A stretch of DNA of 43,951 nucleotides from the NCBI RefSeq assembly GCF_009914725.1, contig NZ_JAAAWJ010000013.1, positions 1-43,951 of the forward strand, in the 5' to 3' direction. The notes below the pieces were generated by a model that was not told the DNA's origin, made no database searches, and worked only from the letters and a program-made list of their open reading frames with translations. Within the stretch, counting starts at the first letter, position 1. Each line of letters begins with the position of its first letter. A program made the position numbers and the translations under genes. Below, in pieces: positions 1 to 43,951 of the stretch. The stretch is from Methanogenium sp. MK-MG. GTDB taxonomy: Archaea; Halobacteriota; Methanomicrobia; Methanomicrobiales; Methanomicrobiaceae.

Positions 1-594
1 GGCAATACCCATTTTGGCGCATATATTCTTCTTTTTCCGCTTATTATGGGGGACGGCATCGCCGGTGCACAGGGAGTCATTGCAGAGACTACGGTTGATG
101 ATGCCCTTAAATTTTATGAGGCCTTTGCTCTCACGGAAGTACGGATGAATGAGACCGATGATCTGGATGTCAATGATCCGGAATCTGCACAGCACATTCG
201 TGACGAGGGGCTGACCCTCAGAGATATTATCGCCTACTCTGCACCGGGGGACATGGTCTGCCGGGAGTGGTCGAACGGGTTTCTTCTCAGCCGTCGGGTG
301 GCAGATTACCTGCTGGCGGCACCGGACGGGAAACAGGCAGTTGTCCGGGCATTCTTCTCGCTTCTCGAAACAGAACCGGACACCTTCATCATCAAGAAGC
401 TTGGCAGGGAAGCGGCCGAATGGACGATGGCCCGCGCAAAAGAGGTATGTCGCGGCACATACGCAGCAGATGACTTTGATGAGGAATGCCTCGCACGCGG
501 TATCAATCCGGGATCGATTGCGGATATCACGATTGCAGGCATTTATCTTGCATTAAGAGAGGGATGGGATTGGGAATCCTGCAGGCAGGCATAA
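1..594 (+). CDS. CitG-like triphosphoribosyl-dephospho-CoA synthase family protein (5' partial)
   Basis: The frame is open from the first base, so the ATG at 46 is internal and the gene begins outside the window. The first codons read GNTHFGAYILLFPL, matching the conserved glycine/asparagine motif of the CitG family (GNTxFG), and GDGIAGAQG follows. CitG enzymes transfer a triphosphoribosyl group to dephospho-CoA for citrate lyase, but no citrate lyase gene is visible here. Archaeal and methylotroph homologues are thought to have another role; from memory, CitG-like and DUF447 genes also occur in tetrahydromethanopterin gene clusters, so a cofactor role is a reasonable guess. The 3' end overlaps the DUF447 start by about 31 nt, which suggests one transcript. 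Family membership is fairly sure, substrate unknown. Confidence 0.8.
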   Translation, partial: GNTHFGAYILLFPLIMGDGIAGAQGVIAETTVDDALKFYEAFALTEVRMNETDDLDVNDPESAQHIRDEGLTLRDIIAYSAPGDMVCREWSNGFLLSRRVADYLLAAPDGKQAVVRAFFSLLETEPDTFIIKKLGREAAEWTMARAKEVCRGTYAADDFDEECLARGINPGSIADITIAGIYLALREGWDWESCRQA

Positions 595-1205
595 ACGAAG
601 TCATCGCGACGACAACAGATCCCGCGACAGGGAGGAGCAACGCCGCACCGATGGGTATCATCTGCCGCAACGGTCGTATCATGCTGCGGCTCTTTCACGG
701 CACCCATACGGAAGCAAACATCCGGGAGTCCGGCTGGGTGGTGGCCAACCTCACGTATGACCCGATGGTGTATGTGGAGACTGCGTTTGGAGATCTTTCA
801 GAAGACGCGTTCACTGAAATCACGGAGACCAAAGAGAGTGCGGAGTGCACAAAGACTGCGGCAGGCGGCAGCAACATATCGGTGCAGATGCCAACGTCGA
901 TGCAGCGGTTACGCAGCTGCGAGGCATGGGAGGCGTTCACCACCACCATTGTGAGCGACAATCCGGAGACGCTCGTCGTGGAACTGACACCGGTGGCGTC
1001 AGGGATTCTCAACCTCCGGCCCCACCCGCCCAGCCGGGCCTTTGCAAATATCATCGAGGCGACGGTGCATGCGACGCGGTATGTCGTGACCCGTGACCCG
1101 GCGTTATGGGCCCTGATTGAGCAGTCGGCAGAGCTCGTCAGGAAATGCGGCGGTAAAGAGCATGTTGACGCGCTTGATCTCTTGCTGACGTTTTGCCACA
1201 AATAA
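564..1205 (+). CDS. DUF447 family protein (FMN-binding split-barrel-like)
   Basis: The 213-residue protein starting MGLGILQAGINEVIATT has the DUF447 signature: an N-terminal segment with NAAPMGI, then RLFHGTHTEANI and GWVVANLTYDP, and a C-terminal helical region. Members of known structure adopt a split-barrel fold like flavin reductases. I chose the ATG at 564 because homologues begin with this motif; it follows a purine-rich GAGAGGG. The frame is open further upstream to 486 but lies inside the CitG-like gene. The overlap with the upstream gene suggests translational coupling. The biochemical role is not established; a link to methanopterin or another flavin/cofactor pathway is inference from gene neighbourhoods elsewhere. 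Confidence 0.8.
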   Translation: MGLGILQAGINEVIATTTDPATGRSNAAPMGIICRNGRIMLRLFHGTHTEANIRESGWVVANLTYDPMVYVETAFGDLSEDAFTEITETKESAECTKTAAGGSNISVQMPTSMQRLRSCEAWEAFTTTIVSDNPETLVVELTPVASGILNLRPHPPSRAFANIIEATVHATRYVVTRDPALWALIEQSAELVRKCGGKEHVDALDLLLTFCHK

Positions 1206-1347
1206 AAAAGAGACTCTCCCATTTTTCTGCTCTCTGAATTACACCTGTTTTGTTGCAATAACTGCAACCGGAGCAAGGGGGGATGCCTGCTCCTCCCTTG
1301 CTATTAATTGTATGATCGGATGTTGAAATACGGGTAACTTTACGACG

Positions 1348-1440
1348 ATGATTGAGCACTCAGCAAAGCTTGTCAGAAAGTGCGGCAGAAAAGAGCATGC
1401 TGACGCACGTAATGTCGTAATTAAGTTTGGAAAAAAAAAG
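1348..1440 (+). pseudogene. decayed duplicate of the DUF447 gene 3' end
   Basis: Bases 1350-1407 match 1115-1172 inside the DUF447 gene at 48 of 58 positions by hand alignment. Read in frame, the fragment gives IEHSAKLVRKCGRKEHADA, against IEQSAELVRKCGGKEHVDA in the intact gene, and similarity continues a few residues further (NVVIKF against DLLLTF). No start region or upstream homology is present, so this is a remnant of a duplicated or previously longer gene. The rest of the space 1206-1441 shows nothing recognisable. Confidence 0.7.
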
Positions 1441-1441
1441 A

Positions 1442-1840
1442 TTAGAGCAGTTTGTCAAGCAGCACCTGGGTGGCACCGTCATCAAACTTAGCAGTGATGA
1501 CCACACGTTCCTGACCAGCAGTACCATTACCAACAAACAGTTTTGCATATCCTACAGCCGGATTTTGCTCACTATCATTGCCATCCTGTGAACCATCTAC
1601 TTTGTATACAGTTGAATTTAAGAATGTAACCTTGGATGCATCCGGTCCGCCCTGGTATGTGATCAGGATATCTGAACCAGACTGCTTTGCAGTTGCGGCC
1701 ACACTCTTTGTCGTCTCAATATCGCTTGCCATACCGAATACAAAGACAGCGATGACTGCTGCCAGAATCACGGTGATGGCGACCATAAGGATAACACCGA
1801 TGACAGGTGATACCGCTTCTTCATCTTTATTAAATCTCAT
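1442..1840 (-). CDS. archaeal type IV pilin-like protein (Pilin_N / DUF1628)
   Basis: The 132-residue protein has a class III (type IV pilin) signal: a short charged head MRFNKDEEA, then VSPVIGVILMVAITVILAAV, the hallmark of archaeal pilins of the Pilin_N family. Cleavage by an EppA/PibD-like prepilin peptidase is expected just before the VSPVIG segment. The hydrophobic helix covers roughly residues 10-36 and would form the filament core; the remaining ~95 residues are a beta-rich head with several Asn/Thr sites. The ATG at 1840 is preceded by a good ribosome binding site (GAGGTGA). It stands alone with its own promoter. It likely forms an adhesion-type pilus subunit on the cell surface. Confidence 0.88.
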   Translation of the reverse strand: MRFNKDEEAVSPVIGVILMVAITVILAAVIAVFVFGMASDIETTKSVAATAKQSGSDILITYQGGPDASKVTFLNSTVYKVDGSQDGNDSEQNPAVGYAKLFVGNGTAGQERVVITAKFDDGATQVLLDKLL

Positions 1841-1872
1841 TTCAATTCACCTCTCCCAAGCAGGGCGATACT

Positions 1873-1891
1873 TCACCCCCCCCGTGGGTGA
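1873..1891 (-). other. GC-rich hairpin in pilin 5' leader
   Basis: TCACCC at 1873-1878 pairs with GGGTGA at 1886-1891, with a C-rich loop. It lies between the predicted TATA box and the pilin start, about where the pilin mRNA leader begins. It could affect message stability or be chance; no function is shown. Confidence 0.35.
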
Positions 1892-1908
1892 GTATACATA
1901 ATATTCAT

Positions 1909-1918
1909 CTATATAAAT
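1909..1918 (-). promoter_or_regulatory. TATA-like element upstream of pilin gene
   Basis: On the minus strand this reads ATTTATATAG, close to the archaeal TATA consensus. It lies about 70 nt before the pilin ATG, implying a leader of about 45 nt. The rest of 1841-2164 (about 320 nt) is AT-rich and shows no gene that I can support. Confidence 0.5.
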
Positions 1919-2164
1919 GATTTGCGGATGTGTCTCCAATGGAACGATTATCTAATGAAATTGCGACACATTTGGAAATATTTCCTGTATTTTTTACAAA
2001 TAATGAAATGTTATTTCCCTGTTTTTGACCCTACTTGAGTCTATTGATTGTCGATAGTTACTTTTATTAAGGCAGACGAGGTGAATATTATTTCTTCTGG
2101 TAGAAATTCAACACGTTTTTATATCCGTAGCAAAAAATGGACTCATTTCCTGTTGTTTTCAGCG

Positions 2165-2596
2165 TCAAAAAAGGATCTGGAGATGGTTTCCTGCACGTGT
2201 TACTGCGGCACCTTCAGTCACAGCCCGGACAAATCCGGTCACATATGCTGCGGCAGGTTCTGCCATACTGAACGGATAGCCAAAGAGGCCGTGTGCATCC
2301 AGATTCACCGTGATCGTGAGTCCGTCCTCTCCGTCCTGCCGTTCAGTCTCCACACCGGCCACGAGAAGGGTGCTCTCAATAATCTCCGACGGCTGCATGA
2401 AAGGGGGCATCCGCTCCTTTGCCTTCTGCCCGTCTTCAAAACCGATATCACCGATGACGTGGAGGATACTCATCACCGCTTCCGGTCTGCCTTCCTGCAT
2501 GACCCGTTCAATCACCTCACCGCCGATGTCACGCGGTTCCCAGGTGCGGGCGAGTTTCAGGAGGGACCAGTCACGTGAGAACTGCCCTTTCTTCAT
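2165..2596 (-). CDS. hypothetical protein, last gene of Lrp-type operon
   Basis: This 143-residue soluble protein is not one I recognise. It has no membrane segment or cysteine motif. It begins MKKGQFSRDWSLLKLARTWE and ends with a segment rich in small residues (YPFSMAEPAAAYVTGFVRAV) that looks like an amphipathic helix bundle. It follows the small membrane protein gene by 7 nt on the same strand, after the Lrp-type regulator, so the three are probably one transcript. The opposite-strand frame over it looks like a shadow. Confidence 0.6.
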   Translation of the reverse strand: MKKGQFSRDWSLLKLARTWEPRDIGGEVIERVMQEGRPEAVMSILHVIGDIGFEDGQKAKERMPPFMQPSEIIESTLLVAGVETERQDGEDGLTITVNLDAHGLFGYPFSMAEPAAAYVTGFVRAVTEGAAVTRAGNHLQILF

Positions 2597-2603
2597 CCGG
2601 CAA

Positions 2604-2891
2604 TCATCCCCGCAGCACAGCGAAATTCATCACGCCAATACCTATAATCTCGATAATTCTGGATGCCACTTCACCCCAGTATATGACAGATAATTCAGGC
2701 CCGAACAATTGTACAAGGTCAGGAAGGACGATGCCTATCACAAGAGTAAAGAGACCGAGGGTAAAGTAGAGCAGAGTCGGCTGTCTGATGACCTTGTATG
2801 CATCATAGACAAAGATAATCAGGGCGCCACCTAAAATCAGGGTGACGACAGCGAGAATCTGCTGAATGAGGATAAACTGTGACTCAATCAT
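2604..2891 (-). CDS. small membrane protein, three predicted transmembrane helices
   Basis: The 95-residue protein has three hydrophobic stretches: around residues 5-27 (ILIQQILAVVTLILGGALIIF), 38-60 (LLYFTLGLFTLVIGIVL) and a C-terminal one (IIEIIGIGVMNFAVL). An earlier GTG at 2903 is also in frame; I prefer the ATG at 2891 because a GGAG lies 11 nt upstream of it. The gene overlaps the end of the Lrp-type regulator gene by 8 nt, so the two are coupled. Function unknown; the layout resembles haloarchaeal and methanogen regulator plus membrane-protein pairs, but I cannot name a family with confidence. Confidence 0.65.
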   Translation of the reverse strand: MIESQFILIQQILAVVTLILGGALIIFVYDAYKVIRQPTLLYFTLGLFTLVIGIVLPDLVQLFGPELSVIYWGEVASRIIEIIGIGVMNFAVLRG

Positions 2892-3336
2892 AGCGGCGGA
2901 CACTCCAGTTCTGTTCTTTTATTCGTTTCACCGTAATAAAGGGTTTAATCTCTTTCACCCCCGCGTAGCGTGAAAGAGGGGTAAGAATATCTTTTTTCAG
3001 GTTCGTGATTGACGACACGACCACCTTTGCCATGAAATCACTCGGTTCCAGTGTCTCATACAGTTCAAGGACACAGTCATGGCCTGCAAGGAAGGACGCA
3101 ACTTCTTCCTTGTCATCCGGTGAGACGGTGATTGTCAGAAATGAAATGAGGCTTTCTGCAAAGTAATCCGGGTTAATTGAAATGGTAAAGCCTTCGATAA
3201 CCCCGGCACTTTTCAGTTTTTCAATCCGTTTGAATACGGTTGAAGGAGCAATATCAAGCTGCTTCCCCAGTTCTGCCATTGAAATTCTGCCGTCCCGGGC
3301 AAGTTCACGTAAAATGGCGTGGTCAATATTATCCAT
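2884..3336 (-). CDS. Lrp/AsnC family transcriptional regulator
   Basis: The protein (150 residues from the chosen start) has an N-terminal winged helix-turn-helix, DNIDHAILRELARDGRISMAELG followed by the recognition helix region APSTVFKRIEKLKSAGVI, then an effector-binding RAM-like alpha/beta domain (ISFLTITVSP to ITVKRIKEQ). This is the usual Lrp/AsnC layout and length. I chose the ATG at 3336 because MDNIDHAIL is the family's normal start and a GGGGA lies just upstream; the frame runs on to 3369. Such regulators usually bind AT-rich inverted repeats as dimers or octamers and often control their own gene. The ligand is unknown. The downstream overlapping membrane protein and hypothetical gene are likely co-transcribed. 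Confidence 0.88.
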   Translation of the reverse strand: MDNIDHAILRELARDGRISMAELGKQLDIAPSTVFKRIEKLKSAGVIEGFTISINPDYFAESLISFLTITVSPDDKEEVASFLAGHDCVLELYETLEPSDFMAKVVVSSITNLKKDILTPLSRYAGVKEIKPFITVKRIKEQNWSVRRYD

Positions 3337-3379
3337 ACAATCCCCAATCCCTCTCTGATGACTATTCATTCATAAAGCA

Positions 3380-3388
3380 GATATATGT
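3380..3388 (-). promoter_or_regulatory. TATA-like element of the Lrp-type operon
   Basis: The minus strand reads ACATATAT here, about 45 nt before the regulator start. Farther upstream at 3422-3434 is TGAATATTTTTCA, an AT-rich imperfect palindrome with TGAA/TTCA arms of the sort bound by Lrp-type proteins. Both are pattern matches only. Confidence 0.4.
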
Positions 3389-3458
3389 GATGCATGTATT
3401 TCCGAAAAATGAAGAAAAAAGTGAATATTTTTCATTTATCTGAATATTTTCCGTTCAT

Positions 3459-4271
3459 TTACCTGTTTTGATATGCCGTTGAAACCATACCACCGGGATT
3501 TACCATCCGTCTGCCGGAGAGGGCAGGCACCGCATCCCGGATGGCGTCGGAGACAAACATTTTTCCCTGCCGGCATGCCTCCGGCAGCGTCTCACCCCGC
3601 ACCAGATACGCGGTGATTGCAGCAGCAAGAGAGCACCCGGAGCCGTGCACCTCATAGGGGTATCGGGGGCCGTCAAGGATGACGTGTTCATCCGGGCTGA
3701 TATACACGTCCGGTGAACTGGCTGTTGTCAGGTGCCCGCCTTTGATGAGCACCGCCTCTGCCCCCATGTCAAGAATTTCTCTTCCCGCGGCGGCCATCTC
3801 ATCAATCGTTGTGATTGCTTTCCTTTCGGTCAGGACACAGAGCTCCGGGATGTTCGGTGTGACCAGTGCGGCGCGTGGTATGAGCCGGTCACACAGGGCA
3901 GAGAGGCTTTCAGGAGAAGTGAGGCGCTTACCGGAGGTGGCAATCATCACCGGATCGAGAACCAGCGAGATGTCCCAGGGAAGATTGTCTGCAACTGCTG
4001 CGATCGTTGTTGCATCCGGCAGCATACCGGTTTTCACCGCAGTGATAGGAAAATCCTGAAACACCGCTTCCATCTGGCAGGTGAGCGTATGCGTATCCAC
4101 AGTCCTGCTGGAGAGGACTGCACGGGTGTTCTGGGCGGTCACTGCGGTGACAACCGTACATCCCCACACACCAAGGGCTGAAAATGTCTTGAGATCTGCC
4201 TGAATCCCGGCTCCTCCGCCGGAATCAGATCCCGCAATCGTGCAGGCACAGGGTATCTGCGGTCGTTCCAT
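3459..4271 (-). CDS. thiD: hydroxymethylpyrimidine/phosphomethylpyrimidine kinase
   Basis: ThiD phosphorylates HMP and then HMP-phosphate with ATP, giving HMP-PP for thiamine synthesis in the cytoplasm. The 270 residues cover the full ribokinase-fold domain: AGSDSGGGAGIQAD near the N terminus (substrate loop), VKTGMLPD, VLDPVMIATSGKRL, the segment ALVTPNIPEL, LIKGGH and the catalytic glycine/cysteine loop GSGCSLAAAI near residue 210. Many archaea carry ThiD fused to ThiN (over 400 residues); here it stands alone, so ThiE or ThiN must be encoded elsewhere. It is divergent from the PurM-family gene, with a 74-nt shared upstream region. Confidence 0.93.
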   Translation of the reverse strand: MERPQIPCACTIAGSDSGGGAGIQADLKTFSALGVWGCTVVTAVTAQNTRAVLSSRTVDTHTLTCQMEAVFQDFPITAVKTGMLPDATTIAAVADNLPWDISLVLDPVMIATSGKRLTSPESLSALCDRLIPRAALVTPNIPELCVLTERKAITTIDEMAAAGREILDMGAEAVLIKGGHLTTASSPDVYISPDEHVILDGPRYPYEVHGSGCSLAAAITAYLVRGETLPEACRQGKMFVSDAIRDAVPALSGRRMVNPGGMVSTAYQNR

Positions 4272-4345
4272 CGCTGTAGTATTGAACCCTTATCCGATTG
4301 AAACGTTATGCCGGTTTTATGAGGCGTGGTGGACAACACTTATTT

Positions 4346-5674
4346 ATGGATATTGAAGAGCTGACACGGCGGTGCCTGTCGGCAGGAACGGATGAAGAGA
4401 CCTGTGCCGATCATCTCAAAGAACAGATCCTCACGATGAAGCCGGGCGTATCATCTGACTATGCCCTCTCAATGGCCCGTGCAGTTGTTAAAGAAGTGCA
4501 GAACAGCAACCTGGCCGCATCAGACCTGATTGCCTACACCAAAGCTGATGTGACCATGGGTGAATTTGGTGTCGGTTCCCGTGGTGCCGGAGATTTCTTT
4601 GCACACCGGCAGTTCCCGAAAATAATCGGCGGCACCGATGCTTCGGTGGGTGTCGATGAGATGGACGATGCGGGCGCCGTAGAGGCCGGCGGGAAATATA
4701 TCATCACCACGGTGGACGGCATGCACTCACGCCTCTCGGATTATCCCTTCCTTGCAGGCTTTCATGTAACCCGGGCCACGCTGCGTGACGTATATGTCAT
4801 GGGTGCCACACCGGTGGCCCTGCTCTCTGATATTCACGTCGGAGACGACGGCGATGTGGCAAAAATATTTGATTATACCGCAGGCATCGCGGTTGTCAGC
4901 GAAGCCATGGGCATCCCGCTCGTCACCGGCTCAACGCTGAGAATCGGCGGCGACATGGTTTTGGGCAGCAGGATGACCGGATGTGTGGGCGCTGTCGGCA
5001 TTGCCGATCATCTCACGGCACGCACGGCGACACAGCCCGGTGACTGTATCCTGATGACGGAAGGGGCAGGTGGCGGCACCATTGCAACCGCGGCCATCTA
5101 TTCCGGCTTTCCCGATGTGGTGGATAAGACCATCAACCTCCAGTTCCTGCGTGCATGTGAAGCACTGCTGAAAAGTGACGTGCTCACCCGTATTCACACC
5201 ATGACCGATGTCACCAACGGCGGCCTGCGGGGAGACGCGTATGAGATGGCAGAGACTGCCGGGTGCCGGATTGTCATTGAAGAAGAGGATCTGCGTTCCC
5301 TTGTGGATTCCGATGTGCTCGGCATGCTTGACGCACTTGAAATTGATTATCTGGGCGTCTCTCTGGATGCCCTCCTCGTGGTGACACGGCCCGAGGATGC
5401 AGACGCGGTCATTGAGGTGGTGCAGTCCACCGGTGTGACCATGAAGAGGATCGGGTATGTCACCGAAGGGCCGGGAGATGCCAAACTGGTCACCGGCGGT
5501 GAGATGACAGACTTTATACCACGCTTCCGTGAATCAGCATATACACCGGTGAAGAAAGTCGTGGACACCGCACCCCATGACTTTGAAGAGATGAAAAAAC
5601 GGGTGGCACAGGCAGCAGATGCCGCACTGGATAAAAAGAAGAGAGTGCTTGCAGCTCTCCGACAGGCAGAATAA
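4346..5674 (+). CDS. AIR synthase-related (PurM/SelD/HypE superfamily) protein
   Basis: The 442-residue protein has the two-domain PurM fold. Features are a glycine-rich nucleotide loop (GVGSRGAGDFF), the central DGMHSRLSDYPFLAGFHVTRATLRD region with acidic metal ligands, a conserved ALLSDIHVGDD, and the second-domain DVTNGGLRGDAYE motif typical of HypE/SelD relatives. ATP-dependent activation of a carboxamide, selenide or similar group is the family chemistry; the substrate of this archaeal branch is not known to me. It is longer than PurM (about 345), with extra helices at both ends. I chose the ATG at 4346 (MDIEELTRRC); TTG 4298 and ATG 4319 are in frame upstream but give an unlikely tail. 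The gene converges on RfcS2 with one base between the stop codons. Confidence 0.78.
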   Translation: MDIEELTRRCLSAGTDEETCADHLKEQILTMKPGVSSDYALSMARAVVKEVQNSNLAASDLIAYTKADVTMGEFGVGSRGAGDFFAHRQFPKIIGGTDASVGVDEMDDAGAVEAGGKYIITTVDGMHSRLSDYPFLAGFHVTRATLRDVYVMGATPVALLSDIHVGDDGDVAKIFDYTAGIAVVSEAMGIPLVTGSTLRIGGDMVLGSRMTGCVGAVGIADHLTARTATQPGDCILMTEGAGGGTIATAAIYSGFPDVVDKTINLQFLRACEALLKSDVLTRIHTMTDVTNGGLRGDAYEMAETAGCRIVIEEEDLRSLVDSDVLGMLDALEIDYLGVSLDALLVVTRPEDADAVIEVVQSTGVTMKRIGYVTEGPGDAKLVTGGEMTDFIPRFRESAYTPVKKVVDTAPHDFEEMKKRVAQAADAALDKKKRVLAALRQAE

Positions 5675-5675
5675 C

Positions 5676-6680
5676 TTATTCTGCCGAAAATATTTCTTTT
5701 ACGATGCCTGAGAGAAAGGCATCCATCTGGATATATTCATTGCCCGCGTCCCGCATCATCAGATCCGCATCAGCAATAGCCACCGTAACGCGGGGGTCGT
5801 TGTACTCCTGTTTTCTGGCCCTTGAGAGTTCTTCAAGCACTTCAGGACCGGAGAGGCCATACTCCAGCATCAGAATTTCAATGACAGATTTGGCCTTTTC
5901 CATGTCACCGTTCCGGAGAATGCGGAAGACCGACCGTGCGATATTGCCGGTCTCTGATTCAAGATACTCTTCAAACCCGCCTTCAATCCTGTCGTCGCAG
6001 TTCATCTGGCAGAAGAGAATGGCCTTTCTGGCGTCTCCCCGTGATGCGGCGGCGATTAGCTCCATCTCTTCTTTTTCATACGCCGTCTTTGGCACCTCTT
6101 CTTTTGCGAGGATCTCTGTCATCAGTTCAAGTATGGTATCATCTGATAACGGCCGGAAGAAGAGGGGCAGGGCACGTGAGGTGATCGCAGGAATGATTGC
6201 ACTCTGTGTTCTCGTGATGAAGATGAACCGGCATGTCCCTGAAAACCGTTCCATCATTCTGCGCAGTGCCTGCTGCGCCTCGAACGTCAGGGATTCGGCT
6301 TCGTCAAACACCATCAGCTTAAACTCTGCATCAAGCGGTTTCACCGAGGCAAACCAGCGCACGATATACTTGAAATTCGTGATGACGCTGGCCTCTTTTT
6401 TGTAGAGATGTGAGAATTTCTCCTCATGTTCCAGATAGGTCCTGCCGCCGCGGAAGAGCGCTCCCGTCTGGATGACCGTCGTATTCTCCTTCCAGAACTC
6501 CCCGTAGAGTGTTTTTGCGATGCATTCAACAGCCGCGCTCTTTCCGGTACCGTGACGGCCGCTTATCAGCAGGTGCGGCAGCATGGAATCTTTAGAAAAG
6601 GCCTTCACCATCGCAATGACCGCATCCTGTCCGCGGATGTCTTCAAACGTTTCGGGCCGGTACTTTTCAATCCATAGCAT
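5676..6680 (-). CDS. rfcS2: replication factor C small subunit, second paralogue
   Basis: A clamp-loader AAA+ subunit that would load PCNA with the large subunit. From MLWIEKYRPETFEDIRGQ it shows Walker A GRHGTGKS, Walker B LMVFDEAE, a sensor region FIFITRT and an arginine-finger region ITSRALPLFF, where canonical RFC has SRC. Walker B ends DEAE instead of DEAD. The C-terminal collar domain is complete (about 334 residues). Methanosarcina RFC has two different small subunits plus a large one, and this fits such a second type; the canonical paralogue is at 15049-16017. The ATG at 6680 overlaps the upstream phosphopantothenate synthetase gene by 14 nt, so it is the last gene of the CoA operon. 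The extended upstream frame lacks family similarity. Confidence 0.88.
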   Translation of the reverse strand: MLWIEKYRPETFEDIRGQDAVIAMVKAFSKDSMLPHLLISGRHGTGKSAAVECIAKTLYGEFWKENTTVIQTGALFRGGRTYLEHEEKFSHLYKKEASVITNFKYIVRWFASVKPLDAEFKLMVFDEAESLTFEAQQALRRMMERFSGTCRFIFITRTQSAIIPAITSRALPLFFRPLSDDTILELMTEILAKEEVPKTAYEKEEMELIAAASRGDARKAILFCQMNCDDRIEGGFEEYLESETGNIARSVFRILRNGDMEKAKSVIEILMLEYGLSGPEVLEELSRARKQEYNDPRVTVAIADADLMMRDAGNEYIQMDAFLSGIVKEIFSAE

Positions 6681-7398
6681 CGGTGAGCGTCTCCTGCATT
6701 CTCTGCAATGCGGCATAGAGAAGGCGCTGATTGTCATGGTCTGCCATCAGCTGTTCTCCTGTCTCATGGGTCATGTCCCCGCATGCCTGCGTAATGTTTG
6801 GCAGTGCCCGTGTGAGTTCATCGACAATGGTCAGTGTTGCAGTCTGTGCGGTGCGGGAGAGGGGATTTAAGTCAATGGTGATGACGGTCTTGCCCATGTT
6901 GACAAGGGCTTCACACCGGTCCCCGTCTTCCAGCGGCACGAGCACTACATCAGCCGCATAGATGCCGTCCCGCAGGCAGAGTGCCCGGTCGTGTGACAGG
7001 GGCAGGAGGCGTTCGGCGGTGCCTTCGAGAACAGGCACTCCCGCTGCTTTCAGGTGTGCGGTGATGGCCGTCATCCGCGCTTCGGTGCGGTGAAACAGGT
7101 TGACTTCCACCGCGGCGCCGGAAGCCTCTGCAAGTTCCCGGATCTCTGCTGCTGCAAGGGCTGCGGTGTTCCCGTTAACTGATATAACCGGGCGGGAGCC
7201 TGCCATAAGAAATGCTGCAGCGGTCTTTTCAGCACGTTTCGCAGATGCTGATGTATCTTCCCCCAGGAGATAGTCAAATGCCTCCCCTCTGCCATGCGCA
7301 CTGGCTCCCTCGACAACTACAATGCCTGAACGAACGGCGTCTGCAATCCGTTCCCGTGCCACCAGCGACCGGTAGCGGGGATGATCTTTGGGTATCAT
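6667..7398 (-). CDS. 4-phosphopantoate--beta-alanine ligase (phosphopantothenate synthetase)
   Basis: This archaeal enzyme joins 4-phosphopantoate and beta-alanine with ATP, giving 4'-phosphopantothenate, and replaces bacterial PanC. The 243 residues begin IPKDHPRYRSLVARERI and include the family motifs RPVISVNGNTAALA, VEVNLFHRTEARM and GKTVITIDLNPLSRTAQ, which match the archaeal-specific PPS family. The start ATG overlaps the stop of pantoate kinase (ATGA), so the two are translationally coupled. In the pathway it acts after pantoate kinase and before CoaBC, and all three genes are consecutive here. Confidence 0.93.
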   Translation of the reverse strand: MIPKDHPRYRSLVARERIADAVRSGIVVVEGASAHGRGEAFDYLLGEDTSASAKRAEKTAAAFLMAGSRPVISVNGNTAALAAAEIRELAEASGAAVEVNLFHRTEARMTAITAHLKAAGVPVLEGTAERLLPLSHDRALCLRDGIYAADVVLVPLEDGDRCEALVNMGKTVITIDLNPLSRTAQTATLTIVDELTRALPNITQACGDMTHETGEQLMADHDNQRLLYAALQRMQETLTDAMD

Positions 7399-8258
7399 GT
7401 GATCACTTCAATAAGCCTGAACCCCTCTGCTGCCACATGGAGTTCCAGTGGTATTCCGAATTCAGATAGTACAGAGAAGGCTTTGTTTCCAAGGGCAAAA
7501 ACACCCTTCCCCAGCATGGTCATGGACGCAGGAATGCCGTTGTCATCACATGCCTGTAATACCGGCCGTATTTCATCCGGTACAAGGCCGCTTCTCTCTG
7601 CAAACAGTCTTGATATACGGAATAAATCCTCCGGGCTCCCGGCGCATTCTGCCGTGTATGCCTCTGTGACGCGGGCCATATCTGCCGGAGATGTGATGAC
7701 GTCAGCGGTATGCAGTTCTCCAAAACTCAGTGCCGAGATGCAGACCCCGTCACCATTCATACGGGTGATGTCAGGGGTGATGCCGGGCTGCATCCGGCAG
7801 ACGATGCCGCCCCCGGTGCATGCGGCCACATCGCCCAGTCCGGTCTGATACTGCAGCTCGGACAGATGGGCCAGCCGGGCAATGGCATCGTCGGTAAGAT
7901 GGGTGTCAAAGAGTGCATTGGCAGCGGCGAGCGTTGCCAGCAGTGCTGCTGCTGACAGACCAAAACCGGCACCCGGCGGCAGGGACGTCACGGTCTTCAC
8001 CGCTGCCGTCACTCCCAGTCTCTTCAGTGCATACTCGATGGGCGGGGACGTATGGGCAATACAGGTCTCATCACCCGGACTGCGCTCAAGACAGACGGAG
8101 ACCGAGGTTCTGTCTGAGGGAGTGACCGTGGCATATACCCCTTTGTCGATGACAATGCCCCCGCCGCAGCTTCCGGTGGAATCCGGACTGTCCCCGTCAA
8201 CTCTCCGGAAATACCCGGATATGTGGCCGGGTGAAAAGCCTATAGCAGATGCTGCCAT
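7395..8258 (-). CDS. pantoate kinase (GHMP kinase family)
   Basis: It phosphorylates pantoate to 4-phosphopantoate, the first archaea-specific step of CoA synthesis. The GHMP kinase signature PPGAGFGLSAAALLA is present near residue 100, with the N-terminal FSPGHISGYF and a C-terminal glycine motif MTMLGKGVFAL. GHMP kinases commonly carry a PxxxGLGSSAA loop; here Phe/Leu replace part of it, as in archaeal pantoate kinases. I chose the ATG at 8258 (MAASAIGFSPGH), preceded by GGTGG; the open frame upstream to 8336 lies within coaBC. It overlaps coaBC upstream by 19 nt and the ligase downstream by 4 nt. Confidence 0.9.
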   Translation of the reverse strand: MAASAIGFSPGHISGYFRRVDGDSPDSTGSCGGGIVIDKGVYATVTPSDRTSVSVCLERSPGDETCIAHTSPPIEYALKRLGVTAAVKTVTSLPPGAGFGLSAAALLATLAAANALFDTHLTDDAIARLAHLSELQYQTGLGDVAACTGGGIVCRMQPGITPDITRMNGDGVCISALSFGELHTADVITSPADMARVTEAYTAECAGSPEDLFRISRLFAERSGLVPDEIRPVLQACDDNGIPASMTMLGKGVFALGNKAFSVLSEFGIPLELHVAAEGFRLIEVIT

Positions 8259-9394
8259 AGATGTTCTGCCACCTCTGCCTTTGTCCCTTCCGCATGCACG
8301 CAACTGTCTCTTGTAATGAGTTCGTATGCACCACAATCCGCTCCCAGTGTATCCGGGGTGTTGGCCGCCACCATGTCAGCACCTGCATCAAGCAGGTGTT
8401 GGGCTTCTTCTCTGCTCTTCCAGCCCAGTTTAAACCCGACAATAATTTTAGGGCGGTTCTCTGCCTGCATCACTTCCTGAATGATTTTGGGCTGTGGTAA
8501 GAGGTCAACAGATATGTTCTGCCCGCTGGGAATCTTCCCCTCGTGTACTGCCGGTGCGAAATCGGAGATGGCAGCCGCACTGATATAATAGTCAAATGTA
8601 TGTTCCGCACACAAGCGTAAGATACTGTTCAGCATGTCACCGGCAGACTCCGCATATACATTGCGTACATGAGGCACGGACAGAATGTCCCCGTGCACCA
8701 CCCAGACCTCTGCACCGAGGCGGGAGGCCTCGCGTGCCAGTTCTCTGCCCATTTTGCCGGTGGAACGTGTGGTCACGACCCGCACGTCATCCAGACGTTC
8801 GCGGCAGGGCCCGCTGGTGATGAGCACCGTCTTTCCCAGAAGAGGCATGCCGGACAGGGCCCGTTCCGTTTCATGCACAATTTGGTCGGTATCGGCAATC
8901 TTTGCCTTCCCCTCTTCGATGCGAGGGTCAACGATGGTGATTCCCCATTCTTTGAGGGTCTCAAGGCAGGCGCGGACACCGGGGTGGCGGTACATACTCT
9001 CGTGCATCGCAGGCACCAGAATGACAGGCGTCGTGCTTCCGATGGCCGTGGTGGCAAAGGTGGTCACCGGTGTGTCGTCGATGCCGTGGGCAATCTTGCA
9101 GATGGTGTTCGCCGTTGCAGGTGCGATTAACAGCAGGTCGGCACTCCCGCCATCACCGCAGTATGTGACATGCTCGACCAGTCCCCCGCACCGGGTCAGT
9201 GTCTCATGGCCGGTGGCATAGGTGATGGCATCCGGGTGCAGTATGCCGCATGCCGCACTCGTCATCACACCCTGCACGTCAGCACCGCAGCGCCGGAGTG
9301 CATGTGCCAGTTTTACACCATCAACCGCTGCAATGCTGCCGGTGATGCCCAAAACAATCTCTTTTCCTGCGAGTGTTGTGCGTATCGTATTCAT
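8240..9394 (-). CDS. coaBC: bifunctional phosphopantothenoylcysteine decarboxylase/phosphopantothenate--cysteine ligase
   Basis: It adds cysteine to 4'-phosphopantothenate and decarboxylates the product to 4'-phosphopantetheine. The N-terminal flavoprotein half (CoaC, about residues 1-185) begins LGITGSIAAVDGVKLAHAL and has LLLIAPATANTICKIAHGI and PAMHESMY, the counterpart of the PxMNxxMW active-site loop, here with His in place of Asn. The C-terminal half (CoaB, about 186-384) has LITSGPCRERLDDVRVVT, NRSTG-like TRSTGKMG, the ISAAAISDF motif and VGFKLGWK. The full length of 384 is normal. The 4-nt overlap with the Taw2 gene upstream and the 19-nt overlap with pantoate kinase downstream place it in one operon. 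Confidence 0.95.
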   Translation of the reverse strand: MNTIRTTLAGKEIVLGITGSIAAVDGVKLAHALRRCGADVQGVMTSAACGILHPDAITYATGHETLTRCGGLVEHVTYCGDGGSADLLLIAPATANTICKIAHGIDDTPVTTFATTAIGSTTPVILVPAMHESMYRHPGVRACLETLKEWGITIVDPRIEEGKAKIADTDQIVHETERALSGMPLLGKTVLITSGPCRERLDDVRVVTTRSTGKMGRELAREASRLGAEVWVVHGDILSVPHVRNVYAESAGDMLNSILRLCAEHTFDYYISAAAISDFAPAVHEGKIPSGQNISVDLLPQPKIIQEVMQAENRPKIIVGFKLGWKSREEAQHLLDAGADMVAANTPDTLGADCGAYELITRDSCVHAEGTKAEVAEHLWQHLL

Positions 9395-10275
9395 TGTATC
9401 ACCACATCATGCACCATGTGCCAGACGCCTGGTGCATACTTTTTGACCCGGTATGGTATAATCTCTGTGGAATAGCCTGCTTCAGCGCATATACGGGATA
9501 TTTCTTCTGACTGCTCCCCCAGCGTGTGGACATGCAGCACGGTCCCCGGCCGTACATGCGCACAGGCATCGGAAAGAAACACGGGTGCATCAAAATGGCC
9601 CATCAGGATGTGGTCATAGACGCCTCTCAGGCAGTCCCTGCAGTCTCCCCATTCCGGAGTGACTCCTGACGAAACGCCATTGGCAGCGGTATTTTTTTCA
9701 AGATAATAAAATGAATCGGGATTTATCTCCATCGCATGGACCGTTGCACCGTTCATTGCGGCAGGTATGGTGAAGTATCCGATGCCGGCAAACATATCCG
9801 CACAGCGTATCGCACGATTCTCTCCGGATTCCCTGATCAATCGGGAGATCCGTTGTTTTTCCTCACGGTTTCCCATGGCAAACATCACTTTGAGGGGATC
9901 TAAATAAAAAATAAAACCCGCTTCATGGTGGCAGACTTCACCGCATTCTCCGTAGACAAGCGTTGCCGCGGGGACTCGTTTCTCTCCGTGGTATCCGGAT
10001 ATATACACAATGCCGCGCGGATGCAGCCAGTCGCAGATATTGTTGATCTCCTGTTCTGTGGGGGGGATGCCATGCAGGATGACAACGTCACCGAGCATCT
10101 GGTATCCTCTCCCGGCATACGGTCTCTTCTCTGTGAGCACCTGATCTGCATCATACGTCTCTTTGACAGGAATGAATGCATCATTGCCTTTGACATACGG
10201 GCGGCGGGACGTATCCACCCATTCAGCATTCTTCAGGAGAGAAAGCATATCACGTGGATATTTCCGCACCCTCAT
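9391..10275 (-). CDS. taw2: Taw2-type tRNA(Phe) wyosine aminocarboxypropyltransferase
   Basis: The 294 residues have the Trm5/TYW2 layout: an N-terminal small domain, then a class I Rossmann SAM domain with CADMFAGIGYFTIPAA (motif I, near residue 160), AMEINPDSFYYLEKN and DHILMGHFD. The MGH sequence at motif IV is the feature that separates Taw2/TYW2 (MG[HY]) from the Trm5 methyltransferase (NLP). Taw2 moves the 3-amino-3-carboxypropyl group of SAM onto the wyosine precursor at G37 of tRNA-Phe. The start at 10275 lies 2 nt after the NMD3 stop, so the two genes are probably co-transcribed. Confusion with Trm5 is unlikely because of the MGH motif. Confidence 0.88.
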   Translation of the reverse strand: MRVRKYPRDMLSLLKNAEWVDTSRRPYVKGNDAFIPVKETYDADQVLTEKRPYAGRGYQMLGDVVILHGIPPTEQEINNICDWLHPRGIVYISGYHGEKRVPAATLVYGECGEVCHHEAGFIFYLDPLKVMFAMGNREEKQRISRLIRESGENRAIRCADMFAGIGYFTIPAAMNGATVHAMEINPDSFYYLEKNTAANGVSSGVTPEWGDCRDCLRGVYDHILMGHFDAPVFLSDACAHVRPGTVLHVHTLGEQSEEISRICAEAGYSTEIIPYRVKKYAPGVWHMVHDVVIQ

Positions 10276-10277
10276 TG

Positions 10278-11327
10278 TTATCCGACCAGAATGATCTCTT
10301 CTTCTTCGCGGTCACGAAGAAATTTTACCCGTTCATGTGGAGCAAGTCTCAGCCATGCATGTGCCTTTACTTCCTTTATATCGTACGAGACAGGATCAAG
10401 GATGCCTGCAATATCATTGTCGGTATAGGTGACATCAGCTCTTTCAGCATCCCCCACATTGCCAATCAGGCGGAATCCCTCATCATTTTCATGCAGGACA
10501 TTTGATCTGCCTTCACTCAGATCAAATACCCTGAGAAGGCCGGAATCGGTGCCTTTGACCTCGTAGTGTCTTTTATTAAAGACAATGACATCGCCTTTCC
10601 GGAACTGTGGAAGACGGAGGAGAACGTTGATGCGGTATACTTTTTTACCATCCTGCTCACCGATAAGTTTGGGATGCCGGGTGGATTTCCCGCCCATCTC
10701 GGTGATAATCTGCCGTACAATGAGATCACTCATACTGTGGCTTGAGACAACGATGTCCACACCATCACGCGTATCATCAATCCGCGTGATAAACGAGAGA
10801 CGCTCCCCTAATTGCTGCACACTCTCCTCAATATCATAGGCTATTTTTTCAGCCCGTTCCCGTTCAAAGGCATCAGGTCTCCGGCCGGTTGCGCGCACCT
10901 GAATGGTTGATGCATAATACCCGCCGGAGAACCGGCTGCACCTGTCGCAGTTCTCTTTCATCCAGACAATTAACGTCTCACAGGTTTTGTGCACCGGTTC
11001 GCCATACAGCATCCCTCTGACATAGATGGTGCATTGTGTGCGGTTGGGATTGGGGTCTCTGGTGCTGATAGCCAGTTCAATATCCTGCACATCAGCATGA
11101 ACGGACACCGCCCCGAATGCAAGTTCTTCGGCGAGTTTTTGGCGGTCATATGGCACATCAGTCCAGGTATTTACCTTTTTAATCGAACCGCAGGTGGGGC
11201 AGATGACGCAGGGCAGCCGTTTTTCACAGGTAACCCATTCAACAGCTGTTCTCAGGCATTTATTGCAAAAGCCTTCATTTTCGGTTTTGCCCCCGCATTT
11301 CGGGCAGAAATTTTCCTGTATTGTCAT
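10278..11327 (-). CDS. NMD3 homologue, large-subunit ribosome maturation factor
   Basis: The 349-residue protein starts with zinc-binding cysteine pairs: FCPKCGGKTENEGFCNKC (C8, C11, C21, C24) and a further CVICPTCG (near residue 40), as in the treble-clef region of NMD3. The central part carries OB/SH3-like domains seen in archaeal NMD3. In eukaryotes NMD3 exports the 60S subunit; archaeal homologues lack the export tail and are thought to work in subunit assembly or anti-association. It lies between DUF424 and Taw2 genes, all translation-linked. Confidence 0.9.
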   Translation of the reverse strand: MTIQENFCPKCGGKTENEGFCNKCLRTAVEWVTCEKRLPCVICPTCGSIKKVNTWTDVPYDRQKLAEELAFGAVSVHADVQDIELAISTRDPNPNRTQCTIYVRGMLYGEPVHKTCETLIVWMKENCDRCSRFSGGYYASTIQVRATGRRPDAFERERAEKIAYDIEESVQQLGERLSFITRIDDTRDGVDIVVSSHSMSDLIVRQIITEMGGKSTRHPKLIGEQDGKKVYRINVLLRLPQFRKGDVIVFNKRHYEVKGTDSGLLRVFDLSEGRSNVLHENDEGFRLIGNVGDAERADVTYTDNDIAGILDPVSYDIKEVKAHAWLRLAPHERVKFLRDREEEEIILVG

Positions 11328-11345
11328 ATTTATCTGTATCTCTCT

Positions 11346-11639
11346 TTAGGTACGGTAGATTTGGGCATGTGGGACATCCCCTATTCTCATATATCCGTTG
11401 TTATCAAGAATGCCACATTTTATTGCTGTCCTGACTGCTCTTTCTCCGATCAGGTTGCAGTTCGCCGCATGCTCAATTGCAACTGTTACCTCATCTTCTG
11501 TGCGGGGAGTATTGCCGTAGAATGCCTCAGTTACGTGTATGGTAAGATCCCCGTCTGTAAGGGTGGTGTTCAGAAGTTCTCTGTCGCATACCGCAACAAT
11601 GCCACTTACCCCTGAGTAGCGGTGTATCTTCATATACAT
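11346..11639 (-). CDS. DUF424 family protein
   Basis: The conserved core starts MKIHRYSGVSGIVAVCDREL and continues with DLTIHVTEAFYGN, CNLIGERAVRTAIKCGIL and ends VPHAQIYRT, which are DUF424 signatures. Its function is unknown; archaeal DUF424 genes usually sit next to translation genes, as here with NMD3. I chose ATG 11639 (MYMKIHR); the ATG at 11633 is equally possible. No ribosome binding site is visible and an AT-rich stretch lies about 25 nt upstream, so a leaderless message is likely. The longer frame reaching 11747 overlaps the TatD-like gene end and is not supported by similarity. Confidence 0.78.
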   Translation of the reverse strand: MYMKIHRYSGVSGIVAVCDRELLNTTLTDGDLTIHVTEAFYGNTPRTEDEVTVAIEHAANCNLIGERAVRTAIKCGILDNNGYMRIGDVPHAQIYRT

Positions 11640-11686
11640 GATGTATAGTATTTCGCAGGAATGATTAAAAATATGGGGAAAATAGC

Positions 11687-12517
11687 CTATGGGAGTGTTA
11701 TCTCCACACCGTATACCCTGGCGGGAGTTTTTGCATGTATGTTCCATGCGTCATCCTCACTGAATATGCCCTGTTCAAGATATTTCCGGGTATATCGTGG
11801 TACTGATTTCGGGCCGATGACTGCTCCCGGACGGGAGTTGTCATCCATATAGTCACTCTCCATCGTGAACTCAATATGGCTCTCTACCGCTGATGGTATA
11901 CTGTCAAGGCGGGCAAGAAGGGAGGGCATCAGGGGTGTATCCGGCATGCCAAAATGTTTGACCACGCGTTTTGGTGACATGCCAATACGTTTTGCCATAT
12001 CAGCCACATCGCTGCATGGCCCGGTCTCCGCATGTATCTGAAGAGCGCAGTCTGTGTCATGCGCAAGAGAGAGGGCGTGCTGTAAAATACGGTTCGATGT
12101 CTCCCATACATCCGGTTCGACCGGGTAATGCGGGCGCCCGGATTTAAGTGCGACTGCCGTATGTTCCTCCACATATTCCGCTGCAATGTCAAGGCCGCGT
12201 TTCATCACCTCTTCTGCATCAGATACAGACATCCGTTCGGTCAGTCTGCCGATCTCCGCCGGGTGAACGCCGAATATGGGAAAGACCACCACGCCAATTT
12301 CCCGTATGGCTGCGGCTGTCTCAAGGGTGATATCATATACCTCCCTGAACTCGTCTCCGGTTACCGGGTGTATATTGTGAGACCAGGATGGTTTGGTGAC
12401 GAGGAACATGTGGGTGCCGCCCGCCCTGAAAAAATCCTTGGCAGCCTCCGTTCCCCTACCATTCTCCCGGTCAATGTGAATATGGTCGTCAGTTACCGGG
12501 ATGCCCAGTCCGGTCAT
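11687..12517 (-). CDS. TatD-related metal-dependent hydrolase (COG1099-like)
   Basis: The 276-residue TIM-barrel amidohydrolase has the metal-binding sequence in the expected order: DDHIHID near residue 10, FGVHPAEIG near 83, LQIHAETGP near 163, KHFGMPD near 188 and the final acidic ESDYMDD near 222. This is the archaeal TatD-related branch, not a close bacterial TatD DNase; the substrate is unknown. It overlaps MptD upstream by 4 nt (ATGA). Start at the ATG 12517. Confidence 0.83.
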   Translation of the reverse strand: MTGLGIPVTDDHIHIDRENGRGTEAAKDFFRAGGTHMFLVTKPSWSHNIHPVTGDEFREVYDITLETAAAIREIGVVVFPIFGVHPAEIGRLTERMSVSDAEEVMKRGLDIAAEYVEEHTAVALKSGRPHYPVEPDVWETSNRILQHALSLAHDTDCALQIHAETGPCSDVADMAKRIGMSPKRVVKHFGMPDTPLMPSLLARLDSIPSAVESHIEFTMESDYMDDNSRPGAVIGPKSVPRYTRKYLEQGIFSEDDAWNIHAKTPARVYGVEITLP

Positions 12518-12843
12518 CTGATATCAAGAATTTCCATGAGGGGATATTCACCGTCATATTTCAGGGCTGCGGTGCATGTCGCGTCCCCTGCGGTGGTCTG
12601 AATCTCAACCTCAAGCATCTTTCCTGCCAGTTCACTGTAGCCGAAGGGATTTATTTCCATCATTTCGGTATTGATGGTGACAGAAACAGCATCCACACAG
12701 GGCTGCAGGGCGACGGCATTGGCAATGGCCGTCTCAACTGATTTGGCGGTGTCGGGCGATATCGGTGTGCCCACCCACTGGTGGTAGAGGGCACCAAGTT
12801 TAATTCCTGCCTCAAAGGCAGCCTGAATATCATCTCTTGTCAT
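12514..12843 (-). CDS. mptD: archaeal dihydroneopterin aldolase MptD (methanopterin biosynthesis)
   Basis: The 109-residue protein contains FEAGIKLGALYHQWVGTPIS near the N terminus, the hallmark of the archaeal MptD family (formerly DUF381), unrelated in sequence to bacterial FolB. MptD cleaves 7,8-dihydroneopterin to 6-hydroxymethyl-7,8-dihydropterin and glycolaldehyde, an early step to tetrahydromethanopterin, the C1 carrier in methanogenesis. It overlaps the TatD-related gene by 4 nt. Its presence supports the methanogen assignment. Confidence 0.9.
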   Translation of the reverse strand: MTRDDIQAAFEAGIKLGALYHQWVGTPISPDTAKSVETAIANAVALQPCVDAVSVTINTEMMEINPFGYSELAGKMLEVEIQTTAGDATCTAALKYDGEYPLMEILDIR

Positions 12844-12904
12844 TACAGATGGTTTCTCCGTTGAATCAATTAAATCAGTGGTTCCGGCTCATTGTGTTGT
12901 CTCT

Positions 12905-15034
12905 TTAATTGATGAGCCGTATGACCCCGTGACGGGGTTCAAGCGCTTCGCCCGATTTTGTCAGCTGGTCCACCATTTTTTCGATATCATCCTTTTTGTA
13001 TCCGGACGAGATCAGATGGCTGGTGATATCGGATATCTGTGCGAAGCCTTTGTCATCCGCCAGTTCACGGATGGTCTCTTTGAGAATTCGCGCAATGTCA
13101 CGGCGTTTCTTTGAGACACCGGTGACCAGTTTGTCAATATCGTAGGTGCCGGTTTCAGCGTCGTAGGCCACTTTCTTGAGGCACCGGTCGGCAATCTCTA
13201 TGACCCTGTCCGCGTCAGAAAATTCAATCTCATTACTGAGGCGTATGCGTGCACTCGCCTCCGAGAGACGCACCAGTCCCTCCAGCTGCCGCGCGGTGAC
13301 CGGCACCGGTTTGGTGTTATCATCCGCGAGACTTCTCAGGTTCAGATAATAACCGATGAGGTGTTCGCGGGCTTCATCAGAGAGTATTGGGAAACAATTC
13401 CGTTTTGCATAGGCAATGTATTTCCGGAAAATTGTAGGGTCTATCTCTGGTGTGACTGGTGCCAGCTGTCGTGTGATGTAATCTTCATCGATGCCTTCCA
13501 TCGGGAATTTTTTATTGTGCTGGATCAGTTCACCGACACTGTGGGATTTCAGGATATGTTCACCAATGGCACGGTCCAGTTTCTCTTCCGGTTTGTCCTC
13601 CATGATAAAGATGAGGTCAAAACGTGACAGGAGCGATGGTGGCATATTGATCTGCTCTGCAATAGGTGCATACTCGTCAAACCGCCCCATCTTCGGGTTT
13701 GCCGCCCCCAGAAGAGAACACCGTGACCTGAGAGTGGCGGTGATGCCTGCCTTTGCGATGGATATGGTCTGTTGTTCCATCGCTTCGTGCAGTGCACTGC
13801 GGTCTTCTTTTGCCATCTTGTCCATTTCATCAACCGCAGCGATACCCATGTCCGCAAGGACCAGCGCACCTGCCTCAAGTGTCCACCTGCCGTCACCGAA
13901 TTCATCCTTAACAGCAGTTGCGGTCAGCCCGGCGGAGGTGGATGATTTTCCACTGGTATAGATGCCGCGGGGAGATAACTTGATGACATACCTGAGCACC
14001 TGGGATTTTGCAATACCCGGGTCTCCGACAAGGAGCATATGGATGTCCCCGCGAAGACGACTGCCATCCGGCATCTCTTTGGAAATGCCCCCGAAGAGCA
14101 CGAGTGAGATTGCAGTTTTTACATCCTGCATGCCAAAGATGGAGGGTGCAATGGAGCGGGATATTTTTTCATAAATTTCGGGGTCTTTGCTCAGATTCAG
14201 TATTATTTCTTCATCCTGTTCTGAGATGGCAACCTCTTCGAACTCTTTTTCACCGATCTCAATTGAATTGGCTTCGATGTATATGTCAAAGAGTGTGCTT
14301 TTGTTGCCGTGATTCATCCGCTGGACAGAGCGGAGAATGCCGTTGATGATGACCCGGTCGCCCGGAGCAACGGTTCCGGTCAGGTCGTCTGTTACGTCAA
14401 CGTCAAGGGTCTGCGGCTGTTCACCGCCTCTCAGTCCTTCTGGTGATTCCTGTATGCGTAATTTCTGTGCATCGACAAAGGTGGACATGCCTGGCACGAG
14501 TTCCATTTTTGTTGCCCGTTCACACTGGGCGCACGGCCGGTAGGGTTCCTGAAACCGGGAATATTCCTGCCGGTAGGGTGCACTCATTGTACCGCACTGC
14601 AGGCACCGGAAGACTGCCTCGGTCAGTCGCGGACGCACTTCCGTTGTCTTCCTGAGAATTCCTTCAACCGAGATGAAGGAATTGATATGGTGGGCGCGTA
14701 TGTCACGGACATCTATTTTCCGGGGGAGGCAACGAAAGCGGACATTAATATTGTCAGCTTTTTCACTCTCATCCTTGGTAAAGATCAGATTGTGGTTTCT
14801 GATGGCGTCCTTTACATCCCCGATGACCTTTCCTGGGTTGTGCAGGACTTCATCTGCAATTTCAAGGCCGGTTTTCCCCCACAGGGAGAGTTCGCGGTAA
14901 TCAATCTCAAGGGATTTCAGATGCGGATACTGCGCACTGATCTCCCCCAGCTCTTTCCGGTAATGCTTCTTTAAAAAACTGTTCCAGTCGGCTGCACGGT
15001 CGGTAATCTCCAGATCATCAATATCTTCTTCCAC
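12905..15034 (-). CDS. mcm: MCM replicative helicase
   Basis: A full-length archaeal MCM unwinding DNA at the fork as a hexamer. Residues counted from the longer GTG start at 15052: N-terminal domain with a CxxC...CxxC zinc motif (C150, C153, C174, C177); Walker A GDPGIAKS (343-350); Walker B AAVDEMD (405-411); LGAANPK sensor (448-454); arginine finger SRFD (476-479); C-terminal winged helix. No intein interrupts it. Two starts are possible. GTG 15052 overlaps the RfcS stop (GTGA); GTG 15034 has AGGAGG nine nt before it and gives a family-like beginning VEEDIDDLE, so I prefer it. Coupled to the RfcS gene upstream, giving a replication mini-operon. Confidence 0.95.
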   Translation of the reverse strand: MEEDIDDLEITDRAADWNSFLKKHYRKELGEISAQYPHLKSLEIDYRELSLWGKTGLEIADEVLHNPGKVIGDVKDAIRNHNLIFTKDESEKADNINVRFRCLPRKIDVRDIRAHHINSFISVEGILRKTTEVRPRLTEAVFRCLQCGTMSAPYRQEYSRFQEPYRPCAQCERATKMELVPGMSTFVDAQKLRIQESPEGLRGGEQPQTLDVDVTDDLTGTVAPGDRVIINGILRSVQRMNHGNKSTLFDIYIEANSIEIGEKEFEEVAISEQDEEIILNLSKDPEIYEKISRSIAPSIFGMQDVKTAISLVLFGGISKEMPDGSRLRGDIHMLLVGDPGIAKSQVLRYVIKLSPRGIYTSGKSSTSAGLTATAVKDEFGDGRWTLEAGALVLADMGIAAVDEMDKMAKEDRSALHEAMEQQTISIAKAGITATLRSRCSLLGAANPKMGRFDEYAPIAEQINMPPSLLSRFDLIFIMEDKPEEKLDRAIGEHILKSHSVGELIQHNKKFPMEGIDEDYITRQLAPVTPEIDPTIFRKYIAYAKRNCFPILSDEAREHLIGYYLNLRSLADDNTKPVPVTARQLEGLVRLSEASARIRLSNEIEFSDADRVIEIADRCLKKVAYDAETGTYDIDKLVTGVSKKRRDIARILKETIRELADDKGFAQISDITSHLISSGYKKDDIEKMVDQLTKSGEALEPRHGVIRLIN

Positions 15035-15048
15035 CCGGATGTGCCTCC

Positions 15049-16017
15049 TCACTGTCTCGTGGCGTCAGCACTCAGTACAATATTTGCAATCAGTGCTTCC
15101 ATCTGTATCTCGCTGTTTGCCCCTTCACTGAGACGAAAGTCTGTTTCGCCAAGATGTGATATTAATTGTGTTTTTAGCCGGCGTTCAAGTGGAATACTGA
15201 TAATTGATCGGTACATCTGGTTGATCAGTTCGTTTGGCGCAATGCCCCGTGAATAGAGGAGTTCATGCACCAGCGCTTCCGCCCCTTCATAGTCACCGGC
15301 AACAGATGTCTGCATCAGCCCGACGATCTCTTCGGGACGTGCCGTCGATGTGATCTCATAGATCATATCTTCGTTTATCTGTTTGCTGACAATGGCAGCG
15401 CCCTGCAATGCATTGATGGCCTTTCTCATATCACCCTGTGCAACATAGACGATGGCATCCTCCGCTTCCGGGCTGCACACCAGTCCTTCCGTCTCTGTAA
15501 TACGGGATATTTCCGTCTGTATTGCCTCTTTTGAGAGAGGTCTGAACCGGTATATGGCACATCTGCTCTGAATGGGATCGATTATTTTTGACGAATAATT
15601 ACAGGAGAGAATGAATCTGCAGTTTGGTGCGTAATTTTCCATCGTACGGCGAAGTGCTGCCTGTGCATCAGGTGTCAGCGCGTCTGCCTCGTCAAGGAAA
15701 AGAATCTTAAATTCAGCTCCTCCAAGAGGTGCTGTACGCGCAAACTGTTTAATCTGGTTTCGTACGACATCGATGCCCCGTTCGTCAGATGCATTCAGTT
15801 CCCGGAAATTCATCTGCCAGGTATCCCCGAAAAATTCCCGTGCAAGAGCAATTGCCGATGTTGTCTTGCCGATACCGGCATTCCCGGTAAACATGAGATG
15901 CGGGAGGTTTCCTGATATAACATATGATTTCAGGCGGGAGACGATCTCGTCCTGCCCGACAACATCATCCAGCACCAACGGGCGGTATTTTTCAATCCAG
16001 ATTGTATTTGCAGTCAT
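15049..16017 (-). CDS. rfcS: replication factor C small subunit (clamp loader)
   Basis: The 322 residues are a canonical RFC small subunit: WIEKYRP start, DVVGQ, Walker [21 protein letters not shown], Walker [35 protein letters not shown] (sensor 1 and the SRC arginine finger) and a C-terminal collar. It loads the PCNA ring with the large subunit. It overlaps mcm downstream and has its own 181-nt upstream region shared with the divergent RPA-family gene. Compare the altered paralogue at 5676-6680. Confidence 0.96.
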
Positions 16018-16198
16018 TTGTTTTCCCCAACCCTGTAATCATATACCGGGAGACAGTGTGCACCTGTTGTTATCATATTCTGTACATAAAGAGTATTAGC
16101 TGATCGGTTGATGTCTGTGATCTGTAGTGGTGATCTATTATGCGCTTAACAGATAGAATATAGACTGTCCGGACAAAATGATACGATAAGGATAGTGT

Positions 16199-16888
16199 AT
16201 GGAACCGTACCTGAAAATATTTGCCGATGACCTGAATTCCGGGAGAAATGATGCACAGAGTAATGGAATTCGGACTCTTTCCGAAAGAAAGATTTCAAAA
16301 TGCCTTTTTTGCGGTGCACTCACTGAGATTCCGGATACCAATAAACCGGTTCTGAACCTTACTCTCTATGACCCGACGGGAATGCTGGTTGTGGGCTGCC
16401 ATACCGGCAATCCGGATATATCCTCATTTCTGAACGAGACTGCCCTTCCGGTTTTTGTTCTCTGTGCGGCAGGGATTCGCTGCACTGCAGACGAGTGCAT
16501 GCCGGTGCTGGAATCAATTGTTCCGGTCTCAAGAACGCTGCGTGACGGCTTTGTCGTCGCTGCGGCAGCAGACCTCATCGGACATCTTGAACATGCGGAT
16601 ACCTCTCCTGACAAAAAAGAGCGCATATGTGGTATGGCAGAGAAGGCACTGTCCACTCTTCTCACCAAAACGGAGGTCCCTGCGACACCGGACACCGCTG
16701 TATTTTTTCAGGTGAAAAAAGAGATTCGGGATATTTCTGATGATAAAAAGACCGTCGGTATTGAGGTATTGATTGAGGCAATGGGTTTGAAAGGGATTCC
16801 ACGGGAGACAACCCTTGCCGTTCTGAAAACAATGATCGATGACGGCGACTGCTATCAGCCAAAACCGGATGTCGTCAGACTGTTGTAG
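16199..16888 (+). CDS. RPA-family OB-fold protein (COG3390-like, RPA-associated)
   Basis: The 229-residue protein has an N-terminal OB-fold region (RKISKCLFCGALTEI... LTLYDPTGMLVVGCH... FLNETALPVFVLCAAGIRC) and a C-terminal winged-helix-like segment (EVLIEAMGLKGIPRETTLAVLKTMIDDGDCY). This layout matches archaeal RPA-associated proteins that sit with the single-stranded-DNA-binding RPA subunit; the larger RPA subunit gene is not seen here. It is divergent from the RfcS/MCM genes, which fits a replication or repair role. Exact subunit identity is inference. Confidence 0.7.
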   Translation: MEPYLKIFADDLNSGRNDAQSNGIRTLSERKISKCLFCGALTEIPDTNKPVLNLTLYDPTGMLVVGCHTGNPDISSFLNETALPVFVLCAAGIRCTADECMPVLESIVPVSRTLRDGFVVAAAADLIGHLEHADTSPDKKERICGMAEKALSTLLTKTEVPATPDTAVFFQVKKEIRDISDDKKTVGIEVLIEAMGLKGIPRETTLAVLKTMIDDGDCYQPKPDVVRLL

Positions 16889-17043
16889 AGAGATGACCCA
16901 ATAATTTTTCGGTGGGCCCTGGGCCTCTTATGTGAGACACATGCAGGATACGGGTTATTGCTGATGTGCATTTTTCTGTAATGCGAGCCTGAGCTTAAAG
17001 AAGGAAATACTATACCCATCTACATCAAAGCATTATTGATTCT

Positions 17044-18708
17044 ATGGCGGATGCAGAGTATAATATGGTGGATTACGATGAGACCTATCGTACATTCTCC
17101 ATTGATGTACCTGAATTTTTCAATTTTGGGTATGATGTCATTGACGACTGGGCACAGCGTGACAGAAACAAACTGGCGATGATCTGGGCGAATCAGGACG
17201 GGGATGAGAAGAAATACACATTCCGGGACCTGAAGAACCTCTCCAATATGGCAGCAAATATTCTGCTAAAGTTTGGCATTAACAAAGGGGACCGGGTCAT
17301 GATCATGCTGCCGCGGGTTCCGGAGTGGTGGATATTTGTCATCGCAATAATCAAACTGGGTGCAGTGGTCTGTCCTGTACCCTCGTTACTTACACCAAAA
17401 GATCTCCATTACAGAATTAACGCAGGAAATTTCCGGCTTGTCATAACTGATTTTGAAAATTCTGAAAAAATTGACGAGATATACGAGGAATGTCCGTCGC
17501 TGCAGACGAAACTCATTGTTGATGGTGAAAAGGACGGCTGGGTGAGTTATCAGGAGGAACTGGTATACCCTGCACCGGTATCGCACCGGAAGGTCAGTAT
17601 GCCGTATACAAACCGAACCCGCTCAACAGATCCCATGCTTATATATTTCACATCCGGTACAACAGGTGAAGCAAAGATGGTGCTGCATAACAATGCATAT
17701 CCGCTGGGCCATATTGTGACAGCGAAGTTATGGCAGGATGTCCGGGAAAATGACGTGCATTTTACCTATTCTGATACCGGATGGGCCAAATGTGGCTGGG
17801 GGAAGATCTTTGGACAGTGGATTCAGGGCACATGCCTGCTCATTTATGATGTCTGGGGAAAATTCAAGGCGACAGAACTGCTCCCGCTCATTGAAAAGTA
17901 TGAAGTGACGACATTCTGCTGCCCGCCGACAGTCTTCCGGATGCTGATTATTGCGGACCTTGCAAAATACGATCTCACTGAACTGCGTCACTGCTGCAGT
18001 GCTGGTGAACCGCTCAACCCTGAAGTCATCAAAGTATGGGAAGAGGGGACAGGCCAAAAAATCTATGAAGGGTATGGGCAGACGGAGACCTGCTGTGCCA
18101 TTGCATCTTTTGCATGCATTGAAAACAAACCTGGTTCAATGGGGAAACCATCGCCCGGGTGGCATATTGAACTTCATGACGAGGATGGACATCCTGTTGC
18201 CGATTATGAAGAAGGACGTATCTCCATTTCGTTAAATCCCCGTCCGGTTGGCCTTATTGTGGAATATCTGGATAATGAAGAGGCAAACAACGAGTCCTTT
18301 GTCGACGGGTATTATTATACCGGGGACAAGGCCTACCGTGATGAAGACGGGTATTTCTGGTTTGTCGGCCGGGATGATGATGTCATAAAGAGTTCAGGAT
18401 ACCGCATCGGCCCGTTTGAGGTTGAAAGTGCCCTGCTTGAACACCCTGCCGTTCAGGAATCTGCCGTTGTCGGTTCGCCGGACAGAATCCGTGGTCTGGT
18501 TGTAAAGGCATTTGTTATCCTTAATCAGGGATTTGAGGGTTCTGAACCATTAATAAAAGAACTGCAGAATCATGTGAAGCAGGTGACCGCCCCCTATAAA
18601 TATCCGCGGGTAATTGAATTTGTTGACGTGCTTCCAAAGACCATATCCGGCAAAATTAAACGAAATGTGCTGCGGGAAGATGAACTGAAAAAATATTCAG
18701 ACGACTGA
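17044..18708 (+). CDS. AMP-forming acyl-CoA synthetase (medium-chain/acetyl type)
   Basis: This ANL-superfamily enzyme would make acyl-CoA from a carboxylate, ATP and CoA via an acyl-adenylate. The 554 residues have the A3 loop YFTSGTTGEAK (201-211), EGYGQTE, YYYTGDKAY, the A8 hinge GYRIGPFEVES and the A10 lysine in LPKTISGKIKRN near the C terminus, so it looks active. A3 has Ala where most have Pro (GEPK). The closest characterised relatives are acyl-CoA synthetases of Methanosarcina (2-methylbutyrate-type MacS), so the acid may be a branched or medium-chain one and not acetate. It is a tandem paralogue of the next gene; only 11 nt separate its stop from the palindrome preceding that gene. 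Confidence 0.88.
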   Translation: MADAEYNMVDYDETYRTFSIDVPEFFNFGYDVIDDWAQRDRNKLAMIWANQDGDEKKYTFRDLKNLSNMAANILLKFGINKGDRVMIMLPRVPEWWIFVIAIIKLGAVVCPVPSLLTPKDLHYRINAGNFRLVITDFENSEKIDEIYEECPSLQTKLIVDGEKDGWVSYQEELVYPAPVSHRKVSMPYTNRTRSTDPMLIYFTSGTTGEAKMVLHNNAYPLGHIVTAKLWQDVRENDVHFTYSDTGWAKCGWGKIFGQWIQGTCLLIYDVWGKFKATELLPLIEKYEVTTFCCPPTVFRMLIIADLAKYDLTELRHCCSAGEPLNPEVIKVWEEGTGQKIYEGYGQTETCCAIASFACIENKPGSMGKPSPGWHIELHDEDGHPVADYEEGRISISLNPRPVGLIVEYLDNEEANNESFVDGYYYTGDKAYRDEDGYFWFVGRDDDVIKSSGYRIGPFEVESALLEHPAVQESAVVGSPDRIRGLVVKAFVILNQGFEGSEPLIKELQNHVKQVTAPYKYPRVIEFVDVLPKTISGKIKRNVLREDELKKYSDD

Positions 18709-18719
18709 TCTGTTCTCTG

Positions 18720-18736
18720 GTGGTGCAGTGCACCAC
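18720..18736. promoter_or_regulatory. perfect 17-bp palindrome, candidate RHH operator
   Basis: The bases read GTGGTGCAGTGCACCAC, two 8-bp arms around a central G. It lies immediately upstream of the TATA-like element of the RHH-acyl-CoA synthetase gene. Its core half-site (GTGCACCA) recurs at 18753-18760 and, as TGGTGC, at 18774-18779. RHH dimers bind short inverted or tandem repeats, so the fused RHH domain is the obvious candidate binder. Confidence 0.7.
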
Positions 18737-18741
18737 AATTT

Positions 18742-18749
18742 TTTATTAT
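18742..18749 (+). promoter_or_regulatory. TATA-like element of RHH-acyl-CoA synthetase gene
   Basis: TTTATTAT lies about 27 nt before the ATG at 18773, the distance expected when transcription starts at or close to the start codon, so the message may be leaderless. It sits between the 17-bp palindrome and the second motif copy. Confidence 0.55.
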
Positions 18750-18751
18750 TA

Positions 18752-18760
18752 TGTGCACCA
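18752..18760. promoter_or_regulatory. second copy of the operator motif
   Basis: TGTGCACCA lies between the TATA-like element and the start codon. The identical nine bases occur again inside the gene at 18873-18881, and the half-site TGGTGC spans the start codon at 18774-18779. Binding here would block transcription initiation. Confidence 0.55.
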
Positions 18761-18772
18761 ACATATGTAGTA

Positions 18773-20638
18773 ATGGTGCGTTATTCTGTTACAATGGACG
18801 ATGAGCTCGTCCGGAAAATAGACCGTGACTCAAAGGATCGGGGAATATCCCGTTCTGACTGGATATCTGAGGTGTGCACCACACATTTTCCCGAACTTGA
18901 CGGAAGTGGCATCTCTCAGATGAACCGTGAGGATTCAGTTCATTTTCGGCATAATATAACCGATTATGATGAGACCTACAATTCATTCTCCATTGATGTA
19001 CCGGAATATTATAATTTCAGCTTTGATGTCGTTGATGCCTGGGCAAAGCGTGACCGGAACAAACTTGCCATGATATGGGCCAACCAGCAGGGCGAAGAGA
19101 GGAAATATACATTCCGCGATCTCTCACGGCTTTCAAACCAGGTGGCAAATATGCTCATCAAATATGGGCCGGGAAAGGGGGAACGTGTCCTTATTATGCT
19201 CCCGCGTGTCCCGGAATGGTGGTTCTTTGTGCTGGGCATGATCAAGATGGGTGTGGTCTACTGCCCGGCACCGACCATGCTCACAGAACAGGACCTGAAG
19301 TACCGGATTAATGTCGCTGACGTAAAGATGGTCATCACAAATGAAGAGAATGCCCATAAGGTGGATGCCATCTTTGATGAGTGCCCGTCTCTGGTGTCAA
19401 AGTTTATTGTTGACGGCGAACGTGAGGGCTGGATCAGTTATCCGGTTGAACTGGCGTATCCGGCCCCTGTCTCCAGTAAACTGGTGCCGTTCCATGGTCT
19501 GAAGGGTACAAAAGCAACGGACCCGATGCTTATCTTCTTTACCTCAGGGACAACCGGAGAGCCGAAGATGGTGCTCCATGACCATAGTTATGCACTCGGC
19601 CATATCGTAACCGGGCGGTTCTGGCACGATGTCAGAAGTACTGATCTTCATTTTACGGTAGCGGATACGGGATGGGGAAAGAGTACATGGGGAAAACTCT
19701 TTGGCCAGTGGAATGAGGGTGCGGCTATCATGGTCTATGACATCCGCGGTAAATTCAATGCGACCGGTCTTCTTCCGGTTATTGAGAAGTATGGTGTGAC
19801 CACATTCTGCGTGCCCCCCACCATTTACCGGATGCTGATCCTTGCAGAACTGGAAAAGTATGATTTCAGTGAACTGCGCCATTGCTGCAGCGCGGGCGAG
19901 CCGCTCAACCCGGAGGTTATTAAGGTCTGGAAAAAAGCCACCGGCCTTACCATTTATGAGGGATATGGCCAGACAGAGACGGTATTGTGTATCGGGACGT
20001 TCCCATGTATGGAATCAAAACCCGGATCCATGGGCAAACCAGCACCGGGATGGCATATTGAAATCCATAATGATGAGGGGAAACCCGCTCCACCGCATGA
20101 AGAAGGGCATATTGCCATAAAAACAGATCCACGGCCTGTTGGCCTCTTTCAGGAATATATTGGTAATGCCGGGGAGAATGCCAAGTCCTTCAGTGACGGC
20201 TATTACTATACCGGTGATAAGGCGTACAAGGATGAGGACGGGTATTTCTGGTTTGTCGGCCGGGATGATGATGTGATAAAAGCATCAGGATATCGTATCG
20301 GGCCCTTTGAGGTGGAGAGTGCTCTGATTGAACATCCTGCCGTTCAGGAAGCAGCGGTGGTCGGAACACCGGATGTCATCCGGGGTCAGATTGTGAAGGC
20401 CTTTGTTGTGCTCTCTCCCGGATACACGCCGTCAGAAGCCCTGATACATGATATTCAGAACCATGTCAAACAGGTAACGGCTCCGTATAAGTATCCGCGT
20501 GCCATTGAGTTCGTTGAGGGTCTGCCGAAGACCATCTCGGGGAAGATCAGGAGAAAGGAGCTCAAGCAGAGGGAGATGGAAAAAGCCGAGAGAAAGAACA
20601 AGGATATTCAGGAGACAAATCCTGATAAAAAGCAGTGA
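18773..20638 (+). CDS. ribbon-helix-helix DNA-binding domain fused to AMP-forming acyl-CoA synthetase
   Basis: From ATG 18773 the protein has 621 residues. Residues 1-43 form a CopG-type RHH: VRYSVTMDDELVRKID gives the beta strand and first helix, and DRGISRSDWISEVCTTHF the turn and second helix. A short polar linker (44-60) leads to a complete synthetase: FTSGTTGEPK (256-265), EGYGQTE (396-402), YYYTGDKAY (477-485), GYRIGPFEVES (506-516) and the catalytic Lys591 in PKTISGKI. The enzyme part is a paralogue of the preceding gene. RHH-enzyme fusions are rare; PutA is the known case, in which the RHH part represses its own operon. The promoter carries copies of a palindromic motif, so autoregulation linked to substrate or adenylate state is a fair inference. 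A frame open back to 18728 would cover the palindrome and is unlikely to be translated. The C terminus ends in a charged tail. Confidence 0.9.
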   Translation: MVRYSVTMDDELVRKIDRDSKDRGISRSDWISEVCTTHFPELDGSGISQMNREDSVHFRHNITDYDETYNSFSIDVPEYYNFSFDVVDAWAKRDRNKLAMIWANQQGEERKYTFRDLSRLSNQVANMLIKYGPGKGERVLIMLPRVPEWWFFVLGMIKMGVVYCPAPTMLTEQDLKYRINVADVKMVITNEENAHKVDAIFDECPSLVSKFIVDGEREGWISYPVELAYPAPVSSKLVPFHGLKGTKATDPMLIFFTSGTTGEPKMVLHDHSYALGHIVTGRFWHDVRSTDLHFTVADTGWGKSTWGKLFGQWNEGAAIMVYDIRGKFNATGLLPVIEKYGVTTFCVPPTIYRMLILAELEKYDFSELRHCCSAGEPLNPEVIKVWKKATGLTIYEGYGQTETVLCIGTFPCMESKPGSMGKPAPGWHIEIHNDEGKPAPPHEEGHIAIKTDPRPVGLFQEYIGNAGENAKSFSDGYYYTGDKAYKDEDGYFWFVGRDDDVIKASGYRIGPFEVESALIEHPAVQEAAVVGTPDVIRGQIVKAFVVLSPGYTPSEALIHDIQNHVKQVTAPYKYPRAIEFVEGLPKTISGKIRRKELKQREMEKAERKNKDIQETNPDKKQ

Positions 20639-20648
20639 ACGTCGGCAG

Positions 20649-20668
20649 ACCGATCGACAAACCGATCG
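20649..20668. repeat. direct repeat of ACCGATCG after the synthetase gene
   Basis: ACCGATCG occurs at 20649-20656 and 20661-20668, each holding the palindromic core CGATCG. The stretch lies 10 nt past the stop codon and could fold as a weak stem with the preceding GTCGG, perhaps as part of transcript termination. The following 130 nt before the tRNA are AT-rich with no gene seen. Confidence 0.35.
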
Positions 20669-20801
20669 GCAATACTAAATATTCGTAAATTAATCCATAA
20701 AATGTTCATCAAAAAGAACAACAAAAATCCGCAGACAGACCAACAAAAATCAAAAACCAAATACACATCTTTATTTTGTTTAAGCACGAATTGAGTTAGG
20801 C

Positions 20802-20886
20802 GCGAGGGTTGCCGAGCTTGGTCAAAGGCGCTAGGTTCAGGGCCTAGTCCTGTAGAGGTTCGAGGGTTCGAATCCCTTCCCTCGCA
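20802..20886 (+). tRNA. tRNA-Leu (anticodon CAG)
   Basis: The acceptor stem GCGAGGG pairs with CCCTCGC and A is the discriminator base. The anticodon stem CTAGG/CCTAG encloses the loop TTCAGGG, giving anticodon CAG, which reads CUG. The T-arm has GTTCGAAT. The 85-nt length with an extended variable arm is the class II form of leucine tRNA. CCA is not encoded. T-rich sequence after 20890 is a likely terminator. tRNA genes are common integration sites, and the AT-rich defence island begins straight after this one. Confidence 0.95.
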
Positions 20887-20992
20887 TTGGTTCTTTTTTG
20901 GGTTCTTGTTTGTTTTTGAAAAAATACCTGAACGCGGACTGGTAGGGATTAAAGATGAATAAGGTTATACACTTACATTAGTGGCAGTTGTT

Positions 20993-22660
20993 ATGGACAT
21001 CAACGCAAGTATTATTGATCAAAGAATTACTGGTATCGTTGAGGACCACCCTGATTGGCTGCCCGATGGTGCTGACATCAATAAAAAGAAATCGGCTGCA
21101 TTTGTAATTTTATGTATGGCCACCTGCCTTGATATCTCTATGGAGGAAGCGGCCGATCTTCTAACTGATGGAGGGAATGATGCCGGTGTTGATGGTCTCC
21201 ATATTGGGGAGGTTGATGACGGAGAATTTTTGGTCACGATTTTTCAGGGAAAGTACAAGACCAAAAACCTGAATGGAGATGCAAATTTCCCGGAAAATGG
21301 TGTTGAAAAAACAGTCAACACTGTTCAGGTTCTTTTTGACCCTTATCGCAAAGTAACATTAAATGAGAAAATTGCTCCAAAAATCGAAGATATCCGCTCA
21401 CTGATTCGGGATGCATACATTCCGAATGTGCGGGTGATTCTGTGCAACAATGGAGCAACCTGGACAAAGCAGGCAGACAACTGGATAAACGAAGCCAAAA
21501 AAGATTATGGTGACAGGGTTGATTTCGTCCATTTCAATCATGATTCAATCGTAAATATTCTCCAACGCAGTAAGAAGGTGGATGCCACCGTAACGATGAG
21601 TGGCCAGGCAATTGTAGAGGATATGAACTATATGCGTGTTCTTGTCGGACGTGTCTCGGTTCAGGAGATTCAGCGACTGTTCAATGACAACGGCGATAAA
21701 TTGTTGGAGCGCAATATCCGCCGTTATCTCGGGCTTCACTCCAACCGTGTAAACACAGCTATTCATGAAACTCTTTGCAATGCAGATAAATCTGACAAAT
21801 TTTATTTCTACAATAATGGTATTACAGTGGTTTGTGACAAATTTGATTACAATGCATTTCAGAAATCCGATTATAAGGTACAAATCAAAAACATGCAGGT
21901 GATTAATGGAGGACAAACCTGTAAAACCATTCAGGAAACACTGAATAATGCGTTACCGAATGGAATAAGTGAGTCCGCGTATGTAATGATCAGGGTTTAC
22001 CAACTGGCAGAAACGCATAAAGAGTTTGTCCGGGATATCACCTACGCAACAAATAGTCAAAATCCAGTAGATCTTCGAGATTTGCATTCCAACGATGAAA
22101 TGCAGAAACAGCTTGAGATCGGAATTTCCGACCTTGGATACGCATACAAACGACAGCGGGAAGAAGGCAGCGGCGGGTCCAATATTATTACCAGTTCAAT
22201 TGTGGCAGAATCTGTATTGGCAATCTGGAGGAAAAGACCTCATCAAGCCAAATTCCGTCGGAAAGAACACTTTGGAAAACTCTATATTGATATTTTCAAA
22301 GATCTGAATGCTGCTCAGGCTTTGTTGGCAGTCCTGATTTTCAGAACCGTTGAAAATCAAAGAAAGCGGCCGGCAGATCCAAATCCTCCTGAATTTCTCC
22401 CATATGCATCGCATTACATATCAATGTTGATTGGTCGTGCCCTGTTAAACGATCAGGATACAAACTTTGGAGACGTTTCTCACCGCAATTTTAAATCCCT
22501 GGTTCAGGCATTTGAGGATGGGCAGGCCAAATATCAAAAGGAGGCTGTTGAACAAATAGCTGAAGCACTGAAAGATTGCTATGGTGACAGGGATATTTCC
22601 CTCCAGCAATTGTCTGCCACATTCCGCCGTGGCGATCTCCTGGAAATGTTGGGGGTTTAG
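20993..22660 (+). CDS. AIPR family abortive-infection phage-resistance protein
   Basis: The 555-residue protein matches the AIPR domain: RNIRRYLGLHSNRVNTAI, FYFYNNGITVVCDKFDY and QVINGGQTCKTIQETLNNA follow one another in the middle (about residues 240-325), as in that family. The N-terminal part has GGNDAGVDGL followed by FLVTIFQGKYK, which resembles the D...Q-x-K core of PD-(D/E)XK nucleases. AIPR proteins are known from lactococcal abortive infection and from defence islands; the activity is usually taken to be nucleic-acid cleavage. The GTG at 20981 is also in frame; I prefer ATG 20993, which has a TATA-like GTTATAC about 25 nt upstream, implying a leaderless message. It stands alone upstream of the BREX operon. 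Confidence 0.85.
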   Translation: MDINASIIDQRITGIVEDHPDWLPDGADINKKKSAAFVILCMATCLDISMEEAADLLTDGGNDAGVDGLHIGEVDDGEFLVTIFQGKYKTKNLNGDANFPENGVEKTVNTVQVLFDPYRKVTLNEKIAPKIEDIRSLIRDAYIPNVRVILCNNGATWTKQADNWINEAKKDYGDRVDFVHFNHDSIVNILQRSKKVDATVTMSGQAIVEDMNYMRVLVGRVSVQEIQRLFNDNGDKLLERNIRRYLGLHSNRVNTAIHETLCNADKSDKFYFYNNGITVVCDKFDYNAFQKSDYKVQIKNMQVINGGQTCKTIQETLNNALPNGISESAYVMIRVYQLAETHKEFVRDITYATNSQNPVDLRDLHSNDEMQKQLEIGISDLGYAYKRQREEGSGGSNIITSSIVAESVLAIWRKRPHQAKFRRKEHFGKLYIDIFKDLNAAQALLAVLIFRTVENQRKRPADPNPPEFLPYASHYISMLIGRALLNDQDTNFGDVSHRNFKSLVQAFEDGQAKYQKEAVEQIAEALKDCYGDRDISLQQLSATFRRGDLLEMLGV

Positions 22661-22949
22661 AACCTGAAATTAAAATATATGTGCCGGAAATTCTCGTGCA
22701 GTCGAATAGAGAGAAGATGTTACCACGTCACCCTTATTCGAATATAGGGTAATTTTGGATTCTGTAGAAATACTACGAAGCAAAAGAAAACATCCGCACA
22801 TGAGTAAATCATCGGATGAATATCGGAAACCGGATTAATGCTGCATCATCCCTGTTTCTCTCCCTTTTTGACCCCCTCCGTTTGGGAATCAAAGGGTAAA
22901 ACGGGCGTATTTTTCCACTCATTTTTCCTGCGGGGAAAATACCGCTGTA
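22661..22949. other. non-coding spacer between AIPR gene and possible transposase remnant
   Basis: No ORF, RNA gene or clear repeat can be supported here. It is rich in short pyrimidine runs and has no visible promoter for the downstream operon. Confidence 0.5.
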
Positions 22950-23135
22950 ATGTCTTTTATTTGCGAAAATCACGATTTACCGGAGACTATTAAGGAGTTC
23001 CTATTGTCAGATATTTTGGGGAGGACATATGGACTGTCTCAACTGAGATCTGCTCTCTCAGGGCTTCTGTGTGGACACAATATTTCCAGGAGCAAGCCTG
23101 TTTTGGGGTTATTTGATCGTTTCTTAATCAGATAA
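22950..23135 (+). pseudogene. possible N-terminal fragment of a DDE transposase
   Basis: A 61-codon frame encodes ENHDLPETIKEFLLSDIL followed by SALSGLLCGHNIS. This resembles the helical N terminus of IS701-like or related DDE transposases (LPxxIxxFL... GLLxG), which are normally about 400 residues. The catalytic part is absent and nothing similar continues in other frames that I can see up to 23400. It may be a scar of the event that brought in the defence genes. It could equally be a small unrelated gene. Confidence 0.3.
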
Positions 23136-23388
23136 TGGGATTTTTACCCAGAGTAATCGAATTGTACACCGTAGCTTGCAGGAGGGAACAAAGAACCCAT
23201 CCGGGTGATTGCCTCCTGGAAAAAATCTGTATTCTGTGGTTTAGAACCTGCGATGAAATTCTGGTTTCTTAGAGGAATTTTCTGGGGGCGTTTTTTGTTA
23301 TATTTTAGGAATCTAACAGAGTCAAAATATGGGCATATAAACAAACCAATATGACAGTGTTGTTGATTATAATATATGGGATGAACTT
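23136..23388. promoter_or_regulatory. presumed promoter region of the BREX-type operon
   Basis: AT-rich spacer before the first BREX-region gene. Possible TATA-like stretches are TTATATTTTAG near 23298-23308 and ATTATAATATAT near 23366-23377; the second would leave no leader for the ribosome binding site at 23389-23395, so the first is the better choice. No operator palindrome is evident. Confidence 0.35.
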
Positions 23389-23395
23389 AAGGAGG
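23389..23395 (+). promoter_or_regulatory. strong ribosome binding site that decides an AUU start
   Basis: AAGGAGG matches the archaeal anti-Shine-Dalgarno sequence perfectly. It overlaps the in-frame stop codon TAA (23388-23390) that closes the frame upstream. Seven nt later lies ATT at 23403, in frame with the large ORF; no ATG, GTG or TTG occurs in frame before 23493. Confidence 0.65.
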
Positions 23396-23402
23396 AAATC
23401 TA

Positions 23403-25532
23403 ATTACGTTTATCAATGAGCATGAGGAATTTGAGATTCGGGAGGCAGTTAATTCCTGGAACCGTTTATCGGAGACTCAGGTCAATAAACATGTGGATAA
23501 ATCCGTCCTAAGCTACAACGGTTTGGGGCTGCCAGTTAGGATGCGTCCTTTTTTTAATGCAGAATTTTTGAATCCGGGTGAAAAAATGTGGATTACATTG
23601 ATTCACAAGGATAATGGGATAAAATATAGTTCTTGTATCCGAATGGGGAATCATCTGGATGAAAATCGGCTCTCACCCACGCGCATATATTGGGATGAAA
23701 CCCTTGGCGATCTGATTGATGATCTGATTTCTGATGCCAATGATGGGTTAATATTGATTTTTGTTAAATCTACGTTGGAAAAAAATAAGTATTACATTAA
23801 AATTGAAAAGAGTGAATCACAATCTGAAAATGAACAGTTAAAACGTCCAATTCCAAAGCCTGATAGTCCTGTGCTGCCAGAGATTATCTCTGAAAAATCT
23901 CCGGAAAATATTTTTGATGATTCATTCACAAAACTCAAAGAGGAGGAAGGAACTCATTTCAAGCAGACACATGTAAGAGGATGGGAACCTTTAAAAAATG
24001 AAAATTTGATGAAATCAGGGCATGGAATAATCTTTACGCGAAATAAATTATCTCGTGAACAGGAATTATATACAGAAGTTCTCACGAATCAATTTCCATC
24101 TGGAATTAATCTCAATAATCAGCTTCAGGTCTTCAGGTGCATGGTTGCATTCAAGAAGGCCTTTTCTGAAAATTATAACGAAGAATGGATTGGCGATTAC
24201 GATCAATTTATCAAAGGGATTATAGAGATAACTGTTGCATGTGATGAAACGACACGGTTGTCGATCACATCATTGGATGCTTCAGATTCCTTACTGAATG
24301 AGATACTTGTTCAGGTAAATACTCTTTTTGAGTCAGGAGAAGTGATTGTTTCTTCTGATGAACTTTATATCAAGTTTAAGCAAAGGTTACTCCAAACAAA
24401 TATTTACAACTCCACTACATTAGAGAATGTTGTTAGATACTATATGAGGGGTAAATACAATTTCACTGATGGTTATATCTGTTCCCAAAAATTGTCAAAC
24501 CTGGATAGTTATATTTTTGACAGGGTATTAGCAACACTTCGGAAATTTTCCGGCCAAATGTCTCATAAGGAACTCATACATACACTCCCCCATTTTCCTG
24601 ATGAAAAAATTAGAGACTGCCTTAATAGTTCCTCTAAAGTTATCCGAGGAAAAAAAGGATATTATACCCATATCGATTGCTTTGATATTACGTTGCAAGA
24701 TAAGGAGTTACTCCTTACAACTATTACTGAAAATATGCAAGATAATGTGATAACCACTGCAGGTCTCTTCGATGCATATATGGCAATTAACCCTGATTTC
24801 TTTGATCGAAACCTCATAACAGATATTGTAACACTTGGTGACATTTTCAAGTATTGTTATCCATCAAAATATATCTATAAACGTGGCCAGATAATTTTTG
24901 GTGGTGGATCAATTCTCAGTTCAACCGAGAAGGTGATACGTCATCTCATGTCGATGAGATCTTTCACATACCGAGATATGGAGGAATTCGAAGATTCAAA
25001 TCATTACAATGTTGCTTGTCGGGGAGTTCTCAAACCAATCTTAAAAAAATATTTCCGTCTTGATGAAAATCGGTTTATTTCAATCGATCAGCTAGATATT
25101 TCCGAAAACGTATTAAACGAAATTGAAAATTTGCTCATGGATGAACTGCAAACAGGGTATGTCTGTTCTGCGAATATCAAAAATTATCTATCATATCCGT
25201 ATGTCGAATCCAATCCATGTACCCCATATCTTCTTGAGAGTATTATTAGGATTTACGGCAGCAAATTCAGATGCCCATTGAAGCTCATCGAATATTATAC
25301 TGGCTGCAAAAAACCCAGAGGGATTATTGTTATTGCGGACTCGGATTTTAAAAATTATACGGATATCCTGATAGATGTTCTAAAAAAGCAGAACAACCGG
25401 GAACCATTCAAGAATCAAATGGAAGCAATAGAATATCTTAAAGAAATAAATTATATGCAAACTGCCCCACGAGATGGATTATCAGGGATCTACTCCAAAG
25501 CGATTGCTAAATACGAATATTTTGGTATATAA
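23403..25532 (+). CDS. unknown large protein, first gene of the BREX-type operon (apparent AUU start)
   Basis: I do not recognise this protein of about 709 residues. The frame opens at 23391 and its first standard start is a GTG at 23493, without a ribosome binding site. The 30 codons before that GTG (ITFINEHEEFEIREAV...) read like protein and follow a perfect AAGGAGG, so ATT 23403 is the likely start. The first 130 residues are beta-rich (MWITLIHKDNGIKYSSCIRMG). A charged linker follows. The second half has repeated helix-rich blocks with tyrosine-ended hairpins (VIRGKKGYYTHID, KYIYKRGQIIFGGG, DENRFISIDQLD) that look like tandem winged-helix modules. Its stop abuts the BrxP ATG with no gap, so it is almost certainly co-translated and part of the system. 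A DNA-recognition or regulatory role is inference. Confidence 0.72.
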   Translation: MTFINEHEEFEIREAVNSWNRLSETQVNKHVDKSVLSYNGLGLPVRMRPFFNAEFLNPGEKMWITLIHKDNGIKYSSCIRMGNHLDENRLSPTRIYWDETLGDLIDDLISDANDGLILIFVKSTLEKNKYYIKIEKSESQSENEQLKRPIPKPDSPVLPEIISEKSPENIFDDSFTKLKEEEGTHFKQTHVRGWEPLKNENLMKSGHGIIFTRNKLSREQELYTEVLTNQFPSGINLNNQLQVFRCMVAFKKAFSENYNEEWIGDYDQFIKGIIEITVACDETTRLSITSLDASDSLLNEILVQVNTLFESGEVIVSSDELYIKFKQRLLQTNIYNSTTLENVVRYYMRGKYNFTDGYICSQKLSNLDSYIFDRVLATLRKFSGQMSHKELIHTLPHFPDEKIRDCLNSSSKVIRGKKGYYTHIDCFDITLQDKELLLTTITENMQDNVITTAGLFDAYMAINPDFFDRNLITDIVTLGDIFKYCYPSKYIYKRGQIIFGGGSILSSTEKVIRHLMSMRSFTYRDMEEFEDSNHYNVACRGVLKPILKKYFRLDENRFISIDQLDISENVLNEIENLLMDELQTGYVCSANIKNYLSYPYVESNPCTPYLLESIIRIYGSKFRCPLKLIEYYTGCKKPRGIIVIADSDFKNYTDILIDVLKKQNNREPFKNQMEAIEYLKEINYMQTAPRDGLSGIYSKAIAKYEYFGI

Positions 25533-27905
25533 ATGTACAAATATGAATGGGATCCAGAAACAGGTGGATATCTACTTACAACAACTTCTGAGAGTACTGT
25601 TGGAAAAGAACTCAGGCCGGTATATTCTTCTGAATTGGATTTACTTGGATTTGATGAATATTGGACTTATCCAAGAGATGATACAAAACCTTTGCTCTGG
25701 GCAGAAAATAACCTCTATTATTATTTAGGAAGAGTCGTTGGTAAAACGAGTGGTGGAAGCCTCTATAATCGACCCACACTAAAAATTATCGAGGATGGAT
25801 TGGAATTAACCTTTGTAGATATACCGCTAATGGTGAAGAAAAATCGTGTCATAATGGATGCTCTTGTTCATGACACACTTCTCACGATTTATACTACATA
25901 TCATCAGTTCAAAAATAGAATTGATATTTTTTACGTTGCATTCAGTGGAGGAAAAGATTCAATCGTCGCACTTGATTTAGTACATCGAACTCTTCCAAAA
26001 AATGAATTTCTGGCCTTGTTTGGAGATACAGACATGGAACTTCCAGATACCTATTTGTTTATGGAAGTTATCCGGAAGTATTACAGCGACATCTCATTTC
26101 ATGTGGCTCGTGCTGAAATATCCTCTGTTGAGTCTTGGAAGATCTTTGGTCCACCAGCACGTGGAATCCGCTGGTGTTGCAGTGTGCATAAGACAGCTCC
26201 ACAAATCCGGTATTTACGTAATTTATTCCAAAAACCAAACGTTAGAGGGATGGCTTTTACGGGAATTCGGGCAGAAGAAAGTAATGCCCGTTCCTCATAT
26301 GATATGGTGAGTGTCAGTAAGAAGCACCCTGGACAGGCAAGTTGCCATCCAATTCTTCAATGGAATTCTGCAGAACTTTACCTATATATCTATGGAAATA
26401 ATCTCCCTCTCAATGAAGCATATAAAAAAGGGAATTCGCGTGTAGGTTGTCTATTATGTCCAATGTCAGGAGGGAAACATGAGTTCATCAAAATGTCTTG
26501 TTATCCCGGCGTGATGACAAAGTACCTGGACATAATCAAGAATACCAGTTCAAAAACCTTTGATCGATTATCTGATATGGATCACTTCATAGAAGATGGA
26601 GGATGGAAAGTACGTCGTTCTGGACGTGAACTAAAAATTGGTACAAACCTCGTTGAAGTGGTAAATACTAAAAAAGAACTACGAATCACCACCAAAGGAC
26701 CGGCAGATGACTGGAAGGAATGGATAAAAACACTTGGGGAGTTCTGTCAGATAGAAGAGAATTGCTATCTTGTAACATATAATGGTGCAACATATCGCTT
26801 TACTGTTACCGAAAATGAGAATCAGTCCCTGGAAGTGGTTTTACCACTAATTGGGGGAGGAAAAAGTGAGATATATTTTGTATCACTGTTCAAAAATGTC
26901 TTTCGCAAAGCTGCCTATTGCAGAAGATGCGGAGTATGTGTTGCAGAATGCAAGTTTGGGTGTATCACCATGGGCCCAGACTCAACAAAAATTGAAAGCA
27001 GTGAATGCAAGCACTGTTGTCAATGCCTTAAGATAGATTACGGATGCTTATTATGCTCCTCAATTAAATTACCTCTAAGCAAAGGAAATGAAAAAATGGC
27101 TGGAATGGATAGATACATGACATTTGGATTCCGGAAAGAATGGCTTGATTCATATTTCAAAGATCCTGATCAATTCTGGGATCATAATGATTTAGGAAGT
27201 AAGATGGTTCCGGTATTCAAAAAATTTTTACGGGATGCGGGTATTGTCTCTGAGAAAAGAGATCTTACAATTACCAGGACAGGACAACTGCTCAGGACTA
27301 TTGGTTCTGATTCTGAGGCCACATGGGCAATTATTCTGATTAATCTCTCATATACTCCTCAAATAGGGTGGTATGTAAAAAATATTATTCCTGGTACCAT
27401 TTATACAATGCAAGATCTCAAGGCGCTCCTTCCCGAAGATATCAAAGACACAGTGAAACGTAATATTGTGAGTGCTTACCGTAATATTATGGTACAGACA
27501 CCGCTTGGAAGCCAGATTGGACTTGGTCACCCCCAAAAATCCGGTTCAAACGTAAAATCTGTGGAGAGAATAAAATGGGAACATCCAATTCCTGAAGTAA
27601 TATTATATGCCTTCTACAGATATGCAGAAGAAAATATTCAGGAAGATAATAGTATTCATGACAATGATAACTACCGGTTTACGTTAACTGAGATCTTATC
27701 AGAAGATCCAGACATTTCCGGATTGAGTCCCTCACAGATTTTTGATATCGATAGAGATACATTCAGGCATATTCTGGAAGGATTGTCTATAGAGTATTCA
27801 GAGTATATTTCAACTTCGTTTACCCATGATTTAGACAATATTGTCCTTTCTCCAAATAAAACATCAGCAGAGGTACTTGAACTCGTAATGACGGAGATAA
27901 TATAA
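25533..27905 (+). CDS. brxP: BrxP-like phosphoadenosine phosphosulfate reductase-family protein (BREX type 4)
   Basis: The 790-residue protein has an N-terminal domain (1-130), then an ATP-pyrophosphatase PP-loop SGGKDS (138-143), followed by WCCSVHK (214-220), GIRAEES (244-250), CHPI (271-274) and CLLC (306-309): the nucleotide and Fe-S ligands of the PAPS-reductase/DndC superfamily. A second cysteine-rich region, CRRCGVCVAEC (463-473) and CKHCCQC (492-498) with C505 and C508, looks like an 8-Cys ferredoxin-type cluster pair. The C-terminal 280 residues are helical and not recognised. In type 4 BREX this protein stands where PglX methyltransferase occurs in type 1, and it may mark host DNA by sulfur chemistry, as DndC does; that is family inference. 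Its stop overlaps the start of the ATPase gene by one base. Confidence 0.85.
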   Translation: MYKYEWDPETGGYLLTTTSESTVGKELRPVYSSELDLLGFDEYWTYPRDDTKPLLWAENNLYYYLGRVVGKTSGGSLYNRPTLKIIEDGLELTFVDIPLMVKKNRVIMDALVHDTLLTIYTTYHQFKNRIDIFYVAFSGGKDSIVALDLVHRTLPKNEFLALFGDTDMELPDTYLFMEVIRKYYSDISFHVARAEISSVESWKIFGPPARGIRWCCSVHKTAPQIRYLRNLFQKPNVRGMAFTGIRAEESNARSSYDMVSVSKKHPGQASCHPILQWNSAELYLYIYGNNLPLNEAYKKGNSRVGCLLCPMSGGKHEFIKMSCYPGVMTKYLDIIKNTSSKTFDRLSDMDHFIEDGGWKVRRSGRELKIGTNLVEVVNTKKELRITTKGPADDWKEWIKTLGEFCQIEENCYLVTYNGATYRFTVTENENQSLEVVLPLIGGGKSEIYFVSLFKNVFRKAAYCRRCGVCVAECKFGCITMGPDSTKIESSECKHCCQCLKIDYGCLLCSSIKLPLSKGNEKMAGMDRYMTFGFRKEWLDSYFKDPDQFWDHNDLGSKMVPVFKKFLRDAGIVSEKRDLTITRTGQLLRTIGSDSEATWAIILINLSYTPQIGWYVKNIIPGTIYTMQDLKALLPEDIKDTVKRNIVSAYRNIMVQTPLGSQIGLGHPQKSGSNVKSVERIKWEHPIPEVILYAFYRYAEENIQEDNSIHDNDNYRFTLTEILSEDPDISGLSPSQIFDIDRDTFRHILEGLSIEYSEYISTSFTHDLDNIVLSPNKTSAEVLELVMTEII

Positions 27906-30900
27906 TGGGCAATGATATGACCAACATTTTATATGATAATTTTTTTGATATTGACCCAAATTATTTCCCCATGATGACAGAAGAGCTCATCAAATCTGAA
28001 GATGGGAAATGGAAAGGATTCTATCCACATGAAAAATTTGTCGAATTAATTAAACATACCGTAAATACACTCAATCGTCACGAAAAACAATCCCTCTGGG
28101 TCACAGGGTCATATGGGACAGGAAAATCACATGCAGTTTTAACGATAAAATGTATGCTTGAAGCGAAAAAAGAGGATGTAACCGAGTATTTTGAGAAGAA
28201 TGATCTCGATATGGACCTCTGCAGTCGTCTTAACAACCTAAAAGGACAAGGGCATATTCTCACCGTGTACCGGAATGGATCGGAAAGTATTGACTCAACA
28301 GCAGCTCTTACTCTTGCAATTCAGAGCAGTATCAAAAAGGCACTGAAAGAGCAGGGTATTAAAAATAACTCAAATATTACATTAAAAGAAACAATTGTCA
28401 ATAGATTAACTACAAAAGAAATTTATTCAAATTATATCGACAAATTGATGCAGGAAAAATACAATTATCTCTTTTCACCCTATTCTGATGTTACAAGTTT
28501 TCTTGAGGCAATTAAAAACCCTGATGATGAAAAATCAAATCAGCTCATCAATAAATATCTCGATATGCTCAATATGGAGGGGATAAGCGGACATCCAATC
28601 GAACCAAATGACTTAGTTCGGTGGATTGATGAAGTTATCAAGGCAAATAATTTAACTTCTATTTTCTTTATCTGGGATGAATTTACTGAATTTTTCAAGA
28701 TTAATCAAAATAAACTCACAGGTCTTCAGGAAATTGCGGAATCTACACAACATATGCCATTTGTTCTGATGCTGGTTACCCATATTTCCGGAAAACAATT
28801 GCCATTAGGTGATTCCAAAAAAATTTCAGATCGCTTTGCTCCCCCAATTGAGATAAGTCTCCCAGATAATACCGCGTTTAAACTCATGGGGAAAGCACTT
28901 GCAGTAAAGGATAATCAGGAGGTCCGTTCACAGTGGCAAACCCTTAGAAGTGAACTTTGGAGTAACGTATGCAATTCTGGCAAGCTCGTTATCAGATCAA
29001 CAAATAATAAAGTGACAGAAAATGATTTTAAGGAAATATTACCGTTCCACCCATATGCAGCTCTTATTCTTAAACATCTTTCCGCCCGTTTCAACTCCAA
29101 TCAAAGAAGTATGTTCGAGTTCATAAAAGGAGGGGAAACAGAATCAGAATCCATAAGTTTCAAGTCATTTATTCACCAAACCGGACCTTTCTCCCCCATC
29201 CCGTATCTTACCTGTGACAAATTATGGGATTACTTCTACAGTAGTGACAAAGCCAGATTAGATACGGAACTTAAGGATTTATTGAACACATACAATATTC
29301 ATAAGGACAACAAGGCATTTGATTCAGATACATTGTTGATCTTAAAAACAACCCTGCTTCTTCAGGGTCTTTCAAATCAAGCATGGAATGTCCCGATACT
29401 GAAGCCAACACTGAATAATTTGACATATGCCTTTGAAGGAACCGATCTCGCAAAAGTTCGAATAGAACAGATCCTTATGATTCTCATAGAAAAGGGTGTT
29501 TTATCTTCACATCCCGGCAAAAATGGAGAACTGGAATATGTCGCTCTTCGTGCTAACAGTGACACTGCGGTGATCAGTCAGTTAATACAGGAAATTTCAA
29601 AAAAATATACAACGCTGGAACTTATTCAAAAGAACAATGATATCGAAAAGGTATTTGAATTACCTGAGGAACTCTTTCTTCGGTATGAATCATCATATTT
29701 AACGACCACCAACATTGACGTTGCGTTAAAACGGAAAGTGAATATTCCTCCAAACAAAATCCGATTGTTTTTCACCTTTGCTAAAGATGATCAGGAAGCA
29801 AGCATCATTAATGAAAAAATCCAGAATTTCCTATCGACAGGTCTGGATTCAGGAATAATTATTGTAGACACGTCATTATCTTCGCTTAAATCCAAAAATT
29901 ATGATGACATTGTTGAGTGTCTGGCAAATGTGCGTTACTGGAAAGATAAGAATATTTCAAAACAAGTTATTGCATTTGAAAGTCGGGTAAATGATATAAT
30001 TACTCAATGGAATAATGAACTCATAAATGGAGTCTTCGTTCTCTATGATGCTTCCCATAATGGACAGAAATTCTATAGTTTTGATTTACTTACCAAGCAA
30101 CTAAGGCAGATCAATGAAGAACGTTTCCCGAAAGGGATTGAACGTCTTTCCAACTCGAAGACATTGCGTTCTATACAGCAATCAAAGAATGGAGCAATTA
30201 TGGCAGCATCTGGTGGTGAAAAACCATCAGGAAGGTTTAATGCTCTTGCCCAGCCTCTTTCTGAGATTTGGACTGATAATAATTATTGGGAGCACACACC
30301 AGATCATCTCTTATCACAGATTAAAAATGATCTTAATATTTTCATGGATAAGAGGTTTACCAAAGATGGAAAGGCAGATATATATGATATATGGAACTTC
30401 CTGACACGTCCGCCCTATGGATTTCTCCCATGCAGTTTGAGTGCTTTTGTTCTTGGTTTCCTTCTTCGGGAATATGCAAATGACCAGTATACCTGGTCTA
30501 ACGGTTCAATAGCAGAGCCAATGTCAGCTGAAAAGCTTGGAGAACTCGTAGATGGTGCCATAAAATCTACGCATGGAACCCGGCCGTCTTCTCGATATAT
30601 TGTACAAATGACTGAGGAAGAAAAAGAATTTATGAACTCTTCTGCGTTCGTATTCAATGTTTCTCACGTCCAGTGTACCTCAATTGAAAATACCCGTAAC
30701 AAGATCATCAATGCAATAAAAGGACTTCAGTATCCACTTTGGGCATTAAATAACTATATCGATTCACAAAATACCACACAAAAAGATGTTCTCAAAAGTA
30801 TCATTGATGATTACTGTTCTATTTCAAGTAGTTCTCCGGATGCTAAACAGATTGTTAAAACAAAAGTTAATTCAATTGGGAAAGCATTTCAGCAACATGC

Positions 30901-32095
30901 TGGTTTGAGCAATGCTGTCCGGGATCTAATCACGCCCAAAAACACAAGAGAAGGCATGGATCTCTATGTTCAGGTCACGTATCCGGACTTAATTACAATT
31001 GCACAATCACTGAATGATAACAATTATCTTGAGGCCATTAAGAAAAGATTCAGTGCGGATAGTGCCTGGTTGTGGTGCAGCGATGACATCGATAATGCAA
31101 TCATGGAAGTTGTCAGTGATTACCGGATTTTTGATTCAAGTAATCATTTCATTGGCACGAAAACATCAATCCAGGATGTAATTAGGGAGTGGAGTAATAA
31201 ATTAAATGAGATCCGTCTTCCTTTTGATATTATCTTGTCCTCCGAGGAACAGTTAACAAAACCACTCACCATGCTCTTTAACATGTGTAAGACAAAAGCA
31301 CTCTCATCTTCCGATAAAAAGGAACTGAGTGATGCGTTACAGTCATACAAAATAGAGTTGGATGAATTTTTTTGTTCTGACACTCAAATCAGAATATTCA
31401 ATGAGAAATTTTATGATAAATTCGCCAATCTAAGTATGGATCAAATTCAGGAGTTGTATTTATCTCTTCCAAGGGGGCAGATTTATCAGTCAAAAATAGA
31501 ATATGAGCAGCGTGTTGCGACTAAAATTGAAGATCTTCGCTGTGTTCAGCTCTATCAGCATCTGGAAAGTGAATGGTATAGAATATCCGGAGAAGTGGAT
31601 CCAAAAGTATGGTCTAACAAGTATGAACTGCCGATACTGTATCTTTTCGATGATGAACCAGGAAAAGCAAGAGACCTTTGTTCTATTCTATTAAATAAAG
31701 GGTCCAGCGATGAATCAAAAATAGAGGACGCAATGGAGTTCCTCAACACCTGTCCTGACTTTGCAAAGATTACAGATACGGAGTATATCCATAAGGTATT
31801 CCAGAAAAAAATACTCCGGGATTACGAGTATGTAATTGAATCAGAGAATATTCCTTCACTCATTTTAGAGTTAAAGTCTAAAGTCGATGAAAATATTTAC
31901 TCATGGGCTGACAAAAGAGCTCGGGTAGATGAGGTGGTGAAGGACTTTGCAAAAGAATCATATCGTAATTCTGGATTTATGAAAGCATTCGCAAAGATTG
32001 ATAATATGCCCCCGGATGATGCAAAAAATTATCTCAAAGATCTTATCAAAAACGATCTGCAGGTAGGTATTGCAATCATCAGGCGTTTGGAATAA
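27905..32095 (+). CDS. brxC: BrxC/PglY-type P-loop ATPase of BREX
   Basis: The 1396-residue protein has Walker A GSYGTGKSH (68-76) and Walker B FFIWDEFTEFF (254-264), each as in the large BrxC/PglY ATPases (about 1200-1400 residues). The rest is a long alpha-helical body with coiled-coil-prone stretches. In BREX this ATPase is needed for host marking and phage exclusion, probably as an oligomer on DNA. Start ATG 27905 overlaps the BrxP stop (TAATG). The gene ends 24 nt before pglZ. Codon use is AT-rich like its neighbours and unlike the flanking core genome. Confidence 0.87.
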   Translation: MGNDMTNILYDNFFDIDPNYFPMMTEELIKSEDGKWKGFYPHEKFVELIKHTVNTLNRHEKQSLWVTGSYGTGKSHAVLTIKCMLEAKKEDVTEYFEKNDLDMDLCSRLNNLKGQGHILTVYRNGSESIDSTAALTLAIQSSIKKALKEQGIKNNSNITLKETIVNRLTTKEIYSNYIDKLMQEKYNYLFSPYSDVTSFLEAIKNPDDEKSNQLINKYLDMLNMEGISGHPIEPNDLVRWIDEVIKANNLTSIFFIWDEFTEFFKINQNKLTGLQEIAESTQHMPFVLMLVTHISGKQLPLGDSKKISDRFAPPIEISLPDNTAFKLMGKALAVKDNQEVRSQWQTLRSELWSNVCNSGKLVIRSTNNKVTENDFKEILPFHPYAALILKHLSARFNSNQRSMFEFIKGGETESESISFKSFIHQTGPFSPIPYLTCDKLWDYFYSSDKARLDTELKDLLNTYNIHKDNKAFDSDTLLILKTTLLLQGLSNQAWNVPILKPTLNNLTYAFEGTDLAKVRIEQILMILIEKGVLSSHPGKNGELEYVALRANSDTAVISQLIQEISKKYTTLELIQKNNDIEKVFELPEELFLRYESSYLTTTNIDVALKRKVNIPPNKIRLFFTFAKDDQEASIINEKIQNFLSTGLDSGIIIVDTSLSSLKSKNYDDIVECLANVRYWKDKNISKQVIAFESRVNDIITQWNNELINGVFVLYDASHNGQKFYSFDLLTKQLRQINEERFPKGIERLSNSKTLRSIQQSKNGAIMAASGGEKPSGRFNALAQPLSEIWTDNNYWEHTPDHLLSQIKNDLNIFMDKRFTKDGKADIYDIWNFLTRPPYGFLPCSLSAFVLGFLLREYANDQYTWSNGSIAEPMSAEKLGELVDGAIKSTHGTRPSSRYIVQMTEEEKEFMNSSAFVFNVSHVQCTSIENTRNKIINAIKGLQYPLWALNNYIDSQNTTQKDVLKSIIDDYCSISSSSPDAKQIVKTKVNSIGKAFQQHAGLSNAVRDLITPKNTREGMDLYVQVTYPDLITIAQSLNDNNYLEAIKKRFSADSAWLWCSDDIDNAIMEVVSDYRIFDSSNHFIGTKTSIQDVIREWSNKLNEIRLPFDIILSSEEQLTKPLTMLFNMCKTKALSSSDKKELSDALQSYKIELDEFFCSDTQIRIFNEKFYDKFANLSMDQIQELYLSLPRGQIYQSKIEYEQRVATKIEDLRCVQLYQHLESEWYRISGEVDPKVWSNKYELPILYLFDDEPGKARDLCSILLNKGSSDESKIEDAMEFLNTCPDFAKITDTEYIHKVFQKKILRDYEYVIESENIPSLILELKSKVDENIYSWADKRARVDEVVKDFAKESYRNSGFMKAFAKIDNMPPDDAKNYLKDLIKNDLQVGIAIIRRLE

Positions 32096-32119
32096 TCCTG
32101 AAAATGTTGGATTAATATC

Positions 32120-34465
32120 ATGAATTATCAAACATACGAAGAAATCTTTGAAAGAATTACCCAATTGCCAGCAACAAGATCAGAAACGATCATTGTGAAT
32201 GTTAATTCCTATGAGAATTACATGAATCTTGTTAATAATTTTTTAGATACAAAACAGGTTCAATTAAGTGATTATGTCAAAGGGGATCAGTATCCTGATC
32301 TATTGCGGTGCTATGCAGAACTGGAGGAAAGCAAGAATACTACTCTTGTATATGGCTTTTCACAACATATGATGATGATCTCCGAGAAAGAACGTCGGAA
32401 GATCTTGTCAAATATATTACATAATATCCAGTTATCTACAAATCAACTACATAGAGTCATTTTTCTGTTTTACCAAATGCAGAATGTTCTGGTGCAAAAG
32501 ATTGATGATGATCTGCGGTTAAATGAGCGAATCTTTCTGTTAAACGATGTTCCATCCAATCCAACTGGAAAAGTAATCTTTGTTTCAAATACTGTAGAGA
32601 TTGAATCATCAAATTATGAAAGGATCTTCCATGATTACAACCAATATTTGCGGGAAGTAGAAAGCAATCCAGCAAAGGATATTACCGTTGTCACACAATT
32701 TACGCATGACCCATACTCCGAGCGACGTATACAGGTTACGCTGATTCCATCAGCATATAAGTACCTTGTTGTCAAAAAACAGTTCCCTCAGAGTATCTCT
32801 GAGTCGGTTGGAACTGCAGATAATTGGCAAACTCTGGTAAAAGATACCAAGGGAGTTACATCTGTAACTACATATTTTTCATCCATTTTCAAAGACAAGA
32901 TATCAATCTCCCTTTTGGGAGAATGGAATGATCTTGAAAGCCCTCAGAAAAAATGGTATGCCTGGCTTCATATGAAGCTGCTGTCCCTCAAAAATATCAA
33001 TGATATCGATCAGACCAGTTGTTTTGAAGAATATCTCCCGTATGTGTTGAGTCTGAGTAATTCTGTTGATGCATTTATTCATGAATATTATTTTGGGATA
33101 CTAAAGATATCTCCAAATGAACCCTGTTATCAAAAATATTATAGTGAGAGAAAAAAAGGATTGAAGTATCTAAATAATAACCTTACTCTCAGTGAATATT
33201 GTGAGGTAGTCAGTCATTATGGCGAGGAGATGATTTACTATCTCACCGATACCTCCGATTATGAGAAAAAACTTATTCTTGAATGGATTTCCGGAAAGTC
33301 TTCATTTGATCCAGAGACTTCGGGACTTATCGAGTTAATCTACCCTGATCTATGGATTTATCTTAAAGAATATTCCGTTCCTTTGGACATTCCGGATTCT
33401 GATCTTTATACAAAATATTTTCAGGCGTATAAAGAACAAAAAGTTCAAAACAGACTTGATCCACTGTTTTGTGAAAAAGTAAACACTATTGCAAATGGGG
33501 TGGAGAGGGAACGCCCATATTACCGTCTCTCAACCCGTGAGGCAGCCTTTGAAAAACTTGATATTCAGAATACACCTGTTTATTTTATCGATTGTCTCGG
33601 GGCAGAGTATCTGAGTTTTATTGAAGCCTTTTGCGATAAAAATGGATTATCTTGCTCTGTACAGCTTGTAATTGCCAGAGTTCCAACAGAAACAGAGTAT
33701 AATACCGAATTCAGGAATAAAAATGGAGTAGACTTGACAGAAATGCGTGAGTTAGATCAACTCAAGCATAAAGGAATTGAAACATGTTCTGGTGATAATC
33801 CAAATCTCCCCTATTATTTGATTAAGGAATTGGATATCCTCCAAAAATACCTTTACTCAATCCTTCAAACTCTTCAAAGAAATCAAAAAGTAGTGATTGT
33901 GACAGATCACGGTTCCTCACGGTTGTGTGTCCTGAGTAAACAATCCTGCAATAGTGATTTTTCATATGACGGGGATGCGAATAATGCTAAAAGAAGATAC
34001 TGTGAAAATATGGTTGGTGACATATCTAACCCCTATTTACTCAGAGATGGGAAGTACAGTGTTTGGGCAAATTATAACCAGTTTACTGTCCGTGGGGCCC
34101 CTCCAAAATGGGAACTGCATGGAGGGGCGACTATTGAAGAAGTTGTCATTCCGCTCATTGAAATCTCTAAAGACATTACAAAAATCAAACTTATCTGCAA
34201 GACCCATGAGATCAAGCTCAAAGTTGATCAGAGTCCAATAATAGAGTTTGTCACAATTCCAAAATGTCAGAGTGTCGTCCTTATTGTTGAGAAAGAAACA
34301 TATCCATGTAATACATCTGATAACGGATCCGAATGGGCATGCACCTTACCTAAAGATATCAAGACGGGAACATACACTGCAATCGTGAGAACAAATGAGA
34401 AAAATGTGGGTGAGCTTTCCTTCTCAATCACAAAAGGACTCAAAAAGAAATCATTTGATTTGTAA
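32120..34465 (+). CDS. pglZ: PglZ, alkaline-phosphatase-superfamily BREX protein
   Basis: PglZ is the marker protein of BREX. The 781 residues have an N-terminal helical region and then the alkaline phosphatase-type core: YFIDCLGAEYLSF (488-500, with D491 a likely metal ligand), a later VVIVTDHGSSRL (591-602) with D596 and H597, and a C-terminal histidine in WELHGGATIEEVVIPL, the usual third metal site of this superfamily. These three positions in this order support an intact metal centre. The C-terminal ~100 residues are a beta-sandwich-like tail. In BREX, PglZ is needed for protection; recent work in other types suggests nuclease or phosphodiesterase activity. It lies between brxC (24 nt) and brxL (13 nt). 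Confidence 0.88.
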   Translation: MNYQTYEEIFERITQLPATRSETIIVNVNSYENYMNLVNNFLDTKQVQLSDYVKGDQYPDLLRCYAELEESKNTTLVYGFSQHMMMISEKERRKILSNILHNIQLSTNQLHRVIFLFYQMQNVLVQKIDDDLRLNERIFLLNDVPSNPTGKVIFVSNTVEIESSNYERIFHDYNQYLREVESNPAKDITVVTQFTHDPYSERRIQVTLIPSAYKYLVVKKQFPQSISESVGTADNWQTLVKDTKGVTSVTTYFSSIFKDKISISLLGEWNDLESPQKKWYAWLHMKLLSLKNINDIDQTSCFEEYLPYVLSLSNSVDAFIHEYYFGILKISPNEPCYQKYYSERKKGLKYLNNNLTLSEYCEVVSHYGEEMIYYLTDTSDYEKKLILEWISGKSSFDPETSGLIELIYPDLWIYLKEYSVPLDIPDSDLYTKYFQAYKEQKVQNRLDPLFCEKVNTIANGVERERPYYRLSTREAAFEKLDIQNTPVYFIDCLGAEYLSFIEAFCDKNGLSCSVQLVIARVPTETEYNTEFRNKNGVDLTEMRELDQLKHKGIETCSGDNPNLPYYLIKELDILQKYLYSILQTLQRNQKVVIVTDHGSSRLCVLSKQSCNSDFSYDGDANNAKRRYCENMVGDISNPYLLRDGKYSVWANYNQFTVRGAPPKWELHGGATIEEVVIPLIEISKDITKIKLICKTHEIKLKVDQSPIIEFVTIPKCQSVVLIVEKETYPCNTSDNGSEWACTLPKDIKTGTYTAIVRTNEKNVGELSFSITKGLKKKSFDL

Positions 34466-34478
34466 GGAGAATTAAGCC

Positions 34479-35915
34479 ATGGAAAATAAGTTGCGGACAG
34501 TTTTTTCAGATATGGTCGTATATAAGAATCTCAAGGAGAGCAATTACTTCTCTGACCTCAGTATACCTTCCTTTTTACGGGATTGGATCATGCAGGAATA
34601 CTCCGATGATGAGGGAAAGATTGACTATGAGGTTGTTGGAAGACAGATAAAACGGTTATATCCCCAAAAAGATGAATGGCTTTCGATCAAAGATCGAATT
34701 ATTCAGGGAAATGAGTCTGTAAAAATTCTTACGAGAATCAGTGTGGATATTGACATCTCTACCAATGATATTACATTCTCTCTTCCAATTTACGATCTAC
34801 ATAATAAATTAACATTGATTGAACCATGGATATGGGATACCTATAAGGATGAACTATTGGTTTCTAAAGAGATATGGGGTATTGTTGAACTGGGATATTT
34901 ACCGCCCGGAGACAATAAAAAAGATGGGAAAATCATCTTAAAGAGTTTCCAGAACTTCTGTCCTTATGAAATTGATTTGGAATATTATAAGGAGGCGCGG
35001 AAAAACTTTACGATAGATGAGTGGATTGACGTTCTTCTTGGAGCAATTGATTACAATCCCTCAGGATATAAAGACAGTATTGAAAAAAGGACAATGCTTT
35101 CCCGCCTTCTGCCTTTTACAGAGAAACGTGTCAATATTGTGGAGTTGGCACCAAAAGGTACGGGGAAATCTTACCTCTTTGGAAGATTAAGTAAGTATGG
35201 CTGGCTAGCATCCGGTGGGAAGATGAGCCGGGCAAAAATGTTTTATGATCTTCAGAAAAAAACGACCGGCCTGGTTGGTTCATATGATTATATTGCATTT
35301 GATGAGGTGCAGACAATTTCTTTTTCTGATCCTTCTGAAATGAAGGGTGCACTCAAGGGATATCTTGAAAGTGGTGAGTGTTCTGTTGGCGATAAAAAAA
35401 TTGTAGGCAAAACTGGAGTTATCCTTCTTGGAAACATCGATATGAATGACATGGATGTAAATTGTGATATGTTTCGCTCTCTTCCAGGGGTTTTCTATGA
35501 GAGTGCACTTATTGATAGATTCCATGGTTTTATTGCCGGGTGGAAAATTCCTCGAATGAATGAGGATCTTAAAGCACAAGGATGGGCACTAAACTCTGAG
35601 TATTTCACAGATATTCTTCATCAGTTGCGTGATGACCTGAGTTATCGTGCGATTGTAAATGATCTAGTTATTGTCCCCCCCCAGTCTGATACCCGGGATG
35701 TAGAGGCAATTAAACGTTTGTGTACTGCTTACATCAAGCTCTTCTTCCCTCATATCCATCAGGCATCAGATATTAGTATGTTCGATTTTATGACCTATTG
35801 TCTTAAGCCTGCCATAGATATGAGAACGATTATTAAGAGACAGTTAGCTATAATTGACCCAATTGAATTTGGTAAAAAAGGAGTTCCATATCTTTCTGTG
35901 AAGGATTGTGCATGA
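34479..35915 (+). CDS. brxL: BrxL, short form without Lon protease domain
   Basis: The 478-residue protein has the BrxL AAA+ core: VELAPKGTGKSYLFGR (Walker A, 222-236), YIAFDEVQTI (Walker B, 271-280), GVILLGNIDM (sensor 1) and ALIDRFHGFIAGWKIP (arginine-finger region). BrxL of type 1 is about 650-700 residues and ends in a Lon-like domain with a Ser-Lys dyad; nothing like that is present, and the gene ends with a helical lid region. Type 4 BrxL is generally short, so this is probably normal, not a truncation. A good ribosome binding site (AAGGAGA) precedes the ATG. BrxL proteins of other types form large ring ATPases that bind DNA. Its stop overlaps the next small gene. Confidence 0.85.
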   Translation: MENKLRTVFSDMVVYKNLKESNYFSDLSIPSFLRDWIMQEYSDDEGKIDYEVVGRQIKRLYPQKDEWLSIKDRIIQGNESVKILTRISVDIDISTNDITFSLPIYDLHNKLTLIEPWIWDTYKDELLVSKEIWGIVELGYLPPGDNKKDGKIILKSFQNFCPYEIDLEYYKEARKNFTIDEWIDVLLGAIDYNPSGYKDSIEKRTMLSRLLPFTEKRVNIVELAPKGTGKSYLFGRLSKYGWLASGGKMSRAKMFYDLQKKTTGLVGSYDYIAFDEVQTISFSDPSEMKGALKGYLESGECSVGDKKIVGKTGVILLGNIDMNDMDVNCDMFRSLPGVFYESALIDRFHGFIAGWKIPRMNEDLKAQGWALNSEYFTDILHQLRDDLSYRAIVNDLVIVPPQSDTRDVEAIKRLCTAYIKLFFPHIHQASDISMFDFMTYCLKPAIDMRTIIKRQLAIIDPIEFGKKGVPYLSVKDCA

Positions 35916-36112
35916 AAAAAATAATTCGGTGTTGTTATTGCGATGCGATCCTGTCTAAGGACGAAATTGGAGCCACACAGAAATTTATTCATCGAGAAAT
36001 TAAGCAGTTCATGTGTTATAGTTGTCTTGCTGAGTTTGTTGATTGTACTGTTGATGAATTAAAATGTCAAATCGAGCGCTTTAAAGAGGAAGATTGTGGT
36101 TTGTTTAAGTGA
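35912..36112 (+). CDS. small zinc-ribbon protein coupled to BrxL
   Basis: The 66-residue protein begins MKKIIRCCYCDAILSKDE and has a second cysteine pair CYSC (around residues 35-38), giving a CxxC...CxxC zinc ribbon followed by a charged amphipathic helix ending DELKCQIERFKEEDCG. The ATG overlaps the BrxL stop (ATGA), so it is translationally coupled and belongs to the operon. A TTG two codons earlier is also in frame. I do not recognise a named family. Such small zinc proteins often act as anti-repressors, subunits or nucleic-acid adaptors; its exact role here is unknown. Confidence 0.72.
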   Translation: MKKIIRCCYCDAILSKDEIGATQKFIHREIKQFMCYSCLAEFVDCTVDELKCQIERFKEEDCGLFK

Positions 36113-36371
36113 TCTATGTCAACGCCGGGTCAATTTTCTACAATATTACTTCAACGTTACTATGAGTTCACCAGTAACCCCATCACATTTTTTCGCGAGA
36201 TCGAATCTGATTTTTGAACGGTGTTCCTGACATCAGATCCGGACGTAAGCATAGATGCATCACATTGGATCATGGAGGAGACGATACGGGGTGTGTCAGC
36301 ATAAATCTGAGCATTCAAATCCATATCTTCATCGTAAACAGCCCACAACATCTTCACCTGGACGAAACCCC

Positions 36372-37529
36372 ATGGAAATATCATCCCTACGCACAATCAA
36401 CGCAATTCTCGAACATGATGCAAAGGACGCGTCATACAAGTATGCTCTTATCCGGGGGACAATTGATGTCTGTCAGAAATATTCCCATCGAAAAGAGGAG
36501 GCCGATGGAAGGGTTTTCTACCCTCTGGGTTCTCTGGTCGAAAGCTGGGTGCTCTACTATTACCCGATCATTGCCTCTCCTGAGTTTATTCCCCAGCGAA
36601 GTGGTGAATCGGAAGAGAGCGCCGGAGGCCGACAGATTGTATTCCGGCCCGCATTTAAGACCGTGACCGATTACTATCAGGACAAGGGAGGGTTCTCTGC
36701 CTTTTGGAATGAATACCGCAGAGGGGAGCTGCCGGAGGAGATATCGGCTGATGTAATGGCTCTCTTCAAAAAAATTCGGGAGACTATCGTTGCCTTGCCC
36801 ATGAAATACATTGGACGTTCGCTGTCTGATGCGTATTATTCAATATATGGATATGACAAGCAGGGTATCCGGATTCAGAATGATGCATATCCTGACCCGG
36901 TATGTATTCAGGAGAATTTCGGTGTCTTTGATATTCCCTCAGATATGTGCCTGGCGTTTGAGTACTTTGGGAGTTTTATCAGCGGGGAGGAATCCATTCT
37001 CAAAGACTGGACGGATTTTTCTCATGATAAAAGCACAAAATCTGTTCAAAAGGCACAGATTTTCGCTCTACTCACAAAAGTTCCGGAAACTGAACGGGCA
37101 GTTGGTTTTGCACGGATGGTCTACCAGAATGCCTTCAGGGAAGGCCCTCTGGAATGTGTCTGGTCCGGAAAGAGGATCCCGGATAGCACCCGGATGCATG
37201 TTGATCATATGCTCCCCTTTGCCCGGTGGAAGAATAACGATCTCTGGAATCTGCTCCCTGCCCTGGACACGGTGAATGGAAATAAAAGTGATCAAATTCC
37301 GTCCCGGAGTCTCCTTGAGAAAAGAGAAGACGTCATCACATACTACTGGAATCAGCTCCATCAGGAATATCCTGCACAGTTTGAAAGGGAGGTTACCCTC
37401 TCGCTCTTAGGGAAAAAGCCTGAAGGACGGGAAAACTGGAAGGAAGAAGCGTTTGCAAACCTCCTGCAAAAAGCAGATTATCTTATTGACGTCCGGGGCT
37501 ATGAATCGTGGGAGTGTACTGAAGTCTGA
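36372..37529 (+). CDS. HNH endonuclease domain protein
   Basis: The 385-residue protein starts MEISSLRTINAILEHDAKDASYKYAL and ends with a clear HNH motif: a strand with LECVWSGKRI, then HVDHMLPFARW (the catalytic HxDH with a preceding His), NNDLWNLLPAL (the N) and NGNKSDQIPS (the second H replaced by N/K in this version, common in defence-type HNH). It lacks a DNA methyltransferase partner. The sequence is more GC-rich than the BREX genes, so it may be a separate insertion. Start: ATG 36372, as the longer open frame to 36255 has no similarity. The 259 nt after the BREX zinc protein hold no gene I can support. Confidence 0.8.
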   Translation: MEISSLRTINAILEHDAKDASYKYALIRGTIDVCQKYSHRKEEADGRVFYPLGSLVESWVLYYYPIIASPEFIPQRSGESEESAGGRQIVFRPAFKTVTDYYQDKGGFSAFWNEYRRGELPEEISADVMALFKKIRETIVALPMKYIGRSLSDAYYSIYGYDKQGIRIQNDAYPDPVCIQENFGVFDIPSDMCLAFEYFGSFISGEESILKDWTDFSHDKSTKSVQKAQIFALLTKVPETERAVGFARMVYQNAFREGPLECVWSGKRIPDSTRMHVDHMLPFARWKNNDLWNLLPALDTVNGNKSDQIPSRSLLEKREDVITYYWNQLHQEYPAQFEREVTLSLLGKKPEGRENWKEEAFANLLQKADYLIDVRGYESWECTEV

Positions 37530-37578
37530 AACGGTATGACAAGGCAGTCCGGAAAAAAGCGTCTGTTAAATGATCAGA

Positions 37579-38274
37579 TCACAGAATTTCCTGACACTCC
37601 CGAACGAGGTGGTATATATTCTCTTCAAGTCTTTTTTGTGCCTGCTTGTCTTTTGGATGCCATGATGCCATATTGGCACCAGATGGATGGGGAAGGTGGT
37701 ACAGGCGAATGGTTTGATCCACAAGATCGTCACCCTTCCTCTCAAACCATCGCTCCACATCTTTTCCCAGTGTGACAATGAACCGGATATTTTCGCGGCT
37801 AGCTGATTCAATTTCAGAACACAACCACCGGTCTGCACAGGAGTATGCGTTTCTCGGTCTGAACTTCAATGAAGCCTCCCCCCGTTTGTCTGTGCAGCAT
37901 TTGTGGAGGTGCGTCCAATAGACAGAATGATAAAGCGTATCCCTGAATGTATTCAGCTCTTCATCGGAGAGTGCGCCCTGCATGTACCTCTGGTTGAATG
38001 ATTTGATGCGAGTGAATGTCCACCGGGGGATGGCATTGGTGTCAAAGAGAAGCTCCCGCCACAAAGAAAGGCTCCTTGATTTCGCATCGGTATAGTAGGG
38101 AATAAATGCAGTTGTTGGGTCCCTTGATATGATGATTCCGGCAAATGGATGGTTTTGCGGGGGAGGGACCCATACTGCGGGGATATCAGAGAGTCCTTTG
38201 AGTTCACACTCATCCGGGCATGCATCGGATTTGTTCATTGTCATGCATATTTTAACATGCTCATCGAAACTCAT
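37579..38274 (-). CDS. uracil-DNA glycosylase-superfamily-like protein
   Basis: The 231-residue protein has an N-terminal cysteine pair (CPDEC, 19-23), and HPFAGIIISRDPT near residue 42 as in motif 1 of family 4/5 UDGs. Its C-terminal half carries RFIVTLGKDVERWF and LYHLPHPSGANMASW, whose HPSG resembles UDG motif 2 (HPS). Usual family 4 enzymes remove uracil from DNA and hold an Fe-S cluster, but the spacing here differs, so the catalytic activity is unproven. UDG-like proteins also occur in defence islands. It is convergent with the HNH gene, about 50 nt apart. A long open frame on the opposite strand looks like a shadow. Confidence 0.72.
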   Translation of the reverse strand: MSFDEHVKICMTMNKSDACPDECELKGLSDIPAVWVPPPQNHPFAGIIISRDPTTAFIPYYTDAKSRSLSLWRELLFDTNAIPRWTFTRIKSFNQRYMQGALSDEELNTFRDTLYHSVYWTHLHKCCTDKRGEASLKFRPRNAYSCADRWLCSEIESASRENIRFIVTLGKDVERWFERKGDDLVDQTIRLYHLPHPSGANMASWHPKDKQAQKRLEENIYHLVRECQEIL

Positions 38275-38789
38275 CGTATCAGAGATTGGTATTGCAGGGC
38301 ATGTAATTACCTGTCACGATAACCGATCTCCGATTCTCCAGCACCTTTATCCCTCCACTCCCCGACTTTCCTTTAGGACACTGCCATGCCCCTCCCACAA
38401 TCCCAGCACGATACCATCAACAGATTCCTTCAGGAACACGATATGCCTGATCTCTATCGGCCATATACCTGGAAAGGGGATATCCAGGTAAATCCCGACT
38501 ATCACTTAAAGTAACGCTTAAATAGCACCCAAAACACGCCCACATTCCGGAAAAACGCATCCCCACAGACGCCCGGAGCGGGCCGATCTCACCCTCAGAC
38601 AATCCATAGTACCTCCCCAAAAAACACGACAACAGCACCCCGAATATAGTCCTCAAATATCCGCCTATTCCACAAATGCTGCATGTAACAGGCGTGAAAT
38701 CATGTCATCAAAAAAGCGGCCAAAAAACGTTCATTCCGGGCTTATTTGCCAAAAAACAGGGAGGATAATGATTGTACTATTGTCTTATC
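38275..38789. other. region without a supported gene
   Basis: About 515 nt with a single small plus-strand frame (38386-38514, 42 codons, ending PYTWKGDIQVNPDYHLK) that may be a gene remnant. No recognisable RNA or repeat was seen. Longer frames here overlap each other in several registers, as expected for decayed sequence. Confidence 0.4.
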
Positions 38790-39205
38790 TCAGCAAACCT
38801 CATCCCCCCAATTCTTCTCCCTCAAGAGCCTCGCATAACACTCCTCACACATCCCCAACTTTCCTTCCTCAGACAAACAGGTAATCCTGCCATCACCGCA
38901 GACTAAACCCCAATACCCTTCGCCGTCCGGGAAAATTCCTTTGGCGTAAGCATCCCCGGCAGGGGAATGATGTCCGGGCGGACGTTCCGCGTCACATACA
39001 CCGGGTGCACCATCGTTGGCGGCATGTACAGCAGGGTGTAGTAGCATGGCGACAGGTGCCCGCCATCATACCGGGCGAGGATATTGCTTTGTTCGCCCTC
39101 TTCGGCCGGAATTATGCCGGAAGCAATATGGCTGGCGGAATCTGCCAAAGAGCATGCACCCGAACACCCGTCCCTGCACGGGAGATGCCTTGGTGCTGTG
39201 GGGTC
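38790..39205 (-). pseudogene. frameshifted small gene, minus strand
   Basis: Two minus-strand frames overlap. One reads SLADSASHIASGIIPAEEG...NILARYDGGHLSPCYY...DIIPLPGMLTPKEF. The other, shifted by one base, reads GEGYWGLVCGDGRITCL and then SEEGKLGMCEECYARLL with CxxC-like cysteines. Joined near 38945 they give one plausible protein of about 125 residues. No start codon is strong. Function not recognised; it may be a zinc-ribbon protein. Confidence 0.35.
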
Positions 39206-39339
39206 TCATTCTTCCGCAATATCCTCTTCTCTTGAAGAAGCGTCTCTCTATTCTCTCTTAGATCAGTACCATTCGGTTGGAATGCCCGGTTTTATCCTGG
39301 CGGAAAGTGCCGCCATGCTACAGCAAAGCTGCCGCCATT

Positions 39340-39639
39340 CCGCCAACGTCGCAGCCGTGCACCGGGGGGAGTATCAATTACCTCTTTGACAAATCGACAA
39401 AACCGCATGCATCCCCCGCTGACATCTGCAATTACTTTGGGACAAAGAAGAGCACCACGTCACAGAAGGCCAAAGGAATACGTGACATGTTCGACCTGTA
39501 TTTTTTTGATGAAGAGTTCTCGACCACCCGGGAGGGCGAGGAAGATCCGTACGAAGGTCTGGTTCTGATTGACGGGATTTTCGTGCCTAAGGATATGCTT
39601 CCCCCGGAAATACTGAAAAAACCTGAATCAGGCAGATGA
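39340..39639 (+). pseudogene. truncated DUF6398 protein, C-terminal part
   Basis: The C-terminal frame encodes SINYLFDKSTKPHASPADI, CNYFGTKKSTTSQKAKGIRD and later LVLIDGIFVPKDMLPPEI, matching the DUF6398 domain (INFLFDKS...LxxxxFGxSKSTxxxKAxxIRD). Full-length members have an N-terminal helical half ending WAAGIVYAxG just before this point; here a matching AAVHR is in another frame at about 39350-39370, so a frameshift separates the two parts. The frame as written opens at 39277, but its first part has no similarity. Likely dead. Confidence 0.6.
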
Positions 39640-39860
39640 CGAAGAAGTAATCGGTAATATGTGTCAGCACCGGATTAATTTCCCCCTCCCTGTGACGGCG
39701 TCTGTCTATATGCATATCCGAAAATATTCCACATACGCAGGTGATGTCAGAACCCTCCAGTCCGGGGGCAGGTGAATATGATTCCCTTTAATGATCGCAT
39801 CAGCCGGATGTACGAATGTGACCAATAAGAACTCTTTCCAGTAAAATCATCGGGAATGAT

Positions 39861-40277
39861 TCAGTTCTCCTTTTCAAGCCAGAAATGAACTTCCTCTGTG
39901 TTTATTTCACTATTGAGAATTACCTGAACCTTGGCAGGATATGTCACATTTTCTGTCAGTAACAATTCTTCATTTTTTTCATAGTATTCATTATAGTTCA
40001 GCCGGAACTGTTCCGTATGGACTAATTCATTATTTAAAAATATCTGACTATCATAATCTGTGCCACCCTCTTCAGAACAGATCACCCCATATGTAAAAGA
40101 GATTCTGTCGTCAAAAGTCTGGTTTTGGTATGATTCCGGAATAATGTAGAGCGATGAATACTGTTCTTTGGTGAAAATAAACAGATATCCTGTTATTATA
40201 ATTGCAATAATTATTGCAATGATCGCTGCAGTTTTAAACACCGAATAGAATTCATTGCGCTCACACCCGTCATTCAT
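39861..40277 (-). CDS. membrane-anchored protein with DUF1616-like extracellular domain
   Basis: The 138-residue protein has one transmembrane helix (about residues 15-36, TAAIIAIIIAIIITGYLFIF) and an extracellular beta domain with YIIPESYQNQ, ISFTYGVICSEEGGTDY and EEVHFWLEKEN. This order resembles the C-terminal part of archaeal DUF1616 proteins, which are surface or polysaccharide-associated. The match is by eye. It stands alone; the 220 nt upstream of its end toward the DUF6398 fragment hold nothing I can support. Confidence 0.6.
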   Translation of the reverse strand: MNDGCERNEFYSVFKTAAIIAIIIAIIITGYLFIFTKEQYSSLYIIPESYQNQTFDDRISFTYGVICSEEGGTDYDSQIFLNNELVHTEQFRLNYNEYYEKNEELLLTENVTYPAKVQVILNSEINTEEVHFWLEKEN

Positions 40278-40374
40278 ATGTACTCAATGATATGATAGCA
40301 CAATATGGTTTAAATATCTGTTTGGTGTGATCAGGGAAAAATGCTGAAAAATAATGTATGTTCGGATATACCCA

Positions 40375-43300
40375 TTAAATAATATGTATATATCCTGTTT
40401 TGGACTCAAAGTCTATTCCCTCTGCATTGATCACCCTCAGGGTTACTGAGTATGTGCCTGGTTTTGTATAGGTATGTGTCGGGTTCTGTTCGTATGAGCT
40501 TGCCCCGCCTCCGAAGTACCATGTCCATGAAGTGGGAACGCCCTGGCTTTGATCGGTAAATGTCACCTGCATCGGTGCCGGTCCTGTGACACTGTCTGCA
40601 CTGAACGCGGCTACCGGTTTAGCGGGTTCTGCCGGTTCATCCGCAGCTGTTACGGATATGTAGCCTGTCTTTGTCTCGGTATCCGTTCCGTCAGCATTCG
40701 TGACTTCCAGGCTGACGGCGTATGTGCCCGGTTCTGTATAGACATGCCGGGGATTTTCTTCTGCTGCTGTTGTTCCGTCACCAAAGTTCCACGACCATGA
40801 ATCCGGGCTGTCTGAACTTTCATCCGTGAATGTAACTTCCAGCGGCACAGTGCCTGATACCACATCTGCACTGAAGGCTGCCACCGGCGGGTTTGTAACC
40901 GGGGCGGTGCTGCCTTCATCGGTTACAGTAATGAATCCTGTTTTGGACTCAAAGTCTATCCCCTCTGCATTGATCACCCTCAGGGTTACTGAGTATGTGC
41001 CTGGTTCTGTATAGGTATGTGTCGGGTTCTGTTCGTATGAGCTTGCCCCGCCTCCGAAGTACCATGTCCATGAAGTGGGAACGCCCTGGCTTTGATCGGT
41101 AAATGTCACCTGCATCGGTGCCGGTCCTGTGACACTGTCTGCACTGAACGCGGCTACCGGTTTAGCGGGTTCTGCCGGTTCATCCGCAGCTGTTACGGAT
41201 ATGTAGCCTGTCTTTGTCTCGGTATCCGTTCCGTCAGCATTCGTGACTTCCAGGCTGACGGCGTATGTGCCCGGTTCTGTATAGACATGCCGGGGATTTT
41301 CTTCTGCTGCTGTTGTTCCGTCACCAAAGTTCCACGACCATGAATCCGGGCTGTCTGAACTTTCATCCGTGAATGTAACTTCCAGCGGCAGAGTGCCTGA
41401 TACCACATCTGCACTGAAGGCTGCCACCGGCGGGTTCGTAACCGGAGCGGTGCTGCCTTCATCAGTTACAGTAATTAATCCTGTTTTGGACTCAAAGTCT
41501 ATCCCCTCTGCATTGATCACCCTCAGGGTTACCGAGTATGTGCCTGGTTCTGTATAGGTATGTGTCGGGTTCTGTTCGCGTGAGCTTGCCCCGCCTCCGA
41601 AGTACCATGTCCATGAAGTGGGAACGCCCTGGCTTTGATCGGTAAATGTCACCTGCATCGGTGCCGGTCCTGTGACGCTGTCTGCACTGAACGCGGCTAC
41701 CGGTTTAGTGGTTTCTGCCGGCTCATCCGCAGCCGTTACGGATATGTAGCCTGTCTTTGTCTCGGTATCTGCCCCGTCAGCATTCGTGACTTCCAGGCTG
41801 ACAGCGTATATGCCCGGTTCTGTGTAGGTGTGTGTCGGGTTCTGCACATTTGCCTGCCATCCGTCACCAAAGTTCCATGAGTATGATTCCGGGCTGTTAC
41901 TACTTTCATCCGTGAATGTAACTTCCAGCGGCACAGTGCCTGATACCACATCTGCACTGAAGGCTGCCACCGGCGGGTTCGTAACCGGAGCGGTGCTGCC
42001 TTCATCAGTTACAGTAATGAATCCTGATTTGGACTCAAAGTCTATCCCCTCTGCATTGATCACCCTCAGGGTTACCGAGTATGTGCCCGGTTCTGTATAG
42101 GTATGTGTCGGGTTCTGTTCGTATGAGCTTGCCCCGCCCCCGAAGTACCATGTCCATGAAGTGGGAATGCCCTGGCTTTGATCGGTAAATGTCACCTGCA
42201 TCGGTGCCGGTCCTGTGACACTGTCTGCACTGAACGCGGCTACCGGTTTAGCGGGTTCTGCCGGTTCATCCGCAGCTGTTACGGATATGTAGCCTGTCTT
42301 TGTCTCTGTATCTGCCCCGTCAGCATTCGTGACTTCCAGGGTAACGGCGTAAGTGCCCGGTTCTGTGTAGACATGCCGGGGATTTTCTTCTGCTGCTGTT
42401 GTTCCGTCACCAAAGCTCCATGAGTATGATTCCGGGCTGTTTGTAGTGGTATCGGTGAACTGCACGGTAAGGGGTGCCTGACCAGCAGTTACATCCGCCC
42501 AAAAGGCTGCAACCGGCGCTGATGGGTCGGTTGCAGCCTCAGCAGTTACGGTGATGTAGTTGGTTTTCTCTTCGGTATCGGAACCGTCTTCACCAGTTGC
42601 TGTCAGAATCACGCTATAGATTCCCGGCTCTGCATAGGTGTGTGACGGGTTCTTTACTCCGGACCGGGTTCCGTCTCCAAAGGCCCATGACCAGGAGACT
42701 GCATTTGTACTGGTATCAGTAAACTGAACAGACAATGGTGCCTGGCCCTCTGCCGGATTTGCTGTGAATCCCGCTTCAGTAACTGGTGGTGTCGGCATCA
42801 CTTCTCCGGAAGTGAGGAATGAATATTCATGGCTTCCGGCTGCTGTTGTGATGATGATGGCTGATTTATCTGCTGACAGGTGCCATCCGGTGTATGGCAC
42901 GCCATCCTTCAGGACCTGCCCAATATCGGTGTTTAACTGGGATAGCGAGACCTGACCTGCTGAAGCTCCGTCAACCACAAGGGCGACTGAGTTCCCTTCT
43001 TTATTCAGTGAAACGCTCTCGGTTCCGGTGCTCTTGATGAGAGCTGCACCATTTTTGTTAAGATATGTCCCTTTGGTGAGTGTGTAGCTGTAGTCCTGGG
43101 CTGATGCAGGAGTTCTGATGAATGCTGTCTCAGCATCTGTTGAGAATGCTCCAAAGCTGCTGCTGCCATCTCCCGAATAGATGACATCGGTATTGTCTGT
43201 TGCGCTGACTCGTATGGCATTCCCGTTTCCGCTGACAGGTATTTCCTCAGTATTTTTCTTATCTTCGTTCAGGTAGTTCGATGTGAGAACGGTAATGCGG

Positions 43301-43951
43301 TACAGATCTTTTTCCGGGCCGTCCTTCAGGTATACAATGGGTGAATAGACTTCGGATTCAGTGCCATAGCCGGCGATTCTCCCCGCATGTTTCGTTACGA
43401 TAACTTCCGATGCCGGTGCGGAATAGATGTTTAAACTGACCCTGTCTCCATATGGATTTGTGGTGTCCCATGTCAGAGAGTTTGTTGTAATGCCGGTCCT
43501 GGTTTCGCTCTTATACGGGAGTGATAACCAGTCGTATGCCGTTGTGTCAATCCTGAGATCTCCTTTTACATGGCCGATCACGCCTGACCCGGTTGGTGTG
43601 ATGCTGAGACTGGTCGGGCGGAAAACGTTCCGGTATGTCCATTCCTCTGTTCCATCAAAACGGTCGAAGATTACGAAATAATCATCCTCGGGATACATAA
43701 TCGTCCGGCTGTAGTCTATCGGTGATGAGAGACTGTCGGAGTCTGACCATGAACTGCCAATCACATCAGTGATCGTTTCTGACGCAGTAATTCCATCCAT
43801 CCACGGAGACTGAATCACCGTATCCACGGTAACAGGCGTATCAAGGCCGGCAGCATCCCCTTTGTATACCCCTCTTGCCTGGCTGTCCGCCCAAAACGAT
43901 GTTGCAAACGGTGTCTGCGGGTCTTCGATTTCAATAGTGTTGTGGTGGACG
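40375..43951 (-). CDS. large surface protein: heparinase II/III-like region followed by nine PKD domains (5' partial)
   Basis: The frame is open through the right window edge, so the start is outside; GTG 43827 is internal. The N-terminal part seen begins VHHNTIEIEDPQTPFA, and continues with a beta-sandwich region resembling the C-terminal domain of heparinase II/III-type lyases (YPEDDYFVIFDRFDG). Then come nine PKD domains of about 90 residues; their core is WxFGDG...NPxHxYxEPGxYxVxLxV. PKD domains 3 to 9 alternate between two types, and type B has YFGGGASS in place of FGDG. The chain stops abruptly after FESKTGYIHII, with no C-terminal anchor, so the last domain is followed by a stop at an unusual place. 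Methanogen PKD proteins are secreted or surface-layer associated; a polysaccharide role is inference. Confidence 0.85.
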   Translation of the reverse strand, partial: VHHNTIEIEDPQTPFATSFWADSQARGVYKGDAAGLDTPVTVDTVIQSPWMDGITASETITDVIGSSWSDSDSLSSPIDYSRTIMYPEDDYFVIFDRFDGTEEWTYRNVFRPTSLSITPTGSGVIGHVKGDLRIDTTAYDWLSLPYKSETRTGITTNSLTWDTTNPYGDRVSLNIYSAPASEVIVTKHAGRIAGYGTESEVYSPIVYLKDGPEKDLYRITVLTSNYLNEDKKNTEEIPVSGNGNAIRVSATDNTDVIYSGDGSSSFGAFSTDAETAFIRTPASAQDYSYTLTKGTYLNKNGAALIKSTGTESVSLNKEGNSVALVVDGASAGQVSLSQLNTDIGQVLKDGVPYTGWHLSADKSAIIITTAAGSHEYSFLTSGEVMPTPPVTEAGFTANPAEGQAPLSVQFTDTSTNAVSWSWAFGDGTRSGVKNPSHTYAEPGIYSVILTATGEDGSDTEEKTNYITVTAEAATDPSAPVAAFWADVTAGQAPLTVQFTDTTTNSPESYSWSFGDGTTAAEENPRHVYTEPGTYAVTLEVTNADGADTETKTGYISVTAADEPAEPAKPVAAFSADSVTGPAPMQVTFTDQSQGIPTSWTWYFGGGASSYEQNPTHTYTEPGTYSVTLRVINAEGIDFESKSGFITVTDEGSTAPVTNPPVAAFSADVVSGTVPLEVTFTDESSNSPESYSWNFGDGWQANVQNPTHTYTEPGIYAVSLEVTNADGADTETKTGYISVTAADEPAETTKPVAAFSADSVTGPAPMQVTFTDQSQGVPTSWTWYFGGGASSREQNPTHTYTEPGTYSVTLRVINAEGIDFESKTGLITVTDEGSTAPVTNPPVAAFSADVVSGTLPLEVTFTDESSDSPDSWSWNFGDGTTAAEENPRHVYTEPGTYAVSLEVTNADGTDTETKTGYISVTAADEPAEPAKPVAAFSADSVTGPAPMQVTFTDQSQGVPTSWTWYFGGGASSYEQNPTHTYTEPGTYSVTLRVINAEGIDFESKTGFITVTDEGSTAPVTNPPVAAFSADVVSGTVPLEVTFTDESSDSPDSWSWNFGDGTTAAEENPRHVYTEPGTYAVSLEVTNADGTDTETKTGYISVTAADEPAEPAKPVAAFSADSVTGPAPMQVTFTDQSQGVPTSWTWYFGGGASSYEQNPTHTYTKPGTYSVTLRVINAEGIDFESKTGYIHII
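40394..42565 (-). repeat. 543-bp tandem repeats encoding PKD domain pairs
   Basis: The same string (CCTGTTTTGGACTC) begins at 40394, 40937 and 41480, and as CCTGATTTGGACTC at 42023, giving exact 543-nt spacing. Each unit codes for one type B and one type A PKD domain (181 residues). Units 1 and 2 are nearly identical over at least 250 bases; unit 4 diverges in its last half. This indicates recent duplication or ongoing gene conversion. Confidence 0.9.

Follow-up and report, generated by a model that had tools for sequence, protein, structure and literature searches.

A six-winged-helix protein encoded directly ahead of brxP, a candidate DNA-recognition component of BREX type 4

Introduction

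How BREX type 4 (BREX-4) systems pick the DNA that they mark with sulfur or block is an open question. In these systems the methyltransferase is swapped for BrxP and DNA phosphorothioates are made, and the parts described are BrxC, BrxP, PglZ, BrxL, an SspB-like DUF4007 that is often fused to BrxP, and often a cysteine desulfurase (PMC12839542, PMC11931770). The SspB-like DUF4007 has been regarded as the DNA-scanning part (PMC12839542). The main texts of these two BREX-4 descriptions mention no gene ahead of brxP (PMC12839542, PMC11931770). Such a gene opens the BREX operon in a 43,951-nucleotide stretch of the Methanogenium sp. MK-MG genome (contig NZ_JAAAWJ010000013.1; here called the window), raising the question of what its product contributes to the system. 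The protein is a candidate answer to how the DNA is chosen, as it probably directs the system to its sites of action on DNA.

The BREX-4 operon and its first gene

The operon belongs to BREX type 4, as brxP with a PAPS-reductase domain, brxC, a type-4 pglZ and brxL lie in one operon, all four core genes being in the order of brxPCZL (Table 1). Genes for MCM, RFC and NMD3 within the window are those of an archaeal-type genome. No methyltransferase (PglX) was matched in the operon with Pfam, PADLOC or NCBIfam. An earlier reading, made from the sequence alone, had suggested that the protein was perhaps the missing target-recognition part of a system lacking PglX. In that form the idea is not supported: PglX is replaced by BrxP, which carries both PAPS-reductase and DUF4007 domains, and since the window BrxP has its DUF4007, no modification part is missing from this BREX-4 system.

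Table 1. Features of the BREX-4 operon and its surroundings, in window positions
Feature	Position	Strand	Basis or remark
AIPR/AbiU-like protein gene, 5' of the BREX operon	20981..22660	+	PADLOC AbiU 2e-52
Shine-Dalgarno AGGAGG, 7 nt ahead of the ATT start	23390..23395	+	sequence
B3-like and six-winged-helix gene, 709 aa, first gene of the BREX-4 operon	23403..25532	+	ORF, operon position
B3-like (EcoRII-N type) domain, aa ~14-136	23442..23810	+	predicted; AlphaFold2 pLDDT 82.9; Foldseek
Linker, aa ~137-206, mostly predicted disorder	23811..24020	+	pLDDT <50, model residues 1-69
Winged helix 1 (boundaries approximate)	24054..24263	+	DSSP order in AlphaFold2 model
Winged helix 2	24285..24482	+	AlphaFold2 model
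Winged helix 3	24501..24671	+	AlphaFold2 model
Winged helix 4	24693..24899	+	AlphaFold2 model
Winged helix 5	24921..25082	+	AlphaFold2 model
Winged helix 6	25104..25334	+	AlphaFold2 model
C-terminal helical tail	25356..25520	+	AlphaFold2 model
brxP: PAPS-reductase, 4Fe-4S ferredoxin-like cysteines, DUF4007	25533..27905	+	PADLOC BrxP 1.1e-243; Pfam PAPS_reduct 6.8e-32
DUF4007 of BrxP, from aa ~520	27090..27902	+	DUF4007 profile built in this analysis
brxC	27905..32095	+	PADLOC BrxC 1.2e-170
pglZ, BREX-4 type	32120..34465	+	NCBIfam NF033445 1.3e-98, above cutoff
brxL	34479..35915	+	TIGR02688 5.1e-128, above cutoff
424-aa protein with Cas9-like HNH domain, 3' of brxL	36255..37529		candidate accessory part of the island
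Uracil-DNA glycosylase-like gene, 3' of brxL	37579..38274	-	candidate accessory part

The upstream gene most likely starts at the ATT at 23403, with an in-frame TAA just 5' of it, and reads as 709 codons and a stop. Its first ATG, GTG or TTG is the GTG at 23493 (679 aa); ATT is preferred because the GTG would remove the beginning of the B3-like domain. What looks like an ATT start behind a perfect Shine-Dalgarno sequence is rare. The reading frame is real. Its stop, TAA at 25530-25532, runs straight into the ATG of brxP at 25533, which is read in the same direction; as had been noted earlier, no spacer separates the two genes. The frame is no chance one, since a 77% identical copy stands in the same place, ahead of a 90% identical brxP, in a genome of the same family, and since it recurs before brxP in 49 loci (see below).

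As the sequence-only reading had suspected, the protein falls outside the familiar BREX families. It had no match in NCBIfam and PADLOC and only sub-threshold noise in Pfam and PHROGs, and a comparison of the gene with plasmids also gave no match. Known component lists of BREX-4 omit it, and neither PADLOC nor NCBIfam has a model that suits it; it is a new component of a known system, absent from the component lists and family libraries consulted.

Predicted structure

The N-terminal domain and the C-terminal core were modelled separately with AlphaFold2, because a joint alignment misplaced the homologues of the N-domain. The core model, built from 46 sequences, had a mean pLDDT of 84.6 (398 of its 571 residues score at least 90), and the order of helices and strands assigned by DSSP is that of six winged helices followed by three helices. 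The tandem winged helices surmised earlier for the second half of the protein are thus borne out by a high-confidence prediction together with Foldseek. The sixth unit contains the most conserved stretch, with the family consensus FP..G..WNxFLLES. The top Foldseek matches of the core in the PDB were all proteins with winged helices in tandem, namely the C-terminal part of SelB, UFL1/DDRGK1, Dcc1, RNA polymerase III subunits and TFIIE, the nearest solved fold being winged helices 1-4 of SelB (1lva; E 2.4e-5). These form the RNA-binding part of a translation factor, whereas the window core has six units and no GTPase. Winged helices in general bind RNA and protein too. Sequence searches of the PDB with the core and with the N-domain returned noise only.

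Winged-helix or HTH arrays are likewise found in BrxA, DUF4007 and SspB, proposed DNA scanners of BREX or Ssp systems; these, however, have two to three units against six in the window core, and a variable N-terminal array of the window type is not theirs. We also considered the core as a divergent DUF4007/SspB and rejected this, given an hhalign probability of 1.5% and six winged helices rather than a tripartite HTH-wHTH-wHTH arrangement.

The N-terminal domain, modelled from 10 sequences, is predicted to be a seven-stranded pseudobarrel of the B3-like DNA-binding fold. Foldseek matched it to 3hqf, 7et6 and 6j9c with probability 1.00; the matches comprise DNA-bound EcoRII-N, plant B3 and UbaLAI B3 (probability 0.9-1.0), with a best E of 2.5e-3, which is not overwhelming. 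The other matches were fluorescent-protein sensors of low probability. Sequence identity to EcoRII-N/B3 domains is only ~12%, and in EcoRII the N-domain is joined to a PD-(D/E)XK nuclease, while that of the window protein is joined to a winged-helix array. In related archaea the B3-like domain also stands at the head of a McrB-type GTPase, of NOV_C nucleases and of HNH nucleases, some of which have type IV features. It is at this N-terminal end that McrB-type, HNH and NOV_C enzymes place their DNA-reading domain. The McrB-type GTPase headed by a window-type B3-like domain (L171:1441-3204, genome G066) is a candidate type IV restriction enzyme.

Distribution across BREX-4 loci

Searching for related loci with the window protein alone found nothing because the family is too divergent, and a search based on brxP succeeded. 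An archaeal profile built from five members matched five times in 394 genomes of the archaeal phylum, each time directly ahead of brxP. Public genomes were then scanned for brxP, which gave 80 loci, and these were scored with an iterated profile of the ~465-residue C-terminal core. A core homologue ends directly ahead of brxP in 49 loci, the window included, from archaea and many bacterial phyla; the share of the gene among all BREX-4 systems is not readable from this number, since the loci were drawn by similarity to the window BrxP. The distance from the end of the core gene to brxP is -17 to +60 nt in 47 of the 49, and 127 and 270 nt in the other two. Upstream frames at three further loci (L118, L120 and L137) match the core weakly. 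An insertion sequence within brxP was the reason why one locus (L012) was initially scored as lacking the gene. There (L012:10634-14352, genome G029) a 375-aa transposase lies at 10970-12097, with a second copy at 7317-8444, and the winged-helix gene ahead of the split brxP is intact. At another locus (L081:2173-7968) tandem paralogues of 1364 and 564 aa precede a single brxP. The single phage match, a record titled 'Bacteriophage sp.' (MT835511.1, L221), has the entire BREX-4 cassette, winged-helix gene included, next to ppdK- and recO-like genes; it is probably bacterial DNA.

When 56 BrxP proteins were placed in a tree, all 43 members of one deep clade proved to be accompanied by the gene. 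Of the 13 loci in the other clade, 11 lack it and two have only a weak match. Presence of the gene requires two changes on this tree, against 12.6 in shuffled labels, and none of 500 shuffles was as low. Whole-genome searches found one copy in each of eight gene-bearing genomes and none in a ninth, whose BREX-4 system lacks the gene. The six-winged-helix core is a BREX-4 orthologous family, defined by core homology and by its place directly before brxP, and the constant neighbour and the single orthologous clade uphold the view that the gene is part of the BREX system. In 6 of the 11 gene-less loci a second, free-standing DUF4007 is encoded between brxP and brxC, the DUF4007 of BrxP notwithstanding (L121:10288-11019, L124:10337-11140, L126:7303-8103, L127:10392-11171, L135:10354-11154 and L039:14219-14773).

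Variable N-terminal arrays

The part ahead of the constant core ranges from nothing (five loci, core only) to 883 residues, and the largest proteins of the family reach 1364 aa. It is made of recurrent modules, many of DNA-binding type, that differ in order and number between loci: the tryptophan-rich helical module A at the N-terminus, module Q, which resembles integrase core-binding domains (22 proteins, 37 matches), module P (16 matches) and the rarer HARE-HTH (two proteins) and alpha-CTD with sigma-4 (two proteins). Modules A and P have no assigned function. The B3-like domain is carried by the window protein and its relative. Even close loci, with BrxP 80-86% identical, bear unrelated arrays. 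In the archaeal loci L012/L016 and the bacterial loci L117, L100, L101 and L096 the BrxP proteins are 77-86% identical across phyla and the cores remain 61-75% identical, while the arrays, of 33, 112, 274, 148 and 108 residues, have no recognisable similarity. None of 36 arrays of BREX members had a nuclease match, and the idea of arrays as nuclease effectors was rejected.

By analogy only, this resembles HsdS, where likewise a variable recognition part sits on a constant dock and the gene stands beside the modification gene; here, too, the N-terminal parts change while the remaining operon stays. The present family differs in being an array of small modular domains, and no HsdS target-recognition domain was matched by Pfam in the window protein and the arrays; the role as a subunit of this kind is a prediction.

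Relatives outside BREX

In the class Clostridia, to which one host belongs, 21 of 291 genomes had core matches. Five are BREX-4 loci (375-578 bits), and the remaining matches (28-270 bits) represent a distant family of the same core whose N-terminal modules are different, namely RNA polymerase alpha-CTD and sigma-70 region 4. These proteins are mostly found outside BREX, and several are encoded singly among housekeeping genes. For two of them (L214:5862-13646 and L217:1758-10597) the gene is a further member of the candidate defence operon PDC-M33A/B/C, beside a C5 cytosine methyltransferase, and PADLOC has no model for this protein. Another, of 1334 aa with alpha-CTD repeats, sigma-4 and the winged-helix core, has a gene that overlaps pbeA, in a Pbe/Dnd operon for phosphorothioation made up of pbeA, pbeC/dndD-like, dndB and dndC genes (L218:4945-15999, genome G692).

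A branch with 100/100 support in the tree of cores has 43 BREX-4 members together on one side, and two BREX-4 loci (L097 and L102) have recruited the alpha-CTD type. Whether homologues occur mainly outside BREX, on which the proposed membership had been made to depend, thus has a divided answer: all five archaeal matches adjoin brxP, whereas the distant clostridial relatives lie outside BREX. As the latter fall beyond the 100/100 branch, the orthologous family is not refuted as a BREX part, and it is the wider superfamily that is not confined to BREX.

Co-divergence with other Brx proteins

Among loci with BrxP at 60-70% identity, the median identities are 70% for BrxL, 47% for BrxC, 41% for PglZ and 32% for the core. 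Over 409 locus pairs, which are non-independent and carry no p-value, core identity correlates by rank with that of BrxC (0.74) and PglZ (0.72). In these non-independent pairs the correlation of the core falls to 0.04 with DUF4007 and -0.08 with PAPS when BrxC and PglZ are allowed for, and that with BrxC remains 0.54 when DUF4007 and PAPS are allowed for. This favours a core that would dock on BrxC/PglZ rather than on the PAPS or DUF4007 parts of BrxP.

BrxP itself is mosaic-like, its first ~120 residues tracking BrxC and the remainder not. Between L105 and L086, and between L088 and L123, these residues are 80-83% identical, like BrxC and BrxL, and the PAPS, Fe-S and DUF4007 parts are 38-61% identical. 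Possibly the catalytic and scanning parts of BrxP have been exchanged; since BrxP is the odd one out in these pairs, the clearest cases, a simple gene swap is not claimed from the discordant identities.

Role of the winged-helix protein

On balance we favour the protein as the DNA-recognition subunit of the BREX-4 subtype that carries it, in which the constant core docks and the N-terminal array reads DNA. The core of six winged helices would anchor the protein in a BrxC/PglZ/BrxP complex and on DNA, and the exchangeable part, a single B3-like domain in Methanogenium sp. MK-MG, would read sequence or modification state. The subunit would position the sulfur-transfer machinery of BrxP and/or the PglZ/BrxL restriction arm at the chosen sites. 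We infer DNA binding, docking on BrxC/PglZ and the choice of sites for modification or attack from the predicted folds and the comparison of loci. The further step, that interchangeable arrays on a constant dock make a modular specificity subunit, so that swapping the array would re-target phosphorothioation and/or restriction, is put forward tentatively. That the protein sets the phosphorothioation target is plausible, and unproven in view of the DUF4007 of BrxP, the core-only systems and the gene-less systems. The same three observations argue against it as the sole recognition part, and because of the five core-only and 11 gene-less loci target choice cannot rest solely on this protein in every BREX-4.

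It is also conceivable, if rather unlikely, that the protein serves the restriction arm only, its array detecting features of phage DNA or unmodified sites and licensing PglZ/BrxL, with the DUF4007 of BrxP alone picking the modification sites. The SspB-like DUF4007 already present in BrxP (PMC12839542) would suit such a division of labour, as would a core identity that tracks BrxC and PglZ rather than PAPS/DUF4007, the B3-like domain at the head of type IV-like restriction proteins, and the fastest evolution among the components, as expected of an arms-race sensor. Against this, the gene is constantly ahead of brxP, the modification gene, and one relative adjoins a Dnd/Pbe phosphorothioation operon in which dndB and dndC are genes for modification.

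In other BREX types the BrxR regulators combine a winged helix with a WYL domain. The first position in the operon, the many helix-turn-helix type modules, and distant relatives that carry alpha-CTD and sigma-70 region 4 or lie alone among housekeeping genes might suggest a transcription regulator of the operon that stands outside the BREX machine. We consider this improbable, as the protein reaches 1364 aa, has no ligand-sensing WYL domain in Pfam, is encoded directly next to brxP, diverges together with BrxC/PglZ and is strictly dedicated to one BREX-4 clade. The chance is smaller still that it is a scaffold standing in for a second DUF4007 or BrxA-like scanner, with the core as a sequence-neutral DNA anchor and arrays that add affinity alone. 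The extra DUF4007 genes in gene-less loci and the core-only versions could be explained in this way, but the diversity of the arrays would lack purpose and the DUF4007 and core profiles have no similarity by hhalign. A hitch-hiking gene without a tie to BREX, for which members of the wider family outside BREX might speak, is contradicted by the present data, namely by the 49 loci in archaea and many phyla of bacteria where it adjoins brxP, by the single orthologous clade and by a perfect match to one BrxP clade.

With the DNA-recognition subunit as the favoured reading, the winged-helix gene divides BREX-4 into two deep subtypes, one with and one without it. The design of a constant core and a variable array makes recognition testable through array swaps. 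If the proposal is true, phage defence would gain a new type of modular specificity component, and the protein's Dnd/Pbe-adjoining relative would link it to Dnd-type phosphorothioation.
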